Source of the DNA: an uncultured Bacteroidales bacterium
GTDB taxonomy: Bacteria; Bacteroidota; Bacteroidia; Bacteroidales; Bacteroidaceae
NCBI GenBank assembly: GCA_902779535.1
Contig: CACZBX010000001.1
Span: 62,001 to 126,000 of the forward strand
Reading direction: 5' to 3'
Length of the DNA: 64,000 bases
Part shown: positions 1 through 64,000 of the stretch, piece by piece
How the letters are laid out: every line of letters starts with the position of its first letter
Numbering within the stretch: position 1 is the first letter of the stretch
The notes under the pieces: generated by a model
Databases searched by the model: none
The model's input: only the letters and a program-made list of their open reading frames with translations
What the model was told of the DNA's origin: nothing
Position numbers and translations under genes: made by a program

Positions 1-9
1 TTCATGTTG

Positions 10-17
10 TATTTTTG
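10..17 (+). promoter_or_regulatory. queA-folK promoter, -7 element
   Basis: TATTTTTG matches the Bacteroidetes -7 consensus TAnnTTTG and lies 62 bases before the queA start. The -33 TTG would fall at or beyond the window edge, so only half the promoter can be judged. Confidence 0.5.
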
Positions 18-79
18 CACCATATTTCATTTTGCTTCTCATGAACGAATGAGTAGCCTCTTTTCAAAACAATAGGTAT

Positions 80-1135
80 ATGAAACTTTCACAATTCAAA
101 TTCAAACTGCCAGAAAACAAAATCGCTTTATATCCGGCACGTTACAGAGATGAATGCAAACTAATGGTCATTCACAAGTCAACAGGCGAAATCGAACACA
201 AAACATTCAAAGATATTATCAATTATTTCGACGATAAAGATGTCTTTGTATTTAACGATACAAAGGTTTTCCCTGCACGCCTCTATGGAAACAAAGAAAA
301 AACCGGTGCACGCATTGAGGTTTTCCTGCTTCGTGAATTGAATGAACAGTTCAGACTATGGGATGTTCTGGTTGATCCGGCACGTAAAATCCGTATTGGA
401 AATAAGTTATACTTTGGTGAAAATGATTCCATGGTTGCCGAAGTGATTGACAATACCACATCTCGTGGCCGTACCTTGCGTTTCTTATACGATGGTCCGC
501 ACGATGAATTCAAAAAAGCCCTCTATGAACTGGGTGAACCACCATTGCCTACATTCATTAAACGAAACGTAGAAGAAGAAGATGCTGAGCGTTTCCAAAC
601 GATCTTTGCCAAGAACGAAGGAGCCGTTACTGCTCCGACCGCCGGTCTTCATTTCAGTCGCGAACTGATGAAGCGTATGGAAATTAAAGGTATCAACTTT
701 GCATACGTCACGCTTCATGCCGGACTGGGCAACTTCCGCGAGATTGACGTAGAAGACCTGACAAAACATAAGATGGATTCCGAACAGATGTTTGTCACGA
801 AAGAAGCATGCCATGTCGTTAATGAGGCAAAAGATCACGACAGAAATATCTGTGCTGTAGGTACAACCGTTATGCGGGCACTCGAGACTGCAGTTGGTGC
901 CGATCAACGCTTGAAAGAATATGAAGGTTGGACAAACAAGTTTATCTTCCCTCCTTATCCGTTCTCTTTAGCCAACAGTATGGTCAGCAACTTCCAGTTA
1001 CCATATTCTACCTTGCTGATGTTAACATGTGCATTCGGTGGTTACGAACTGGTGATGAATGCTTACGAAGAAGCTCTTAAAGGCGACTATATGTTTGGAA
1101 CATACGGAGATGCAATGTTGATCCTGAATAAATAA
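80..1135 (+). CDS. queA: S-adenosylmethionine:tRNA ribosyltransferase-isomerase QueA
   Basis: Cytoplasmic enzyme that transfers and isomerises the ribosyl part of S-adenosylmethionine onto 7-aminomethyl-7-deazaguanine in tRNA, giving epoxyqueuosine at the wobble position of Asp, Asn, His and Tyr tRNAs. The 351-residue length is normal for the family. Family signatures seen are [10 protein letters not shown] at 59-68 and [12 protein letters not shown] at 181-192. The start at 80 gives the usual MKLSQFxFxLP N-terminus and sits 62 bases behind a good promoter. folK follows after 4 bases, so the two are almost certainly cotranscribed; queuosine and folate routes both handle pterin-like chemistry, but the link may only be positional. 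Nothing unusual. Confidence 0.96.
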
Positions 1136-1139
1136 AGCT

Positions 1140-1604
1140 ATGTCAACTGTTTATCTTGGATTAGGCACTAACTTAGGTGATAAAGAGGTCCAATTGCGAA
1201 CAGCTGTCAACGAAATAGAAAAGCGGATAGGTCGTATTATGATCCTATCCGCTTTTTACACGACTATACCCTGGGGCTTTACTTCTGAACATACCTTTCT
1301 TAATGCAGCCTGTGCTGTAGAAACATCCCTTAATCCGTACGAACTTTTATCTGTCACACAAGATATCGAGAAGAACCTTGGCAGAAAGCATAAATCCGTT
1401 GATCATCATTATGCCGACCGTTGGATTGATATCGACATTCTTTTCTTCGATCAAATCATTATTCATGAAGCAGACTTACAAATTCCACATCCTTTACTGA
1501 CCAAACGTGATTTTGTCCTGAAACCATTGGTAGAGATTGCCCCCGACCTCGTTCATCCAATCAATCATCTTACCATTCGTAAACTTTGGCAAGGAATCAA
1601 TTAA
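1140..1604 (+). CDS. folK: 2-amino-4-hydroxy-6-hydroxymethyldihydropteridine pyrophosphokinase FolK
   Basis: Transfers pyrophosphate from ATP to 6-hydroxymethyl-7,8-dihydropterin, the step before dihydropteroate synthase in folate synthesis. At 154 residues it is a stand-alone HPPK, not a FolB/FolP fusion. Seen motifs: GLGTNLGD at 7-14 in the N-terminal strand and loop, the metal/ATP signature DRWIDIDIL at 93-101, and IPHPLLTKRDFVLKPL at 115-130. It begins 4 bases after the queA stop and is followed by a strong bidirectional terminator, so it ends the operon. Confidence 0.96.
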   Translation: MSTVYLGLGTNLGDKEVQLRTAVNEIEKRIGRIMILSAFYTTIPWGFTSEHTFLNAACAVETSLNPYELLSVTQDIEKNLGRKHKSVDHHYADRWIDIDILFFDQIIIHEADLQIPHPLLTKRDFVLKPLVEIAPDLVHPINHLTIRKLWQGIN

Positions 1605-1645
1605 ATGTACCGCCTACGTGGCTCACCTCGTTTTCTTGATAAAAT

Positions 1646-1686
1646 AAAAACCCTCCTTCCTAAATATTTTAAGAAGGAGGGTTTTT
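1646..1686. terminator. Bidirectional terminator between folK and rubrerythrin
   Basis: Arms 1646-1659 and 1673-1686 form a 14-bp perfect stem (core CCCTCCTTC / GAAGGAGGG) flanked by A and T tracts on both sides. It can stop transcription from folK (plus) and from the rubrerythrin gene (minus), which converge here. Confidence 0.9.
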
Positions 1687-1702
1687 TAGTAATAACTTTA
1701 AC

Positions 1703-2284
1703 TTAGAAATTGGTCTTTTTTACTTCAAAATAGGCCTGTGGATGCTGACATGCAGGACATTCTGTTGGAGCTTCTTTTCCAACATGGATATAACCACAAT
1801 TTCTGCATTGCCATACCACTTCTTCTTCCTTTTTGAAAGTTGTACCTTCTTCAAGGTTCTTCACAAAAGCTAAGTATCTTTCTTCATGTCCTTTCTCAGC
1901 AATTGCAATACGACGATACATCTCAGCAATTTCTGGGAATCCTTCAGCGTCGGCCACTTCAGCAAAGTGAGGATAAGCCTCTACCCATTCCTCATTCTCG
2001 CCGGCAGCTGCTGCCTTTAAGTTATCGATTGTCTTTCCGATGACTCCAGCAGGATAAGAAGCTGTTATTTCCACTGTTCCACCTTCCAAGAATTTGAACA
2101 TACGTTTTGCGTGTTCCTTTTCTTGTTCTGCTGTTTCCAAAAATATAGCTGATATTTGTTCATAACCTTCCTTTTTTGCTGCACTTGCAAAGAAGGTATA
2201 ACGATTTCTTGCTTGAGACTCTCCAGCAAAAGAGGTCAACAAGTTTTTCTCAGTCTGTGTTCCTTTAATACTTTTGTTAGCCAT
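1703..2284 (-). CDS. Rubrerythrin (ferritin-like diiron plus rubredoxin domain)
   Basis: Non-heme diiron peroxidase that reduces hydrogen peroxide in anaerobes, taking electrons through its rubredoxin iron. The 193 residues split into a four-helix ferritin-like domain (about 5-145), with carboxylate/His ligand runs such as ESQARNRY at 22-29, EQEKEH at 53-58 and the E130/H133 pair, and a C-terminal rubredoxin knuckle with Cys160, Cys163, Cys176 and Cys179. It is normal length for the family and cytoplasmic (no signal peptide). The radical SAM gene lies 25 bases upstream in the same orientation, so readthrough is possible, although peroxide-stress genes usually also have their own promoter. Confidence 0.96.
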   Translation of the reverse strand: MANKSIKGTQTEKNLLTSFAGESQARNRYTFFASAAKKEGYEQISAIFLETAEQEKEHAKRMFKFLEGGTVEITASYPAGVIGKTIDNLKAAAAGENEEWVEAYPHFAEVADAEGFPEIAEMYRRIAIAEKGHEERYLAFVKNLEEGTTFKKEEEVVWQCRNCGYIHVGKEAPTECPACQHPQAYFEVKKTNF

Positions 2285-2309
2285 AATAAATATAATTAAG
2301 TGAATAATT

Positions 2310-3089
2310 TCAATAAGATACAGAGCAAGGAATACCCAATGCTCTAACTTTATCTGCTATTGCGTTCAGTTTTACCGGGGAAGCTTTCTTTAAGTCATGA
2401 TCTGGCGTTTCTCTGTCAATAGTATAAACCATCACCTGTTGTGGATTGACGGCCCGAACAGCATTTAACCAAGGAAGAACATAATTATCCGAAGTGTTAT
2501 CTACACTTGTTCCATTGGTACTTCCTTCCATAAACATCGTTTGGATTATCAAGTGACCATTGAAACGCATCATGTCATTGATGATTCTCTTCACATTATA
2601 TTTTCTTTGTACCGGACGGTCTACTAAGTTTATATATGAAACATCGATGGTATCCAACTTCAAGATATTATTATCTACTTTTCGAAGTGCTTCAAAGACA
2701 ACTTGCTTATGGATAAACGTTGCATTGCTCAAAACACTCACTTTAGCGTTGGGAAAATATTGATCACGCAAAGCAATTGTATCATCAATGATTTTTCCAA
2801 ACTCAGGGTGAGCGGTAGGTTCTCCATTTCCGGCAAATGTTAAAACATCTGGTTTCGGTCCTTTTTCCGTCATTTCAATAAGTTTCTTTTCCAATGCTTC
2901 CTTAACCTCCGTCCGGGTGGGCAACGACTGATGAGGGCGATGGTCACCATTGAAACCACATTCACAGTAAATACAATCGAACGTACAGAACTTACCATCA
3001 CCAGGAAGTAAGTTTATTCCCAAAGAGACACCCAGTCGGCGACTGTGGACAGGCCCAAATATAGGAGAAGAGTAAATAATCGTTGACAT
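2310..3089 (-). CDS. Radical SAM protein (COG0731-like)
   Basis: A 259-residue radical SAM enzyme. The [4Fe-4S]-binding CxxxCxxC motif is Cys35, Cys39 and Cys42, and GNGEPT at 87-92 is the S-adenosylmethionine-contacting GGE-type motif. The N-terminal FGPVHSRRLGxSLGI-type stretch and the GNGEPTxHPxF layout are typical of proteins loosely annotated as wyosine-synthetase-like or activating-enzyme-like; those are widespread in Bacteroidales and the substrate is not known to me. There is no SPASM domain or extra Cys cluster at the C-terminus. Function beyond radical SAM chemistry should be left open. The next gene downstream is rubrerythrin. Confidence 0.85.
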   Translation of the reverse strand: MSTIIYSSPIFGPVHSRRLGVSLGINLLPGDGKFCTFDCIYCECGFNGDHRPHQSLPTRTEVKEALEKKLIEMTEKGPKPDVLTFAGNGEPTAHPEFGKIIDDTIALRDQYFPNAKVSVLSNATFIHKQVVFEALRKVDNNILKLDTIDVSYINLVDRPVQRKYNVKRIINDMMRFNGHLIIQTMFMEGSTNGTSVDNTSDNYVLPWLNAVRAVNPQQVMVYTIDRETPDHDLKKASPVKLNAIADKVRALGIPCSVSY

Positions 3090-3151
3090 TGTATTCGTTG
3101 TTTATGTTTGGAATCGTAAAGATACAACAAAGTTTTAATTTTTGATTAACT

Positions 3152-5161
3152 TCATTTAATTTTCCACCTTATTTGCAAATAAATATCTTGCTTATAATGA
3201 TGTGGAATCCTGTCTAATCCTGTACCTATTTCTTGCTTATTCAGATAATTGGTTTCTGCAAATTTACATTGCAGAATCACATTCTTGAAGATTTCATATC
3301 GTGCGTTGAGGGCAATCCGAAAACCTTTGTCGTAAAAAGAAGGGATTGAGAACGAATAAAGCAATCCTTTCTCGTAGACTGATATTCGCGATGCATAATC
3401 ATCAGTATTAAACCAAGAAAAAGTGGCATCTAAGATCAATGGTATTTTTTTCCAAGAATAACCAAAGTGTTGTGAGACTAAATAACCCTGTGATGGTTTT
3501 TTATAGGAATAATCTATCCGATTATATTCCATGATTGTTTTGATATTCCATTGTGCTTCCGAATAATTCAATTGGTATCGAAGTCGGTGTTGATTGGTCG
3601 TTCCTATAAGCTTTTCTTTATCCATTGTATAATCACGAGGTTTATTTTTGTATTTATATTTTATGAACATATTCAGTTCATAACGTGGTGAATAAGTCAG
3701 TTGCACAACCCCATCAAACCCTTTTGTTCCAGCTTCATTAATGAGATATTTCTTATAAGGAAAATAAAAGAAGTCACCATAACAATTTAAAAATACATTT
3801 CGTAATAGTTTGGTTTCCAACCCTATATAAAATGCGTTCTCATTTTGAACCCTTCCTCCTTCCGCAACGGAGCGAGCATAAAAACTTTGATATTTCATAT
3901 CATACCACCTGTTCATAACTATTATCTGAGTATGAATATTTGGTAAATAACGTAGTATATTCAATGATGCTATTCTTCCTTTCTTATCCAATGCTGTTTC
4001 TCCAAAAAGAGAAAACTTTCCCATAAAGAATTTATAGTTCATTCCTATATTCAAGAAATCTCTGCCGCGTGGATCAAACGTGTTATAATACTTATGAACA
4101 GGATTCAATACTTTGTTGAAAACATTATAAACAGATGTCAATCCCCATTCTATATAACTTCCATTATAATCTAAATGACTACCTATCAACTGATTATTTA
4201 GTGTATGATTCTTTTCTATTTCTTTCGTGGTACGATGCAATCCATCTTTTTTCAACGATCTTATAAACAAGTTATCCACTATTCCGTCCATTTTTCTATA
4301 TGAATAAAACACATCCCATTTCCAACGTTTCGATAGTTGATAACTTATCCCGGTTCCCTGAAGATAATTAAATTCATCCGTTGAAGAATGTTTCTTTAGC
4401 CCTGTATTTCTATTTAACAATGTATTCAAACTTACTGTTTTACCCAGACTGAAATTGGTATTGACAACCATTCCATAACCATAATTAACCCGGTAGTTAC
4501 CTAAAACAAACGTATGAATCCTACCAATGTTGTGCATATATAAATAAGGAGAATAGAAATCAAATCCTTTCTTGTTTGTTCCGGAAAAGAAAGGTTCACC
4601 CGCATCATTTTCCATGGTTATGCCAGCATATACTCGTGTATTATAATGAAATTGATAACGCGTTGTATGATGATAAGGATATCCTTTATACGTTTTTTTA
4701 TATCCTTCTCTTTTATACAACGGAATATCTATTCTGGAAATCAAGTCATGTTTTCCATATTTAACCAGGTTTTTCAGATTGATCTTATTAGGCTTAGGAT
4801 GAGGTTGCTTCACTATAATAAAATACTTTAGTAATTGAAAGGTATTTTTATCCATTCCTTCGACCATCATCAATTCTTTATTTGTCATCATTGGTCCATA
4901 TTTATAAAGATAATAAAGAATGTTTTCTAATAACTTATCTGATAAAAAAGGAAAACTTTCCAGATCCTCTTTCGTTGCTTCATTGATATTCAATGGATTT
5001 ATCAAATAGTCGGAAAGTTCTTCCATATAGAATTCCACATTAATATCACCATCACCAACTTGTTCAGCCAAGTCTTCCAAAACACCTTGTGAATGACATC
5101 CATTCACACAAAAATAAGTTTGCATTGTTATTAATAATAACATTTTAAATAGTTTATTCAT
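3152..5161 (-). CDS. Helix-hairpin-helix protein with outer-membrane barrel-like C-terminus
   Basis: Exported 669-residue protein. After a signal peptide (about 1-24) comes a ComEA-like tandem helix-hairpin-helix region at about 55-118 (NINEATKEDLESFPFL, then a second hairpin ending near VEGMDKNTFQLL). The rest, about 140-669, is rich in alternating aromatic strands (YRVNYGYGMV, YKYKNKPRDY) and ends in IRWKIK, which suggests an outer-membrane beta-barrel. HhH pairs bind DNA backbone in ComEA, so a role in DNA handling at the envelope is possible, but HhH domains in these Bacteroidetes proteins may also mediate protein contacts. Monocistronic, divergent from DUF4294. No characterised homologue recognised. 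Confidence 0.75.
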   Translation of the reverse strand: MNKLFKMLLLITMQTYFCVNGCHSQGVLEDLAEQVGDGDINVEFYMEELSDYLINPLNINEATKEDLESFPFLSDKLLENILYYLYKYGPMMTNKELMMVEGMDKNTFQLLKYFIIVKQPHPKPNKINLKNLVKYGKHDLISRIDIPLYKREGYKKTYKGYPYHHTTRYQFHYNTRVYAGITMENDAGEPFFSGTNKKGFDFYSPYLYMHNIGRIHTFVLGNYRVNYGYGMVVNTNFSLGKTVSLNTLLNRNTGLKKHSSTDEFNYLQGTGISYQLSKRWKWDVFYSYRKMDGIVDNLFIRSLKKDGLHRTTKEIEKNHTLNNQLIGSHLDYNGSYIEWGLTSVYNVFNKVLNPVHKYYNTFDPRGRDFLNIGMNYKFFMGKFSLFGETALDKKGRIASLNILRYLPNIHTQIIVMNRWYDMKYQSFYARSVAEGGRVQNENAFYIGLETKLLRNVFLNCYGDFFYFPYKKYLINEAGTKGFDGVVQLTYSPRYELNMFIKYKYKNKPRDYTMDKEKLIGTTNQHRLRYQLNYSEAQWNIKTIMEYNRIDYSYKKPSQGYLVSQHFGYSWKKIPLILDATFSWFNTDDYASRISVYEKGLLYSFSIPSFYDKGFRIALNARYEIFKNVILQCKFAETNYLNKQEIGTGLDRIPHHYKQDIYLQIRWKIK

Positions 5162-5230
5162 CCAGTAATTATATTATGTGTTTAAATACTAAAAATAATT
5201 ATCAATCATACAATAAATCACTTTTCTTAC

Positions 5231-5238
5231 TACTTTTG
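5231..5238 (+). promoter_or_regulatory. -7 element immediately before the DUF4294 gene
   Basis: TACTTTTG matches TAnnTTTG exactly but ends only 5 bases before the ATG at 5244. If used, the transcript would have almost no leader. No clear TTG at the -33 spacing is visible. Confidence 0.45.
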
Positions 5239-5243
5239 TAAGT

Positions 5244-5843
5244 ATGAGAAAGAGGATTTATTATATAGTATCTCTACTGATTATTTCTATATCTCTTTAT
5301 GGACAAGAAGATTCATCTGAAAAAATAATCGGTTATCGTGTACCTGCCATTGTATACGATGGTGATACTATTCCGAATATCAATCTTCCTGTTGTCTATA
5401 TCTTCAAACCTCTTATATTTAAAAATAATAAACAACGAAAAGAATATAACCGACTAGTCAGAGATGTCAAAAGAACATTGCCCATAGCCAAAGATATTAA
5501 TAGTATAATCATAGAAACCTATGAGTATCTTCAAACATTACCAAACGAAAAAGAACGTCAGAAACATTTAAAGAATGTTGAGAAAGACCTTAAGCACACT
5601 TATACACCTAAGATGAAGAAACTCACACTCAATCAAGGTAAACTTTTGATTAAATTGGTATATAGAGAAACCAATTCTTCTTCATACGAATTAGTTAAAG
5701 CCTTTTTTGGTCCTCTCAGGGCAGGATCTTATCAAGTTTTTGCTTGGATGTTTGGTGCAAGCCTTAAAAAAGAATATGATCCTACAGGAGCCGATGTGTT
5801 GACCGAACGTGTTGTTCTTTTGGTCGAGAATGGACAATTATAA
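5244..5843 (+). CDS. DUF4294 family exported protein
   Basis: A 199-residue protein of the Bacteroidetes-specific DUF4294 family; its function is unknown. A signal peptide (about 1-20, ending SISLYGQ) sends it to the periplasm. The family core runs from about 27 to 195, with GYRVPAIVYDGDTIPN near the start, a basic helical middle (KNVEKDLKHTYTPKMKKLT) and RETNSSSYELVKAFFGPLRAG later. The start is fixed by the signal peptide. Its last 6 bases overlap the stop end of the convergent methyltransferase gene, so the two transcripts must overlap. Nothing in the neighbourhood explains its role. Confidence 0.85.
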   Translation: MRKRIYYIVSLLIISISLYGQEDSSEKIIGYRVPAIVYDGDTIPNINLPVVYIFKPLIFKNNKQRKEYNRLVRDVKRTLPIAKDINSIIIETYEYLQTLPNEKERQKHLKNVEKDLKHTYTPKMKKLTLNQGKLLIKLVYRETNSSSYELVKAFFGPLRAGSYQVFAWMFGASLKKEYDPTGADVLTERVVLLVENGQL

Positions 5844-6377
5844 TGTCTTATCTCTCATTTTCTTGCTTATTTCCCATAATACTATCCCTGCTGTTACTGA
5901 TACATTTAAAGAATGTTTAGTTCCATATTGAGGTATTTCAATGCATCCATCACAAGCATCAACGACTTGTTGCTGTACACCTTTTACCTCATTTCCAAAT
6001 ACAATTGCATATGCCTTATCTTTCTCGGGCATAAAATTTTGTAGCATGGTGCTACCTTCAACTTGTTCTATAGCTAAGACTACATAACCATTATCATGAA
6101 GCTCATTGATTGCATCCATTGTACTTTTTTTATAAATCCAATCAACAGAATCTTCTGCTCCTAATGCTGTTTTGTGTATTTCAGGGTGCGGAGGAGTGGC
6201 TGTTATACCACATAAATAGAGTTTTTCAATACAAAAAGCATCTGAGGAACGGAATACCGATCCTACATTATATAAACTACGAACCTCATCCAAAACAACA
6301 GTTAGATGTAATCTTTCTGCTTTCTTAAATTCATCAACTGTCATTCTGTTTAGTTCAGTCACTTTTAGCTTTCTCAT
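5838..6377 (-). CDS. SpoU/TrmH-type RNA 2'-O-methyltransferase
   Basis: Cytoplasmic SAM-dependent methyltransferase of the SPOUT superfamily (179 residues, catalytic domain only, no N-terminal RNA-binding extension). The three TrmH motifs are visible: RSLYNVGSVFRSSDAF at 33-48, FGNEVKGV at 127-134 and IPQYGTKHSLNVSVTAGI at 148-165, the last forming the knot that holds the cofactor. Whether it acts on tRNA Gm18 or an rRNA position cannot be told from sequence. Its own promoter (CAAATATA on the plus strand) lies 20 bases upstream. Convergent 6-base overlap with the DUF4294 gene. Confidence 0.9.
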   Translation of the reverse strand: MRKLKVTELNRMTVDEFKKAERLHLTVVLDEVRSLYNVGSVFRSSDAFCIEKLYLCGITATPPHPEIHKTALGAEDSVDWIYKKSTMDAINELHDNGYVVLAIEQVEGSTMLQNFMPEKDKAYAIVFGNEVKGVQQQVVDACDGCIEIPQYGTKHSLNVSVTAGIVLWEISKKMRDKTL

Positions 6378-6815
6378 CTTCTTTATTTATATGCCGCAAA
6401 TATACTCAATAAATTAACAAGAATAGTTGATAACCTGTTTAAATCAAAATAAAAATTGTATTTGCATTTTTAACTTATATCCTTATACCAATATTTATTT
6501 ATTCTTACCAAATAATAATCATAAAAAATATCTCTTTTATTCAAACAGTATTTTTTCTTCTTATTAATCATTTGAAACTAGTTAATCTTTCACTTATATC
6601 TTTATAAACATACTGTTGATAAAGTATATAATTATTTTATTTTCTGCGTTTTAATATGTTTATAATTTTAATACAATTCTTCATTTTAGAATAATAAAAT
6701 ACAAAGCAAATAAAACTTTATTTATTTACTAACAGTTTCAACAGCCTAACATTATCATCATTTTTTTTCTTTAAAATAAAAACAAAACACATATAATAAT
6801 AAAAAGTGAATAACA
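6378..6815. other. 438-base AT-rich gap
   Basis: Apart from the methyltransferase promoter at its left end, this stretch between a minus-strand start and the end of the GH30 gene is very AT-rich with long A/T runs. I see no ORF with coding character, tRNA, clear hairpin or repeat in it. It could hold a small RNA that I cannot recognise. Confidence 0.5.
6397..6404 (-). promoter_or_regulatory. -7 element of the TrmH-type methyltransferase gene
   Basis: On the minus strand TATATTTG matches TAnnTTTG, about 20 bases before the start codon at 6377. Confidence 0.55.
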
Positions 6816-8258
6816 CTATTCATCCCAGAGAAAAGACACGATTGATTTAGGAGGAAGACTATATGAGATTGCTTTCTTTTTACTTTGAATGGTGATGCTT
6901 TTTTCTTTTTCTGCGTTATTGGTGATGACAAAAGCAAAACTTCCATCTGTATTTTTAAATGCGCAATAGGTAAGATCTTTATCATTTATATCCTTACTCT
7001 CAATACGTATAGCATTTGGTTTAACTACCGCTGAAAGATGAGTAAACATATAATAATGAGAATTACGTATGATGGTAGAATAATCATTTATATCAATATC
7101 GACTGCTCCATAACAAGTCCTACAACCTTTTGGTCGGTTAGGACCAAGATCAGTATCAAGCATAAGATTCCATACTATAACTGCTTTACACCAATTATTA
7201 AGTGTTCCTAAACCAAGTTCATTCATATCGGCTATCAATCTCTTTTCAATATTTCTTCCATCATTCCATGTTCCTATAGATGATTCAGTAAAAACAAGTT
7301 CCTTTTCAGGAGCTTGTTTATGGATATTCAATAATTCTTCTTTATGACCTCCATAATTATGGTAGGCTGCACCAGTTATGTAAGCACTGGCTTCTTCATC
7401 TTTATAGATATGTAGAGGATATTGGAACTGATCTTCCATTTGATCATAATTGTAATTATGGTCGAACACGTAAATCTTTGTATTAAGATTAGATTTTTTA
7501 AGAGTAGGACCGAGAGCTGTTTTTATAAAATCACGTTGTTCTTCCCATCCCATAAAAAGAGAAGCTGAGTTTCCTCTATTAAGAGGTTCATTCTGGATAG
7601 TAATACTATAAATAGGTATATTATAATTTTGGAATGCTTTAATCCATTTAACAAAATAATTAGCATAATCTAGGTAGTATGAAGGATTTAATTGACCTCC
7701 TGTCCATGAGTCATATGGTTTAAGTTCGATAAGATTATTTACTTTCATCCATTTTGGACATGTCCAAGGTGAAGCAAGTATTTTAATATTCGGATTGATT
7801 GCAAGTATTTCTTTCAAAATAGGAATGACATATTTTGTTTCTTCAGAGGTAAGATGGAAGTTTTCAATTCCTGGCTCATCACAACACGTATATTCATCTA
7901 AAGAAAAGTCGGAACATCCAATACTTACTCTTATATAACTGGTACCATATCCTTTTTCTGGAGAAAATGTTTCTTCTAAGAATTTAAATTTTTCATTTTT
8001 ATCCATTTGAGAAAGATTATAGCACGAGGAACCAGTAAGAGCAGCTCCAAATCCATCAATTTCTTGATAGGTAATAGATGGGTCAATGATAATAGCATTA
8101 TCGTGATGAGAAGAATTATCTATATTAAGTTCTAATTTTTTCAAGTCGTACTGTCGATCTGAAGTAGTAATATAAACAATGGCCTTCTTATTAAAAGAAC
8201 AGGATGTAAAGAAACAACTAAGTAAGATGATTAATAAAAAAGATAAGAACTTTTTCAT
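6816..8258 (-). CDS. GH30-family glycoside hydrolase lipoprotein
   Basis: Secreted retaining beta-glycosidase of family GH30 (glucosylceramidase, beta-1,6-glucanase, beta-fucosidase or xylanase subfamilies). The lipobox FFTSC puts the acylated Cys at 20, so it is membrane-anchored. The (beta/alpha)8 barrel begins near DGFGAALTGSS (69-78); the acid/base is Glu224 in QNEPLNRG and the nucleophile Glu325 in FTESSIG; a small beta domain closes the protein at 390-480. Its 480 residues match glucosylceramidase-like GH30. Substrate cannot be fixed from sequence. It is monocistronic, AT-rich compared with its neighbours and separated on both sides by long AT-rich gaps, which may mark a recent arrival. 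Confidence 0.9.
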   Translation of the reverse strand: MKKFLSFLLIILLSCFFTSCSFNKKAIVYITTSDRQYDLKKLELNIDNSSHHDNAIIIDPSITYQEIDGFGAALTGSSCYNLSQMDKNEKFKFLEETFSPEKGYGTSYIRVSIGCSDFSLDEYTCCDEPGIENFHLTSEETKYVIPILKEILAINPNIKILASPWTCPKWMKVNNLIELKPYDSWTGGQLNPSYYLDYANYFVKWIKAFQNYNIPIYSITIQNEPLNRGNSASLFMGWEEQRDFIKTALGPTLKKSNLNTKIYVFDHNYNYDQMEDQFQYPLHIYKDEEASAYITGAAYHNYGGHKEELLNIHKQAPEKELVFTESSIGTWNDGRNIEKRLIADMNELGLGTLNNWCKAVIVWNLMLDTDLGPNRPKGCRTCYGAVDIDINDYSTIIRNSHYYMFTHLSAVVKPNAIRIESKDINDKDLTYCAFKNTDGSFAFVITNNAEKEKSITIQSKKKAISYSLPPKSIVSFLWDE

Positions 8259-8284
8259 ATTTATAAATATATAAAGATTATTTA

Positions 8285-8292
8285 CAAAGATA
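8285..8292 (-). promoter_or_regulatory. -7 element of the GH30 gene
   Basis: Minus-strand TATCTTTG matches TAnnTTTG about 27 bases before the start at 8258. It faces the divergent porin promoter about 90 bases away. Confidence 0.55.
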
Positions 8293-8360
8293 ATAAAAAT
8301 GAAAAAGATACCTATTTATAGGTATTAAGTTATATAAGGTAAAATACAAAAAAATAGGTA

Positions 8361-8391
8361 TTGTGTTGCTTAAAATGCGGATATAATTTTG
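8361..8391 (+). promoter_or_regulatory. Promoter of the porin-imelysin-cytochrome locus
   Basis: TTG at 8361-8363 and TAATTTTG at 8384-8391 are 20 bases apart, a near-ideal Bacteroidetes housekeeping promoter. The start codon follows 21 bases later. Confidence 0.7.
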
Positions 8392-8412
8392 CATCACTAA
8401 AAAAAGGAACTT

Positions 8413-9720
8413 ATGAAAAAATACATATTAACTTTTATAATAGGTGTAATTACCTGTTCTATACAACAAGTTAGTGCTCAAGAAGTAAATAATAGAAAAG
8501 AAGAAAAAGAGTTTCGTTTACCAGGAAAACTGACGATAGGTGGATATGGAGAGGCTGTCTTCACACGTGAGTTTTATAGTGATAATGTTTATCGTTATAG
8601 TCAGCCAGGTAAATACAAAGATGACCCAAGTCATGGTAAGTTCGATATACCACATGCAGTCATCAATATAGGGTATGATTTTGGAAAAGGCTGGTCTATG
8701 GGTACTGAAATAGAGTTTGAACATGGCGGAACAGGAACAGCTTATGAAAAAGAATATGAAGAAAGTGGTGAATGGGAACAAGAAGTAGAAAAAGGTGGTG
8801 AAGTGGAATTGGAACAATTCTGGCTTCAAAAATCTTTTTCAAGAGCATTGAATATAAGAGTTGGTCATATTGTTGTTCCTGTTGGAGGATTGAACAATGC
8901 ACATGAGCCTTTAAATTTCTTTACTGTATATCGGCCGGAAGGTGAATATACTATTTTACCAAGTACATGGCATCAAACAGGTATCAGCTTATGGGGAAGA
9001 TTAAAGGACTGGCGTTATGAAATACAATTCCTTCCAGGATTGAATGCCATGCACTTTACTCGTGATGGATGGATTCATAAAGGGGCAATGACAACACTTG
9101 AATTTGAAGTAGCTAATAAATATGCCTCGATGATTCGTATTGACAACTATTCCATTAAAGGTTTGAGAATGGGTATATCAGGTTACTATGGTCATAGTAT
9201 TGACAATGCATTGACAAGAGATGCAAATGGAAAGGCAAGTCAACTCAAAGGTGCTGTGGCAATAGGTACATTCGACTTTACATATAATGATCATAATTGG
9301 ATAGTAAGAGGAAACTTTGATTATGGTCATGTAGGAGATGCGGTTAATATATATAATCTTCCAGGGCGACAGACAAAGACAAGTCCTTATTCAAAAGATC
9401 ATGTTGGAAAGAATGCTTTGGCTTATGGAATAGAAGCTGGATACGATATTTTTTCACAGATAAACAGCTTGGCATCAAATCATAAGAAATTGTATGTATT
9501 TGGAAGATATGAATATTATGATTCCTATATTCCTAACCTGAATTCTCAACCAGAATATCCATATACAGATAGAAGTAGAATTGTTGGAGGATTGAACTTT
9601 TATCCTATACCACAAATAGCAGTTAAGGGAGAATATTCATACCGTATATTAAAGAGTCAATATAATAACGAGCCTTCTATATCATTAGGTATCGTTTATC
9701 AAGGATTTTTTACAAGATAA
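8413..9720 (+). CDS. Outer-membrane porin-like beta-barrel protein of the imelysin locus
   Basis: A 435-residue exported protein with signal peptide (1-22, ending VSAQ). From about residue 40 onward it alternates short amphipathic strands and charged loops (LTIGGYGEAVF, INIGYDFGKGWSMGTEIEFEHGG, NIRVGHIVVPVGGLNN) and ends ISLGIVYQGFFTR, with a penultimate aromatic residue pair as expected for a barrel. It resembles phosphate-selective-porin-type barrels. A strongly acidic loop (about 115-135, mostly Glu) could attract cations. The imelysin lipoprotein gene starts 18 bases later, and di-heme and cytochrome-maturation genes follow, so uptake of iron or a heme-like compound is the best guess. Confidence 0.75.
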   Translation: MKKYILTFIIGVITCSIQQVSAQEVNNRKEEKEFRLPGKLTIGGYGEAVFTREFYSDNVYRYSQPGKYKDDPSHGKFDIPHAVINIGYDFGKGWSMGTEIEFEHGGTGTAYEKEYEESGEWEQEVEKGGEVELEQFWLQKSFSRALNIRVGHIVVPVGGLNNAHEPLNFFTVYRPEGEYTILPSTWHQTGISLWGRLKDWRYEIQFLPGLNAMHFTRDGWIHKGAMTTLEFEVANKYASMIRIDNYSIKGLRMGISGYYGHSIDNALTRDANGKASQLKGAVAIGTFDFTYNDHNWIVRGNFDYGHVGDAVNIYNLPGRQTKTSPYSKDHVGKNALAYGIEAGYDIFSQINSLASNHKKLYVFGRYEYYDSYIPNLNSQPEYPYTDRSRIVGGLNFYPIPQIAVKGEYSYRILKSQYNNEPSISLGIVYQGFFTR

Positions 9721-9738
9721 TTATTAAAAACAAAGAAT

Positions 9739-10986
9739 ATGAAAAAGAATTTAGATTTAATGTTTTATGTAACACTTTTAGCTGTTACACTATGTATGTC
9801 ATCATGCAGTGATAGTAATGATGATCCAGATCCAAACGCTCAAACAGAAGGAGAAAAGTTGCTTGAGGATATATTGGAGCAAAATGTTGATGGTACAATT
9901 AATCCAACCTATAAAGCATTAGCTTCGGATTGTGAGACATTGTATAATCAAATGCAGACCATTCGTAATGCCGCAAAAACAAAAACAGTGACTCAAGCAA
10001 TGGTTGATGCTGCTTGTAATAGTTGGAAGAGTGCACGTGCAAATTATGAAAAGAGTGAAGCTTTTTTGATGGGTGCTGCTGCTGATTTCAGTATAGACCC
10101 ACATATTGATTCTTGGCCACTTGACCTTGACCAATTATGGACATTATTGAGTAGTCCGAATATGGTTAATAAGCTGGATGGAGAAGATGGTCCGGAATAT
10201 GCCAACACAAACTTAGGCCAGAACTTACTTGGTTTCCACGGAGTAGAATTTATTCTTTTCCGTGACGGAAATTCAAGAAAGGCAGAGGAATTCAATGGGT
10301 ATGATACATATAATAAGGATGGACTTGACTTTACTTCTTTCTCTGGTGAATATGAAATGGTATATGCATTAGCTGTATGTGGTGACTTGCGTAACAGTTG
10401 CTACCGTATGGAGACTGCTTGGAATGAAGATGCTCCTAAAGCTCACATTGCAGTAATGGAAGAATTGGAATGGGGTATTACTCTGACAAGTGGTAAATCG
10501 TACGGTGAGAATATGAAAGATGCTGGTGAACCGGGAAGTACATATTACAGTGTAAAGAACGCTATCAGTGCAATCCTTGTTGGTGATGGTGGTGCTGCCG
10601 GTATCGCTGATGAGGTTGGTTTGGTAAAAATTGGTAATCCGCATACAGGTGCAGATGTAAACTATATTGAATCACCTTATAGCTACAATTCTTTGACCGA
10701 CTTCTATAACAATATGGAAAGTATCAAGAATGTATGGATGGGTGGTGTTGAAGGTAGCCGTGTTTCAGGCGTATCTCTTTCTGCTTGGTTTGCAAAGTAT
10801 AATCCAACAGTAGGAAAACGTGTAGAAGATGCTATAGCATCTGCTCAAGCAGCTATCAATGCAATTCCTAAACCATTTGTACTGAACTATACAAGTTCCG
10901 CATGTGACGCAGCCATGGATGCTTGCGATGAGGTAGTAAATGCTTTAAATGCAGCCAATGATTATATTCAGAATTCAAAGGATTAA
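9739..10986 (+). CDS. Imelysin (M75/EfeO-like) lipoprotein
   Basis: Surface or periplasmic lipoprotein of the imelysin family, which is tied to iron uptake and is no longer believed to be a true peptidase. The lipobox ends at Cys23 (LCMSSC). The family signature GxHxxE is present as Gly165, His167 and Glu170 in GFHGVEF, the likely metal site. Length (415 residues) and the helical N-terminal half with SWKSARANYEKSEAFL at 95-110 are typical. It lies between the porin gene (18 bases) and the di-heme oxidoreductase gene (71 bases), the usual Bacteroidetes setting for this family. It probably binds iron or a chelate before transport. Confidence 0.9.
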   Translation: MKKNLDLMFYVTLLAVTLCMSSCSDSNDDPDPNAQTEGEKLLEDILEQNVDGTINPTYKALASDCETLYNQMQTIRNAAKTKTVTQAMVDAACNSWKSARANYEKSEAFLMGAAADFSIDPHIDSWPLDLDQLWTLLSSPNMVNKLDGEDGPEYANTNLGQNLLGFHGVEFILFRDGNSRKAEEFNGYDTYNKDGLDFTSFSGEYEMVYALAVCGDLRNSCYRMETAWNEDAPKAHIAVMEELEWGITLTSGKSYGENMKDAGEPGSTYYSVKNAISAILVGDGGAAGIADEVGLVKIGNPHTGADVNYIESPYSYNSLTDFYNNMESIKNVWMGGVEGSRVSGVSLSAWFAKYNPTVGKRVEDAIASAQAAINAIPKPFVLNYTSSACDAAMDACDEVVNALNAANDYIQNSKD

Positions 10987-11006
10987 AATAGAAAACCAAT
11001 CAATTT

Positions 11007-11033
11007 AAAGGAGACAGTTTTACTGCCTCCTTT
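11007..11033 (+). terminator. Hairpin after the imelysin gene
   Basis: AAAGGAG (11007-11013) pairs with CTCCTTT (11027-11033), with an inner CAG/CTG pair. No T-tract follows, so it is more likely a processing or attenuation hairpin than a full terminator. Confidence 0.35.
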
Positions 11034-11057
11034 AGGTTGTTTATAAAGATCATAGAT

Positions 11058-12785
11058 ATGAAAAACTTTTTCTTACCTTTTATAGGTATTTGTTGCTTCC
11101 TTTCGCTGACATTTGTTTCTTGTAGCGATGATAATGATAATAATGTCATCAACAATGAGATAAATGGTGAAGAAGGTGAGGCAAACGATGTGTTTACAAA
11201 AGCAGAATGGTATCCTGGTGGTGAGTTGGGAACAACCTCCAACGAACAGGGATGTTACTCTAATCCTTCTCCTTACGTTGAAAATAATGGAATGTCGGTT
11301 TCGTTCAAGAGAGGTGAGACTTTCTTTGAAAAAGACTTTACGCTCAACTCATATCCTCGCCGTGGCTTAGGTCCGGCTTGGGTACGTTCAGGTTGTTTGT
11401 ATTGTCATCCATCCTATGGGCATGGAAAACGTCAAACATCTTATCAGGCAAATACGCAAGGAAACGGATATTTGCTCGTTATCTATCATCCAACAGCCGG
11501 TGTAGATGCCAACGGTAATGCATATGCTGCCAATAGTTATATATCTGAGGTAACAGGAATGCCACAGACAAAGGCAATGGACCCGTTCTTACCTCCTATC
11601 GATGAAAGTAAGATTCGGATAGACTGGAAGAATGTAACATCCATGCCGAGTGGATTGGCAATGACTTTCCCTGATGGTGAGGCATATCAGCTGATTTACC
11701 CGGAAGTAACGATTCCACAGGATGCATTCAACACCAACCCGAAGCCAGATAACTATAAGGTATTATTGGAATCGACCATAGGTATTTATGGAACAGGATT
11801 AATCGATGCGATACCTGATGATTCTTTGAAAGCTCAATATGCAAAAGAGGCTCCGTATGTTGAGTTGAATCCGGCCATGTGGGATAAGGCAGCTAATACA
11901 TGGGCTAAAAGTGCCATGTATACAGCTAACGGAGTTAACCGTATCAAGAAATTCACCTATGCCATGACCCGTGGCTCTTTGCAAGATGGTGCAGGAGCAA
12001 ATGCCATGTGGAATATAACGAATGTTACACGTTCCGACCGTCATTATTTGTACACTACTAAGGCGTGGGCAAAGGCAATGGCCGAGGATGAGAATGTGAT
12101 TAAAACCATTCAAGAACAGGGAGCTTCTGAGACTTCTTTGTTGCATCCTTATTATGGTGATGGAACCAAAGAGAGCATCAGCGAAATGGTGAATCATCTG
12201 TTGGGATTAAACACTCCGGGTGATGGGGCTGAGTTTAAGAAATATTTCGTTGACGCTGCTCCTTATAACGGTGAGGAAGAGATGCTCGACAAAGACTATT
12301 ATGATTTTATGGTTTGGCATAGAGGATTAGGTGTCCCCAAGGCTCGTAACCTGAATTCAGTAAAAGTACAAAAAGGAAAGAAACTGTTCTATGAGATGGG
12401 ATGTACAGCTTGTCATCGTCCTTCTTGGACAACAGGAAATGATGATTATTGGGCAGACCCAATCACTAAGTCACAAGGCCCATTGCCAAAATATGCAAAA
12501 CAAGTGATTTGGCCGTATACCGATATGGTTCAGCACCGTTTGTTCATGGAGAATGACATTCGTACCGGTTGGTGCCGTACGACTCCTTTGTGGGGACGTG
12601 GTCTTTCTTTGCAGGAAACTGGTGCAGAGGATCGTCTGCACGACTGTCGTGCACGTAATGTGATTGAAGCAATTATGTGGCATGGTTATAGCAAGCAAAG
12701 TGATGCATTCGAATCTACTCAGAAATTCTATAATCTTTCGAAGGAAGAACGTGATGCTGTTGTTGCATTTATCAATGCTATATAA
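11058..12785 (+). CDS. Di-heme oxidoreductase (COG3488, 'thiol oxidoreductase') lipoprotein
   Basis: A c-type di-heme protein related to cytochrome c peroxidase/MauG, named 'thiol oxidoreductase' in databases with little biochemical support. I chose the ATG at 11058 because it starts a lipoprotein signal (KNFFLPFIGICC...LTFVSC); an ATG 21 bases earlier adds only a poor N-terminus. Two heme sites are seen: CLYCH with Cys113, Cys116, His117, and CTACH with Cys449, Cys452, His453; 575 residues in all. It follows the imelysin gene and precedes the cytochrome c maturase, which would attach its hemes. Possible roles are redox release of iron from a chelate or peroxide removal. Confidence 0.88.
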   Translation: MKNFFLPFIGICCFLSLTFVSCSDDNDNNVINNEINGEEGEANDVFTKAEWYPGGELGTTSNEQGCYSNPSPYVENNGMSVSFKRGETFFEKDFTLNSYPRRGLGPAWVRSGCLYCHPSYGHGKRQTSYQANTQGNGYLLVIYHPTAGVDANGNAYAANSYISEVTGMPQTKAMDPFLPPIDESKIRIDWKNVTSMPSGLAMTFPDGEAYQLIYPEVTIPQDAFNTNPKPDNYKVLLESTIGIYGTGLIDAIPDDSLKAQYAKEAPYVELNPAMWDKAANTWAKSAMYTANGVNRIKKFTYAMTRGSLQDGAGANAMWNITNVTRSDRHYLYTTKAWAKAMAEDENVIKTIQEQGASETSLLHPYYGDGTKESISEMVNHLLGLNTPGDGAEFKKYFVDAAPYNGEEEMLDKDYYDFMVWHRGLGVPKARNLNSVKVQKGKKLFYEMGCTACHRPSWTTGNDDYWADPITKSQGPLPKYAKQVIWPYTDMVQHRLFMENDIRTGWCRTTPLWGRGLSLQETGAEDRLHDCRARNVIEAIMWHGYSKQSDAFESTQKFYNLSKEERDAVVAFINAI

Positions 12786-12803
12786 ATAAGGTATGAATTA
12801 GAT

Positions 12804-12835
12804 GGCGGAAGTCATGGACGGCTTCCGCCTTTTTT
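12804..12835 (+). terminator. Terminator after the di-heme oxidoreductase gene
   Basis: GGCGGAAG (12804-12811) pairs with CTTCCGCC (12822-12829), followed by a T6 tract. The ccsA-type gene starts 6 bases after the tract, so its expression depends on readthrough or a promoter I cannot see. Confidence 0.85.
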
Positions 12836-12840
12836 ATTGA

Positions 12841-15072
12841 ATGGATATGTTGAAGAGAATACTATTGTTCCTATATATCGTTTTATTGGTATGTATGTCG
12901 GTCGCCACATTCTTGGGAAAAGAATATGGAACGGATTACGCGGCTGTTCACATCTATGGGAGTTGGTGGTTTTGTTTGTTGTGGGGAGTGTCAGCGGCGT
13001 TGGGAATAATGTATTTTCTAAAGTCAAAGACAAAGAAATTATCGGTTATTTGTCTTCATCTGTCATTTATCATCATTTTAGCGGGAGCTTTGTTCACCCA
13101 CTTGTTCTCTGAGCAGGGATACATCCATGTACGTGAAGGCGAGACGATTCATAAGTTCACCATCGAAGGCAAAGATATCCTGTCGGAAAAAGAACTGCCG
13201 TTCTCCTTAACATTAAACGATTTCGAAATCTCCTATCATGATGGAACGACGGCTCACAAGGATTATCAGAGTAAACTGGAACTTATCGACGGCAACCAGA
13301 GGCAAAACGTTGTAGTATCGATGAACCATATCTGTTCATATCGTTCGGTACGCCTCTATCAGATGTCGTATGATGATGATGAAAAGGGCAGTTATCTATC
13401 TGTAAACATCGATCCGTGGGGAATACCCGTAACGTATATAGGCTACGCCTTATTGTTCTTCTCGTTGATTTGGGTCTTGGTCGACCCGACAGGAACATAT
13501 CGTCGGTTATGGAATCATCCATTATTGAAAAAAGGCGTGCTGATGGGCTTTATCTTGTTTGGCTTCAACATATCTTCCGATGCGGCAGAAGTTCTGCCAA
13601 AAGAAACAGCCCGAAAGTTTGCCGAACTTCATTGTTTGTATAACAATCGTATCAGCCTTGTCCAGACCTTAGCGCTGGATTTCACGAAAAAGATCTACCA
13701 TAAGCGAAGTTATAAAGGATACTCGGCAGAACAAGTATTGACAGGGTTCATGTTCTTTGGCGACAGTTGGGATGACGAACCGGTGATCCGGGTGAAGAAT
13801 GGACAGATGCGTCGTCAGTTTAACCTTGATAAATATACGTCGTTGCGCTCATTCTTTAAAGATGGAAACTACATCCTGGGTCCAACTCTCCAAGAATATT
13901 ATAAAGGAAATTCAGATAGTTTCCATAAAGCCGTGGCCGACATTGACGATAAGTTGCAGTTGATTCTTTCCATTCGCAGGGGAACTCCGTTGAAGTTATT
14001 CCCATATACCGATCATCAGGCGACGACCTGGTATTCACCTGATATGGATATACCTTCTTCTGTCCCGGAAGCCGACCGTTTCTTGATGAAAAATCTTTTA
14101 TCTGTCTTCAAGGAAGATGCAGCACAGAAGAACGAATCTCATTTTCTGGCTTTATTGACAAGGGTGAAGGATTACCAACACGAGCATGCAGGATTGTCTC
14201 TTCCGACAAAAACTCAGGATACAGCAGAGAAATGGTACAACAAGATTCCCTTTGCCACGGTTTTGTTTATGTTTAACCTGACGATGGGCTTTATAACCTT
14301 GTTCTATATGTTATATCGGTTGACGCGGGCAGGCGAAAAGAAGGGCAATCGCTATATTATTGGTTTTTCAGCTCTTTGTGCCTTGCTGTCGTGGGCTGCC
14401 TTGACGGTTTGCGAAGGACTCCGTTGGGTCATAAGTGGTGAAATTCCGATGAGGAACGGGTATGAGACGATGCTTCTGCTGGCTTGGTTTATCCTGTTGA
14501 TTACATTGCTGACGTATCGTCGATGCAGTGTTGTACTGACATTCGGTTTCCTCTTGTCCGGTTTCTTCTTATTGGTGTCGCACATCGGACAGATGGATCC
14601 TCAGATCACCCCGATGATGCCGGTGTTGGCGTCCCCGTTGCTGAGCATCCACGTGTCTGTCATCATGATGTCGTTTGCTCTGCTGTCGTTGACCTTCCTG
14701 TGCGGAGTCATGGCTTTACTATTATATATGATTGAGCGGAAAGGGCACCCGTCTCTTCCCGATCAGCTTGAAGCGTTGCAACTTTTGTCGCGGCTCTTCC
14801 TTTATCCTGCCTTGTCGATGTTGGGTATCGGCATCTTTGTCGGAGCTATTTGGGCAAACATCTCTTGGGGACATTACTGGAGTTGGGACCCTAAGGAGGT
14901 GTGGGCGTTGATCACGTTGATGGTTTATGCCATAGCTGTTCACACCAAGTCGTTCCCTACGTTGAGGAAGCCGCTCAATTATCATGTGTTCATGACGCTG
15001 GCCTTTCTGATGGTCCTGATGACCTACTTCGGAGTGAACTATTTCTTGGGAGGCATGCACAGCTATGCCTGA
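12841..15072 (+). CDS. ccsA: Fused ResB-CcsA cytochrome c biogenesis protein
   Basis: System II cytochrome c synthetase, which moves heme across the inner membrane and attaches it to CXXCH motifs. The 743-residue fusion has a ResB/CcsB-like N-terminal part (about 1-420: four membrane segments around a large periplasmic domain containing LPFSLTLNDFEISYH and VRLYQMSYDDDEKGSY) and a CcsA C-terminal part (about 470-743) with six or more helices and the tryptophan-rich heme-handling WWD motif WGHYWSWDPKEVWAL near 675-690. This single-chain form is the Epsilonproteobacteria/Bacteroidetes type. The upstream di-heme protein is the obvious client. Its stop codon abuts, with no spacer, the stop of the convergent next gene. 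Confidence 0.92.
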   Translation: MDMLKRILLFLYIVLLVCMSVATFLGKEYGTDYAAVHIYGSWWFCLLWGVSAALGIMYFLKSKTKKLSVICLHLSFIIILAGALFTHLFSEQGYIHVREGETIHKFTIEGKDILSEKELPFSLTLNDFEISYHDGTTAHKDYQSKLELIDGNQRQNVVVSMNHICSYRSVRLYQMSYDDDEKGSYLSVNIDPWGIPVTYIGYALLFFSLIWVLVDPTGTYRRLWNHPLLKKGVLMGFILFGFNISSDAAEVLPKETARKFAELHCLYNNRISLVQTLALDFTKKIYHKRSYKGYSAEQVLTGFMFFGDSWDDEPVIRVKNGQMRRQFNLDKYTSLRSFFKDGNYILGPTLQEYYKGNSDSFHKAVADIDDKLQLILSIRRGTPLKLFPYTDHQATTWYSPDMDIPSSVPEADRFLMKNLLSVFKEDAAQKNESHFLALLTRVKDYQHEHAGLSLPTKTQDTAEKWYNKIPFATVLFMFNLTMGFITLFYMLYRLTRAGEKKGNRYIIGFSALCALLSWAALTVCEGLRWVISGEIPMRNGYETMLLLAWFILLITLLTYRRCSVVLTFGFLLSGFFLLVSHIGQMDPQITPMMPVLASPLLSIHVSVIMMSFALLSLTFLCGVMALLLYMIERKGHPSLPDQLEALQLLSRLFLYPALSMLGIGIFVGAIWANISWGHYWSWDPKEVWALITLMVYAIAVHTKSFPTLRKPLNYHVFMTLAFLMVLMTYFGVNYFLGGMHSYA

Positions 15073-15852
15073 TTATTGCTTCAGAAAAGCAGCAACCTCA
15101 GCAGGATGATCGGAGTTGATGAAGTCAATCTTCATCTTCTTGGCGGTTCTCCAGGCCAATTCCGTGTCCGGACTTTGCCAGAAGCGGATCTTCAACCCTT
15201 GTCTGTGGGCTTGTTTGATCAGTTTCTTTATTTTCTTCTGATCAGCTTTGGTCATGGACTCTTTTCCATTCCATGAGGAATATTTGCGAAGGGTTTGACT
15301 CACTAGCGCAATATGTTTGCGTTGGGCGGGAGTGTACGTCTCACCGATCAGCCCGTCGAAGAAGATGTTTTCGCCGAAATCTCCGAAACGGTCGGGCGTC
15401 AGTTTATGCCCGGTAATGACAATCTTCACGGCATGTGGATTGTTGGCATGGTCAAAGCAGGCCTTATACTCTTCGAGTATTTTCAGCAAGACGGGCAAGG
15501 TTGAGGCTGCATCCGTCTTCAGGTCGATCATCAATTGGTAAGTCTCTCCGTTGGGATAACCCGAGTGGCCGTTCTCCTCAAACATCTTTCGTATGGGATC
15601 CAGGTACATGGCCCGCAAGGTACGCTCCGGCTTCACATCTTTTCGGTTATGGCTGACGAACAGATCGCCGTCAATCTGGAAAATATCGGCTTCGATGGAA
15701 CCTGATCGAGCATTGTAGGCCCCCCAGAATGGGTTCGCCTGGTCATAATCATTGTGTGAGTGGATCGATATCTTACGATTTAACTGAGCGTTTACGGAAA
15801 CGATTCCTGCCATCCAGAAGAAAAGGATGGCCCATGCTGTAATCTTTTTCAT
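15073..15852 (-). CDS. Secreted PI-PLC/GDPD-like phosphodiesterase (AIM6-like)
   Basis: A 259-residue exported protein with a signal peptide (1-22, ending VSVNAQ). It has the TIM-barrel phosphodiesterase pattern: HSHNDYDQANPF at about 31-42, GSIEADIF at about 51-58 and VSHNRKD at about 65-71, giving the His/Asp and Glu/Asp metal ligands and second catalytic His of glycerophosphodiester phosphodiesterase and PI-phospholipase C relatives. The closest named group is AIM6-like. The substrate is probably a phosphodiester of a phospholipid head group, but this is inference. It converges tail-to-tail with the cytochrome maturase without any spacer. Confidence 0.75.
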   Translation of the reverse strand: MKKITAWAILFFWMAGIVSVNAQLNRKISIHSHNDYDQANPFWGAYNARSGSIEADIFQIDGDLFVSHNRKDVKPERTLRAMYLDPIRKMFEENGHSGYPNGETYQLMIDLKTDAASTLPVLLKILEEYKACFDHANNPHAVKIVITGHKLTPDRFGDFGENIFFDGLIGETYTPAQRKHIALVSQTLRKYSSWNGKESMTKADQKKIKKLIKQAHRQGLKIRFWQSPDTELAWRTAKKMKIDFINSDHPAEVAAFLKQ

Positions 15853-15965
15853 ACATTCTTCGTTTTAACTTGATACAAATATACAAAAAAGAGCGAAATG
15901 AAAAAGAAAGAGTCCTCTCGAAAAATCAGAATATTTTACAAAAGTTCCGCAAGAGTTGAAAAGGT

Positions 15966-16063
15966 CTCTATGGTCAATTTTTAATTCTCCATGGACAATT
16001 TGAAAATTGTTCATGGTCGATTTTAAATTGTTCAGCAACAATTGAAGAATTGACCGTGGAGAG
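15966..16063. repeat. Cluster of six CCATGGaCAATT-like units arranged as nested dyads
   Basis: Outer arms CTCTATGGTCAATT (15966-15979) and AATTGACCGTGGAGAG (16048-16063) are imperfect inverted copies. Inside are two hairpins: CCATGGACAATT (15989-16000) with AATTGTTCATGG (16005-16016), 12 bp with one G-T pair, and AATTGTT (16026-16032) with AACAATT (16037-16043). The same about 14-base unit is thus present six times in alternating orientation. It looks like a dispersed intergenic repeat family, not a terminator. Confidence 0.6.
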
Positions 16064-16104
16064 TTTCAGAATCTACCAAGTCGAAAATAATAATTTATTT
16101 AAAC

Positions 16105-16138
16105 AAAAAGAGGATATGCCTGTTCGACATATCCTCTT
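16105..16138 (-). terminator. tyrS terminator
   Basis: Arms 16128-16138 and 16108-16118 (AAGAGGATATG / CATATCCTCTT) form an 11-bp stem with a 9-base loop; read on the minus strand it is followed by a T5 tract. Confidence 0.85.
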
Positions 16139-16159
16139 CTCTTGTATCATTTATGATGT

Positions 16160-17464
16160 TTACTTCGCAATAAGCAGGAAGTAGTTCTTCTTTCCGCGCT
16201 GAACCAACAGATATTTCTCTGCCAGCAGGTCGGAAGTGGTGATGGTTTGGTCGAAAGCGGCCAGTTTGACCTTGTTCAAAGAGACGCCACCGCCCTGAAC
16301 CATCTTTCTCATTTCACCTTTGGATGGGAAGACTGCCGCATTGGTGGTGAACAGTTCAACAGCCTTTACGCCTGCAGCGAGTTCATCGCGTGAAACCTCG
16401 AAGGTGGGAACGCCATCGAACACTTCCAGTAGGGTTTTCTCATCCAACTTTGCCAAAGCGTCGTGAGTACCATTGCCGAAGAGGATGGCAGATGCTTCTA
16501 CGGCTGCGTTGTAATCTTCTTCAGAGTGTACCATGCAGGTTACTTCCTTTGCCAACCGTTTCTGAAGGATTCTCAGGTGAGGAGCCTCTGTGTGTTGAGC
16601 AATCAAGGAATCGATCTCGTCTTTCTCAAGAGAAGTAAAGATCTTGATGTATTTTGCTGCGTCTTCATCGCTGACGTTCAGCCAGAACTGGTAGAACTTA
16701 TACGGAGTGGTACGGTTGCGGTCGAGCCAGATGTTTCCGCTTTCCGTCTTACCGAACTTCTTACCGTCCGACTTGGTAATCAACGGACAGGTGAGGGCGT
16801 ATGCTTCGTTCTCAATGCCCAAGGTGCGGCGGATCAGCTCTGTACCCGTGGTGATGTTGCCCCATTGGTCGTTTCCACCCAACTGCAACTTACACCCCTT
16901 ATGCTGGTAAAGGTAAAGGAAGTCGTATCCTTGAAGCAGCTGGTAGGTGAACTCGGTGAATGACAGACCGTCGCGCGCTTCACCGTTCAGACGTTTCTGA
17001 ACAGAGTCCTTGGCCATCATATAATTTACGGTGATATGCTTTCCAACTTCACGGGCGAAATCCAGGAATGTAAAGTCCTTCATCCAGTCATAGTTGTTGA
17101 CCATTTCGGCCTTGTTGGGTTCGTTTCCTTCAAAGTCAAGGAATTTTGCTACTTGCTTCTTGATGCATTCCTGATTATGATAAAGTGTCTCGGAATCCAA
17201 GAGGTTGCGCTCCTGGCTTTTCCCCGAAGGGTCGCCGATCATACCTGTTGCACCACCCACAAGGATGATAGGTTTATGTCCACAACGCTGTAGGTGACGG
17301 AGCATCATGATACCGCAAAGGTGTCCGATATGTAAAGAATCTGCTGTTGGGTCTGTTCCTAAGTAGGCTGTTACCATCTCTTTCTGAAGCAGTTCTTCTG
17401 TGCCTGGCATGATTTGAGCTAACATACCACGCCATTTCAATTCTTCAACAAAATTTTTGGTCAT
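16160..17464 (-). CDS. tyrS: Tyrosyl-tRNA synthetase TyrS
   Basis: Class I aminoacyl-tRNA synthetase charging tRNA-Tyr. At 434 residues it is standard bacterial TyrRS. Signatures: HIGH at 45-48, [12 protein letters not shown] at 71-82, the tyrosine-pocket QGYDF at 178-182, GGNDQWGN at 196-203, and KFGKT at 236-240 in place of KMSKS. The S4-type tRNA-binding domain is at about 365-432. Its own promoter is at 17509-17516 and its own terminator at 16105-16138, so it is probably a single-gene unit though it lies behind the tatD-like gene in the same direction. Confidence 0.97.
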
Positions 17465-17508
17465 CGAATGATTTAACTATTTAAAAATAAGATTTGTAAA
17501 TATGGATG

Positions 17509-17516
17509 CAAAAGTA
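17509..17516 (-). promoter_or_regulatory. -7 element of tyrS
   Basis: Minus-strand TACTTTTG matches TAnnTTTG 45 bases before the tyrS start, leaving a leader of about 38 bases. Confidence 0.6.
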
Positions 17517-17542
17517 CGATTCTTTCTCGGAACAAGCAAAGG

Positions 17543-18172
17543 TTATGCCTTAAAAAAGACTTTTTGTGTGTTCCGGTGCAGTTGTCCGATGAGTTCTTCT
17601 GCCGGAATCCTCTTGATGGTTGCCAGGCTTTCGATGATGGAATGAATGTTTTGGGTACTTTCATCGGTCTCGGTCAGTAAACGGTCATCGGGAATCATCT
17701 CCACGACTGTTGCCTGATAGCGTTCGCCTATTGATAGATAGAAATCTTCGTTGAGGAGCCGTTCTGCGATGAAAGGGTTGTTGCGGAAGCCATGTACAAT
17801 CCAAGGGACGTGGGGGCGGTATTGTCGTTTGAGGGCAATCAGTTCGTTGAAGCATTTCACGCAATGGATGATCAGGGGTTTCCCTATTTCTTCGCACCAG
17901 CTGATCTGTTGTTCGAAGACGGTTTTCTGCAAGTTGATGTTGTCGGTCACAAATCGGTCAAGTCCGGCTTCTCCGATGGCAAGAACGGAGGGATGATGAC
18001 TATACTGCTGTAGTTTCTTGAAGTCGTCTTCCCAATGTTCGCCAACCTTCCACGGGTGGATGCCGAGGGAATAAAAGCAACCATCCTGCGGAGCGAACCG
18101 ATCGATCTCAACATTCTGGATGCTTTCCTTTTCTGTCGGATCAAGTCGATGGGTATGGATGTCGAGTATCAT
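17543..18172 (-). CDS. TatD-family metal-dependent hydrolase (short form)
   Basis: Cytoplasmic TIM-barrel hydrolase of the TatD DNase family. The metal ligands are all present: His6 and His8 (HTH), Glu68 (GEAGLD), His103 (IIHC), His127 (VHGF) and Asp170 (TETD). At 209 residues it is about 50 shorter than typical TatD, with compact loops; this short version is common in Bacteroidetes. Family members are 3'-exonucleases or DNases. The start overlaps the yidD stop by 1 base, so it is the third gene of an rnpA-yidD-tatD unit, translationally coupled. Confidence 0.88.
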   Translation of the reverse strand: MILDIHTHRLDPTEKESIQNVEIDRFAPQDGCFYSLGIHPWKVGEHWEDDFKKLQQYSHHPSVLAIGEAGLDRFVTDNINLQKTVFEQQISWCEEIGKPLIIHCVKCFNELIALKRQYRPHVPWIVHGFRNNPFIAERLLNEDFYLSIGERYQATVVEMIPDDRLLTETDESTQNIHSIIESLATIKRIPAEELIGQLHRNTQKVFFKA

Positions 18173-18435
18173 CAGGGAACAGGATCATAACCGGAGCCAC
18201 CCCAAGGATGACAGCGAAGGATGCGACGGATGGCAAGGTAAAGTCCTTTGATCGGACCATGCTTTTTGATGGCCTCAACAGCATATTGTGAGCAGGTAGG
18301 AGTGAAGCGGCACGAAGGAGGAGTCAGCGGAGAGATACACCGTTGATAAAAATAGATCGGGAGCAGCAAGAAAGAGGAGATGATCTTTTTCAAGAACGTC
18401 CCGATGGGGGTGATGATTTCTTTCAGTGCTTTCAT
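18172..18435 (-). CDS. yidD: YidD membrane protein insertion efficiency factor
   Basis: Small (87 residues) basic, amphipathic protein associated with the inner membrane and helping YidC-dependent insertion. Signature: [20 protein letters not shown] followed by [10 protein letters not shown] and a C-terminal [13 protein letters not shown]. Family Cys residues are kept. It overlaps rnpA by 4 bases (ATGA) and tatD by 1 base, so the three genes are coupled. The rnpA-yidD order is conserved widely in bacteria, though here yidC is not adjacent. Confidence 0.95.
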
Positions 18436-18830
18436 TTGATATGCTCAGTGATATGCAATAAGAGGTTTTTCACGGTCTGGTCGACGATGGTTGATTCTTT
18501 CAGGTCGTGATGTATCCAGATGAAGGCAACAAGCAGATGCTTTTGCTTTTCTTCCAAAACGTCCAGAAGCAGATACTTGTATTTACGATAAGCTTCTCGG
18601 ACCTGTCGTTTGACTCGATTTCGCTTGACGGCTCTTTTCAGGTTCTTCTTGGGAACGCTGATCAGAACCGAGGCACGAGGTAATTCTTTGTCGGTTTCAA
18701 TCTCCTTATAAACCACACGCAAGGGGAAGGACGAAAACGATTTGTTTCCTCCTGTAAAAAGGCTGTCGATGAGGATTTTCTGGCTCATCCGCTCATCCTT
18801 GCTCAAGGTATGTGGTCTGTTTTCCATCAA
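18432..18830 (-). CDS. rnpA: Ribonuclease P protein component RnpA
   Basis: Protein subunit of RNase P, which removes 5' leaders from tRNA precursors. At 132 residues it has the conserved arginine-rich helix [13 protein letters not shown] and the N-terminal [17 protein letters not shown]. In most bacteria rnpA sits with rpmH and dnaA; here it is instead downstream of metK-DUF4271-hemD, as is usual for Bacteroidetes. It has its own promoter at 18863-18870. Confidence 0.93.
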
Positions 18831-18862
18831 ACGGGTATATACAGCAAATGGGTTTTGCCCTA

Positions 18863-18870
18863 CAAAGTTA
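18863..18870 (-). promoter_or_regulatory. -7 element of rnpA-yidD-tatD, inside a nested hairpin
   Basis: Minus-strand TAACTTTG matches TAnnTTTG 33 bases before rnpA. The same stretch is a dyad: GGGTTTTG (18850-18857) pairs with CAAAACCC (18884-18891) and AAAGTT (18864-18869) with AACTTT (18872-18877), so the element also could form a hairpin in the hemD transcript end. Confidence 0.45.
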
Positions 18871-18914
18871 CAACTTTATATAACAAAACCCTTAAATTTT
18901 ATCAACTAAGAGAT

Positions 18915-19664
18915 TTAATCCTGATTATGTTCCTTGATAAAAGATTCAAGCGCTGCGGTGATCGATGGAACTTCGGCAGTACCAGCCTGGAGGTCAAGGT
19001 GCAAACCGGCATCCTTGATGGCTTTGGCAGTAGTCGGTCCGAAACAACCGATGGCAATACCACGTTCAGCAAAATCCGGGAAGTTATTCATCAGTGTATG
19101 TACACCAGCCGGGGTGAACAGCAGCAACATATCGTAGTTGATGTCTTCGTCTGGAGTAAAGTCAACACTAACCGTACGGTACATGATTGCTTCCGTATGC
19201 TGAATCTTATGCTTGTCTAATGCATTTCGAATCTCATCGGTATGAGTATCCGACATCGGAACAAGATACTTTTCAGTACTGTGCTTAATGATGATCGGGA
19301 GCAAATCAGAGAATTTACCATTCTGACCGAAGAAAATCTTACGCTTACGATATTGAATGTACTTCTGGATATACAAAGCAATGGTCTCGGATAAGCAGAA
19401 ATACTTCATGGTTTCGGGAACGTTTACTCTCAACTCAGTACACAAAGTAAAGAAGTGGTCAATGGCGTGACGTGAGGTAAAAATTACAGCGGTATGGTCC
19501 AATATGGAAACCTTCTGCTTTCTAAAATCCTTAGCAGACAGACTTTCCACCTTGACAAATGGACGAAAATCAATTTTAACTCCATATTTCTCAGCAATGC
19601 TGTAATAAGGCGACTTTTCAGAAGCCGGTTTAGGCTGAGAAACGAGAACCTTTTTAATTTTCAA
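18915..19664 (-). CDS. hemD: Uroporphyrinogen-III synthase HemD
   Basis: Cyclises hydroxymethylbilane to uroporphyrinogen III in tetrapyrrole synthesis. The 249 residues fit the diverged HemD family: VLVSQPKPASEKSPYYSIAEKYGV at the N-terminus is the usual first strand and loop, VIFTSRHAIDHFF is the hinge-side strand, and LLFTPAGVHTLMNNFP with CFGPTTAKAIKDAG at the C-terminal domain is the family signature. No other heme-synthesis genes are next to it. It is 13 bases after DUF4271, with metK upstream, suggesting metK-DUF4271-hemD cotranscription. Part of the heme made would feed the cytochrome proteins encoded at 11-15 kb. Confidence 0.88.
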   Translation of the reverse strand: MKIKKVLVSQPKPASEKSPYYSIAEKYGVKIDFRPFVKVESLSAKDFRKQKVSILDHTAVIFTSRHAIDHFFTLCTELRVNVPETMKYFCLSETIALYIQKYIQYRKRKIFFGQNGKFSDLLPIIIKHSTEKYLVPMSDTHTDEIRNALDKHKIQHTEAIMYRTVSVDFTPDEDINYDMLLLFTPAGVHTLMNNFPDFAERGIAIGCFGPTTAKAIKDAGLHLDLQAGTAEVPSITAALESFIKEHNQD

Positions 19665-19677
19665 ATGTACAATTTTT

Positions 19678-20478
19678 TTAAAACCAATAACTATTAATCA
19701 ACAACAATCCTTTCAAAAGTAAAAGCGATGGAAGGATTTCCACGGCACAAAAATATAAAATAAAATGGAAAGCACCATATGAATTGTTGAAAAAAATATG
19801 CATACACTTGTAAATGAGCAATATTTTACCAAAAATAAGGATTATTAAGATAATATAGTACGAAAAAGTTGTTGATAAGTCGAAAAAAACCGTCAATAAC
19901 ACGACGGGTGCTAACAAGAAACCAATCCAAATAATAACGTTGAAATAGGATTTTAACCAGATATCGCTCTTGGTTTTGTTAAATAAAATGGTATTCACGC
20001 TGAGGTAAAGTACCCACTTTAGCACATAAAACAAAACGGTGATGATAATCAGTGAAATCAATAAAATGGAATGGGGTAGGTCATTTAAGATATTACTTTC
20101 TTGTTTGATGAAGTAGTCGAATAGGCAGAACGCCTCCAACATGCACGTCTGGAAGATGAGTGCGAGTTTATGGCGCATATCGGAAGCCGTCGTCTCGTCA
20201 AACAAGTTGGTACGTTCCTTGATGGAAAAGAAATTCTTGAATTCTTCCTTGATATGTTGCTTGCCACGGGCCATCACATAAGAGGTCAGGATGAAGCATA
20301 GCAACAACAGGCTGGTAACAACCCAGTCGGAACTTAGGGTGTAAGGCATGGGCTCTCCTCTCTTGCTGTTGGCATCCACAGAGAGAAGTGTCTGTCTGAC
20401 TAACGCGTCGTGAACGGCTTGTTGCTGTTCTTCTTGCAGATAGAAGATATACGATGTTCCGACTGGTTCGTTTTCCAT
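19678..20478 (-). CDS. DUF4271 family inner-membrane protein
   Basis: A 266-residue integral membrane protein of the Bacteroidetes family DUF4271, function unknown. A soluble N-terminal part (about 1-50) precedes roughly seven hydrophobic segments, starting with WVVTSLLLLCFILTSYVMA at about 51-69 and ending with a leucine-rich pair near the C-terminus. It sits 6 bases after metK and 13 before hemD, an order that is conserved in the phylum, so it belongs to this housekeeping transcript; that does not reveal its role. Confidence 0.85.
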   Translation of the reverse strand: MENEPVGTSYIFYLQEEQQQAVHDALVRQTLLSVDANSKRGEPMPYTLSSDWVVTSLLLLCFILTSYVMARGKQHIKEEFKNFFSIKERTNLFDETTASDMRHKLALIFQTCMLEAFCLFDYFIKQESNILNDLPHSILLISLIIITVLFYVLKWVLYLSVNTILFNKTKSDIWLKSYFNVIIWIGFLLAPVVLLTVFFDLSTTFSYYIILIILIFGKILLIYKCMHIFFNNSYGAFHFILYFCAVEILPSLLLLKGLLLINSYWF

Positions 20479-20484
20479 ATCCTG

Positions 20485-21777
20485 TTATAGGCCGAACGCC
20501 TTCTTGATCTCGTCAACGGCATCTAACTTTTCCCAAGTGAAGAGTTCAACCTCTACTTTCTTGGTTCCATAGTAAAGACTATCAAACTCCTTGACTTTCT
20601 TTTGTGGCTCACGCCCCATGTGTCCATAGGATGCTGTCTCCTCGTAAATCGGATTGCGCAACTTCAGCTTGTCTTCGATTGCTTTTGGGCGAAGGTCGAA
20701 AAGTTGATCGATCTTACGGGCAATCTCACCATCGGTCATACCGACATGAGCTCTTCCGTATGTATTTACGTAGATGCTTACCGGTTTGGCCACGCCGATG
20801 GCGTATGAAAGTTGTACGAGCATTTCGTCGGCTACGCCGGCCGCTACCATGTTCTTGGCAATGTAGCGGGCAGCATATGCAGCGCTACGGTCAACCTTGC
20901 TCGGATCTTTGCCCGAGAAGGCCCCACCTCCATGTGCACCTTTACCGCCATATGTGTCGACAATGATTTTACGACCGGTCAAACCTGTATCTCCGTGTGG
21001 ACCTCCGATGACGAATTTGCCGGTAGGATTGACGAAATACTTAATTTGGTCATTGAAAAGGTTGACAATAGAAGGTACGTGAATACTTTTTTTTACCCGC
21101 GGAATGAGAATATTGATCACATCTTTCCGGATTTGGTCGAGCATCTGGTTGTCAGCCTCTGCCTTTGCTTCTTCCGAAGAGTCGTTCGGACGGATAAAAT
21201 CATCATGTTGGGTAGATACGACGATGGTGTCAATGCGGACGGGCTTTCCGTTGTCATCGTATTCCACGGTTACCTGACTCTTTGAATCAGGCCGCAGATA
21301 GGTCATTACCTTTCCTTCACGACGGATGTCGGCCAGCACTTTTACCAAGCGGTGTGCCAAATCCAAAGGCAATGGCATATAGTTCTCAGTCTCATTGGTA
21401 GCATAACCAAACATCATACCTTGGTCGCCTGCACCTTGTTCCATCGGGTCCTCGCGTTCCACGCCTCGGTTAATATCAGGACTTTGTTCGTGAATGGCCG
21501 ACAGCACGCCGCACGAGTTACCGTCGAACATATACTCGCCTTTGGTATAACCAATGCGGTTGATGGTTTCGCGTGCTACCCGTTGCAGGTCAATATATGC
21601 ATCTGATTTTATCTCACCGGCCAATACTACTTGTCCGGTTGTAACCAAAGTCTCACAAGCAACTTTCGAGTTTGGATCGAAAGCCAATAGTTTGTCGAGC
21701 ACCGCATCAGAAATCTGATCGGCTACTTTGTCAGGGTGTCCTTCCGACACCGATTCGGATGTAAATAGATATCCCAT
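20485..21777 (-). CDS. metK: S-adenosylmethionine synthetase MetK
   Basis: Makes S-adenosylmethionine from methionine and ATP. I chose the ATG at 21777, giving [20 protein letters not shown], over the longer frame starting at 21804, whose 9 extra residues are not family-like. It is 430 residues. Motifs: [16 protein letters not shown] near the N-terminus, [12 protein letters not shown] in the middle, and [13 protein letters not shown] and [16 protein letters not shown] for phosphate, Mg and K binding. Upstream of DUF4271 and hemD. SAM made here is used by QueA, the methyltransferase and the radical SAM protein at the start of the window. Confidence 0.97.
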
Positions 21778-21980
21778 GTTGAATAACAGTTTAAAATGAA
21801 ACAAAAACGTTAATTTATTCGGTTATCAAACGGGGACAAAATAAGAGTAGAGGATACGCAGAACTATTGTGTTTTAGCATTTTTTTCCGTGGTTGCAAGC
21901 TACTCAAATCTTTCCACTGTTTTTTAACGGCTGCAAAGTTAAGGAATAAATCTGATATGTGTTGCTATTTACTGATATTT

Positions 21981-22023
21981 TTAACGATAACGGTAACCGA
22001 GAAGAAGTTACCGTTATCGTTAA
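21981..22023. terminator. 17-bp perfect hairpin between metK and the Tricorn-like protease gene
   Basis: TTAACGATAACGGTAAC (21981-21997) and its exact complement (22007-22023) enclose a 9-base loop. It is just 8 bases downstream of the protease stop codon on the minus strand. There is no T-tract in either direction after the stem, so it may be an RNA-stabilising or factor-assisted terminator structure. Confidence 0.55.
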
Positions 22024-22030
22024 TGTTGAA

Positions 22031-25000
22031 TCACAATCCCAAGTCCTTGAAGGTACGTGGAGCAGGAACCTTTGGCAGCGGCTTGCGGTTCTTCAGTTCA
22101 TCCAATGCGACTTCAATAGCCTTGTTCAGTTGTTGGTCTTCACCCATCTGTTCCTTGATCGGATCATTGTCGATCAAGATGTCTGGGTCGACACCGTGAT
22201 TCTCGACAATCCATTGACCGGTCTTGGCATCATAGTTCGTAAAGAAAGGCACACGCACATCCGTCCCGTCCATGAATGGTAACGAACCACTAATACCGAT
22301 GATACCACCCCAGGTACGGGTACCGATGATCTTGCCTATCTTCGTGGCCTTGAAGCTCCACGGGAATAAGTCGCCGTCGGAAGCCGAGTATTTATCGATC
22401 AACAATACCTTCGGGCCCACATGGGTTGCATCAGGTATGGTTCCGGTCTTGGTAGAAGTACGACTCATCGTCATCCGGTATGGTTCGCGCAAGAGGCGTT
22501 CGATTATCATCGGCGATATATTTCCTCCACCGTTTGAGCGGTCGTCAATAATCAAGGCTTCCTTATCCAACTGTGGATAGAAATACCGGGCAAACTCGTT
22601 CAATCCTTCTGGTCCCATATCCGGAATATAGATATATCCGACACGGTCATTGGTTGCTTTCTCTACTTTTTTGATATTATTTTGCACCCAATTATAGTGG
22701 TATAGCGGATATTCATTGTCGATAGGTTTAACTACTATCTTGTGAGTCCCTTTATCTGAGGCATTACTGTTGATGGTCAACTCGGTCAGTACATCAGCCT
22801 TTCCAATAAGTAACTGGTAGATATTATCGACCGTCTTCGTAGAAACGCCATCAACGGCAGTTATGAAGTCGCCCTCTTTAACTTTCAGTCCCGGCTCGGC
22901 CAATGGCGAACGAAGTGATTCGCTATATACGGCTCCAGGGATAATCTTATCGATACGATAGAATCCGCTCTTGTCTCGACTTATTTCGGCGCCGAGTAAT
23001 CCCATAGGGATACGTTCCGGACGTTTTGTGTCACCAGGGTTGATGTAAGCATGGCCGCAGGCCAGCTCAGCAATCATACCTCCGATGATATAGTTCAAGT
23101 CGATGCGTGTTTTTGCATACGGAACGAGGACGGCATATTTCTCTTTGACTGCTTTCCAGTCTACGCCGTGCATGTTTTCCAGATAGAATCCATCACGGAA
23201 GGCACGCCATGTCTCATCAAAGATCTGTGCCCATTCCTGCAGATAATCTACCGGTGCCACCATATCCTTCAGAATGACGGCGTTGGTCAGGTTCGCCTTT
23301 GGAGTAGGGAAGTTGCTGATATAGAACTGTCCGCGTTTTGAGAAGACGGCTTTCTTGCCATTGGCCAAAACGGTCATGGAAGCACCTTCAGCAATCGTTT
23401 CTTCCTTTTGTTCCTTGAGGTCGAAAACTTTTACGCCACCCATCGATGAATACCATATCTTCTTCCCGTCGGAATAGAAGTTACGATAGAAACCGGCATT
23501 TAGTGGGAGTTTGACAATACGGTGAGCCAGACCATCGGTATCTATCTTGACGGCCTTGGTTTCGTTGGCTTCCGGTTTCTTGTCTTTCGGACCATCCGGC
23601 TTTGCCTCTTCTTTTGCATTCACCTGATCATCGGTTGCCAGGAATGGTGACGGCGTATCTTGGGCCAATAAAGCCATGTAGACGCCGGTCATTCTATTGT
23701 ATGCGTAGTTCCATTCAATGCTGCTGTAGATAGGACTGAAGTCGCGGTCGGAAGTAAAAATCAGGTACTTGCCATCCTGGCTGAACACTGGAGAAGAAGA
23801 GTTATACCATTTCTCAGTGACCGGATATTCCTTGTTGGTCGTCAAGTTGTAGACATAGACCACGCTCATCTCGTTCGATCCCGATTTTGTATAAGAGATC
23901 CATTGACTATCGGGTGAATAAGCCACACCATAGAATTCGCCCTCCGGATTCTGCATGATGGTTTTCTTTGACTTTGAAGCAACGTCTACTTCTACGATGC
24001 GGTTCTTTCGGTCGGTGTAGAGAATCTTTTTGCTATCGGGTCTCCACATCAGGCGGCGAATATACGTATCGTTGTTTTTCGTCAATTGTATCGGTTCGGT
24101 TGCATTGACATCTTGCAGCCAAATCTCTGTCTCGCCGGTCTGGTCACTGATATAGGCGATGTACTTGCCGTCGGGGCTCCACTCTGCACCGCGGTCATTG
24201 GCTCCCGGCGTACGTGTAATATTACGGGTCACACCTTTTTGTGCAGGAACGTCGAACACTTCTCCACGAGCAGTGATGACCAACCGACTGCCATCAGGCG
24301 CTGCACTGGCAGCAGTTACTTTTGAATCAACGTGCATCATCTCTTTCCGTGCATAGATATTGTCGGATGAAAGGATGATGTTAATCTTACTGGTCTGACG
24401 GGTGGTTGGATCTAGTTTAAACAGATATCCTCCCTTCTCGAAGACAATCAGCTTGCCGTTCGAACTGGGGAACTTCACATCATAGTCAGTAAAGTTGGTG
24501 ACTTTCTCTGTCTGCTTCGTTTTGGTGTTATAGACAAAGAAGTTCATGGTAAGATCACGGTCGGAAATATAGAAAATTTCATCGCCAATCCACATCGGGA
24601 TGATATCCTGTGCATTGTTGCTTGTGATATTCTCTACTTTTTTTGCATTTGGATCGTATATCCAGATGTCATCAGCCATACCACCACGGTAATATTTCCA
24701 ATTACGGAACTCACGCATCACGCGGTTGTATGCCAATTTCTTTCCATCGGGTGAATAGCTGCAAAAACCTCCTTCAGGCAAAGGAATTTGTTCCGACATG
24801 CCGCCATCCTTGTTGATGGTCCACAGTTTTCCGCTGAATCCATCTCCGATACGGTTTCGATAAACGATTTGTTTCCCATCAGGACTCCATGTGAGTACGA
24901 TGTTGTTCGGGCCCATACGGTCGCCCAGGTCATCGCGGCTATTGGTAGCTGTATAGGTTAAGCGCTTTGGCTCACCACCCTTTGCTGGAATCAGGAATAC

Positions 25001-25261
25001 CTCGGTATTACCGTCATACTGCCCGGTAAACGCAATGGATTGTCCATCGGGAGCAAAGCGGGCAAACATCTCATAGCCGACATGCGAGGTCAAGCGTTCG
25101 GCTTCACCCCCATTTATCGGAGCTTTAAACAAGTCGCCTCCATACGAGAAGACAACATCCGTACCATTGGTTGTTGGAAAACGAAGCAGTCGGGCTTCCT
25201 GAGCCATCGTGACCGACGTTACGCCCATCAACAACGAAATCAATAGAGTCTTTTTCATCAT
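22031..25261 (-). CDS. Tricorn-like S41 peptidase with beta-propeller and PDZ domains
   Basis: Large (1076 residues) periplasmic protease. A signal peptide (about 1-20, ending VTMAQ) is followed by two WD40/TolB-like beta-propellers (about 25-300 and 310-590; repeats such as WSPDGKQIVY, FSQDGKYLIFTSD), a helical domain (about 670-750), a PDZ domain (about 755-835) and the S41 core. The catalytic serine is Ser961 in SASDGD, followed by Asp962, and His737 (CGHAYI) matches the Tricorn catalytic histidine. Archaeal Tricorn trims proteasome products; the exported Bacteroidetes homologues probably degrade peptides in the periplasm. Monocistronic, with a strong hairpin after its stop. Confidence 0.92.
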   Translation of the reverse strand: MMKKTLLISLLMGVTSVTMAQEARLLRFPTTNGTDVVFSYGGDLFKAPINGGEAERLTSHVGYEMFARFAPDGQSIAFTGQYDGNTEVFLIPAKGGEPKRLTYTATNSRDDLGDRMGPNNIVLTWSPDGKQIVYRNRIGDGFSGKLWTINKDGGMSEQIPLPEGGFCSYSPDGKKLAYNRVMREFRNWKYYRGGMADDIWIYDPNAKKVENITSNNAQDIIPMWIGDEIFYISDRDLTMNFFVYNTKTKQTEKVTNFTDYDVKFPSSNGKLIVFEKGGYLFKLDPTTRQTSKINIILSSDNIYARKEMMHVDSKVTAASAAPDGSRLVITARGEVFDVPAQKGVTRNITRTPGANDRGAEWSPDGKYIAYISDQTGETEIWLQDVNATEPIQLTKNNDTYIRRLMWRPDSKKILYTDRKNRIVEVDVASKSKKTIMQNPEGEFYGVAYSPDSQWISYTKSGSNEMSVVYVYNLTTNKEYPVTEKWYNSSSPVFSQDGKYLIFTSDRDFSPIYSSIEWNYAYNRMTGVYMALLAQDTPSPFLATDDQVNAKEEAKPDGPKDKKPEANETKAVKIDTDGLAHRIVKLPLNAGFYRNFYSDGKKIWYSSMGGVKVFDLKEQKEETIAEGASMTVLANGKKAVFSKRGQFYISNFPTPKANLTNAVILKDMVAPVDYLQEWAQIFDETWRAFRDGFYLENMHGVDWKAVKEKYAVLVPYAKTRIDLNYIIGGMIAELACGHAYINPGDTKRPERIPMGLLGAEISRDKSGFYRIDKIIPGAVYSESLRSPLAEPGLKVKEGDFITAVDGVSTKTVDNIYQLLIGKADVLTELTINSNASDKGTHKIVVKPIDNEYPLYHYNWVQNNIKKVEKATNDRVGYIYIPDMGPEGLNEFARYFYPQLDKEALIIDDRSNGGGNISPMIIERLLREPYRMTMSRTSTKTGTIPDATHVGPKVLLIDKYSASDGDLFPWSFKATKIGKIIGTRTWGGIIGISGSLPFMDGTDVRVPFFTNYDAKTGQWIVENHGVDPDILIDNDPIKEQMGEDQQLNKAIEVALDELKNRKPLPKVPAPRTFKDLGL

Positions 25262-25334
25262 ATTTTATATTTTAGTAGCTGTGTAAAACTATAAAAAAAT
25301 CATCAGTTACCCAAGATTAGCCAATAAAACTTGT

Positions 25335-25342
25335 TATATTTG
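25335..25342 (+). promoter_or_regulatory. -7 element of the GH20 gene
   Basis: TATATTTG matches TAnnTTTG 20 bases before the start at 25363. Confidence 0.6.
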
Positions 25343-25362
25343 CTTTTATTAAAAAGTAGATT

Positions 25363-27420
25363 ATGAAAAAATATTGTTTCCTTTTGTGTTTATTGGTTTG
25401 TTTGAATGGAATGGCTCGTGACTTGAATGCCAAGTTCCAGTTATTGCCTAAGCCCCAAACCGTTGAAGTTTATTCGGATAATGGGTTGAACTATACAGAT
25501 CTATCGTTTATTACGATGGTTGACGGACTAGAAGTTACGGCACTGCCCGATATGTTGCGGGTGTTACCACAAGCCAAACAGAAGGGGAAGGGAATCATTC
25601 TTCAGCAAACGACAACAGGCGTTCCTGAATCGGAAGAAGGTTATACGTTGGAAGTATTACGCGATAAGGTGCTGATCCAGTCGAGAGGAGTAGCCGGCCT
25701 GTATTATGGCTGCCAGACTCTTCAACAGCTGATGGAGGATAGTCGTGATTTCCGTTGTGCGATTCCTTTGATGAAGATAACCGATTATCCAGCTATTGCT
25801 TACCGTGCCGTGCACTGGGACACCAAGCATCATTTGGATCGAATGGACTATTATTATAGGGAAATTGACCGATTGGCCCGGTACAAAGTGAATGCCGTAA
25901 TCTGGGAGATTGAGGATAAACTTCGGTTTACCCGCAGGCCGGAGGTGGCTGCACCGAACGCCATCAGTAAGCAAGAGATGGAAGCACTTTGCCGATACGC
26001 CAAAGAGCATCAAGTTGAGATTTCTCCCCTCGTACAAGGATTGGGGCATGCTTCGTTTATCTTGAAGCATCATTGGGAATTGCGCGAGAACCCTGCAAGC
26101 GACTGGGAATTTTGTCCGTCAAATCCTGCAACTTACGAACTACAATTCGATCTTTATAAAGATGCTATTGAAGCCATGCCATACGGGAAGTACTTGCATA
26201 TCGGGGGCGATGAGGTTTCGGCCATCGGTATTGATGAGCGATGCAAGGCCACGGGGAAATCGGCTTTCGAACTGCAGATGTACTGGCTTCAGAAAGTTTG
26301 CGATTTTGCTACGGCCAACGGTCGTATTCCTATTTTTTGGGATGATATGCCCTTGAAATATGGTGACGTTATGAAGTTCTCGAATGTAAAGTCGGAGGAG
26401 GAAGTTGCTCAGAAATGGAACAGCGAGAAGTTGGATGCCAGCATTCACCTGTTTCCTAAGGAATGTGTGTATATGCGTTGGCTCTATGGTGATGCTACCG
26501 TGGCAGGACATCGGCGTATCCTTCAGTGGTATGGTGATTCGGGCTTGACGGTCATGGGAGCTACCGCGGCTTCTTATGGTGCCTCTCCTTATTTACCACG
26601 TAACAATACGAATGCCGGTATAATTCAAGGGTTCAGTCGACTGGTTGCCGAGAACCATTTGGCGGGTATACTTGCTACAGCTTGGGACGATGGCTCACCT
26701 CACCTTGAAACGGTTTGGAGGGGATATATCGCACAGGGTGAATTTGGTTGGAACCCGACGGGACGGACGATCGAACAGTTTAAGGAAGCTCATGCACAGC
26801 GTGAGTTCGGTTTCCCAGCTAAAGATCATTTGACACAATTTATCAACGATATGGAGCAACAGGCCTTTTTCTTTGATGAGGCTTTGGTAACATCCGGGCG
26901 AAGAAATCCGGCATGGGGAACAAAAGATTTCACATTGGTCACGTTGCCCGATCCGGATAAAACAGGCGAATGGAGTAAGACTTATCAGGAAAAAGTGACG
27001 AAGGCGAAGGAGTCTGAAAAGAACTATCAAGCTATTTGTCAGAAAATAGAGTTGGCTCGCCATGCAGCTATAAGAGGACACTATACGTTGGAAGTTTACG
27101 ATCGTCTGAATGCTTTGTTATACTTCCCGTCTAAAGTTTTGTTAGCCTTGAACGAATACGATACGGCTTCTGATTCAGATGCTCGTCGTCAGGCTTTGAA
27201 AGGCGTAGAGGACGTATGTATATATTTCGATGTGATGCGAAAGGAACTGCTTCAGACATATTCCAAGACGCGCTTTATGGAACAACCTGAAGGATATGTT
27301 CCTGATTCAAACTATCATAATCATCTTTCTGCGAAGACGATGAATAGTGATTGGATTTTCTATTATGAGTTGCCAATGGTAAAAGCGTTGAAAACTTGGT
27401 TGCAGAAAGTAAAGGAATAA
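25363..27420 (+). CDS. GH20 beta-N-acetylhexosaminidase
   Basis: Secreted exo-enzyme removing terminal beta-linked GlcNAc or GalNAc by substrate-assisted catalysis. 685 residues: signal peptide (1-18), a GH20b-type alpha/beta domain (about 25-140), then the TIM barrel from AYRAVHWDTKHH (146-157). The catalytic Asp283-Glu284 pair is in HIGGDEV. The C-terminal 150 residues are helical (YQEKVTKAKESEKNYQAIC), a feature of a subgroup common in Bacteroidetes. It is monocistronic, but the next two genes are GH123 and GH36, so it fits a small set of host-glycan-trimming enzymes. Confidence 0.93.
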   Translation: MKKYCFLLCLLVCLNGMARDLNAKFQLLPKPQTVEVYSDNGLNYTDLSFITMVDGLEVTALPDMLRVLPQAKQKGKGIILQQTTTGVPESEEGYTLEVLRDKVLIQSRGVAGLYYGCQTLQQLMEDSRDFRCAIPLMKITDYPAIAYRAVHWDTKHHLDRMDYYYREIDRLARYKVNAVIWEIEDKLRFTRRPEVAAPNAISKQEMEALCRYAKEHQVEISPLVQGLGHASFILKHHWELRENPASDWEFCPSNPATYELQFDLYKDAIEAMPYGKYLHIGGDEVSAIGIDERCKATGKSAFELQMYWLQKVCDFATANGRIPIFWDDMPLKYGDVMKFSNVKSEEEVAQKWNSEKLDASIHLFPKECVYMRWLYGDATVAGHRRILQWYGDSGLTVMGATAASYGASPYLPRNNTNAGIIQGFSRLVAENHLAGILATAWDDGSPHLETVWRGYIAQGEFGWNPTGRTIEQFKEAHAQREFGFPAKDHLTQFINDMEQQAFFFDEALVTSGRRNPAWGTKDFTLVTLPDPDKTGEWSKTYQEKVTKAKESEKNYQAICQKIELARHAAIRGHYTLEVYDRLNALLYFPSKVLLALNEYDTASDSDARRQALKGVEDVCIYFDVMRKELLQTYSKTRFMEQPEGYVPDSNYHNHLSAKTMNSDWIFYYELPMVKALKTWLQKVKE

Positions 27421-27483
27421 GTGGTTCTAACCTTTACTCTGTATTGTCTCGGAAAATGTGTTTTTACCTCTAAACTCATCCCG

Positions 27484-27504
27484 TGTGAAGGTATTACCTT
27501 CACA
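27484..27504. repeat. TGTGAAGGT hairpin
   Basis: TGTGAAGGT (27484-27492) and ACCTTCACA (27496-27504) form a 9-bp stem with a 3-base loop 64 bases after the GH20 stop. Further TGTGAAG copies occur at about 27554-27568. Possibly a terminator element or part of the dispersed repeat downstream. Confidence 0.5.
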
Positions 27505-27610
27505 AATATACAATTATTAACATTTAAATAGTTGATTCACAAGACTTTCATTTTTGTGAAGCTGTGAAGGATTGTTTTGGTTTTTAGGCTGTGTAAGCGT
27601 ATTGTCCTTA

Positions 27611-27705
27611 TGGATTTCCGAATCCACAGGGTGTATGATTGAGGGTTTGCAACCCGCGCGAATTGTAAATCCGCAGTTATTACTTCGGGGATTACAAATC
27701 CCCGA
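27611..27705. repeat. Palindromic intergenic repeat block
   Basis: Three clean palindromes follow each other: TGGATT/AATCCA (27611-27626), GGGTT/AACCC (27643-27655) and TCGGGGATT/AATCCCCGA (27685-27705, 9 bp, loop ACA), with a less perfect GCGAATT/AAATCCGC between. They share the GGATT...AATCC core, so this looks like one copy of a REP-like dispersed family known to me in general form from Bacteroidales intergenic regions. Confidence 0.6.
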
Positions 27706-27890
27706 GGACATTAGGACTTCAGCGTCTTTTTCATTCACCGTATAAATTTTTTTATTTGTCGAGTTTTCCACCCTCATTTATCGAGTTCTTTCGTCCAAAA
27801 ACTCAGGTTCTGGAACAAAAAACTCAGTTTTCTCAGAGTGTACTCCGATGTTTTGAGCAGAACGTTTGAGCAATTCTGATGAAAAAGGTT

Positions 27891-27925
27891 AAAAAAATCC
27901 GCCACACCTAAGACGATGTGGCGGA
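27891..27925 (-). terminator. Terminator of the GH123 gene
   Basis: TCCGCCACA (27898-27906) pairs with TGTGGCGGA (27917-27925); read on the minus strand a T7 tract follows. Confidence 0.88.
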
Positions 27926-27949
27926 ACTTATGTTGAAATATCACGATGG

Positions 27950-29764
27950 TCAGAACTTATTGATCTCTGCTTTAACTTTATTCACATACCGGGATGCTGG
28001 TATTTCATTCAGTTTCAGTTCATCGAACGTACTCAAGGCCCTTTCCAAATTCTTAAGGGCGGAAATGTTTCCTTTTTGCTTATATTCATTGCGCAGGATG
28101 CGAATCTTTTCATAGTCTTGGATGCCTGCAACCAATCGTTCAAAGCGAATGCAAGTGCGTCCCTCAGGATAAACCATATAAGTGTCGCCGGCTGCCCAGG
28201 TAATGAAGCGGCTGTCGAGCAATGGCTCGAGTACCCAACTGTTATAAGCCCAGCGCAGATAGCCATCAAGGTCGGCCATGGCTGCATACAATCCTAACCA
28301 CTCAGCTTCGGCCGGTGCACTAAACGTAAACGTATTCGGATAAGGCTCTGCACAGCACGTATAGAACGTTGTCACTTTTCCTTCTGCCCGACGTTTTTCA
28401 ATATCTTGTTTTGAATATTTCAGACGCAGAGGGATGCAGTAATCATCTAGTTCGCTCAGCAGTTCTTGATAAAGGTTGCCAGCCATGGAGATCTTAAACT
28501 TCGGATCAGCCTTACGGATGACCTTCAGCGTTTTCAGCATGATGTCGATAGGACGCTCGTCCATCGAGATATGTGTGATTTCAAACCAACCCTTTTCTTT
28601 CAGATGTTTAGCGAACGCAGTCAGCATAGCAGTCCACATTTCGTCGTAGGCAGCTTCTCCTGGTTGTGTCTTCACGAATTTCATCGTATTGCTGGCTTGG
28701 TCGAAGTATTGGAACGACAGAGCCCATGGAACCATGGAATAACAACCAATTTCTTTTTTGATGCCAATGCTCATCATGAACTCCACCCACTTGTCGAAAA
28801 CGGAGAAGTCGAACGACCATGTACCATCCAACTTTTTCATCCAAGTTACCATGGATTCAAAGTAATCGTAGGTTTGTCCGTTCCACGGTTTGTGCATGAT
28901 GGAAGTCGTAATCACTTTTCCTCCAGCTTGATGGTACAGCTCCATGATGGGGCGCATGGCATCAAAGTGTTCCTTGCTCCATGGCTCAACCTGATAATAA
29001 CGGGCGACGGCATACGGGTTTTGCCATAAGTCGAGGTGGAAAGCCCAGTCGTCCACCTTTGGTAAAACACGATTCTTCACATTCACTTTCAGGTTTAATT
29101 TACCCAGCAGACGATTTCCATCCTTTACGGTTACGGTGCCTGAGTAAACGCCCGACTTGATATCTTGAGGAACCCATACGCGAACCCAAGCAGGTTGAGT
29201 GTTCATAGCCGGTACCGCCAGTTCTTTAGCAAAGTGATCAATCGGGTCAGCTACCAAAGAAGAATCCCAGCGTGTTGCATCCGGTCGTTGGCCGCAAGCA
29301 CCTTTCTTATCTTTATTGAGTTCATCGGTCATGACATATCGTACAAATCCTTTGAGCAGACTGCCTTGTCCGATGCGCTCTTTTCCATTGATGAGATCGG
29401 ATACCTCGAAGGACACATGTTTCAGGTTTTCTTTTCCGTAAACGACAAACTGTGCGGCGACGCGTTCGCCTTTCCAAGCTGTCAACTCGATCGTGTTCGG
29501 GCTAAGGACGGTTGGAGGGATTTCTTTAGCGTAGCGTTCATCAACGGATGCCCATCTGACGTTTACGCCATTCACCTTGTTCCAGAGAACAGGATTCACG
29601 GCAACAGGATTAGGTAGTTCTTTGTACTCTTTCTTCGGGAACATCGGCTGCCCGGTATTCCTTCCGGCGTGTGTCACTCCATTTGCTTGTGAGAACAAAC
29701 TGAGTGGAAGGACACAGAAAGACAGGATGAGAATGAATCTCAATAAGGCAATTCTATTTTTCAT
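27950..29764 (-). CDS. GH123-family beta-N-acetylgalactosaminidase (DUF4091)
   Basis: Secreted exo-beta-GalNAc hydrolase of the family that acts on glycosphingolipid head groups. 604 residues: signal peptide (1-26, ending SLFSQ), an N-terminal beta-sandwich (about 65-230, with WKGERVAAQFVVYGKE) and a TIM barrel with the DUF4091 C-terminal part. The adjacent Asp402-Glu403 in HISMDERP are the catalytic polariser/acid pair for substrate-assisted hydrolysis. The DGYLRWAYNSW and FITWAAGDTYMVYPEG motifs are typical. Length agrees with characterised Bacteroides members (about 600). It is divergent from the GH36 gene, with which it shares an 81-base promoter region. Confidence 0.88.
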   Translation of the reverse strand: MKNRIALLRFILILSFCVLPLSLFSQANGVTHAGRNTGQPMFPKKEYKELPNPVAVNPVLWNKVNGVNVRWASVDERYAKEIPPTVLSPNTIELTAWKGERVAAQFVVYGKENLKHVSFEVSDLINGKERIGQGSLLKGFVRYVMTDELNKDKKGACGQRPDATRWDSSLVADPIDHFAKELAVPAMNTQPAWVRVWVPQDIKSGVYSGTVTVKDGNRLLGKLNLKVNVKNRVLPKVDDWAFHLDLWQNPYAVARYYQVEPWSKEHFDAMRPIMELYHQAGGKVITTSIMHKPWNGQTYDYFESMVTWMKKLDGTWSFDFSVFDKWVEFMMSIGIKKEIGCYSMVPWALSFQYFDQASNTMKFVKTQPGEAAYDEMWTAMLTAFAKHLKEKGWFEITHISMDERPIDIMLKTLKVIRKADPKFKISMAGNLYQELLSELDDYCIPLRLKYSKQDIEKRRAEGKVTTFYTCCAEPYPNTFTFSAPAEAEWLGLYAAMADLDGYLRWAYNSWVLEPLLDSRFITWAAGDTYMVYPEGRTCIRFERLVAGIQDYEKIRILRNEYKQKGNISALKNLERALSTFDELKLNEIPASRYVNKVKAEINKF

Positions 29765-29790
29765 GGTTCATCTTTTTATGATTGTTATGT

Positions 29791-29798
29791 CAAAGGTA
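29791..29798 (-). promoter_or_regulatory. -7 element of the GH123 gene
   Basis: Minus-strand TACCTTTG matches TAnnTTTG 27 bases before the GH123 start; the GH36 element lies 14 bases away on the other strand, so one bound regulator could affect both. Confidence 0.55.
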
Positions 29799-29811
29799 CG
29801 AAGAATTTCGC

Positions 29812-29819
29812 TACATTTG
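29812..29819 (+). promoter_or_regulatory. -7 element of the GH36 gene
   Basis: TACATTTG matches TAnnTTTG 26 bases before the GH36 start. Confidence 0.55.
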
Positions 29820-29845
29820 TAAATCGAATATCAATCTTTTAATAT

Positions 29846-32032
29846 ATGAAAAAGAATCTCCTTATTTTAGTTTGTTTGCTTTTATCGGTGTTATACACGA
29901 ATGCAGCAGAAAAGACATTCATCAAGGTTACCACAGATGATGTAGAAATGGTTCTGCAAGTAGGGCAGGATGGTCGGTTATATCAATCGTATTTGGGAAA
30001 GAAACTGACGCATGATGGCGACTTGGCCTTTCTTCCGATGGGTACGGAGGCTTATCTGACACATGGAATGGAAGACTATTTTGAACCGGCCATTCATATT
30101 GTACATAACGACTTTAACTCTTCTTTATTGCTGAAATATGTATCACATTCAGTCAATCAACTTTCGGATGGCGTAAGTGAAACGGTGATAACGTTGAAGG
30201 ATGACCAATATCCTGTAACCGTAAAACTTCACTATATAGCTTATGCAAAGGAGAATCTGATTAAGACGTTCACGGAGATTTCACATCAGGAAAAAAAGGC
30301 GGTAAAGTTGCAGAAATTTGCTTCTTCCATGTTGCACTTAAATCGTAGTAAGTATTTTCTTACTGAATTTGCCGGTGATTGGGCTCATGAAGTGAATATG
30401 ACAGAACAGCCTTTGAGTTTCGGTAAGAAAGTGATTGACACGAAACTCGGATCACGTGCTGACATGTTCTGTTCTCCTTTTTTCCTTTTAGCCCTGGATA
30501 AGGAGTCGGAAGAGAATAATGGAGAGGTACTGGTCGGCTCGTTGGGATGGACTGGTAATTTCCAGTTTACCTTTGAGGTAGACCAGAACAATGCACTGCG
30601 TATCATCTCTGGCATGAACCCCTACGCATCAGAATATACATTGAACCCGAATGAAGTGTTCCGCACTCCGGATTTCTATTTCACTTATAGTTGTACAGGA
30701 AAAGGACAGGCAAGTCGTAACTTCCATGATTGGGCAAGAAAATATCAGGTGAAAGATGGTGAAAAGACACGTATGACTTTGCTGAATAACTGGGAGGCCA
30801 CATATTTCAACTTCAATGAAGAGAAATTGGTGGCTTTGATGGATGATGCCGTAAAGTTAGGCGTTGACCTCTTTCTGTTGGATGATGGTTGGTTTGGCAA
30901 TAAATATCCGCGGCAAAGTGATCGGCAGGGCTTAGGCGACTGGGATGAAACGAAAGACAAGTTGCCACATGGTGTAGGTTACTTGACAGAAGCTGCGAAG
31001 AAAAAAGGCATCAAGTTTGGTATTTGGATTGAGCCGGAGATGGTGAACCCGAAGAGCGAGTTATACGAAAAACATCCGGATTGGGTGATTCATTTGCCTA
31101 ATCGTGATGAGTACTATTTCCGAAATCAATTAGTACTCGACTTGAGTAATCCGAAGGTGCAAGACTATGTCTTTGGCATTGTTGATAATCTGATGACCAA
31201 ATATCCGGAGATCGCTTTCTTCAAGTGGGATTGCAATAGTCCAATCACGAACATTTACTCTTATTACCTGAAGGAAAAGCAGACTCATCTTTATATAGAA
31301 CATGTTCGTGGCTTATACAATGTCTTAGAGCGCGTGAAAGCGAAGTACCCGAATTTGCCGATGATGTTATGTTCTGGCGGCGGTGGACGTACCGACTTCG
31401 AAGCATTGAAATATTTTACTGAGTTCTGGCCAAGCGATAATACCGACCCGATTGAGCGTTTGTTCATTCAGTGGGGATATTCACAAATCTTCCCTGCAAA
31501 GACGATGTGTGCTCATGTGACAACATGGAACAAGAACACGAGCATCAAGTTCCGTACTGAGGTGGCAATGATGTGTAAGTTGGGCTTTGATATCAAGCTA
31601 TCGGATATGGATGAAAGGGAAGCTGCATACTGTCATGCAGCAGTTGAGAACTATAATCGGCTGAAACCGGTGATCTTGGACGGAGATCTGTTCCGCTTGG
31701 TTTCTCCTTACGAAGGAAATCATACTTCATCGATGTATGTCAGCAAGGATCAGAAAAAGGCTGTCTTGTTTGCCTTCGATATTCATCCACGATATGCTGA
31801 GAAACTTTATCCGGTTCGGTTGAACGGATTGGACCCGCACAAGATGTATCGCGTAAATGAAATCAACAAGATGCAGACAATGCCGATGAGGGCTGGCATG
31901 CCAATGCGACCGGGAATGAACAATCCGCTTGATAATAAAGTGTATTCAGGAGAATATCTGATGACGGTCGGGCTGAATGTATTCAGTACACGCCAGTTGA
32001 ACAGCCGTGTGATAGAGATTGTGGCTGAATAA
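29846..32032 (+). CDS. GH36-family alpha-galactosidase
   Basis: Secreted retaining enzyme that removes terminal alpha-galactose (some relatives prefer alpha-GalNAc). 728 residues: signal peptide (1-20), N-terminal beta-supersandwich (about 25-310), TIM barrel from NWEATYFNFNE, C-terminal beta domain. Nucleophile Asp462 in FFKWDCN and acid/base Asp531 in WPSDNTDPIERL are both present, as are LLDDGWFG and GIWIEPEMV. A Met-rich loop (MQTMPMRAGMPMRPGM, about 672-687) in the C-terminal domain is unusual. Paired with the divergent GH123, it could remove the alpha-Gal below a beta-GalNAc cap in globo-series glycans. Confidence 0.93.
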   Translation: MKKNLLILVCLLLSVLYTNAAEKTFIKVTTDDVEMVLQVGQDGRLYQSYLGKKLTHDGDLAFLPMGTEAYLTHGMEDYFEPAIHIVHNDFNSSLLLKYVSHSVNQLSDGVSETVITLKDDQYPVTVKLHYIAYAKENLIKTFTEISHQEKKAVKLQKFASSMLHLNRSKYFLTEFAGDWAHEVNMTEQPLSFGKKVIDTKLGSRADMFCSPFFLLALDKESEENNGEVLVGSLGWTGNFQFTFEVDQNNALRIISGMNPYASEYTLNPNEVFRTPDFYFTYSCTGKGQASRNFHDWARKYQVKDGEKTRMTLLNNWEATYFNFNEEKLVALMDDAVKLGVDLFLLDDGWFGNKYPRQSDRQGLGDWDETKDKLPHGVGYLTEAAKKKGIKFGIWIEPEMVNPKSELYEKHPDWVIHLPNRDEYYFRNQLVLDLSNPKVQDYVFGIVDNLMTKYPEIAFFKWDCNSPITNIYSYYLKEKQTHLYIEHVRGLYNVLERVKAKYPNLPMMLCSGGGGRTDFEALKYFTEFWPSDNTDPIERLFIQWGYSQIFPAKTMCAHVTTWNKNTSIKFRTEVAMMCKLGFDIKLSDMDEREAAYCHAAVENYNRLKPVILDGDLFRLVSPYEGNHTSSMYVSKDQKKAVLFAFDIHPRYAEKLYPVRLNGLDPHKMYRVNEINKMQTMPMRAGMPMRPGMNNPLDNKVYSGEYLMTVGLNVFSTRQLNSRVIEIVAE

Positions 32033-32171
32033 ATAGAATGAAAACGTTTCATAGGGAAATGGATAACCGAAATAGGGTTTTTCCCACAGAAGTTTAGGGA
32101 ATATCTTTTGTTGGGTTATCATTTTAATGGTTCTTTTGTACCAAGAAAAAAACATTAAAAACATACGACTT

Positions 32172-32900
32172 ATGAAACGTTATCATTTTACTCTTGACAT
32201 CTATACGATGAAAGGTTTGGTCGTAGCGCTAATTTGTGCTATGTTTATTCTTCCCCTTTCTGCCCAACCGCGTCGGGGATACCATCGCCCAGGGCCACCC
32301 CGTCATTCCTATCCGATGAGAAGTCATTATGGCTCACATGGAGATTTCATGCTTGGGGGAAATACATATGTTGGTCTTCGCTTCGGATTGTCTGCCTCAT
32401 CCGTTCATTCAGACGATCAATACCTGAATGGAAGTGGTGTTCAAAGTGGATTTAATGTAGGTGGCGTTGTAGGAGTTCAATTATCTTATTATGCTCCAGT
32501 GTTCTTTGAAACGGGTTTATCCTATATCGAGAAAGGTGGGGGAGGCTCGTATGGAAGGAAAAAATTCACTTATGATCTGAACTATCTGGAAGTCCCGTTG
32601 GTGCTTAAGTACCGTTGTGTTGTTGCACCGATGGCTGCTGTAGAGCCTTTCTTAGGAGGCTATCTATCCTGTGGGGTCGGTGGACAGATTCGTGATTTTG
32701 GCGATCGGGCTGCGTATAGTTCCTTCTCGGATAACAACTTCGGCCGTTTCGATGGCGGTGTACGTGTTGGGTGTGGAGCATCGTTCAGTATGTTGTACAT
32801 GGAACTAGGATACGATCTTGGCTTAGCAAATATCAGCAAGGACTATTTCGATGCTTCGCATAACGGTTGTTTCTTCGTGAATATTGGCCTTAACTTTTAA
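32172..32900 (+). CDS. Small outer-membrane beta-barrel protein (PorT-like)
   Basis: A 242-residue exported protein. I use the ATG at 32172; the open frame extends 45 bases upstream without a signal-like start, and a third ATG at 32208 would begin directly at the hydrophobic core. After the signal peptide there is a basic, Gly/Pro/His-rich linker (RRGYHRPGPPRHSY) and then strands typical of 8-stranded PorT/OmpW-like barrels (YVGLRFGLSASSV, GGVVGVQLSYYAPVFFETGLSYIEKGG, CFFVNIGLNF as last strand ending in Phe). No specific function can be given. Followed by a terminator, so monocistronic. Confidence 0.75.
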   Translation: MKRYHFTLDIYTMKGLVVALICAMFILPLSAQPRRGYHRPGPPRHSYPMRSHYGSHGDFMLGGNTYVGLRFGLSASSVHSDDQYLNGSGVQSGFNVGGVVGVQLSYYAPVFFETGLSYIEKGGGGSYGRKKFTYDLNYLEVPLVLKYRCVVAPMAAVEPFLGGYLSCGVGGQIRDFGDRAAYSSFSDNNFGRFDGGVRVGCGASFSMLYMELGYDLGLANISKDYFDASHNGCFFVNIGLNF

Positions 32901-32923
32901 ATAATCTATTTCTGTATAGGTAG

Positions 32924-32967
32924 AGAGGGTGTGTTCAACAATAAACACATCCTCTTCGCTTTTTTTC
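32924..32967 (+). terminator. Terminator after the outer-membrane barrel gene
   Basis: AGAGGGTGTGTT (32924-32935) pairs with AACACATCCTCT (32944-32955) with one G-T pair; a T7 tract follows at 32961-32967. Confidence 0.88.
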
Positions 32968-32990
32968 TTGATGTTTTTCTACTTTTCTGG

Positions 32991-33019
32991 TTGTCATGTT
33001 AAAATAATGCGTACTTTTG
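32991..33019 (+). promoter_or_regulatory. Promoter of the secreted TIM-barrel isomerase gene
   Basis: TTG at 32991-32993 and TACTTTTG at 33012-33019, 18 bases apart; start codon 31 bases downstream. Confidence 0.65.
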
Positions 33020-33050
33020 TAAAAAGAAATCATTTTTTATAAACAAAGTC

Positions 33051-33935
33051 ATGAAATTAAAGCATTTATTAATGATGGCAATTGCCGCTATGATGGTAAT
33101 GCCTTCGTGTAAAAAGGTTGAAAAAGCAGAACCGGTAAAGAAAAACATTAATGTACAGTTGTATTCTCTTCGTAGTTTGATTAACGAGGAATCTCCTATC
33201 GATTCTTTGCTGCCGAAGTTGGCTGCAATGGGTTTCACTGGCGTTGAGGCTGCTAGTTACAATGATGGTAAGTTCTATGGTAAGACTCCTGCTGATTATA
33301 AGGCAGTAGTTGAGGCTAACGGACTCAATCCATTGTCTTCACACATCAATCATGGGCTCTCTCCTGAAGAATTGGAATCAGGTGATTTCAGTGAAGCATT
33401 GAAATGGTGGGATCAATGTATTGCCGACCATAAGGCAGCTGGAATGAAATATATTGTTACTCCGTGGATGGGTTTGCAAAAGAGCATCCATGATCTGCAG
33501 GTTTATTGCGACTATTTTAATGCCATTGGTAAGAAATGTGCAGAAAACGGTATTCAATATGGTTACCACAATCATGCTTACGAATATGAGAAGGTTGAAG
33601 ACCAAGTGATGTATGACTATATGTTGGAGCACACTGATCCACAATATGTATTCTTCCAAATGGATGTATACTGGACAATGCGTGGTGGCAAGAGTCAGGT
33701 TGAGTATTTCAAGAAATACCCAGGCCGTTTCAAGATGTTACATATCAAGGACGAATGTGAGCTCGGACAAAGCGGTATGGTTGGTTTTGATGCTATCTTC
33801 AAGAACATCAAGGAAGCTGGTACAAAAGAAATCATCGTTGAGGTTGAGCGCTATTCAATGCCTGTCATTGAAAGTATTAAGGAGAGTATCGATTATCTGC
33901 TGCAGTCAGATTTCGTTCCTGCATCTTACGAATAA
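33051..33935 (+). CDS. Sugar phosphate isomerase/epimerase-like TIM-barrel lipoprotein
   Basis: A 294-residue xylose-isomerase-like TIM barrel (AP endonuclease 2 superfamily) carrying a lipoprotein signal with acylated Cys20 (MVMPSC), so it acts in the periplasm or on the surface, not on phosphorylated sugars in the cytoplasm. Barrel landmarks: VQLYSLRSL, the His of SSHINHG, GYHNHAYEYE, FFQMDVYWTM, MLHIKDE and IIVEVERY, which supply the Glu/Asp/His metal ligands. Secreted members of this group occur beside Gfo/Idh/MocA oxidoreductases and DUF1080 proteins in 3-keto-glycoside loci; both kinds are encoded elsewhere in this window. Monocistronic, with terminators before and after. Confidence 0.82.
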   Translation: MKLKHLLMMAIAAMMVMPSCKKVEKAEPVKKNINVQLYSLRSLINEESPIDSLLPKLAAMGFTGVEAASYNDGKFYGKTPADYKAVVEANGLNPLSSHINHGLSPEELESGDFSEALKWWDQCIADHKAAGMKYIVTPWMGLQKSIHDLQVYCDYFNAIGKKCAENGIQYGYHNHAYEYEKVEDQVMYDYMLEHTDPQYVFFQMDVYWTMRGGKSQVEYFKKYPGRFKMLHIKDECELGQSGMVGFDAIFKNIKEAGTKEIIVEVERYSMPVIESIKESIDYLLQSDFVPASYE

Positions 33936-33952
33936 AGATCTTCTATAAAAAT

Positions 33953-33982
33953 AAAAAAGCCGGTAATCAAGCCGGCTTTTTT
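33953..33982. terminator. Bidirectional terminator between the isomerase gene and uxaA
   Basis: AAGCCGG (33957-33963) and CCGGCTT (33972-33978) form a GC-rich stem with A6 before and T7 after, ending both the isomerase transcript and the six-gene minus-strand operon. Confidence 0.88.
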
Positions 33983-35460
33983 TATAATGTTACTCCTGTC
34001 TTGAAAATGGAGAAATCGTGATACTCGTTCTTCTCATTCCATGCAGGATGTCCGTTGATGATATCTATAATGGCTTGTATGAACATTTGGATAACCTCAT
34101 CCATTGGCTTTTTTGTCAGAATGCCTGCATCAAAATCAATCCAATGTGGTTTGTTCTGGTATAGATTTGTATTGGTCGAGATCTTTACCGTTGGCACGAA
34201 CGTACCGAATGGTGTTCCTCGGCCTGTTGTGAAAAGAATCAGATGACAACCGCTTGCAGCCAAGGCGGTAGATGCTACAAGGTCGTTGCCTGGAGCTGAT
34301 AAGAGGTTTAGACCGGCTGTCTTTAAGCATTCTCCATATTTCAGCACATCTGTCACTTCGCTGGTTCCACCTTTTTGGGTACAGCCTAATGATTTCTCTT
34401 CTAAGGTCGAGATTCCTCCTTTCTTGTTTCCTGGCGATGGATTCTCACCAATCGGTTCACCATGTGAGAGGTAATAATTCTTGAAATCATTAATCATGTT
34501 TACTGTTTTAAGAAACAGTTGTTCATTACGGCAGCGATTCATCAAGATGGTTTCTGCTCCAAACATTTCAGGCACTTCAGTCAGGACTGCTGTCCCTCCT
34601 TGTGCGATTAGATAATCCGAGAACTCGCCGAGCAAAGGGTTGGCTGTGATTCCAGAGAATCCATCAGAGCCGCCACATTTTAACCCGACTTTCAATTCGG
34701 AGAGAGGGATATCCGTGCGTTCATCATGAAGAGTCTGATCATATAAGTCCCGAAGCACTTTCTTTCCTTCCTCAATCTCGTCGGAGACATTCTGACACAC
34801 CATGATACGGATACGCTCCTTGTCGTAGTCGCCCAACAATAAGCGGAACTTATCTGGCTGATTGTTCTCGCAACCTAATCCAACAATCAATACTCCTCCT
34901 GCATTGGGATGCAATGCCATATTCCGTAATATAATGCGGGTGTTCTCATGATCTTCTCCAAGTTGTGAGCATCCGTAGTTATGAGTAAATGCAATGAAGT
35001 TATTGCTTCCCGTTTCTTCCTTCATCTCTTCGGCAAGGCGCTGAACGACACTGTTGACACATCCCACCGTCGGAATAATCCAGATCTCATTACGGATACC
35101 TACTTTTCCGTTCTTCCGTCGGTATCCCTTAAAAGAATGATTTTCAAAAGAGTAAGGATTACTATATCTTACGGGATGATAAACATAGGTTTCTAGTCCT
35201 GACAAGTTGGTTTGTACATCTTTTTCATTTACCCATGAACCTTTAGCGATAGAATGAGTAGCCTTTCCTATGGCAAAACCATATTTGATAATCTGTTCTT
35301 CCGGTTGAAGATTCTTAATGGCTATTTTATGTCCTTCGGGAATATCTTCTTTACAGATTACAGTGGATGTTCCGACTTCTATCTGTGTTCCTCGGGGAAG
35401 GGCAGTAAGAGCAACGACCACATTATCGTTAGGATGTATTTGGATGTATGACTTACTCAT
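33982..35460 (-). CDS. uxaA: Altronate dehydratase UxaA
   Basis: Dehydrates D-altronate to 2-keto-3-deoxy-D-gluconate. The 492 residues have an N-terminal SAF-type domain (about 1-95, IQIHPNDNVVVALTALPRGT) and the C-terminal catalytic domain with TVGCVNSVVQRL, THNYGCSQLGEDHENT, VGLGCENNQ, LKCGGSDGFSGITANPLLG and ending SIFKTGVTL, near-identical in layout to E. coli UxaA. It is the last gene of the operon and overlaps uxaB by 8 bases. In E. coli its substrate comes from galacturonate through UxaC; no uxaC is present here, and the upstream genes suggest L-galactonate as the source. Confidence 0.95.
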   Translation of the reverse strand: MSKSYIQIHPNDNVVVALTALPRGTQIEVGTSTVICKEDIPEGHKIAIKNLQPEEQIIKYGFAIGKATHSIAKGSWVNEKDVQTNLSGLETYVYHPVRYSNPYSFENHSFKGYRRKNGKVGIRNEIWIIPTVGCVNSVVQRLAEEMKEETGSNNFIAFTHNYGCSQLGEDHENTRIILRNMALHPNAGGVLIVGLGCENNQPDKFRLLLGDYDKERIRIMVCQNVSDEIEEGKKVLRDLYDQTLHDERTDIPLSELKVGLKCGGSDGFSGITANPLLGEFSDYLIAQGGTAVLTEVPEMFGAETILMNRCRNEQLFLKTVNMINDFKNYYLSHGEPIGENPSPGNKKGGISTLEEKSLGCTQKGGTSEVTDVLKYGECLKTAGLNLLSAPGNDLVASTALAASGCHLILFTTGRGTPFGTFVPTVKISTNTNLYQNKPHWIDFDAGILTKKPMDEVIQMFIQAIIDIINGHPAWNEKNEYHDFSIFKTGVTL

Positions 35461-36901
35461 GGTTGATATAACTTTGGACCGTTAGCAACATTCCATTATC
35501 CTGAATAGATTTCAAATAAGTTCTTAACAGGTTGGTCAAGTTTGGAATCTCGTTGAGATCTTCATGCCAGATAAAGGTGGCAGCTAAGACACGTTGTGCA
35601 ATCTCATCGATACTCTCGGTTTTCCATAAGGACTGTACGAAGTCAAGAATATCGCTGTTGTCATTTGGTTGGATAGGAGTACCATCCTTACGCTTTCCAC
35701 CTTGGTAATAAGTGATGATGGCAGCTAAACCAAGCACAAGTCCTTTTGGTAATGTCCCTTTCCTATGCAAGTATCGTTTGAGTCCCGGTAGATCTCGAGT
35801 TTTATATTTCGGGAAAGCATTGAGCATGATGGAAGTCACTTGATGATCAACAAATGGATTGATGAACCGCTCCCATACACTTTTAGCGAATGATTCTAAT
35901 TCATCTGCTGGTAGGTTGAGTGTGCTCATCAGTTCTTCAAACATTACCTTATGAATATATTGCCCGATAATCGGGTGCTGGCAGGCGTCACGAACAATAT
36001 CGATGCCGGAAAGGAACGCGATAGGTGACAGGACGGTATGTGGACCGTTTAGCAACGTAACCTTTCGTTCGTGGTAAGGTTGTTCAGATGGGACAAACAG
36101 AACGTGCAGACCGGCTTTATCGGCAGGGAAATGTTCGGCCAATGTCTTTGGTGCTTCAATGACCCAAAGATGAAAGCATTCGGCCTCTACTAGCATGTTG
36201 TCGTCATATTGAACTCGATCTTTTAGAATATCAGCAGTCTTTTTGGGATAACCCGGAACGATTCGATCGACAAGGGTAGAGTATACGGGGCAGCATGTTT
36301 CGAACCATGTCTTAAAACCATCCTCTAATTGCCAGTGTTCAATATATTTCAGGATTGTTTCTTTCAGATGTTTTCCATTCTCGAAAATCAATTCACAAGG
36401 CATGATAAAACATCCTTTTGATAAATCACCTTTGAAATACAGATAACGATGATAGAGGAATTGTGTCAGCTTTCCAGGATAGGAAGAAGCCGGTCGATCG
36501 TTCAAGAGGCAGGAGGGGTCGAAAGCGATGCCTGCTTCTGTTGTGTTGGAGATAATAAAACGAATCTCTGGCTGTTCGGCCAACAAGAAATATTGTTCTG
36601 GATTTTGATAAGGATTGATGCCTCGGCTGACCGAATCAATCATTTCCATGGTATCGACAATGTTTCCCTGTTCAATACCTTGTAAGTGAACGTGGTATAG
36701 TCCATCCTGTTCATTCAATACAGGTACTCGACCTTCGGGGAGTGGCTGTACAATAACTACGTTACCATTAAAATCGGTCTTTTGGTTCATCTTTTGTATG
36801 ATCCAGTCGACAAAAGCCCGAAGGAAATTACCTTCACCAAACTGTACAATTCTTTCCGGGCGAATTGTTTTATGAGCGGTAGATGCGTTTAAAGATTTCA
36901 T
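35453..36901 (-). CDS. uxaB: Tagaturonate reductase UxaB
   Basis: NADH-dependent reduction of D-tagaturonate to D-altronate. 482 residues in the mannitol-dehydrogenase/long-chain polyol dehydrogenase superfamily, and clearly the UxaB branch: PERIVQFGEGNFLRAFVDW (15-33), ISNTTEAGIAFD, CELIFENGKHLKETIL, STLVDRIVPGYPK and PYHERKVTLLNGPHTVLSP line up with E. coli UxaB. Start supported by the MKSLN-PERI spacing. It follows the zinc dehydrogenase gene by 25 bases and overlaps uxaA by 8. It presumably uses the D-tagaturonate delivered by the zinc dehydrogenase. Confidence 0.95.
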   Translation of the reverse strand: MKSLNASTAHKTIRPERIVQFGEGNFLRAFVDWIIQKMNQKTDFNGNVVIVQPLPEGRVPVLNEQDGLYHVHLQGIEQGNIVDTMEMIDSVSRGINPYQNPEQYFLLAEQPEIRFIISNTTEAGIAFDPSCLLNDRPASSYPGKLTQFLYHRYLYFKGDLSKGCFIMPCELIFENGKHLKETILKYIEHWQLEDGFKTWFETCCPVYSTLVDRIVPGYPKKTADILKDRVQYDDNMLVEAECFHLWVIEAPKTLAEHFPADKAGLHVLFVPSEQPYHERKVTLLNGPHTVLSPIAFLSGIDIVRDACQHPIIGQYIHKVMFEELMSTLNLPADELESFAKSVWERFINPFVDHQVTSIMLNAFPKYKTRDLPGLKRYLHRKGTLPKGLVLGLAAIITYYQGGKRKDGTPIQPNDNSDILDFVQSLWKTESIDEIAQRVLAATFIWHEDLNEIPNLTNLLRTYLKSIQDNGMLLTVQSYINHE

Positions 36902-36926
36902 TATTATCCTTTTTTATGAGTTGTCT

Positions 36927-37946
36927 CTAATTAAACTTTACTAAGATACGGAAAAACTTTCCAGGGTTATCAACCCATTGTTTCATTGCTTCAAAAGCGT
37001 CTTCTGGTTTGACAACCTGTGAGATGAATGGTTCAATAGAGTGTCTCTGCTGCTCCAAATAATGGATAACGGCACGGAAATCACTCGGGAGAGCGTTTCG
37101 TGATCCTCGAATATCCAATTCTTTTTGAACAAATAGTTTGGTGTGGAAGGAAACATCTGATTTAGAGTATCCAATGCAAACAACTCTGCCCGTGAAACCA
37201 ACCTCGTCAACGGCCATGATGTAGGTTGACGGACTTCCAACAGCCTCTATAACCACATCAACTCCAAGGCCGTTGGTGATCTGTTCTACACGTTGATGAA
37301 CATTCTCAGTATGTGAATTGATGGTGTAGGTTGCCCCCATCTCTTTAGCCAATCCCAGTTTGTAATCGTCCAAATCCACGGCTATGACGGTCGCTCCACG
37401 CAGTGCTGAGCGTATCATTGCCCCCATGCCAACCATTCCACAGCCAATAACCATCACAATGTCATTATCAGTCACCTGTGCTCGGGAAACGGCATGAAAC
37501 CCGACACTCATCGGTTCTATCAAAGCACAATCGCGAGTCGGGATACGACTGGCAGGAATAACTTTTTCCCATGGAATGGTGATATATTCTTTCATTGCAC
37601 CATTGCGTTGCACTCCTAAGGTTTCGTTATGTTCACAAGCATTTACTCGACCATTGCGGCAGGAGGCACATTTTCCACAGTTGGTGTAAGGATTAACCGT
37701 TACGGTCATTCCTGGTTGTAAGAATGAAGGAACTTTTGGACCAGTTTTCTCAATGATAGCACCTATTTCATGTCCTGGAATAACGGGCATTAAGGCCATT
37801 TGATTTTTTCCTAAGAACGTGTTCAGATCTGATCCACAAAATCCTACATAGGTAATGCGCAAGAGAACTTCATGATCGAGTGGGGTCGGAGTGGGTAATG
37901 TTACCACATCGATTTTTCCTGGAGTAGTTATTTGAATTGCTTTCAT
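36927..37946 (-). CDS. Zinc-dependent alcohol dehydrogenase, LgoD-like (putative L-galactonate 5-dehydrogenase)
   Basis: A 339-residue medium-chain dehydrogenase/reductase. Catalytic zinc ligands Cys37, His59-Glu60 and Glu144; structural zinc Cys90, Cys93, Cys96, Cys104; NAD-binding glycine motif GCGMVG at 168-173. The GSRNALPSDF stretch near 275-284 resembles the GSRNATPEDF region of E. coli LgoD (YjjN), which oxidises L-galactonate to D-tagaturonate. Placement between a sugar lactonase (5 bases upstream) and UxaB (25 bases downstream) fits exactly that reaction. Sorbitol- and threonine-dehydrogenase-like enzymes share the fold, so the substrate assignment rests on context. Confidence 0.82.
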   Translation of the reverse strand: MKAIQITTPGKIDVVTLPTPTPLDHEVLLRITYVGFCGSDLNTFLGKNQMALMPVIPGHEIGAIIEKTGPKVPSFLQPGMTVTVNPYTNCGKCASCRNGRVNACEHNETLGVQRNGAMKEYITIPWEKVIPASRIPTRDCALIEPMSVGFHAVSRAQVTDNDIVMVIGCGMVGMGAMIRSALRGATVIAVDLDDYKLGLAKEMGATYTINSHTENVHQRVEQITNGLGVDVVIEAVGSPSTYIMAVDEVGFTGRVVCIGYSKSDVSFHTKLFVQKELDIRGSRNALPSDFRAVIHYLEQQRHSIEPFISQVVKPEDAFEAMKQWVDNPGKFFRILVKFN

Positions 37947-37951
37947 ATTTT

Positions 37952-38869
37952 TTATTCTGACATATTTTTGATATATGGTAAATCAATAGGATTCGATATG
38001 TTGTAAAACTGTATGGCGTTCTCCCCTAAGAAAAGTTGTTTTTCCTTTTCGGAAAGAACCTTTGATTTGATGATAAAGTCGTACGACATCTTGTAGGTAA
38101 TGGCTGTAATGGTTCTCGGATAGTCAGAACCCCACATTAATTTATGTATTCCCACCAAGTCGGCCGCTTGCTTGATGGCATTGATAGCACTGGGAAACGG
38201 ATAGAACTCACTATTGTATAGCCATGTAATTCCACCTGACTCAATCATTACATTCTCGTATCGGGCCAACTTAATCTGTTCTTCCCATCTCGGGATAGTA
38301 GGCATACCAAAATGCCCGATAGCAATGCGTAAGTTTGGACATTCTTGGATAACCTCACGCAACTCCTCTACTTGCAAATCGCCATCTGCCAGTGTGATGG
38401 ATAGAAAAACATGGTTCTTTTCCATTAGTTTAAACATTTCCATCATTTCAGTTGAGTTCAGATATACACGTCGTTGGTCTAACAATAATCGATGTCCTGG
38501 AATGGCAATACCATGAAATCCTTTCTCGATAAGTTTTTTTGCTTCATTGAGAAATCCGTCTTTCAAAAAATCACACATGCCGCACACAACAAAACGATTA
38601 GGATAATCTGTTGCGACCTTTCCCAGATAGTCGTTTTGGATACCGTCAATCATTTCCTGAACAACAATAGCAGCGGAAACCTGAGCATAGTCCATATTGG
38701 ACAGAAAAACTTCGGCAGAGTTAAAGCCGTCAATCATGAACGGTGGAAGCATCTGCACTTCCTCTCCTAAGAAAAGAGATCGACCATTTTGAGTGGTACG
38801 GATTTCCTTCCCATTCCAGATCGTATCTTGTTTTTGCCATAGATGGCTATGTGCATCAATGATTATCAT
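37952..38869 (-). CDS. Amidohydrolase-family sugar lactonase (COG3618; putative L-galactono/L-fucono-lactonase)
   Basis: A 305-residue TIM-barrel amidohydrolase of the COG3618 group, which includes L-fucono-1,5-lactonase, L-rhamnono-lactonase and L-galactonolactonases. Metal/catalytic residues visible: His7 and His9 in DAHSHLW, His of IAIGHFGMP, and Asp of MWGSDYPR. No signal peptide, so cytoplasmic. Placed 6 bases after the galactose-dehydrogenase-like gene and 5 before the zinc dehydrogenase, it would open the lactone made by the first to give the acid used by the second. The similarity of L-fucose and L-galactose (6-deoxy versus 6-hydroxy) means sequence alone cannot separate the two lactones. 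Confidence 0.82.
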   Translation of the reverse strand: MIIIDAHSHLWQKQDTIWNGKEIRTTQNGRSLFLGEEVQMLPPFMIDGFNSAEVFLSNMDYAQVSAAIVVQEMIDGIQNDYLGKVATDYPNRFVVCGMCDFLKDGFLNEAKKLIEKGFHGIAIPGHRLLLDQRRVYLNSTEMMEMFKLMEKNHVFLSITLADGDLQVEELREVIQECPNLRIAIGHFGMPTIPRWEEQIKLARYENVMIESGGITWLYNSEFYPFPSAINAIKQAADLVGIHKLMWGSDYPRTITAITYKMSYDFIIKSKVLSEKEKQLFLGENAIQFYNISNPIDLPYIKNMSE

Positions 38870-38875
38870 ATTGTT

Positions 38876-39808
38876 TCATGAATTTTTCCAACTGACTCTT
38901 TGTTGGTTCCCAATAATTTTTTGAACTTCTTTGACGAGTTGTTCATCCAAAGGCTCTTCAATAATTTGAATATTTTTCAAGACATTCTCTGGGTTGGCAG
39001 AACTGAAAAGCGTTGTACTGATACGAGGGTTGCTGACGGAATATTGTATTGCCAGTTTTTCAATAGGATAATTTTGTAGTTTACAGTATTCAGCAGCATT
39101 CCTACATGCTTCAACCAAAGAATCAGGTGCGGGGTGCCAATCAGGGACACCACGTGAGGAGAGAAGGCCCATTCCAAAAGGAGAGGCGTTGATTATGCCA
39201 ATATTCCTTGATTCAAAATAGTCCAGATAGTCAATGAGCTTATCATCATTTAAGCAGAAATGGCAGAAGTTTAGGATGGTCTCGACCGTTCCAGCTGGAA
39301 CATGATCAATAACCCATTGTAAGTTCTCCAATTGTAAATCGGTAATACCAACATGCTTGACGATGCCTTCCTCTTTCAGTTCAACCAATGCAGGAAGTGT
39401 TTCGTTTGCCACTTGATGTAAGTCTGCAAACTCTATGTCATGGACATTTATCAGATCAATATAGTCGATGTTCAGCCGTTCCATACTTTCATAGACACTT
39501 TCTTTGGCCCGTCTTCCAGAATAATCCCATGTGTTGACGCCATCTTTACCGTATCGCCCAACCTTGGTAGAAAGGAGATAACGGTTTCTTTGTATGTGTT
39601 TCAGTGCTTTGCCTAAAACGATCTCTGCCTTATAATGCCCATAGTAGGGGGATACATCGATGAAGTTGATGCCATGATCAAGTGCTGTATATACAGCTTC
39701 AATTCCTTTGGCTTCATTGATACTATGAAACACTCCTCCTAGTGATGAGGCTCCGAAACTTAATGCAGACACTTTCATGCCTGTCTTTCCGATTTCACGA
39801 TATTCCAT
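38876..39808 (-). CDS. L-galactose dehydrogenase-like aldo/keto reductase
   Basis: A 310-residue AKR with the catalytic tetrad Asp51, Tyr56, Lys82 and His123. Its resemblance to plant L-galactose dehydrogenase (vitamin C pathway) is unusually specific: FGASSLGGVF near 18-27, FIDVSPYYG (49-57), NVHDIEFADL (121-130), the FCHFCLNDDKLIDYL region, and ASPFGMGLLSSRGVPDWHPA match family landmarks in order. It would oxidise L-galactose (or L-fucose) C1 to the lactone with NAD(P). Its start codon overlaps the stop of the GH29 gene by 1 base (TAATG), so translation is coupled. Cytoplasmic. Confidence 0.85.
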   Translation of the reverse strand: MEYREIGKTGMKVSALSFGASSLGGVFHSINEAKGIEAVYTALDHGINFIDVSPYYGHYKAEIVLGKALKHIQRNRYLLSTKVGRYGKDGVNTWDYSGRRAKESVYESMERLNIDYIDLINVHDIEFADLHQVANETLPALVELKEEGIVKHVGITDLQLENLQWVIDHVPAGTVETILNFCHFCLNDDKLIDYLDYFESRNIGIINASPFGMGLLSSRGVPDWHPAPDSLVEACRNAAEYCKLQNYPIEKLAIQYSVSNPRISTTLFSSANPENVLKNIQIIEEPLDEQLVKEVQKIIGNQQRVSWKNS

Positions 39809-41451
39809 TATTTTCTGATTTTAAACACTGGTGCAATCTTATTTAGTTGCTTTGGTACAGTGATTACCAATCCATTTGTCGTTTGTTTGCAAGGAACTTT
39901 TCCATACCCCAACAAAGTTACCTGCTTGATAGATTTGGGATAAAGCGTTGATCCTTTTGCCAAAGAACGGATTATCACCTTCCCATCGGTCGGCCATGCC
40001 ATTGCTACAGCATACAAAGCCTTGTTTGTTTGGGTAAAACGAATCTCTTGGGCAGTGATTCCCTTATAATCTGTTTCGTTAAAACCTTGATTCTTGATAG
40101 GATTTTTAGATTCTGACGATGGGCCTTCTCCAAAGATAGAGAAAGGACGAGTGTCGTAGATACATTCTTTGTTAATTGCCATCCACTCTCCAAACTCGTT
40201 CAAAACAGCCTCTTCCTTCTCATCAAAAGTACCATCAGACCTTAAAGGAACGCTAAGCAAAAGGTTCCCGTTTTTGCTGACAATGTCAACTAACATTCGA
40301 GCAACGGTAGCAGCTGTTTTATATCGGTTGTTTTGATAGATGCTGGTGTTGTAATGCCAACCTCCTATGCATGAACAGGTTTGCCACGGTTCTTCAATGA
40401 TATTCTCTGGAATACCTCTTTCTACATCCCATACCAACGCTTTTCGTTGATTCTCATCAAGAATTTTGGTCGTCATGACAGCACCGAGTTTCCCGTTATG
40501 AGTAGCCATATAATGGTTGTAATAATGGGCTGCAATCTTCAATCCTGCATCGCTGATAGGATAAAAAGGAAGCACGGTTACATCAAAATAAACTAAGTCG
40601 GGATTATATTTGTTGATGGCGTCCAAGGTGCGATTATAGAAGTTTGTGACATATTCTTGGGTTGGTTGTGTTATTCCTCCTCCCCATGCCCATTGTCCAT
40701 GTATCATACCATTCGCCCAACTTCCTTTACTCAGTGGATGGTTTTGTGCATAGAGATCTTGTGGATCGTATCCTTCCCACCATTTACCCTTGCCGTCAGC
40801 TTTTGTCAAAGCACCATCGTAAGGTACCCCCATCTTATCTCCTTCCCGGTCATATCGTTGTGCTGGTTCATAAAATAGCCAAGCATGGTCCGCATGAAAG
40901 CTGATTCCAAAAGGTAAGCCGTTTTTCCTTGCAGCTTTTGCCCAACCATCAATCAAGTCTTTCTTTGGTCCCATATTGACAGCATTCCAAGGCTGATATT
41001 TACTATTCCAAAGGTCCATGTTGTCGTGATGGTTACCTAGTGCAACAAAATATTGAGCACCAATCTTTTTATAAAAAGCGACCAGTTTGTCTGGATCCCA
41101 TTTCTCGGCCTTGAAGAGAGGAATAATATCTTTAAAACCAACTTCAGAAGGATGTCCGTAATGTTCAACGTGATACTTATATTCCCGACTTCCTTCAATA
41201 TACATGGAACGTGCCATCCAATCGCCAGATCCTTCTACACACTGTGGTCCCCAATGTGCCCAAATACCAAACTTGGCATTGCGAAACCATTCGGGTGTCT
41301 TGTAGTTTTTCAATGAATTCCACGTTGGTTCAAATGCACCTTTAGCCATCGGCTCTTGTGATTCGGAAACCTGAACGTCATAAGATTGTCCTTTGCTTAT
41401 CGTCGTAAAGATGGTTAAACAGAAGGTCATTAATAACAATTTTTTAATCAT
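39808..41451 (-). CDS. GH29-family alpha-L-fucosidase (possible alpha-L-galactosidase)
   Basis: Secreted retaining exo-enzyme of family GH29. I place the start at 41451 (MIKKLLLMTFCLTIF, a normal signal peptide); the open frame continues 165 bases further upstream through the promoter and is not coding there. The mature protein has substrate-binding His141-His142 (GNHHDNMDLWNS) and the nucleophile Asp290 in DLVYFDV, then a C-terminal beta-sandwich (about 440-547). Members cleave alpha-L-fucosides; L-galactose is 6-hydroxy-L-fucose and some members of fucosidase families accept it. As first gene of an operon for L-galactose breakdown, it may be an alpha-L-galactosidase. Its stop overlaps the next start. 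Confidence 0.88.
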   Translation of the reverse strand: MIKKLLLMTFCLTIFTTISKGQSYDVQVSESQEPMAKGAFEPTWNSLKNYKTPEWFRNAKFGIWAHWGPQCVEGSGDWMARSMYIEGSREYKYHVEHYGHPSEVGFKDIIPLFKAEKWDPDKLVAFYKKIGAQYFVALGNHHDNMDLWNSKYQPWNAVNMGPKKDLIDGWAKAARKNGLPFGISFHADHAWLFYEPAQRYDREGDKMGVPYDGALTKADGKGKWWEGYDPQDLYAQNHPLSKGSWANGMIHGQWAWGGGITQPTQEYVTNFYNRTLDAINKYNPDLVYFDVTVLPFYPISDAGLKIAAHYYNHYMATHNGKLGAVMTTKILDENQRKALVWDVERGIPENIIEEPWQTCSCIGGWHYNTSIYQNNRYKTAATVARMLVDIVSKNGNLLLSVPLRSDGTFDEKEEAVLNEFGEWMAINKECIYDTRPFSIFGEGPSSESKNPIKNQGFNETDYKGITAQEIRFTQTNKALYAVAMAWPTDGKVIIRSLAKGSTLYPKSIKQVTLLGYGKVPCKQTTNGLVITVPKQLNKIAPVFKIRK

Positions 41452-41475
41452 GGGAACTTTATTTGAGGTTATTTG

Positions 41476-41483
41476 CAAAGGTA
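41476..41483 (-). promoter_or_regulatory. -7 element of the GH29/L-galactose operon
   Basis: Minus-strand TACCTTTG matches TAnnTTTG 25 bases before the chosen GH29 start, which supports that start over the upstream in-frame ATG codons. Confidence 0.6.
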
Positions 41484-41593
41484 TCTTTTTTTTATTACAA
41501 AAGGAAACATCTTTAAGTAAATAAAAAATGAGTCCAGCAATTGTTATTATCATGTTTTTATAACGGAATAACTCTAACATCAAAAATAATTCG

Positions 41594-41601
41594 TATTTTT
41601 G
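41594..41601 (+). promoter_or_regulatory. -7 element of pyrE
   Basis: TATTTTTG matches TAnnTTTG 27 bases before the pyrE start. Confidence 0.6.
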
Positions 41602-41628
41602 TGAACTGAAAAGCAACGATTATATATT

Positions 41629-42267
41629 ATGAAAACATTAGAGAAATTATTTGCAGAGAAATTATTGAGAATAAAGGCTATTAAGCTTCAACCAGCAAAT
41701 CCTTTCACATGGGCTTCTGGATGGAAATCACCTTTCTATTGTGACAACCGAAAAACACTCTCTTATCCTGCACTTCGTAACTTTGTTAAGTTGGAGATTT
41801 GTCGTATCATTGAGGAACGCTTCGGTGAGGTAGACGCTATTGCAGGTGTAGCAACAGGGGCTATCCCTCAAGGTGCATTGGTTGCTGATGAACTGAACCT
41901 ACCTTTTGTTTATGTTCGTTCAACCCCGAAGGATCATGGCTTGGAAAATTTGATTGAGGGTGAACTTCGCCCTGGAATGAAGGTTGTTGTCATCGAGGAT
42001 CTAATATCAACAGGTGGAAGTAGCCTGAAAGCTGTTGACGCCATCAGAAATAATGGTTGTGAGGTTATCGGTATGGTCGCTTCATTTACTTATGGCTTCC
42101 CTGTTTCTGTTGAGGCTTTCAAGAACGCCAAGGTGACTTTGGTAACACTAACAAACTTTGAAGCTGTGTTAGAAGCTGCCTTGAGGACTGAATATATCAG
42201 TGAAAAAGATATTCCTGTTTTGGATGCTTGGAGAAAGGATCCGGCTCATTGGGATGTTGTAAAATGA
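41629..42267 (+). CDS. pyrE: Orotate phosphoribosyltransferase PyrE
   Basis: Joins orotate to PRPP to form orotidine 5'-phosphate in pyrimidine synthesis. 212 residues, normal size. The PRPP-binding loop VVVIEDLISTGGSS is at about 121-134, and the N-terminal FTWASGWKSPFYCDNRKTLSYP is the orotate-side signature. It heads a pyrE-SRPBCC-argH run with 11- and 6-base gaps, giving an operon that mixes pyrimidine and arginine synthesis, which share carbamoyl phosphate. Confidence 0.96.
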   Translation: MKTLEKLFAEKLLRIKAIKLQPANPFTWASGWKSPFYCDNRKTLSYPALRNFVKLEICRIIEERFGEVDAIAGVATGAIPQGALVADELNLPFVYVRSTPKDHGLENLIEGELRPGMKVVVIEDLISTGGSSLKAVDAIRNNGCEVIGMVASFTYGFPVSVEAFKNAKVTLVTLTNFEAVLEAALRTEYISEKDIPVLDAWRKDPAHWDVVK

Positions 42268-42278
42268 TATAGGACAAG

Positions 42279-42704
42279 ATGACACAGTTTGAAAGTAATA
42301 TTAAATATGTTCCTTATTCTCAGGAACGAGTATATGAGAAGTTATCGGATTTGACAAATCTTTCCGATCTGGCTGAAAAACTTGAGGGTATCAAGTCGCA
42401 GTTGGATGGGAAATTGGAGGATTTGACTTTTGATCAGGACTCATTATCTGTCAAAGTACAAGGAATAAACTTGACGTTACGTATTATCGAACGGGAACCT
42501 TGTAAGTGTATAAAGTTTGAAGGTGTTAACACACCAATACCTATTAACCTTTGGATTCAAGTCTTACCAAATAATGGTGATCAAGCAAAAATGAAACTGA
42601 CAGTAGGAGCCGATATGAATATGTTTCTGAAGCCTATGCTTTCGAAACCTTTGAAGGAAGGCGTTGAAAAATTGGCTGACTTATTGACGATCATACAATA
42701 CTAA
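42279..42704 (+). CDS. SRPBCC/START-like ligand-binding fold protein
   Basis: A 141-residue cytoplasmic protein with the SRPBCC (polyketide cyclase/CoxG-like) pattern: N-terminal strand ESNIKYVPYSQERVYEKLSDLTNL, a central hydrophobic beta-sheet (SLSVKVQGINLTLRII, INLWIQVLPN, AKMKLTVGAD) and a C-terminal amphipathic helix (PLKEGVEKLADLLTII). This fold holds hydrophobic ligands, but no catalytic residues can be identified. It lies between pyrE and argH, so it is made with them; the reason is unknown. A conserved Bacteroidales hypothetical rather than a recent insertion, as codon use matches its neighbours. Confidence 0.8.
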   Translation: MTQFESNIKYVPYSQERVYEKLSDLTNLSDLAEKLEGIKSQLDGKLEDLTFDQDSLSVKVQGINLTLRIIEREPCKCIKFEGVNTPIPINLWIQVLPNNGDQAKMKLTVGADMNMFLKPMLSKPLKEGVEKLADLLTIIQY

Positions 42705-42710
42705 TACACA

Positions 42711-44057
42711 ATGGCTACAAAGCTGTGGGAAAAGAATGTACAAGTAAACGAGCGGATTGATAAGTTTACAGTCGGGAAAGATCGCGAGATGGATCTTTAC
42801 CTCGCAAAATATGACGTGTTGGGCTCAATGGCTCATATTACCATGCTTCAAAGCATTGGGCTTCTGAAAGAAGATGAACTTAAAACATTGCTGAAGGAGC
42901 TAAAGAAGATTTATCTTTCGGCCGAAAGAGGTGAATTCGTAATAGAAGATGACATTGAAGATGTACACTCACAAGTGGAGTTGATGCTGACTCGTAAGTT
43001 AGGCGATGTCGGAAAGAAGATTCATAGTGGACGCTCACGAAACGATCAGGTATTACTGGATTTGAAGTTGTTTACTCGTGCTCAACTGAAAGAAGTGGCA
43101 GGAAAAGTACAACTACTTTTTGCTGCATTAATTCGTCAGAGCAACACTTATAAGGATGTATTGATGCCTGGATATACGCACCTTCAAGTGGCTATGCCAT
43201 CTTCCTTTGGCCTTTGGTTTGGTGCTTATGCTGAGAGTTTGGTGGATGATATGACTTTTCTGCAGGCAGCTTTTAAGATATGTAACCGTAATCCTTTAGG
43301 ATCTGCTGCAGGATATGGCTCGTCATTCCCCTTAAATCGGACCATGACGACTGATCTTCTGGGATTCGATTCAATGAACTATAATGTGGTGTATGCCCAG
43401 ATGGGTAGAGGAAAGATGGAGCGGAATGTTGCCTTTGCTTTAGCTTCTATTGCAGGTACATTGGCAAAACTCGCTTTTGATGCATGTATGTTCAGTAGTC
43501 AGAATTTTGGATTTGTAAAACTCCCTGATGAATGTACGACAGGTTCAAGTATCATGCCACACAAGAAAAATCCGGATGTATTTGAGTTAACGCGAGCAAA
43601 ATGTAATAAGATACAATCACTTCCACAGCAGATTATGCTGATAATGAACAATCTACCTTCAGGATATTTCCGTGACCTGCAGATCATCAAAGAAGTGTTC
43701 CTACCAGTCTTCGATGAGCTAAAAGATTGTTTGGATATGACTACTTATATCATCGAACGAATAGAGATAAACCGTCATATCCTGGATGATTCACGGTACG
43801 ATAATATGTTTAGCGTAGAGGAGGTGAATCGTCTGACATTAGAAGGCATGCCATTTCGCGATGCCTACAAGAAAATAGGATTAGACATTGCGGCGGGACA
43901 GTTTGTCCCAAACAAAGATGTACATCATGTGCATGAAGGAAGTATAGGTAATTTGTGTAATGAATCAATCTGTTTACTAATGCAACAAGTCGTTGATGGG
44001 TTTAATTTCCATGCGATGGAGGAAGCTGAACGAAAATTAATTGAAAAAGCTGGTTAG
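42711..44057 (+). CDS. argH: Argininosuccinate lyase ArgH
   Basis: Splits argininosuccinate into arginine and fumarate, the final step of arginine synthesis. 448 residues in the fumarase/aspartase superfamily. The signature GSSIMPHKKNPD carries the catalytic serine, and SGRSRNDQVLLDLKLF (about 104-119) plus MPGYTHLQVAMP (about 149-160) hold the other active-site residues. It follows the SRPBCC gene by 6 bases. The C-terminal region is complete (AAGQFVPNKDVHHVHEGSIGN). Two tRNA genes follow under their own promoter. Confidence 0.95.
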   Translation: MATKLWEKNVQVNERIDKFTVGKDREMDLYLAKYDVLGSMAHITMLQSIGLLKEDELKTLLKELKKIYLSAERGEFVIEDDIEDVHSQVELMLTRKLGDVGKKIHSGRSRNDQVLLDLKLFTRAQLKEVAGKVQLLFAALIRQSNTYKDVLMPGYTHLQVAMPSSFGLWFGAYAESLVDDMTFLQAAFKICNRNPLGSAAGYGSSFPLNRTMTTDLLGFDSMNYNVVYAQMGRGKMERNVAFALASIAGTLAKLAFDACMFSSQNFGFVKLPDECTTGSSIMPHKKNPDVFELTRAKCNKIQSLPQQIMLIMNNLPSGYFRDLQIIKEVFLPVFDELKDCLDMTTYIIERIEINRHILDDSRYDNMFSVEEVNRLTLEGMPFRDAYKKIGLDIAAGQFVPNKDVHHVHEGSIGNLCNESICLLMQQVVDGFNFHAMEEAERKLIEKAG

Positions 44058-44089
44058 GGATGAAGTTCAGAAAAAAACAGTTCAAAATT

Positions 44090-44119
44090 TTGCTGATTAT
44101 CTAAAACGTACTATATTTG
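44090..44119 (+). promoter_or_regulatory. Promoter of the tRNA-Gly/tRNA-Leu pair
   Basis: TTG at 44090-44092 and TATATTTG at 44112-44119 with a 19-base spacer: one of the best promoters in the window, 17 bases before the mature tRNA-Gly. Confidence 0.75.
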
Positions 44120-44136
44120 CACCCACTAATTCAGTT

Positions 44137-44209
<73 letters not shown>

Positions 44210-44222
44210 CTTTTTTAAGGAT

Positions 44223-44310
44223 GCTCGAATGGTGGAATCGGTAGACACGAGGGACTTAAAATCCCTTGGCCATTGCGGCTGTGCGGGTTCAAGTCCCGCT
44301 TCGAGTACCA
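44223..44310 (+). tRNA. tRNA-Leu (anticodon TAA)
   Basis: Class II tRNA with long variable arm. Acceptor GCTCGAA/TTCGAGT, anticodon stem GGGA/TCCC with loop CTTAAAA (anticodon TAA), variable arm about TTGGCCATTGCGGCTGT, T arm GCGGG-TTCAAGT-CCCGC, discriminator A. Unlike the neighbouring tRNA-Gly, its CCA end is encoded (44308-44310). 13 bases after the tRNA-Gly; one transcript. Confidence 0.94.
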
Positions 44311-44314
44311 TAAT

Positions 44315-44362
44315 AAGTGCTAACTTATTGATTCATCAATAGTTAGCACTTGTATTTTTTTT
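44315..44362 (+). terminator. Terminator of the tRNA operon
   Basis: AAGTGCTAACT (44315-44325) pairs with AGTTAGCACTT (44341-44351), with a further ATTGAT/ATCAAT pair inside; a T8 tract follows at 44355-44362. Confidence 0.9.
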
Positions 44363-44449
44363 CTTGTTATTTATGAATAATTCCAGAATTTAACACAAAA
44401 ATAGTCTGACACGGAAAACAAACATAACAGAGAGTAGCAACTTAACTGA

Positions 44450-45754
44450 TTATTTTAAATAATTCTTGATAAACTCATCTTTTTTCGAAACGACATTTTC
44501 TTGCCACTCTTTTTGATAGATGGGTTGTTCCATGTGATGAGCTCGATAAGGAACATCTAAGAGAATCTTTTTTCCTTTTGTTCCGTTCAGAGCGGCATGG
44601 ATGGCAGACGAAACGCAAGTAAAATCGACCAAACCAATCTCAATGACAAAGGTAGCTTTACTTCCTTTAATAATATTAGCAGCATCAAAATAGGGCATGG
44701 AGGCCTTAATGACTTCTGGGTTTTTATTAAAAGAGTAAGGATATGGCCAACAGTCTTTTCGTCCAACAATGTGTCCGCCCCAATCGCACATTGCCGGAAC
44801 TGTTGCGACCACAGCTTTTACACGAGAATCTAAACCTGCTGCTACAAGAGATTGGCCGCCACCTTGGCTCTCTCCAATGACAAGGATTCGCTTTTTATCC
44901 CACTCTGGAAATGAAGTCAAATAATCAATAGTTCGTAGCAGCCGTAAATACATACCTCTAAAGTAAACTGTATTCTTATCTTCAGCTCCTATTTGTGGGT
45001 AGTTTTTCAATTCGCCATTGGCTAATTCCTTATAGTATTTGTCAGGTTGGCCATTCAACATTCCATGAGCATTGAGATCAAAGCAGATACTTCCCATCTT
45101 TGCATATTGGATGGCACGATCAACGGTAGACTTACACCAATCACCGTCAACACCTGCTGCATGGAAAAAGATGACAATTGGTAGCGAATGCTTTTTTGCT
45201 TTGTCTGGAATTGCAAGATACCCCCTTGCTGGCTTACCACCCAAACAGTTCAATTCAATATTCTTGGTAATATAATTTTCATCGGGTGATTGAACAGGTG
45301 TTTCTGTCACTATCATCGGAAGTTTTTTTAATGCTTTCTTCTGATTTTTCCAAAAAGCTTTGAAATCTTTGGGTTGTTCTGTAACTGGTTTAAACTTGTC
45401 GGCATCAACGATTGCGCCCAAACTTGCTTTTGTCTGATCTACGTAAACTTCAACCACTATGGTGTTTGGTTCGTTTATCACCTCATCAAAGACTGTAATA
45501 GTATCTCCTGTATTCTTATATAGGTGAGTGTGGTAATTCATGTCAAATCCCTTCATTACCTTTACAGTAATAGATTCGGTTTTTGTGCCTTCTAAGAAAG
45601 TCTTCATCACGACCCTGTCACCACTTCGATAAAGTCCAGAGGAATGAGATTGGCTCATATGGATAATAGGGGAACCGACTGTCGTTGCAAAGCAAAGGTT
45701 AATTGAAATAAACAGAACCCAAGCAAACAATGTGATTTTTCTACGCATATTCAT
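44450..45754 (-). CDS. Acetyl xylan esterase-like alpha/beta hydrolase (AXE1 family)
   Basis: Exported 434-residue serine esterase. Signal peptide at about 1-24; an N-terminal beta-sandwich (about 30-115) of the kind placed before AXE1/CE7-like hydrolases in Bacteroidetes; alpha/beta hydrolase core from 125 on. Catalytic triad: Ser296 in GESQGGG, Asp377 in IGLVDFTC, and His406 or His407 in YRAHHMEQ. The oxyanion region is FFHAAGVDGD. It would remove acetyl groups from plant or host polysaccharides. It lies 56 bases downstream of the DUF1080 gene in the same direction, possibly cotranscribed, with a strong hairpin between. Confidence 0.82.
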   Translation of the reverse strand: MNMRRKITLFAWVLFISINLCFATTVGSPIIHMSQSHSSGLYRSGDRVVMKTFLEGTKTESITVKVMKGFDMNYHTHLYKNTGDTITVFDEVINEPNTIVVEVYVDQTKASLGAIVDADKFKPVTEQPKDFKAFWKNQKKALKKLPMIVTETPVQSPDENYITKNIELNCLGGKPARGYLAIPDKAKKHSLPIVIFFHAAGVDGDWCKSTVDRAIQYAKMGSICFDLNAHGMLNGQPDKYYKELANGELKNYPQIGAEDKNTVYFRGMYLRLLRTIDYLTSFPEWDKKRILVIGESQGGGQSLVAAGLDSRVKAVVATVPAMCDWGGHIVGRKDCWPYPYSFNKNPEVIKASMPYFDAANIIKGSKATFVIEIGLVDFTCVSSAIHAALNGTKGKKILLDVPYRAHHMEQPIYQKEWQENVVSKKDEFIKNYLK

Positions 45755-45778
45755 TAGAAATACTGTTGGATTATAACA

Positions 45779-45804
45779 CGAATGCGGGGGCTACCCCGCA
45801 TTCG
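45779..45804. terminator. 11-bp GC-rich hairpin between the DUF1080 and esterase genes
   Basis: CGAATGCGGGG (45779-45789) and CCCCGCATTCG (45794-45804) with loop GCTA. No T-tract follows on the minus strand, so it may reduce rather than stop transcription into the esterase gene. Confidence 0.6.
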
Positions 45805-45810
45805 CTATGT

Positions 45811-47079
45811 TTATAATGTTTTAATATGAATGTTTCTCCATAAAACCTTGATGCCTCCACCATCATGGATTTGCAAACAAATACGACCATGACCTTTACC
45901 AATCTTCTCATCAGTAAAGTTGATCATTTGTTCACCATTCAACCATGTTTGAATATTGTCACCAACTAAACGAATCTTCATTGTATTCCATTCACCATAC
46001 TTTAAGATACTCTCTTTTTCATCTGGGATCTGAATCAGCCATCCACGGCCATAAGATTCATAAACGCCACCAGTATCATGTCCAGGAGGCGCTACCTCTA
46101 CTTGCCAACCATTTACTTTGGCTTTTCCTTCGACAATAGAGCGGATGAATACACCAGAATTACCTTCAGCTTCTTGTTTGAACTCTAAAGTCAATTCATA
46201 GTCATCATAATATTTATCAGTACCGAAATAGCCATATTCTTTTTCTGGACCACTCTCACAAACCAACAAACCATCTTTTACATACCATAACTCGCTTCCG
46301 TAGTTGATCCAACCAGACAAATCTTTTCCGTTGAATAAATCAGCTTCATAAGTCTTGCGTGGAAGTTCCTTAATTTTGATGTTTCTGAACCATGCAGGAT
46401 AACCATGATCTTGTAAACAGATCAAACCTTTTGTTGCCATACCATACTCACGAGCATCTGCCCATTTGCCGGCAGCTTTACGTTTGAACCAATCCTCTGT
46501 CCAAGCATCAAACTCCACCAACTTCTTGCCGTTTAAGAAATAAACAACATGACCGTTATCAAAGATAATCTTTGAAGTGTTCCATTGGCCAGCAGGCTTT
46601 AAGTCGCGTGTGTTGAAATCAGGAACATACATAGCGTAGTCTGCACCACAACGTTGCCAATCTTCCAATGGCTCTGGGAAGTTTTCATCATCAATCAACT
46701 GATATTCAGGTCCGGTAACATAAGGAACTTTGAATTGCGGACGTTCTACGACGTGGTACATCATACCGCTGTTGCCACCCTTAGAGATTTTCCAATCCCA
46801 AACAAGTTCGAAATTCTCATATTCTTTATTCGTGACGATATAGCCATTGGCATCGCTTCCACCGCCATCTGCCTTAATTGTACCGTCAACGACCTCCCAT
46901 GGTCCAGTTAACGCGTCACCATTATAATCACGCCAGCCATTAAGGCTTGTTCCGTCAAATAACAATTCCCAACCGTCTGCCATTTCTTGGGCTGTTAAGG
47001 TATTTTGTTTACCTTCACAAGAGGAAAATAAGAAAGGAATTGCCAGTGCAAAAGATAGATTTCTTAATAAATTCTTCAT
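45811..47079 (-). CDS. Tandem DUF1080 (3-keto-disaccharide hydrolase) lipoprotein
   Basis: A 422-residue lipoprotein (acylated Cys20 in FLFSSC) with two concanavalin-like DUF1080 jelly-roll domains, about 37-235 (WELLFDGTSLNGWRDY...) and 243-422 (ADLFNGKDLSGWINYG...), each with the GNSGMMYH / GNSGVFIR strand and the late WNTSKIIFDNGHVVYFLNGK / WNTMKIRLVGDNIQTWLNGE strand. Pfam has renamed DUF1080 as 3-keto-disaccharide hydrolase, after enzymes that split 3-oxidised disaccharides. So this protein may release a 3-keto sugar or bind glycans outside the cell. It is upstream of an acetyl-esterase-like gene. Confidence 0.88.
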   Translation of the reverse strand: MKNLLRNLSFALAIPFLFSSCEGKQNTLTAQEMADGWELLFDGTSLNGWRDYNGDALTGPWEVVDGTIKADGGGSDANGYIVTNKEYENFELVWDWKISKGGNSGMMYHVVERPQFKVPYVTGPEYQLIDDENFPEPLEDWQRCGADYAMYVPDFNTRDLKPAGQWNTSKIIFDNGHVVYFLNGKKLVEFDAWTEDWFKRKAAGKWADAREYGMATKGLICLQDHGYPAWFRNIKIKELPRKTYEADLFNGKDLSGWINYGSELWYVKDGLLVCESGPEKEYGYFGTDKYYDDYELTLEFKQEAEGNSGVFIRSIVEGKAKVNGWQVEVAPPGHDTGGVYESYGRGWLIQIPDEKESILKYGEWNTMKIRLVGDNIQTWLNGEQMINFTDEKIGKGHGRICLQIHDGGGIKVLWRNIHIKTL

Positions 47080-47119
47080 ATTATTTTATTTAGTGATATA
47101 ATCATACTTTTCTAATTCA

Positions 47120-47127
47120 CAAAATTA
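47120..47127 (-). promoter_or_regulatory. -7 element of the DUF1080 lipoprotein gene
   Basis: Minus-strand TAATTTTG matches TAnnTTTG 41 bases before the start at 47079. Confidence 0.5.
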
Positions 47128-47288
47128 AATAAAAAACTGATTAAAGAAAGATAAAAGGCAAATTATTCCGCAAGAATGGTGTAATGGTGGAATTGTTTGA
47201 CATTGCGAATATCCGCAAAAATATCCTAAAAAAGGGTAGTCTTTTTGACGGCTTATGGTTTTATTTATACCTTTATCCCAAAATCGAA

Positions 47289-47789
47289 ATGAAAAAGTCT
47301 ATGTCAAAGAAGAAAAAATATTCATTGTGGATTATCGGATTATTATTGGCAGCACTTTTTATTTCATCTTATCCGATATGGAGCAGAGGAAGAGAAGTGT
47401 CTCTTTTAACCTCTGCCGCAACAGCATCGCACTCTGTGAATAGTGTGTTTACAAAGAAGGTGAATAGAGGAAACCATATGGGTGCTCTTGTTTGCAAGAA
47501 GTGTCATCCTTATCTTTATAAAGCCACATGTTGGGCGTATATTTACTTCCGTGATGTGTTGGGCATTGATTTGGCAAGTGGTAAAAGTGAGATTGATTTA
47601 GCGAAGGAGGAGCAGATCACTGAAAAGAAAATCGAACTTCAGGAACTAAAGAACATAGACAAAGAACTGAGCAAGAAGCGGAAAGAGATTAAGAGGGAAA
47701 TCAGACAGATCAAGAAGGACGCTAAAGAAGATAAAAGAGAACAGAAAGAGAAAGAAAAAGAGGCTGAACGTAAAAAAACTCCTTTTTAA
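47289..47789 (+). CDS. Small membrane protein with a CXXCH motif and charged coiled coil
   Basis: Not a family I recognise. I use the ATG at 47289, since the 35 codons before it lack a sensible N-terminus; an ATG at 47301 is also possible. The 166 residues are: basic start (MKKSMSKKKK), one membrane helix (about 11-28), a short outer segment with CKKCH (Cys69, Cys72, His73) and a further Cys81, then a very charged Lys/Glu helix from about 105 to the end (KELSKKRKEIKREIRQIKK...). CXXCH outside the membrane is the covalent-heme motif, and a cytochrome c maturase is encoded at 12841-15072; alternatively the Cys residues bind zinc. Real gene status is likely but not certain. Confidence 0.6.
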   Translation: MKKSMSKKKKYSLWIIGLLLAALFISSYPIWSRGREVSLLTSAATASHSVNSVFTKKVNRGNHMGALVCKKCHPYLYKATCWAYIYFRDVLGIDLASGKSEIDLAKEEQITEKKIELQELKNIDKELSKKRKEIKREIRQIKKDAKEDKREQKEKEKEAERKKTPF

Positions 47790-47847
47790 TCATTGTATTA
47801 ATAGTAAGGTGTTTTATTCAAGTGCTTAACTTGTGAAAACGCCCCCT

Positions 47848-48867
47848 TTATCTTTCTCCAAGAATCATAAGTTTTGTTACTTTATTACGCTTTAGTAGTA
47901 ATACAAGTTGGTAGCAAAGTGTTAACTCAAAAACCATAATGATTGGAGCTATAACTAAACTGGCTGTAGTGTTTACATACAAGCCTATTCCATGCCATGT
48001 ACATTCTAATAGGAATGTCTGAAGCCAGTAAATCCCCAAAGTACATTTGCCAATATTGTTGAGAATGGGAGTTATCTTCCAGTTTGCTATTTTCTCATAG
48101 ACAATGGGTGATAACAAGAAGAAGAACATACTACCAGCCATTCCAATAATCATTCTATATATCGTTACTCCAAAGTTGTGCCATTCAAAGGTCATATTTA
48201 CCCAATCAACAATGTGAATAGGAACCATATATACAGTTAACCTACCAGACCATTTGATAAGCAGTAAAGCAAATAGAAGGGTTGAACAGATTAATAGTTC
48301 TTTTCGATTTTTGTCGATGGCTGATTGGTTTATTTTACAAAGATATCCTAACCAGAACATCGGTAGCATATAATCAATATTATCGGTATTGAATATGGGG
48401 AATAGAAGAACGAAAAATGATGAGATAAAAGCAGCAATCCATGTATTATGGAACAACTTCAGAGAAATATATCCGATAAGGTAACAGAAAAAGACACTCT
48501 TTAAAAACCATACAGCATTAAAGAAACCAAACCAGCTGAAGTCCATCAGTTCTGGACAAGGATTGTAATTTGTTAACCAAACAAAGAAAAACATCAGAGC
48601 AAAGGCTGTAAGAGACGGAATCCAAAGTTGAACAAACTTCTTTCGAACCAGTTCACTAAAAGATCGTTTTAAAGATGAAGAGAAAAAATATCCGCATAAG
48701 AACATGAACAAAGGCATATGATAGGAATAGATGAAGCTCCATATAGGGTTGTCCCAAAAATCATTTCCTGTGATTTGTTCTACAGAATGGCCTAATAGTA
48801 CACTGGCAATAGCAAAACATTTAAGAAAATCTAGGTAAGGGATGCGGACTTTTGTTTGTGATGTCAT
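47848..48867 (-). CDS. Acyltransferase 3 family membrane protein
   Basis: A 339-residue inner-membrane protein with about ten hydrophobic segments, of the acyltransferase 3 family that O-acylates polysaccharides, peptidoglycan or lipids. The N-terminal signature IPYLDFLKCFAIASVLLGHS holds the family His, and IWSFIYSYHMPLFMFLCGYFFS follows, the two conserved loops of the catalytic core. There is no SGNH domain. The acceptor is unknown; no polysaccharide synthesis genes are nearby. Its own promoter is at 48884-48891, in the region divergent from the M61 peptidase gene. Confidence 0.9.
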   Translation of the reverse strand: MTSQTKVRIPYLDFLKCFAIASVLLGHSVEQITGNDFWDNPIWSFIYSYHMPLFMFLCGYFFSSSLKRSFSELVRKKFVQLWIPSLTAFALMFFFVWLTNYNPCPELMDFSWFGFFNAVWFLKSVFFCYLIGYISLKLFHNTWIAAFISSFFVLLFPIFNTDNIDYMLPMFWLGYLCKINQSAIDKNRKELLICSTLLFALLLIKWSGRLTVYMVPIHIVDWVNMTFEWHNFGVTIYRMIIGMAGSMFFFLLSPIVYEKIANWKITPILNNIGKCTLGIYWLQTFLLECTWHGIGLYVNTTASLVIAPIIMVFELTLCYQLVLLLKRNKVTKLMILGER

Positions 48868-48883
48868 AAGATGATTGTTTTGT

Positions 48884-48891
48884 CAAAGTTA
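48884..48891 (-). promoter_or_regulatory. -7 element of the acyltransferase gene
   Basis: Minus-strand TAACTTTG matches TAnnTTTG 17 bases before the start at 48867. It lies inside the 32-codon upstream extension of the divergent M61 frame, which argues that extension is not translated. Confidence 0.55.
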
Positions 48892-48966
48892 CATATTCTT
48901 TTTAAGTTTGAGCATAATTCTCTCTTTTTTCTTATCTTCGTCCTGTGTTTCTTATTTGATTGTAAA

Positions 48967-50487
48967 ATGAAAAGAATCATAGCATTACTGTTAATTGTTA
49001 CATCTCTTGCATCGTGTTCTTCGCGGAAAGAATTCTCCATGAGTTATGAGGTGAGTGTGGATACTGTTGGTCATTATTTAGATGTCAGTTTGCTCTATGA
49101 GGCAAGCGAAACGCTGAGGGAACCTATTTTATTAAAAATGCCCGTATGGGCTCCAGGTTATTATCTGATTATCGATTATCCGAAAAACCTTACGGATTTC
49201 CAAGCAATGAATGTTGATGGTACATTTTTGTTATGGGAAAAAGTAGAAAAGAATGGTTGGAAAATTTATCCATCTTCTTCATCGTTTGTAGTTAAGTACA
49301 GAGTTTTCGCTGACGCAAGAAGCGTGGCTGAATGTAGGGTGAATGAAAAGATTGCATTTGTTCCAACGAATGGTGTATTGATGTACGAGGAAGGGCAAAA
49401 GGAGCATGGTGTAGATGTTACTTTTATTCTTCCTAATGATTGGAAACATATCTCTACAGGAATGAAAGAGGTAAGAATTGCAGGAAAAGCAGCAACCTAT
49501 CATGCTAATGATTTTGATGAATTATATGATTCACCGGTACTAATGGGTAATCAATATGTCGAGAAATTTGAATTTCAAGGGAAGCAATACGAGTTGGCTT
49601 TGGAGTGCCCCGAAGGATTAGAAGAGAGCACGTTTAGAGAGGATATTCGGAAGATTATGGGTGCAGCAACTGATATGATGAAGGATATTCCATACGAAAA
49701 GTATTGTTTCATTTTGTTAGGAGCAGGTGGTGGTGGTTTGGAACATCGTAATTCAATGGCATGCTATACTTCTGGTTCGTTTAAGTTTGAGAGTGAGCAT
49801 AGTTACAGGTCTTTTATGAACTTTATAGCACATGAGTACTTTCATCTTTATAATGTCAAAGATATTCGTCCGATAGAATTAGGACCATTTGATTATGATA
49901 GGGAAGTTTTTACTCCGATGCTTTGGGTTGCCGAAGGATTCACTGTTTATTATGAGGGAATCTTGATGCGACGGGCTGGATTGTCTTCACCCGATGATTT
50001 TCTAACATTTATCTCCGATTATATCAAAACTATTGAGACTCAAGAAGGACATAAACGTATGAGCCTACGTCAGAGTAGCTATGATATATGGTTGAACTTC
50101 TTTAATTTTGGGAAGAATGGCAAGGATGTGCGGATTTCGTATTACGACAAAGGGCCGATTCTTGGATTGTTGATGGATATTGAAATTCGGCGGATGACCA
50201 ACAATAAACAAAGTCTAGACGATGTGATGCGTTTGTTGTATAATCGGTATTATAAAGAGCTAAACAGAGGCTATACAGAAGAAGAATTTTGGGATGCCTG
50301 CAAAGAGGTCGCTGGGAGGCCATTGGAATTGATGCGTCGTTATGTGGATACTACCGAAGAGATAGACTATGCTACATGTTTGAAATATGCAGGTCTTAGT
50401 TTGAATCGGGAAAACTGGCAGATCGTTCGTCTGGAAGAAGTTACTCCTCTTCAAGAATCCATCCGGAAATCCATTCTAAATGAGTGA
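48967..50487 (+). CDS. M61 glycyl-aminopeptidase-family lipoprotein without PDZ domain
   Basis: Zinc metallopeptidase of family M61. The start at 48967 gives a lipoprotein signal with Cys17 (SLASC); 32 upstream in-frame codons cover the promoter zone. 506 residues: N-terminal beta-domain (about 20-180), then the gluzincin core with the zinc motif HEYFH (His289, Glu290, His293) and downstream VAEGFTVYYEG, whose Glu is the third ligand. Most M61 proteins are near 600 residues and end in a PDZ domain; here the protein stops soon after the helical domain, and no PDZ signature is seen. It probably trims glycine- or alanine-ended peptides in the periplasm. Confidence 0.88.
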   Translation: MKRIIALLLIVTSLASCSSRKEFSMSYEVSVDTVGHYLDVSLLYEASETLREPILLKMPVWAPGYYLIIDYPKNLTDFQAMNVDGTFLLWEKVEKNGWKIYPSSSSFVVKYRVFADARSVAECRVNEKIAFVPTNGVLMYEEGQKEHGVDVTFILPNDWKHISTGMKEVRIAGKAATYHANDFDELYDSPVLMGNQYVEKFEFQGKQYELALECPEGLEESTFREDIRKIMGAATDMMKDIPYEKYCFILLGAGGGGLEHRNSMACYTSGSFKFESEHSYRSFMNFIAHEYFHLYNVKDIRPIELGPFDYDREVFTPMLWVAEGFTVYYEGILMRRAGLSSPDDFLTFISDYIKTIETQEGHKRMSLRQSSYDIWLNFFNFGKNGKDVRISYYDKGPILGLLMDIEIRRMTNNKQSLDDVMRLLYNRYYKELNRGYTEEEFWDACKEVAGRPLELMRRYVDTTEEIDYATCLKYAGLSLNRENWQIVRLEEVTPLQESIRKSILNE

Positions 50488-50520
50488 AAATATTATTGGT
50501 AACCATTGATAATTGTATGA

Positions 50521-50572
50521 GGAAAAAAGGAACAGTCGCTCCCACCTAATATGAAAAATAAGGAGCGACTGT
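50521..50572. terminator. Terminator between the M61 and DUF2807 genes
   Basis: ACAGTCGCTCC (50532-50542) pairs with GGAGCGACTGT (50562-50572), 11 bp. Read on the minus strand a T6-containing tract follows (50523-50528), so it ends the DUF2807 gene and can also act on the convergent M61 transcript. Confidence 0.82.
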
Positions 50573-50581
50573 AAACTTGTT

Positions 50582-51379
50582 TTATATCTTGTGAACACCC
50601 TTAGTCCCGATTTTTACCGCATCACCTTTATAATGGATGATGCCGGAACCAGTTCGATTGGCATTCAAACTCTCAGTAGGATAACAACGTATGTCGCCAC
50701 TTCCTGTTATTTTTGCTTCTACATCTTTTGCTTTGACTGCCTCTGCATCGACTTCTCCACTACCAGTAACTAGATATTCGGCTTTGTCGACAGAACCTGC
50801 CATTTTTACATCACCACTTCCTGTTACTTTTACTTTTACACTTTTGGAAAGTAGTTGCATTATTTTGATGTCTCCACTTCCTGTAACATAGCAATCAACT
50901 TGCTGAGCCACAGCCTTTTTCGTCAATATTTTACCACTTCCTGTAACACTGAGCGTCAGATTATCAATTTCTGCATCTTCTTTCAGTAGGAATGTAGCAG
51001 AACCTGTTACTTTAGCTTGTTTAATCATTGGAGCCGATACACGAAGTTCCATTATATCGTTGCTGCGCATGATATTGTAATCTTTCTTAATGCGGACTAT
51101 CAGCTTATGGTTTTCAACATATACCTCAATTAAGTCAAGTACGTTTTCACTAGCATAGAGTTCCAATGATTGTGATGTCGATGGTGTGAACACCACGTCA
51201 CAATTTCCGAGAATCGAAACGGCGTTAAACGTTTCGACATTTATTGGTTTTACTTGATACTGTTTATTTGGTGTTACCCTTTTTGTCTTGGCTACAACGT
51301 CAATGCATGAACAGTTCGTTAAAAGTAGAATAGCAAGGGCAAAAAACAAAGAAGCCCTAGAGAAAATAAGTTTTTTCAT
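50582..51379 (-). CDS. DUF2807 head-GIN-domain lipoprotein with TGSG repeats
   Basis: A 265-residue exported lipoprotein (probable acylated Cys23 in LLTNC; a second Cys at 25). After INVETFNAVSILGNCDVVF the chain is a right-handed beta-helix-like array in which VTGSG or close variants recur seven times at roughly 20-residue steps (VTGSATFLL, VTGSGKILT, VTGSGDIKI, VTGSGDVKM, VTGSGEVDA, ITGSGDIRC, RTGSGIIHY). DUF2807 proteins are common in Bacteroidetes as putative auto-transporter adhesin head domains; function unproven. Monocistronic, with a terminator following. Confidence 0.9.
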   Translation of the reverse strand: MKKLIFSRASLFFALAILLLTNCSCIDVVAKTKRVTPNKQYQVKPINVETFNAVSILGNCDVVFTPSTSQSLELYASENVLDLIEVYVENHKLIVRIKKDYNIMRSNDIMELRVSAPMIKQAKVTGSATFLLKEDAEIDNLTLSVTGSGKILTKKAVAQQVDCYVTGSGDIKIMQLLSKSVKVKVTGSGDVKMAGSVDKAEYLVTGSGEVDAEAVKAKDVEAKITGSGDIRCYPTESLNANRTGSGIIHYKGDAVKIGTKGVHKI

Positions 51380-51446
51380 AAGAATAATATTTGTTTACCT
51401 ATATAATAGACACGACATTTAGGCAATTTGTTACAAAGAAAACGGA

Positions 51447-52409
51447 TTATTTCAATTTTTTGAAATAACCTGTAGCAAAATAGCGTTTATAAAGGTAAGT
51501 GCAGAACATGAAAATGATGACAGAAGAAATCCATCCTGCTAAGACATCAATCAGATAGTGTGCTTGGATGTAAACCGTTGCCCCACAAAGCAAGATGTAA
51601 ATAGGCAACAACAGATAGCCTAAACTTTTTTTTGCTCGGTATGCCATAATTAAGACAATGGTAGCTATACCAACATGTGAGCTTGGGAAAGCAGCTGTTG
51701 GACGCTCACCCACTGCTTGAGAAAGTTCAACCAGATTATAGAAGAATCCATGTTCGAAGCCTGGACCGGGTAAGAGAATCGAATTCTGGCTAAAATAATC
51801 GCCGATGGCAGGGAAAATACCTGCTGTTACATTGTCCATACCTATCGCAGGAAAATAAAACTGTGGGCCAGCTACGGGGATAAAGATGTATATCAAATAA
51901 TAGATAAAAAACGAGGCTACCAAGACGAAAGAAACCTTCTCGAACCACTGGAAACGATAAAGGAAATAATATATTGTCACAACAGCTATCATTGGGTAAT
52001 AGCAGAAATATCCGAAGTTAAAAGGTTCGCTGAACCACATTGAAGGAAGCCACTTGCAAAACTCCACCGAAGGCTGGCAGTGAAAGAGGAATTGCTCAGC
52101 CGCTGCAAAGAGATGGTCAAGATTAGGGAACAAGCGGTTGAATTCATATGTGTCGGGATACCAATAGGCAAGAAATGACATCTGTAGGACTACCCGCACG
52201 AAGACGGTTAACTTGCACGGATGTAATCGGTAAAGGCTGTAAGTACATGCCGTCAAGCCTACAATGATCACCCGTTCGATGATCATCCGTGTAGGATGAT
52301 CCATCCTGTTAAAAAGGAAAATAATCATCAACGTCGTGAAGGCATTGTAAATCAGACTAACCTTCTCAACCGCAAGAAGTCCTTTGAAATCCTTTATCGC
52401 CTTGAACAT
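51447..52409 (-). CDS. PAP2-family membrane protein, Aur1-like
   Basis: A 320-residue integral membrane protein with about seven helices and the PAP2 phosphatase signature: RPTAAFPSSHVGIAT (motifs 1-2, with the first His) and AHYLIDVLAGW (motif 3, with the nucleophile His and Asp). The AFPSSHVG form is like the inositol-phosphorylceramide synthase (Aur1) branch, whose members move head groups between lipids rather than only removing phosphate. In sphingolipid-making Bacteroidales this would be a plausible step, but a plain undecaprenyl- or phosphatidate phosphatase is possible. It starts 1 base after the SDR gene stop, so the two are coupled. Confidence 0.82.
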   Translation of the reverse strand: MFKAIKDFKGLLAVEKVSLIYNAFTTLMIIFLFNRMDHPTRMIIERVIIVGLTACTYSLYRLHPCKLTVFVRVVLQMSFLAYWYPDTYEFNRLFPNLDHLFAAAEQFLFHCQPSVEFCKWLPSMWFSEPFNFGYFCYYPMIAVVTIYYFLYRFQWFEKVSFVLVASFFIYYLIYIFIPVAGPQFYFPAIGMDNVTAGIFPAIGDYFSQNSILLPGPGFEHGFFYNLVELSQAVGERPTAAFPSSHVGIATIVLIMAYRAKKSLGYLLLPIYILLCGATVYIQAHYLIDVLAGWISSVIIFMFCTYLYKRYFATGYFKKLK

Positions 52410-52410
52410 A

Positions 52411-53421
52411 TTATATCCACCCTTCTTGTTTATACCATGCTACCGTTTCCTTGACGCCTTTCTCCAGAGGAAAGTCAGGAATATATCCCAAATCATGAAC
52501 AGCAGGGCTGATGTCACATTGCCAGTTGCGTTGCCTCATTATTTTATATTTATCGCCGTTCAGTGTGCTTGATTTTCCGAAGAGTCTGGCAAAGGATTCT
52601 GCACATACGGAAATGATTTTCAATAGCCACAACGGACTCTTGAAATGAAACACCCATGGATTTCCTAATTCTTTTTGAATATAGTCAGAGAAAGCACGAC
52701 TAGTGTATACATGTCCATCGGTTATAAAATAACATTTTTGTAGCACATCCTTTTCAAGTGCTGCAAAGACAGCTTTTACCAAATCTTTTACGTATACAAA
52801 AGTAATCAGTTGCTTTTTGTATCCTGCGGAAAAATCAACATGGTTGCGGATTGATTTAACCATTAAAAAATAATCTTTCTCACGGGGACCATAAATGCCT
52901 GTTGGACGGAATATGATGTAAGGAAATCGATGAAGAGACATCAGATATTGTTCAGAATGATACTTACTTACACCATATGCTGTGTTCGGCTTTGGCTGGT
53001 CTGAATCTTGAATAGGTGTGTAATCATCTTCATGGATTGGGCCGAAAATACTCAAGGAACTGATATAAATGAATTTATCTGGTTCCATATCCAATTCTCG
53101 AAGGGTGTCAACAAAATACTTTGTGCCGAAGAAATTGGTTTGTTCGAATTCTTCTTTGTGTCGACATTTTGTTACTCCAGCACAATGGATAATATAGTCC
53201 CACTTTCCGTGCTCTCTTTTAAAAGATTCCAATTGAGTAAAAAGTATTTCTGGATGGTGATAATCAAGTTCGATAAAAGAAATACGTTCATCTTTAAGGT
53301 AACGTTTGCTACTGGAGGTACGCATACCAGCCCACACCGACATTTGCAGGTCTAAGCCTTTTTCTACCAAAAAGCTTCCTACAAAACCGCTAGCACCCGT
53401 TACTAAGATCTTCTTACCCAT
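52411..53421 (-). CDS. NAD-dependent epimerase/dehydratase (extended SDR)
   Basis: A 336-residue extended short-chain dehydrogenase. The Rossmann glycine motif is TGASGFVG at 8-15, the catalytic pair is Tyr and Lys in YGVSKYHSE, and IFRPTGIYGPREKDYF marks the substrate lobe. The sequence resembles NAD-dependent sugar- or sterol-dehydrogenase-like SDRs, and the substrate is unknown. The 1-base gap to the PAP2 gene suggests they act in one envelope-lipid pathway. Its promoter is at 53444-53451, divergent from rnr. Confidence 0.85.
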   Translation of the reverse strand: MGKKILVTGASGFVGSFLVEKGLDLQMSVWAGMRTSSSKRYLKDERISFIELDYHHPEILFTQLESFKREHGKWDYIIHCAGVTKCRHKEEFEQTNFFGTKYFVDTLRELDMEPDKFIYISSLSIFGPIHEDDYTPIQDSDQPKPNTAYGVSKYHSEQYLMSLHRFPYIIFRPTGIYGPREKDYFLMVKSIRNHVDFSAGYKKQLITFVYVKDLVKAVFAALEKDVLQKCYFITDGHVYTSRAFSDYIQKELGNPWVFHFKSPLWLLKIISVCAESFARLFGKSSTLNGDKYKIMRQRNWQCDISPAVHDLGYIPDFPLEKGVKETVAWYKQEGWI

Positions 53422-53443
53422 TTGTTATCGTTTTAAGCAGGAA

Positions 53444-53451
53444 CAAAGATA
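53444..53451 (-). promoter_or_regulatory. -7 element of the SDR-PAP2 pair
   Basis: Minus-strand TATCTTTG matches TAnnTTTG 23 bases before the start at 53421. Confidence 0.55.
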
Positions 53452-53577
53452 ATGGAAAATAGAAAAGTAACAAAGTTTAAATCCTTTTTCCTTTTGTTTC
53501 GTAAAAAATCATATGCAAACAATCACTTTTCCAATTATTTTGCTTACTTTGTACATTATTTCTAAAATACTTAATCT

Positions 53578-55734
53578 ATGAGTAAGAATAAAGAAAAAAA
53601 AGCTGGCAAGCGAATGAAGAAAACAGAGTTGGTGAACATGATCAACAACTTTTTTGTCTCCCAACCAGTTGATGAGTCATTCAGTCTCAAAAAGATATGT
53701 ACGATTCTTCGTCTTACAACTCATCCGTTAAAACGTTTATGTTTTGACATCCTCGAAGAACTAACGTATGAGGGATTTCTCAAGAAGGTGTCTAGCAACG
53801 AATATTTGCTAAATAACCGTGGTCAGGTACTAAAAGGAACATTCCAGCGTAAGAATAATGGAAAAAATATATTTCTCCCTGAAGATGGTAGTGATCCTAT
53901 CATGATAGCAGAACGTAATTCTGCTCATGCTATGAATGGTGACACTGTACGCATTAGTTTCTTTGCACGCCGCAAAAACCGTACTCCGGAGGGAGAGGTG
54001 ATTGAGATTATTGAACGTGCAAAAGATACTTTCGTCGGTACATTGAAGGTGGACAAGTACTATGCCTTCTTGTTGACTGAGGATCGTACTTTGGCTAATG
54101 ACATTTTCATACCGATTGATAAGTTGAAAGGTGGTAAAACGGGCGATAAGGCGGTGGTAAAAATTATTGAATGGCCGGAAAATGCCAAGAACCCAATCGG
54201 TGTTGTTGTTGATGTTTTGGGTCAAGCTGGAGATAATAATACCGAGATGCATGCTATATTAGCAGAATTCGGATTACCATATGTTTATCCGAAGAGTGTT
54301 GAAAAGGCGGCCAATAAGATCTCAAAAGAGATCACAAAAGAAGAAATAGCCGAACGTGAAGATTTCCGTGATGTAGTTACGTTTACTATTGACCCAAAGG
54401 ATGCAAAGGACTTCGACGATGCACTTTCCATTCGGAAGTTATCGAATGGTCTTTGGGAGGTTGGTGTTCATATTGCCGATGTGACACACTACGTTAAGGA
54501 GGGTGGTATCATTGATAAAGAAGCTTTCAAACGTGCTACTTCAGTCTATCTGGTCGATAGGACTGTACCCATGTTGCCTGAGAGCCTTTGTAATATGCTA
54601 TGTTCGCTCCGTCCCGATGAGGAGAAGCTAACGTACTCTGTTATCTTTGAGATGAATGATAATGCAGAGGTGAAGAAATCGCATATCGCACATACTGTCA
54701 TTAAGAGTAATCGCCGTTTTTGTTATGAAGAAGCTCAAGCCATCATAGAAACAGGAGAGGGTGATTATAAAGAAGAAATACTTGAATTGCATAAACTGGC
54801 TCAGATCCTACGTAAGAATCGTTTCCGCAATGGAGCTATTATGTTCGACCGTGTAGAGATGCGGTTCGAGATAGATGAAAAAGGCAAGCCTATTAGTGTC
54901 TATTTCAAGGAATCAAAAGAAGCAAATCAATTGATTGAGGAATTTATGTTGCTTGCTAATCGCGCAGTTGCTGAACGCATTGGTAAAGTAGGTAAAGAAA
55001 AGAAGGCAAAAGTATTCCCTTATCGTATTCATGACCTGCCTGCTTTAGACAAGCTGGAGGATTTGAATTCATTCGTTAATCGTTTTGGGTATAAGATCAA
55101 GACTGCAGGCAATAAAACCGAGATGGCAAAGTCGCTGAATCGAATGTTGTCGGAGGTGAAAAATACGAAAGAGCAGAACCTGATTGAGACTGTTTCACTG
55201 CGCGCCATGCAAAAAGCCCGTTACTCTGTACACAATATAGGACACTATGGATTGGGATTTGATTACTACACCCATTTTACTTCACCTATCCGTCGTTATC
55301 CAGATGTAATGGTACACCGTCTCCTCACGCGTTATCTCGCAGGTGGACGAAGTGTTCCTGAAGTGAAGTACGAGGAATATTGTGAACATTGCTCAGATAT
55401 GGAACAGATTGCTGCCAATGCAGAACGTGCTTCAATTAAGTATAAAGAAGTAGAGTTTATGAGCGAACATGTTGGCGAAGAGTATGAAGGAACCATATCT
55501 GGTGTAACCGAATGGGGTATTTACGTAGAAATTAACGAAAACAAATGTGAGGGTATGGTACCTGTCCGTTGTCTGGATGATGATTACTATGATTTTGATG
55601 AGAAGAACTATTGTCTTGTTGGGCGCAGATACCATCACCAATATAATTTAGGCGATGCTGTAAAGATTCGTGTCGAGCATGCTGATCTCGAAAGAAAACA
55701 ATTAGATTTTTCACTTGTTGAACAAAATAAGTAA
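53578..55734 (+). CDS. rnr: Ribonuclease R
   Basis: Processive 3'-5' exoribonuclease able to degrade structured RNA. 718 residues: N-terminal winged-helix and cold-shock domains (about 15-225), the RNB catalytic domain (about 255-595) with acidic residues in DPKDAKDFDDALS and the downstream HYGLGFDYYTHFTSPIRRYPD signature, and a C-terminal S1 domain (about 630-715, EGTISGVTEWGIYVEI). Basic N-terminus (MSKNKEKKAGKRMKK) helps RNA binding. The upstream region is shared with the divergent SDR gene. The oxidoreductase gene starts 16 bases after its stop, so they could be cotranscribed by chance. Confidence 0.96.
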   Translation: MSKNKEKKAGKRMKKTELVNMINNFFVSQPVDESFSLKKICTILRLTTHPLKRLCFDILEELTYEGFLKKVSSNEYLLNNRGQVLKGTFQRKNNGKNIFLPEDGSDPIMIAERNSAHAMNGDTVRISFFARRKNRTPEGEVIEIIERAKDTFVGTLKVDKYYAFLLTEDRTLANDIFIPIDKLKGGKTGDKAVVKIIEWPENAKNPIGVVVDVLGQAGDNNTEMHAILAEFGLPYVYPKSVEKAANKISKEITKEEIAEREDFRDVVTFTIDPKDAKDFDDALSIRKLSNGLWEVGVHIADVTHYVKEGGIIDKEAFKRATSVYLVDRTVPMLPESLCNMLCSLRPDEEKLTYSVIFEMNDNAEVKKSHIAHTVIKSNRRFCYEEAQAIIETGEGDYKEEILELHKLAQILRKNRFRNGAIMFDRVEMRFEIDEKGKPISVYFKESKEANQLIEEFMLLANRAVAERIGKVGKEKKAKVFPYRIHDLPALDKLEDLNSFVNRFGYKIKTAGNKTEMAKSLNRMLSEVKNTKEQNLIETVSLRAMQKARYSVHNIGHYGLGFDYYTHFTSPIRRYPDVMVHRLLTRYLAGGRSVPEVKYEEYCEHCSDMEQIAANAERASIKYKEVEFMSEHVGEEYEGTISGVTEWGIYVEINENKCEGMVPVRCLDDDYYDFDEKNYCLVGRRYHHQYNLGDAVKIRVEHADLERKQLDFSLVEQNK

Positions 55735-55750
55735 TTCAAAATATAATAAA

Positions 55751-57037
55751 ATGGCTACAAATAGAAGAACATTTTTAAAAACATTGGGAGGACTTGGGTT
55801 ATTTACCATCGTCCCTCGTCGCGTATTGGGTGGAAACAATCACGTTGCCCCCAGTGACCAATTAACAAAAGGTATCATCGGTGTTGGTGGTATTGGTAAG
55901 AGTTCCTATCATTTCACCAGTGATGAAAAGTGTAGATTGGTAGCTGTTTGTGATGTAGATGAAAATCATCTGAAACAAGCAGTGGATATGGCTAAGTCAA
56001 AGTTTAATGAATCGGTTCAAACTTATCATGACTTTCGTGACTTGATTAAGGACCCGAATGTTGATGTAGTTCATATTGCGACACCTCCACATTGGCATGC
56101 CCTAATGGCTATTGAAGCTGCAAAGGCAGGCAAGGATATATGGTGTGAGAAACCGATGACTCGTACTATCGGCGAAGGAAAACGGGTAATTGAGGCTGTC
56201 AACCGATACAAACGGATTTTCCGTTTAAATACTTGGTTCCGTTTTACCGATACTTTCTATGGGCTTGGAACGACTGTTCAGCCTTTGAAAAAACTAGTAG
56301 ACAGTGGCTTGCTTGGTTGGCCTTTGAAAGTCGTCGTTTCAGGAACGACTGGTTTTACATGGAAGTTCTTTTGGGTTGGCCAAGAAAATCTGGAGCCACA
56401 ACCTGTACCAAAAGGCTTCGACTATGATATGTGGTTAGGACCGGCTCCATTCAAACCTTATCATGTTCATCGTACTCATCAAACATTCCGCGGATATTGG
56501 GACTATGATGGTGGTGGCTTAACAGATATGGGTCAGCATTATTTGGATCCTGTTCAGTATTTGCTTGGTAAGGATAAAGAACTGCCGATAAAGGTTGAGG
56601 TAGATGCTCCGCAACAACATCCAGATGCAGTGGGAATCTGGCACAAGATTACCTATACGTATGCTGATGGTTGCCAAATCATACTTGAAGGTGAAGGTTT
56701 CGAAAGTAAGGGAGATACAGCTTATATTGAAGGACCAAAAGGAAAGGTATACAAGGGTTTCCGTTGCACAATCCCAGATATCATGAACAAGTTGGCTGAG
56801 TATCCTGACCCAGAGCCTCAACGCACTGATTTTATCGAATGTATTCATACTCGTCAAAAGTTCGCTTTGAACGAAGAAAATGGTCATCGTAGTTGTACAT
56901 TGGTGAACATGGGAGCTGTTGCACTTCGATTAGGACGCCAGGTTTTGAATTTTGATCCGGTGAACCAACTATTTATCGGTGATGATGCTGCTAATGCATT
57001 GGTTGACCAACCGATGCGTGGACCTTGGAAAATATAA
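55751..57037 (+). CDS. Tat-exported Gfo/Idh/MocA-family oxidoreductase
   Basis: NAD(P)-dependent sugar oxidoreductase. I use the ATG at 55751, which gives the twin-arginine signal ATNRRTFLKTLGGLGLF; an earlier in-frame ATG at 55715 lies inside rnr. 428 residues: Rossmann domain from KGIIGVGGIGKSS, the CEKPMTR motif (Lys is catalytic in the family), and the C-terminal sheet with GGGLTDMGQHYLD. Tat export lets it fold with tightly bound cofactor in the cytoplasm first, as in glucose-fructose oxidoreductase. Relatives next to DUF1080 genes oxidise sugars at C3, so it may form or reduce 3-keto sugars. The HEAT/DUF1080 gene follows after 24 bases. Confidence 0.88.
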   Translation: MATNRRTFLKTLGGLGLFTIVPRRVLGGNNHVAPSDQLTKGIIGVGGIGKSSYHFTSDEKCRLVAVCDVDENHLKQAVDMAKSKFNESVQTYHDFRDLIKDPNVDVVHIATPPHWHALMAIEAAKAGKDIWCEKPMTRTIGEGKRVIEAVNRYKRIFRLNTWFRFTDTFYGLGTTVQPLKKLVDSGLLGWPLKVVVSGTTGFTWKFFWVGQENLEPQPVPKGFDYDMWLGPAPFKPYHVHRTHQTFRGYWDYDGGGLTDMGQHYLDPVQYLLGKDKELPIKVEVDAPQQHPDAVGIWHKITYTYADGCQIILEGEGFESKGDTAYIEGPKGKVYKGFRCTIPDIMNKLAEYPDPEPQRTDFIECIHTRQKFALNEENGHRSCTLVNMGAVALRLGRQVLNFDPVNQLFIGDDAANALVDQPMRGPWKI

Positions 57038-57061
57038 TGTTGTACCCAAATTAATGAAACA

Positions 57062-60000
57062 ATGAAAAAATATTTCTCATTCATATCATTACTAATTTGC
57101 CTCTTGGCATTTAGTAATCCCATCCTGGCGCAAGTAGATAACCGTCAGCGTGCCATTTCGACCATCGTTGCTGATGGACTTGCTCAACTTCCAGCACAAA
57201 AGCCGGATGTATATAATAAGGTTATAGGAGAGTTGGCTGGAACTGGCACTGAAGGAATCCAGATGATAATCAATATGCTGACTCCAGCCGACAAAGGAAA
57301 GAATGCAACCTTCGAATATGCTATCAATGGTATTGTAAACTCTGTAACTCTGAAAGAGAACGCGGGTTTGAAAGATGCTATACGTAAAGGGTTGACAGAA
57401 GGCTTGGCAAAATGCACGGACAATGCAAACAGAGCATTCCTTCTTTCTCAGTTGCAAAAATGTGCTACAGCTGATGATGCTGCAACTTTTACAAAATATT
57501 TGTCGGATTCGTATTTGAGTGACTTTGCATCGATGGCCTTAATGTCTACTCCTGGTATTGATAACCAAATTATTGACTTGATGAAATCAGGAGTTGCTCC
57601 AAAGAATATGTTGGCAAGTATTGCAAGTTTTCGTAAACTGAATGCTCCGGAAATAGAACCCATTCTTTTGTCATGGGTTAAAGGGGCAGATGAAGAGACA
57701 CTTCCTGCTATCTATGATGCTTTGGCGAATTGTGGTGGAGTAAAGTCGCTTAATGTATTAAAAGTTGCTGCTCAGAATGCTACCTACCCTTCTAATGCGA
57801 TGGATGCTTATCTTGGATTATTGAATAATATGGCAAAGGTCGGACAGACAAAGAAAGTACTGAAAGAAGCTAAGGCACTATTGAAAAATGACAATAGTTA
57901 TATTCAAAACGCTGGTCTGCAACTATTGATGAAGAACGATAAGGCTAATATTCTGTCATATCTTTCTTCTGCATTGGCAAGTGATAATAAAGATTTCCGC
58001 AATGCTGCTCTCGACAATGCTGCTCGATTTGCAGATAAGGGTATATTCGATCTAGTAGCAAATAAGATACCATCTTTATCGGTAGATGCTCAAGCCGATG
58101 TTATCCGATGGCTAGGTAACAACCATGTTTCATCTCAGATGGATGTAATTAGTAATGCTGTTTCTTCTTCAGATGATAATATTGCAAATGCTGCTATTCG
58201 TGCTGCAGGAGTCATTGGTGGTCAGAAAGCCTTGAATGCACTGATCGGCCAGTTGGGTGGGAAACGTGCAAACCTTGCAAGTGCTGCTCTGCAATCTTTC
58301 AATGGTAAGATCAACGACGGTGTCCTCAATGCCTTAAATGGTAATGCTGAAACGCAAGTGGAAGCACTGAAGTTGGCATCAACCCGTAGGATGTACAATG
58401 CATACGATAAAGTCACTTCTTTATTGAATGCATCCAACATGCAAGTACGTAATGCTGCATATGACGCCCTTGCTGGTGTGGTAAAAGCAGAAAACTTTGA
58501 TACACTTTGTCAATTAATGGAGTCTGCCACAGGCAACCAAACTGAAAAAGTACAGACTGCTGCCATGAATGCAATCAAGAACTTACCTGCCGACCAACAA
58601 TATAATATGGTAAGCAAAGTGATGGAGAAAACGTCGAAGGCATCTCTATACTATCCGTTGTTAGGTCAAGCTGGGAATACTGATGCCATCTACAAAATTT
58701 TGTTGGCTTATAATAGTGCATATAATAAGAGCGCTGCTCTTCAGTCGCTTTTGAAAGTTGACAATCCTGAGATGATAGACATCTTATATAGTCTGGCTCA
58801 GAAAGAAAGTGGTCAGACAAAAGATGATATTTTGAACAGATTCTTCTCTTTGATTCAATCTTCAAATAAGAATAATAGTGAGAAATACAGTTTATTCAGT
58901 CGTGCATTGGCATTGAATCCTTCAACAACTGTTCAAAACAAACTCATCAATGGGTTGGCATCGACAAGAAGTCTTCCAGCTTTGATGCTTGCATCAAAAT
59001 ATCTCGATAATAATGGTACTGCTGTTCAGGCTGCAACAACAGTGAAAGAAATCCTAAGTAAGAACAACGAGTTGCTCGGTGGAAGTACGGCTAAGAATAT
59101 GTTGACGAAGGCACAGAGTATCTTCCGTGCTCAACAAAATGCGGACGCAGGTTATGCTGTTGACGAAATCACCGGTATGTTAAACAAGATTCCTGAAAAT
59201 GGTTATGAGCCAGTTGCAGTAAATGCTGTTGCTCCTGGCAAACCTTTCAAAACGGCTAAGCAGTATGAGAATTTTGAAATGTACATGGATTGGAAAACAG
59301 CCGATGATGCAACTATGAACCTTCGTTCAATGCCGGAGCTTTGTTTGAGTGGTACAAAGGGTGTACAATTCTTGCATGATAAGAGTGCTGAGAATGAGGT
59401 GAATCCTGATGAATGGAACACCTTATATGTTAAGGTGTTGAATGATCGAGTTTTCGTAGAATCAAATGGTGTGAAGATTGTTGAGAACGCCATTATTAAG
59501 AATTCCCCTGAAAGCAAACCAATCAATGTTAAGGGATTCATAGAGATTGCTACTGGTAAGAAAGGTCATGTAGATCTTCGTAATTTGTATATCCGCGAGT
59601 TACCAACAACTCCTGTTTTCACGCTTTCAGATGAGGAGAAGAAAGCCGGATTTGAAATACTATTTGATGGACGTTCATTGGAGAAATGGCAGGGCAATCT
59701 TACAGACTATGTTCCTGAGGATGGAAATATCCACGTATCTGCCAACTATGGTGGTACGGGAAACCTATATACCAAGAAGAAATATAGTGACTTCGTTTAC
59801 CGTTTTGAATTCTGCTTTGGCGTAGAAGGAGTGAACAATGGTATTGGTATTCGTACAAATATAGGTTCGGATGCTGCTTACGATGGAATGGAAATTCAAG
59901 TTCTCGACCATGACGCTCCAATTTATAAGAATCTTAGACCTTATCAGCAGCATGGTTCAGTTTATGGCATCATTGTTCCGAAGCATGTTGATTTTGGCCC

Positions 60001-60271
60001 TATCAATACATGGCACAAGGAAGAGATTCGTGCCGTTGGTGATCACATTACAGTAACTGTTGATGGCGTTGTTATTCTGGATGGTAATATCCGCGAAGCA
60101 TGCCAAGGACACAATGTGGCTCCGGATGGATCAAACAACAATCCATATACCGTTGACCATCTGAATCACCCTGGCTTGTTTAATAAGGATGGATATATTA
60201 GTTTTTGTGGCCATGGAGCTGGCGTTAAGTTCCGCAATGTTCGTATCCTTGATTTAAGCAAGAAAAAATAA
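57062..60271 (+). CDS. HEAT-repeat protein fused to DUF1080 (3-keto-disaccharide hydrolase) domain
   Basis: A 1069-residue exported protein (signal peptide about 1-24, ending NPILAQ). Residues about 30-710 form a HEAT-like helical array with many NAALDNAARFADKG-, NAAIRAAGVIGG- and NAAYDALAGVVKA-type repeats. A degenerate jelly-roll follows (about 720-860), then a complete DUF1080 domain from AGFEILFDGRSLEKWQG (about 862) to the end, with GVNNGIGIRTN and WHKEEIRAVGDHITVTVDG. The fusion suggests a scaffold or binding arm presenting a 3-keto-glycoside hydrolase. Lies between the Tat oxidoreductase (24 bases) and the propeller protein gene; likely one pathway. Confidence 0.85.
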   Translation: MKKYFSFISLLICLLAFSNPILAQVDNRQRAISTIVADGLAQLPAQKPDVYNKVIGELAGTGTEGIQMIINMLTPADKGKNATFEYAINGIVNSVTLKENAGLKDAIRKGLTEGLAKCTDNANRAFLLSQLQKCATADDAATFTKYLSDSYLSDFASMALMSTPGIDNQIIDLMKSGVAPKNMLASIASFRKLNAPEIEPILLSWVKGADEETLPAIYDALANCGGVKSLNVLKVAAQNATYPSNAMDAYLGLLNNMAKVGQTKKVLKEAKALLKNDNSYIQNAGLQLLMKNDKANILSYLSSALASDNKDFRNAALDNAARFADKGIFDLVANKIPSLSVDAQADVIRWLGNNHVSSQMDVISNAVSSSDDNIANAAIRAAGVIGGQKALNALIGQLGGKRANLASAALQSFNGKINDGVLNALNGNAETQVEALKLASTRRMYNAYDKVTSLLNASNMQVRNAAYDALAGVVKAENFDTLCQLMESATGNQTEKVQTAAMNAIKNLPADQQYNMVSKVMEKTSKASLYYPLLGQAGNTDAIYKILLAYNSAYNKSAALQSLLKVDNPEMIDILYSLAQKESGQTKDDILNRFFSLIQSSNKNNSEKYSLFSRALALNPSTTVQNKLINGLASTRSLPALMLASKYLDNNGTAVQAATTVKEILSKNNELLGGSTAKNMLTKAQSIFRAQQNADAGYAVDEITGMLNKIPENGYEPVAVNAVAPGKPFKTAKQYENFEMYMDWKTADDATMNLRSMPELCLSGTKGVQFLHDKSAENEVNPDEWNTLYVKVLNDRVFVESNGVKIVENAIIKNSPESKPINVKGFIEIATGKKGHVDLRNLYIRELPTTPVFTLSDEEKKAGFEILFDGRSLEKWQGNLTDYVPEDGNIHVSANYGGTGNLYTKKKYSDFVYRFEFCFGVEGVNNGIGIRTNIGSDAAYDGMEIQVLDHDAPIYKNLRPYQQHGSVYGIIVPKHVDFGPINTWHKEEIRAVGDHITVTVDGVVILDGNIREACQGHNVAPDGSNNNPYTVDHLNHPGLFNKDGYISFCGHGAGVKFRNVRILDLSKKK

Positions 60272-60285
60272 ATTATTAATTATGG

Positions 60286-60318
60286 GGATGTGACTACCAG
60301 TTACATCCCTCTTTTATT
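60286..60318 (+). terminator. Hairpin between the HEAT/DUF1080 and propeller genes
   Basis: GGGATGTGAC (60286-60295) pairs with GTTACATCCC (60301-60310) with one G-T pair and a 5-base loop; TCTTTTATTT follows. The propeller gene starts 18 bases after, so termination may be partial. Confidence 0.65.
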
Positions 60319-60327
60319 TATATCCAC

Positions 60328-61416
60328 ATGAAAAGAACGATTTCACTTTTAGTACTTATGCTTATCATAACTGCTACTTCCTGCAAGTTCTCAAAGACAA
60401 CAGGTCAGGTGGCAGAGAATGACTCAACTAGGATAATAAATGGTGTTACTTATAAGCTAGCTGACTTTCCGTTGTACATTGACCCTGTCTATAATGGACC
60501 TTCTGATCCTACCACCTGTTACAATAGCCAGACTGGTAAATGGTATATGTACTATACCAGTCGCCGTCTTAACGTAGATAGCCTATCTGGTATACGTCAG
60601 ATCCATGGAACTCCTATTGGCATCGCAGAATCATCCGATGGTGGAGCAACTTGGAAATATATTGGTGACTGTAACATCGATTATAAACCTGATGAGTTTC
60701 CTACTTATTGGGCGCCAGAAGTTTTAGAATACGAAGGATTATATCATATGTACCTCTCCTATGTTCCAGGTATCTTTGATAATTGGGAACATCCACGTGA
60801 TATGGTACACCTTACGAGTAAGGATGGTATCAATTGGAAGACAGAGAGTGTTTTGGATTTGGGTGTACAGAAGGTGATAGATGCTGGTATTATCCGATTG
60901 CCTGATGGCATATGGCGTATGTGGTATAAAAATGAGGCTGAGGCACACGACATTATTTGGTATGCTGACAGTAAAGATTTATATAAGTGGGAGGTAAAAG
61001 GCTCTGCAAATTTAAACGGCATCAATGGGGAAGGCCCAAATGTTATTTATTGGCATAATAAATATTATCTGATCGTTGATGAATGGAAGGGCCTTTCTGT
61101 ATGGTCGTCTGATGATGCTACACACTGGACTAAACAAGATGAGTATCTCATTGCAGGAATTCCTTTGCCTGATGATCAACAACCAGTCGAGCAAGAGAAA
61201 CGTAGACGTCCAAGATATATAGACGGGAGCAGGGGCAATCATGCTAGTATCAAGCTTGCTGGTGACCATGCCTATATGTTCTATTTTAGTCAGATTCCAA
61301 GAGACATGAATATGCATGGGCTGGCTGTCTATGTCCAAGAGCTTATTTATAACGAGAATGGCACCATTTCTTGTGATCCAACGGCCAAATGCTTCATTAA
61401 TCTGAATGCTAAATAA
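60328..61416 (+). CDS. Five-bladed beta-propeller glycosidase-like lipoprotein
   Basis: A 362-residue lipoprotein (acylated Cys19 in ITATSC). The rest is a beta-propeller of the GH32/GH43/GH117/GH130 kind: blades begin YNGPSDPTTCYNSQTGKWYMYY, TYWAPEVLEYEGLYHMYLSY, DAGIIRLPDGIWRMWYKN, EGPNVIYWHNKYYLIVDEW and GNHASIKLAGDHAYMFYF. Acidic residues at the blade fronts (Asp in PSDPT, Glu in APEV, Asp in IDAG, Glu in GEGPNV) are placed as in that clan, but I cannot tell which are catalytic or which family it is. Being last after the oxidoreductase and HEAT/DUF1080 genes, it may supply glycosides or glycoside binding for that pathway. Confidence 0.78.
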   Translation: MKRTISLLVLMLIITATSCKFSKTTGQVAENDSTRIINGVTYKLADFPLYIDPVYNGPSDPTTCYNSQTGKWYMYYTSRRLNVDSLSGIRQIHGTPIGIAESSDGGATWKYIGDCNIDYKPDEFPTYWAPEVLEYEGLYHMYLSYVPGIFDNWEHPRDMVHLTSKDGINWKTESVLDLGVQKVIDAGIIRLPDGIWRMWYKNEAEAHDIIWYADSKDLYKWEVKGSANLNGINGEGPNVIYWHNKYYLIVDEWKGLSVWSSDDATHWTKQDEYLIAGIPLPDDQQPVEQEKRRRPRYIDGSRGNHASIKLAGDHAYMFYFSQIPRDMNMHGLAVYVQELIYNENGTISCDPTAKCFINLNAK

Positions 61417-61435
61417 GCAATACATTTCTAAAAAG

Positions 61436-61468
61436 AGGAGGCCGATTATCAATTAGCCTCCTTTTTTT
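61436..61468 (+). terminator. Terminator after the propeller gene
   Basis: AGGAGGC (61436-61442) pairs with GCCTCCT (61456-61462), followed by T7 to 61468. Confidence 0.85.
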
Positions 61469-61520
61469 GTTTTAAATAGAAGAAATATGATAGCATCATT
61501 GTCAAATGGTTATGACTTTC

Positions 61521-61566
61521 CTCATTCTACAATTTTGTCGCTAACGACAAAATTGTAGAGGATGAG
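61521..61566. repeat. Long perfect hairpin upstream of the small orphan gene
   Basis: CTACAATTTTGTCG (61527-61540) and CGACAAAATTGTAG (61545-61558) form a 14-bp perfect stem with loop CTAA, extended by CTCAT/ATGAG with a small bulge. No T-tract follows, so it is not an ordinary terminator; it ends about 32 bases before the -33 element of the next gene and could be an operator or repeat. Confidence 0.7.
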
Positions 61567-61597
61567 TGACTTTTGACGAGAACAACCTCTTTTTTAT

Positions 61598-61629
61598 TTG
61601 CTTTGTTCTTGTCGGACTTCCTACTTTTG
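61598..61629 (+). promoter_or_regulatory. Promoter of the small orphan gene
   Basis: TTG at 61598-61600 and TACTTTTG at 61622-61629, 21 bases apart. It lies inside the longer open frame that starts at 61566, so the true start codon must be downstream (61647 or 61656). Confidence 0.65.
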
Positions 61630-61646
61630 TCCAACGAAAACAAAAA

Positions 61647-62081
61647 ATGCGAAATATGACAAAAAAGGTATATTCGAAACCGACAATCAAAATATTTGTA
61701 CCTCATCAATATATAAGCGCGTGCAATACTTCCAATTTCTTTTGTAATAAAGACTTGGATCTTGGTGAGGATCTTTATCTTCCATTCAACAGTGTTCAAT
61801 GGCCAAGAGAGTACGACTGGGCATTAGTCGATGGCGAATGGGTAATGAGGAAAACAGCCTTTGAACCTGTTGATGGTTGTCGTAAGAATTTTAAGAATAT
61901 TGAATATCCTGAAATACATATCCAAAAGGGATACATTGTGAAATGCGGAGACGACTATGAGAATCCGAATCATGAGAAGATTCCTGCTTGGGTTTGGGAT
62001 GGACAAGCAACAGGCAACTACTATGTACCCGGAGATTATCATACTCATATTAGCACAATTGAACCGACAAACGCTTCATAA
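61647..62081 (+). CDS. Small orphan protein, KPTIKIF N-terminus
   Basis: Not recognised. The start is set downstream of the promoter at 61598-61629, at ATG 61647 (144 residues) or 61656 (141). The N-terminal form MTKKVYSKPTIKIF is a pattern I associate with many short uncharacterised Bacteroidales proteins. There is no signal peptide or membrane helix. The middle and C-terminal parts are aromatic and acidic (PREYDWALVDGEWVMRK, EIHIQKGYIVKCGDDYE, IPAWVWDGQATGNYY), with four Cys in all, two of them early (SACNTSNFFC). It has its own promoter and terminator and stands before a TPR/AraC regulator, whose target it might be. Confidence 0.65.
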   Translation: MRNMTKKVYSKPTIKIFVPHQYISACNTSNFFCNKDLDLGEDLYLPFNSVQWPREYDWALVDGEWVMRKTAFEPVDGCRKNFKNIEYPEIHIQKGYIVKCGDDYENPNHEKIPAWVWDGQATGNYYVPGDYHTHISTIEPTNAS

Positions 62082-62132
62082 GGCATAACTACATTTATTT
62101 ACCCCCTATTTTAAACCCGGGTACGATAAAAA

Positions 62133-62146
62133 TTAAACTAGTTTAA
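62133..62146. promoter_or_regulatory. Perfect 14-base palindrome
   Basis: TTAAACTAGTTTAA is fully symmetric. It lies about 50 bases after the orphan gene stop and 79 bases before the regulator -7 element. A possible operator; no other copy was noticed. Confidence 0.35.
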
Positions 62147-62154
62147 CTTGAGGT

Positions 62155-62188
62155 AGCAGGCTCTGGGAACGGCCTGCTTCCTTTTTTT
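62155..62188 (+). terminator. Terminator after the small orphan gene
   Basis: AGCAGGC (62155-62161) pairs with GCCTGCT (62172-62178), followed by T7 (62182-62188). Confidence 0.85.
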
Positions 62189-62224
62189 AAGCAGTTTACC
62201 TTCAGAGATACCAGAATTAATTTG

Positions 62225-62232
62225 TATTTTTG
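62225..62232 (+). promoter_or_regulatory. -7 element of the TPR/AraC regulator gene
   Basis: TATTTTTG matches TAnnTTTG; the expected transcript start (about 62239) is downstream of a TTG codon at 62230, so that codon cannot be the translation start. Confidence 0.6.
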
Positions 62233-62262
62233 CCATTAATGTCAAATGTTCACCTATCTTTT

Positions 62263-63987
62263 ATGAGTAATATGATTAGTTATAAGCATCGAATTCTTGT
62301 TTTATTGCTCCTTTTTCCTTTTTTTCAATCAGCTTCACCTCTCGATATAAAGGAAGAAGAAATAAACATTGAAAGTGCATATAAGTATACACTTGACAAT
62401 GTTGATAAGGCAAAAGCAATCATACAAATAATGAGAGAACGTAGATTGTATCCTACCTATACCTTGAACCGAGTTGAAGGTATTGTCTATTTTAACCGGG
62501 CAGATTATATTGAATCTGTAAAGTTTCTTAAGCGTGCATTGTTTGATAAGGATATTGATGGCGACATTCCTCAGAAACTATCGGTTCTCAATATGTTGAT
62601 GTATAGTTATTATTATTTGCATAACATTCCAAGTATGGAGTATTATGTCCAGAAGCTTTATGAATTAGCCGAAAAATCGGATTATCAGAACTACCTCTCA
62701 GCAGCTGTCTTTGGTAAAGGGCTGGTCAATCATGCAAAATGTAATAAAATTATAGCTTACAAGCATTTCCGTGAAAGTATTCGGATCTTGGAAAATATCG
62801 ATTCCCCTCAGGCTAGGGAGGATCTATTTTACCGATACCTTTCCTTATTGGAACACCAACAAGAAGACAATCTTAACACAGAGGCGCTTCAGACTATTCA
62901 AACCATTGAAGCGTATCAAGCATCAAGGGATTCTTCTGAAACAACGAACGATCCGTTGAACGATATCCATTTAAAAGATTTCTTAGCACATTGTACCGTT
63001 ATCTATCAGCGACTTGGCCATCCAGAGAAGGCAGCCAACTATTATAAACAGTTCATAGAAACAGCCAACATGTACCAAAATGACTATAAGTGTATAGAGC
63101 CATATCTCTATGAAATGAAACTATATGATGATATTATCCGATTCAGTGATGCTCGTAAATTCTATCTTAAATCGATTGCTGACACAATGAATTATGAGAT
63201 GATATCCATCAGTGAGATGTCGGCGAGAGCCTATGCTGCAAAAGGGGAGTATGAGAAGGCGTCGGCTGACTATGCAAAAATAATATCACTTTACGAACAA
63301 ATAAAACGAAGTGAAGAAAGTAGCATTATGAATGAATTGACTTCCAACTATGAACTCAATGAAAAGGCATTATCTATGGAACGCCAAACTTCTGCGATGA
63401 AAATTCAAAGCGTACTTTTCGTTATGTTTCTTTTATTCCTGATGATTGCTTTTGTGATTTACCGGACAGTTCACTACAATAGGATCATAACGCACAAGAA
63501 TGAGTTGATGTCTAAACGTATTGATGAACTAATGAGATATAAGGATAATTTATATGAAAGAAAGACACAGAGGGAGGAAAAGAGAAATGAGGTAAAAAGA
63601 GGAATCTTCGAGCGGATGCAACATTATATCATTAAAGAGCAATTATATCTTAATCCAAACCTTTCAAGAGAGATGTTGATGGATAAATTCAATATTTCCA
63701 AAAATGAATTTTCCTCTATGTTCCAAGATAGTATAGGAATTTCATATACTCAATATATCAATGAGTTTCGGTTGGAACATGCGATCAAACTAATTAAGAA
63801 ATATCCAAGCTATACCATTGATGCTATTGCTAAAGAAAGCGGTTTTTATTCACCAACTTCCTTATATAGATTATTCTGTCAGAAATATGGCATGACTCCA
63901 TCGGAGTATCGGGCTATGTTGAATAAAACCAAAGATCAGAAGGAAGAATGTGTCGTGACACGGTCAAGTGAGGGCATTTCTTGTTAA
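62263..63987 (+). CDS. Membrane-anchored TPR protein with AraC-type DNA-binding domain
   Basis: One-component transmembrane regulator of a Bacteroidales type. Starts at 62239, 62263 and 62272 are possible; I take 62263 (MSNMISYKHRILVLLLLFPFF), since 62239 would be leaderless. 574 residues: signal peptide, periplasmic TPR-like helices (about 30-370, e.g. VEGIVYFNRADYIESVKFLKRAL and YAAKGEYEKASADYAKII), one membrane helix (about 384-404), a coiled coil (about 410-450), then an AraC helix-turn-helix pair (about 465-555) ending SGFYSPTSLYRLFCQKYGMTPSEYRA. It likely senses a periplasmic signal and controls nearby genes. No histidine kinase part is present. Confidence 0.88.
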   Translation: MSNMISYKHRILVLLLLFPFFQSASPLDIKEEEINIESAYKYTLDNVDKAKAIIQIMRERRLYPTYTLNRVEGIVYFNRADYIESVKFLKRALFDKDIDGDIPQKLSVLNMLMYSYYYLHNIPSMEYYVQKLYELAEKSDYQNYLSAAVFGKGLVNHAKCNKIIAYKHFRESIRILENIDSPQAREDLFYRYLSLLEHQQEDNLNTEALQTIQTIEAYQASRDSSETTNDPLNDIHLKDFLAHCTVIYQRLGHPEKAANYYKQFIETANMYQNDYKCIEPYLYEMKLYDDIIRFSDARKFYLKSIADTMNYEMISISEMSARAYAAKGEYEKASADYAKIISLYEQIKRSEESSIMNELTSNYELNEKALSMERQTSAMKIQSVLFVMFLLFLMIAFVIYRTVHYNRIITHKNELMSKRIDELMRYKDNLYERKTQREEKRNEVKRGIFERMQHYIIKEQLYLNPNLSREMLMDKFNISKNEFSSMFQDSIGISYTQYINEFRLEHAIKLIKKYPSYTIDAIAKESGFYSPTSLYRLFCQKYGMTPSEYRAMLNKTKDQKEECVVTRSSEGISC

Positions 63988-64000
63988 AAGCTCAGATAGC

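Follow-up and report, generated by a model that had tools for sequence, protein, structure and literature searches.

What does a compact run of six minus-strand genes at 33982..41451 degrade: L-galactose released from alpha-L-galactosides, L-fucose or galacturonate? We examined it within the window, meaning the whole 64,000-nt stretch of DNA analyzed, and favor the first answer, a catabolic operon for L-galactose, with a probability of roughly 0.88. ORF checks bore out all six genes at the positions and with the gaps given in a preliminary description (−8, 25, 5, 6 and −1 in coordinate order), as well as the intrinsic terminator past uxaA (33953..33982, minus strand), an 11-pair stem with a T-rich tail. 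Because its stem (33982-33953) is preceded by an A-run and followed by a T-run, the terminator may also serve a convergent gene at 33051-33935, which encodes a xylose-isomerase-like TIM-barrel protein and adjoins the operon from outside. The single promoter that had been described at 41476..41483 fared only partly as well. The sequence TACCTTTG lies exactly there on the minus strand, 24 bases before the ATG of the first gene, and fits the Bacteroidota −7 consensus (TAnnTTTG), but the motif is only modestly above chance (81 occurrences in the window versus 63.9 ± 8.2 in shuffles, with 5 of 100 shuffles reaching 81). We, therefore, retain it as a −7-like motif match and rejected it as a proven promoter. 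A sigma-70 scan of the window was uninformative here (35 sites, 34.7 expected). We infer that the six genes are co-transcribed and induced.

A clue to the substrate comes from the second gene (38876..39808, minus strand), encoding an aldo/keto reductase (AKR; PF00248) and predicted L-galactose 1-dehydrogenase. Its product is identical at 230 of 310 positions (74%; E 1e-163) to PDB 7LH6, named ‘L-galactose dehydrogenase’ by its depositors, and is, thus, a close relative of a protein of solved structure carrying that name. Four more PDB sequences named L-galactose dehydrogenase match with E values of 5.7e-98 to 9e-84, followed by the next AKR at 3.1e-27. None of the seven papers from one literature search mentioned 7LH6. 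The third gene (37952..38869, minus strand) encodes an amidohydrolase-family protein (amidohydrolase 2, PF04909) that shares its locus with the AKR and is a probable L-galactonolactonase; a PDB search returned one match (E 1.2e-5) and no close solved relative, which counts against the L-galactose reading. The fourth (36927..37946, minus strand) specifies a zinc-dependent MDR dehydrogenase (ZnDH) with zinc alcohol dehydrogenase domains (PF08240/PF00107) and GFCGSD, GHE and four-Cys motifs, which domains, motifs and locus mark as a probable L-galactonate 5-dehydrogenase. A further point against this reading is that the ZnDH falls below every listed NCBIfam cutoff and is 32% identical over 274 aa to Escherichia coli LgoD, placing both in the same MDR superfamily only. 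The earlier label ‘LgoD-like’ is, thus, loose, and orthology to LgoD was rejected.

Could these genes instead form a nonphosphorylating L-fucose operon, in which the glycoside hydrolase family 29 (GH29) enzyme would be an ordinary fucosidase and the AKR, lactonase and ZnDH would act on L-fucose derivatives? Pfam names the GH29 model Alpha_L_fucos, and the transporter of one relative’s locus (L008) is FucP by NCBIfam (328 versus a cutoff of 280). Moreover, PMC11189522 reports that the sequence-network cluster holding BpGH29, a characterized alpha-L-galactosidase discussed below, is not isofunctional and contains xyloglucan fucosidases as well. The resemblance of the AKR to 7LH6 argues against an L-fucose operon, as do the tagaturonate reductase and altronate dehydratase that come after and the lactonase score of 36.1 bits against the NCBIfam L-fucono-1,5-lactonase equivalog NF052480, far below its cutoff of 400. 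In addition, C5 oxidation of L-fuconate would yield no uronate for UxaB/UxaA, in line with the earlier statement that L-fucose would not supply UxaB. Pfam revealed no fuconate dehydratase among the six operon genes. Given the lactonase score and the downstream UxaB/UxaA, we rejected the L-fucose pathway and regard it as very improbable.

The lower steps bring in galacturonate. UxaB (35453..36901, minus strand; Mannitol_dh, PF01232/PF08125) is a tagaturonate reductase by NCBIfam NF002969 (619.5 bits, cutoff 359) with 43% identity to E. coli UxaB. UxaA (33982..35460, minus strand; SAF/GD_AH, PF08666/PF04295/PF20629) classifies as altronate dehydratase, with 55.6% identity to E. coli UxaA versus 34.1% to GarD. 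Both are the only copies found in their own genome, the next UxaB match being 23% identical. Contig C23 of the same genome groups UxaC, UxuA (mannonate dehydratase), a UxuB-like protein, a KDG-kinase-like protein, which scores below its NCBIfam cutoffs and is named by likeness and position, and KDPG aldolase; the genome, thus, has a gene for each step from tagaturonate onward (UxaB, UxaA, KDG kinase and KDPG aldolase). The preliminary description had called UxaC missing and galacturonate, for this reason, an unlikely substrate. The first statement is true of the operon and false of the genome, and with UxaC on C23 we rejected the exclusion of galacturonate. Since the operon copies of UxaB and UxaA are the sole ones found, any use of galacturonate would most likely proceed by way of these enzymes, and uxaB and uxaA probably serve this substrate as well. 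These data would also suit a mainly galacturonate (pectin) operon to which the L-galactose genes add a side branch. The first four genes, however, would be senseless for galacturonate, and we consider this explanation unlikely, if less so than an L-fucose operon.

Gene neighborhoods in relatives bear on the same choice. In the best 80 of 557 relatives, the AKR and lactonase shared a locus in 78 of 80 cases and the AKR, lactonase and ZnDH in 77, whereas UxaB with UxaA occurred in at least 15 of the 80, many loci ending at contig ends. This prevalence of the upper genes argues against a primarily galacturonate-directed operon. Among 151 sampled genomes of the family, including our own, 72 contained the AKR at E 1e-120 or better. 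UxaB co-occurred with the AKR in 56 of 75 genomes, but when one copy per AKR-bearing genome was considered (n = 56), only seven copies lay within 12 kb of the AKR, suggesting that UxaB usually serves from elsewhere. This pattern weighs against the L-galactose operon and for galacturonate. Likewise unfavorable to the L-galactose operon is the absence from it of a FucP-type transporter and a mutarotase, present in 42 and 21, respectively, of the same 80 loci (best 80 of 557). No close FucP homolog was found in our genome (82% complete), the best matches being 32% and 35% identical.

The neighboring TIM-barrel gene raises one more possibility, a route serving both L-glucose and L-galactose like that of Luteolibacter LG18 (LguA, LguD, LguC and LguB). 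PMC12632266 reports that LguA of LG18 clusters among L-galactose dehydrogenases and that the lower steps are the same; it also describes the BVU enzymes of Bacteroides vulgatus, a point against, as very inefficient on L-glucose and L-gluconate. L-Glucose use further requires the 4-epimerase LguG, and the TIM-barrel gene is convergent, lies outside the operon and scores only 50.8 against the myo_inos_iolE model (cutoff 290). We judge this route the most improbable of those considered.

The first gene (39808..41451, minus strand; PF01120 and Fucosidase_C) would link the L-galactose operon to glycans. We took its start as the ATG at 41451, where the protein begins MIKKLLLMTFCLTIFTT, signal peptide-like by eye; the mechanical ORF extends to a TTG at 41616. 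The enzyme is probably exported. Its closest PDB matches are the BpGH29 entries 7snk, 7ljj and 7lnp (E 7.5e-81 to 8.7e-80), followed by 4ni3 (1.1e-52). Identity to BpGH29 amounts to 194 of 491 residues (39.5%), with a loop ~29 residues longer, KFGIWAHWG for KFGIFIHWG and YFD for WFD. A second GH29 of Phocaeicola plebeius, from L008, is identical at 401 of 545 positions (74%). Asp290, presumably the catalytic nucleophile, lines up with a position occupied by Asp in 7ljj and by Asn in 7lnp. The operon GH29 is probably an alpha-L-galactosidase for a glycan other than that of BpGH29, although it could be a fucosidase.

The GH29 clade (≥60% identity) tracks the L-galactose genes, a linkage that supports L-galactose as the sugar released. 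Of 33 clade genomes, 29 contained the AKR, compared with 42 of 117 others. Within 12 kb of the AKR lay 15 of 34 clade copies, all 15 on its strand; these and the other linkage counts ignore kinship between genomes. Proximity was scored for 81 GH29 places, which, apart from our own copy, fell into identity bands of 34, 14 and 32 copies. As a control, 38 GH36 places at ≥57% identity were scored, leaving out the G107 gene’s second piece, two partial G125 pieces, one 54% row, lower rows and our own genome. None of the 38 copies was near the AKR, which occurred in 17 of the 38 genomes, and co-occurrence over all 71 GH36 genomes (35/71) showed no association. GH29s outside the clade (<54%) were also near the AKR in 12 of 32 copies, three on the other strand, and nearness alone, therefore, does not single out the clade. 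We give even odds to a broader proposal, that the clade is a separate class of exported alpha-L-galactosidases, apart from BpGH29 and GH95, whose loop ahead of the nucleophile strand is longer and whose pocket may be remodeled, and that it feeds land-plant L-galactose (for example from L-galactosylated xyloglucan, corn xylan or RG-II) into a gut-bacterial operon merging L-galactose and galacturonate catabolism. No test of this GH29 subgroup was found in the literature, and none of the papers listed, screened by title and abstract start in a collection with few subscription papers, describes a GH29 adjoining these genes.

Put together, the exported GH29 would trim terminal alpha-L-galactosyl residues, the AKR would convert L-galactose to L-galactonolactone, the amidohydrolase would open the ring and the ZnDH would oxidize L-galactonate to D-tagaturonate. 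UxaB and UxaA would then yield D-altronate and KDG, and KDG kinase and KDPG aldolase, encoded elsewhere in the genome, would generate pyruvate and glyceraldehyde-3-phosphate. UxaB/UxaA would also take tagaturonate made by UxaC from galacturonate. We infer every catalytic activity in this organism from sequence; what underlies the operon reading are gene identities, operon form, AKR likeness, the conserved core, downstream genes and GH29 linkage. The earlier assignment from L-galactose to KDG is well supported by the AKR, the conserved core and the UxaB/UxaA assignments. As for the ‘complete pathway with its own glycosidase’, the pathway appears largely right and the glycosidase plausible in view of its family-wide linkage, with a specificity that is predicted. 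A rare-sugar route of a gut-type Bacteroidota genome would, thus, be packed as one six-gene run.

How does this arrangement compare with known systems? In B. (Phocaeicola) vulgatus, L-galactose and L-galactonate dehydrogenases lead to D-tagaturonate, as cited in PMC12632266 and PMC4396506; the former cites published work on the activities of BVU_0219 and BVU_0222 and on tagaturonate as intermediate. Like that pathway, compared here by enzymes, ours combines the AKR, lactonase and L-galactonate dehydrogenase with D-tagaturonate entry into the hexuronate route; it differs in having uxaB, uxaA and GH29 in the same operon, as if the published pathway, its lower branch and the GH29 had been joined. 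Hobbs et al. 2014 (doi 10.1021/bi500656m) is reportedly the source of the B. vulgatus pathway (BVU_0219/0220/0222), with BVU_0220 presumably its lactonase.

A second precedent is P. plebeius DSM 17135, whose locus L050 encodes AKR-lactonase-FucP-type MFS-ZnDH-UxaB-UxaA, its AKR being identical to 7LH6 at 310 of 310 positions. The order AKR-lactonase-ZnDH-UxaB-UxaA is kept in our operon, which lacks the FucP-type MFS and mutarotase-like gene included there. L050 shares a contig with BpGH29 (Bacple_01702), the GH29 alpha-L-galactosidase of the P. plebeius porphyran locus according to PMC12316285. The two lie 31 kb apart and are separated by two porphyranase-like genes, among others, and BpGH29 has a sulfatase gene next to it. 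With the B. vulgatus publication and these genes near porphyran enzymes, the pathway is not a discovery. The data rather indicate that the B. vulgatus route occurs widely and that some genomes keep it in one package with a glycosidase and the lower branch. The new part may be the GH29 clade tracking L-galactose genes across genomes, a possible new alpha-L-galactosidase specificity in a family that Pfam names after alpha-L-fucosidase.

All six gene types also form one run in an uncultured Prevotellaceae MAG (L028) and an uncultured Alistipes MAG (L033). Unlike ours, both have an extra AraC-type regulator and MFS; L028 further carries a mutarotase-like gene and GH31, and in L033 two ORFs make up the GH29. 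The E. coli LgoD/UxaB/UxaA route shares the sequence from L-galactonate through tagaturonate and altronate to KDG, but begins at L-galactonate with a dehydrogenase only distantly related to our ZnDH. PMC13204991 concerns anhydro-galactose, not the L-galactose pathway. Finally, as described in PMC4491172, the alpha-L-galactosidase BACOVA_03438 of a gut Bacteroides frees L-galactose from corn xylan, a dietary plant glycan; it belongs, however, to a different family, GH95, with an inverting mechanism.

An ORF search of the window, which spans positions 62001-126000 of contig C1 in a 2.32-Mb draft genome (64 contigs, 82% complete), recovered six minus-strand ORFs at 33982-41451. The operon layout of the preliminary description is borne out by their positions, by intergenic gaps that, read along the coordinates, measure −8, 25, 5, 6 and −1, and by a site resembling a terminator at 33982-33953 (−). 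The proposed promoter fared less well: a TACCTTTG box is present by motif match at 41483-41476 (−) but is weak evidence for a promoter, because the window holds 81 matches to TAnnTTTG where 63.9 ± 8.2 would be expected. The operon contains no kinase, aldolase, transporter or regulator genes. Among the best 80 of 557 relatives, the named records nearest by AKR were uncultured Phocaeicola and Bacteroides (78-80% identical).

Pfam assigned the ORFs to GH29, AKR, amidohydrolase (the putative lactonase), zinc MDR, mannitol-dehydrogenase and altronate/galactarate dehydratase types. The AKR matched five distinct PDB sequences named L-galactose dehydrogenase (E 1e-163 to 9e-84), with the next AKR in PDB at E 3.1e-27; the best match, 7lh6, is identical at 230 of 310 positions. 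UxaB exceeded the NCBIfam tagaturonate reductase cut-off (619.5 versus 359) and shares 43% identity with Escherichia coli UxaB, while UxaA is 56% identical to E. coli UxaA versus 34% to GarD. The lactonase scored far under the NCBIfam fuconolactonase cut-off (36.1 versus 400). For the dehydrogenase described as ‘LgoD-like’, the zinc MDR assignment holds, but its likeness to E. coli LgoD amounts to 32% identity over 274 aa; as it also passed no cut-off in the NCBIfam profile search, its role rests on gene neighbourhood.

That neighbourhood was assessed in an AKR scan of 557 relatives, with locus counts taken from the best 80; many of these loci end at contig borders, so that the counts are lower bounds. 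The neighbourhood search proposed in the preliminary description revealed a conserved core: AKR, lactonase and zinc dehydrogenase share at least 77 of the 80 loci, the lactonase accompanies AKR in at least 78 and UxaB occurs with UxaA in at least 15. Together with the closeness of AKR to 7lh6 and the UxaB and UxaA assignments, this core supports the reading of a route from L-galactose through L-galactonate and D-tagaturonate to KDG, which was right in substance. GH29 at 60% identity or more was found in at least 7 of the 80 loci, and all six gene types in at least two, from a Prevotellaceae MAG (L028) and an Alistipes MAG (L033, GH29 split). Other frequent members were an MFS resembling that of the Phocaeicola plebeius locus L008 (at least 42/80), a rhaM-like mutarotase (at least 21/80) and regulators of AraC type (at least 20/80) and LacI type (at least 25/80). 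NCBIfam names the L008 MFS FucP (328 versus cut-off 280), and the mutarotase of that locus matches PF05336. The window operon has neither a FucP-type MFS nor a mutarotase; the L008 MFS found two matches in the genome (32 and 35% identical). One locus, L053, is rearranged, with AKR-UxaB-UxaA on one strand facing zinc dehydrogenase and lactonase on the other. L038 and L074 (AKR 76% and 75% identity) have no lactonase or zinc dehydrogenase inside 9-kb flanks, possibly reflecting use of the dehydrogenase alone. GH31 (L028, 6297-8957) and GH97 (L008, 3740-5635) genes adjoin relatives’ L-galactose operons, hinting at further alpha-linked sugars on the target glycan.

UxaC, described as missing, is absent from the operon but not from the genome: it lies at C23:7485-8876 (PF02614, 679.5 bits). 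Its neighbours on contig C23 are a mannonate dehydratase (TIGR00695, 390 bits versus 199.55), a UxuB-like protein under the cut-off of the fructuronate reductase model, a sugar kinase that best fitted the model for the kinase half of a KHG/KDPG aldolase-kinase fusion, again under cut-off, and, at 376 bits versus 275, a KHG/KDPG aldolase. UxaA and UxaB each had one match in the 82% complete genome, UxaA’s being the operon copy, besides a 23% relative of UxaB on C23. Judging from these genes, the genome’s own enzymes can probably finish KDG, and galacturonate, if used, would most likely pass through the operon’s UxaB and UxaA, barring copies in the missing 18%.

Linkage of GH29 to AKR was evaluated in a family sample of 151 genomes, own included, using raw genome counts uncorrected for kinship. 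AKR matched in 72 genomes and GH29, at E 1e-120, in 59. With the own genome left out, 29 of 33 genomes with a GH29 of the clade (60% identity or more) had AKR, versus 42 of the other 117 (Fisher P = 8e-8, genomes counted without kinship correction). Within 12 kb of AKR lay 15 of 34 clade copies, all on its strand. At 54-60% identity, AKR was present in 10 of 11 genomes with 1 of 14 copies near; under 54%, in 21 of 26 with 12 of 32 copies near, three of the 12 on the opposite strand. Because less similar GH29s thus also accompany AKR, the link to L-galactose may extend beyond the 60% clade, and proximity alone does not set the clade apart. For the window’s GH36, used as a control, AKR occurred in 17 of 38 genomes (35/71 for all GH36 genomes) and 0 of 38 copies were near; for UxaB, the values were 56/75 and 7/56.

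The window GH29 shares 194 of 491 positions with BpGH29, the published alpha-L-galactosidase of P. plebeius DSM 17135, and 401 of 545 with the P. plebeius GH29 of L008. Both window and L008 proteins carry a loop that in the window GH29 is ~29 residues longer than in BpGH29, and both have KFGIWAHWG for KFGIFIHWG and YFD for WFD, positions that, from fucosidase structures, we take to line the pocket around carbon 6. The 80 loci (best 80 of 557) hold 15 ORFs of the GH29 family, of which 11 had KFGIWAHWG and one KFGIFIHWG, with the pattern matching neither in three; YFD was found in five, and its pattern matched nothing in the other ten. Beside the L-galactose genes of L058, a 1,408-aa ORF (4755-8981) joins GH29, ~51-52% identical to the window’s, to three DUF5013 stretches; L056 has an ORF of equal length (717-4943), the domain scan covering the L058 copy. 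In the 151-genome sample, 26 of 81 GH29 matches lay in open frames of 1,000 aa or more. PMC11189522 places xyloglucan fucosidases in the BpGH29 network cluster; family likeness therefore does not settle the GH29 sugar.

Scattered glycan enzymes surround the operon: GH30, GH20, GH123, GH36 and an AXE1-type esterase (6816-8258, 25363-27420, 27950-29764, 29846-32032 and 44450-45754). Four further genes, at 45811-47079 (−), 55715-57037 (+), 57062-60271 (+) and 33051-33935 (+), taken together resemble parts of a 3-keto-glycoside route: two encode PF06439 (3-keto-disaccharide hydrolase) proteins, of which one also carries HEAT repeats, and the other two a Gfo/Idh/MocA oxidoreductase and a TIM barrel similar to xylose isomerase.

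In P. plebeius DSM 17135, the AKR of locus L050 is identical to 7lh6 (310/310) and is followed by lactonase, FucP-type MFS, zinc dehydrogenase, UxaB and UxaA. On the same contig, 31 kb away, lies a 597-aa protein that we equate with BpGH29, as both stretches checked of its PDB chain 7snk are present and the lengths agree. Its gene adjoins a sulfatase gene, and two porphyranase-like genes lie between it and the operon; the sulfatase and BpGH29 genes also have an iron-containing alcohol dehydrogenase as a neighbour (L112, 753-1925). A studied gut bacterium thus already has alpha-L-galactosidase and L-galactose pathway genes close together. The lactonase of the corresponding Phocaeicola vulgatus pathway is presumably BVU_0220. 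PMC12316285 assigns BpGH29 to the porphyran PUL as its alpha-L-galactosidase. PMC12632266, citing Hobbs et al. 2014, reports BVU_0219 and BVU_0222 as L-galactose and L-galactonate dehydrogenases and D-tagaturonate as an intermediate of P. vulgatus L-galactose catabolism, and PMC4396506 likewise cites Hobbs et al. 2014 for bacterial L-galactose dehydrogenase. The novelty of the pathway is low, since earlier work describes it in gut Bacteroidota and since P. plebeius carries its genes close to an already known alpha-L-galactosidase of GH29.
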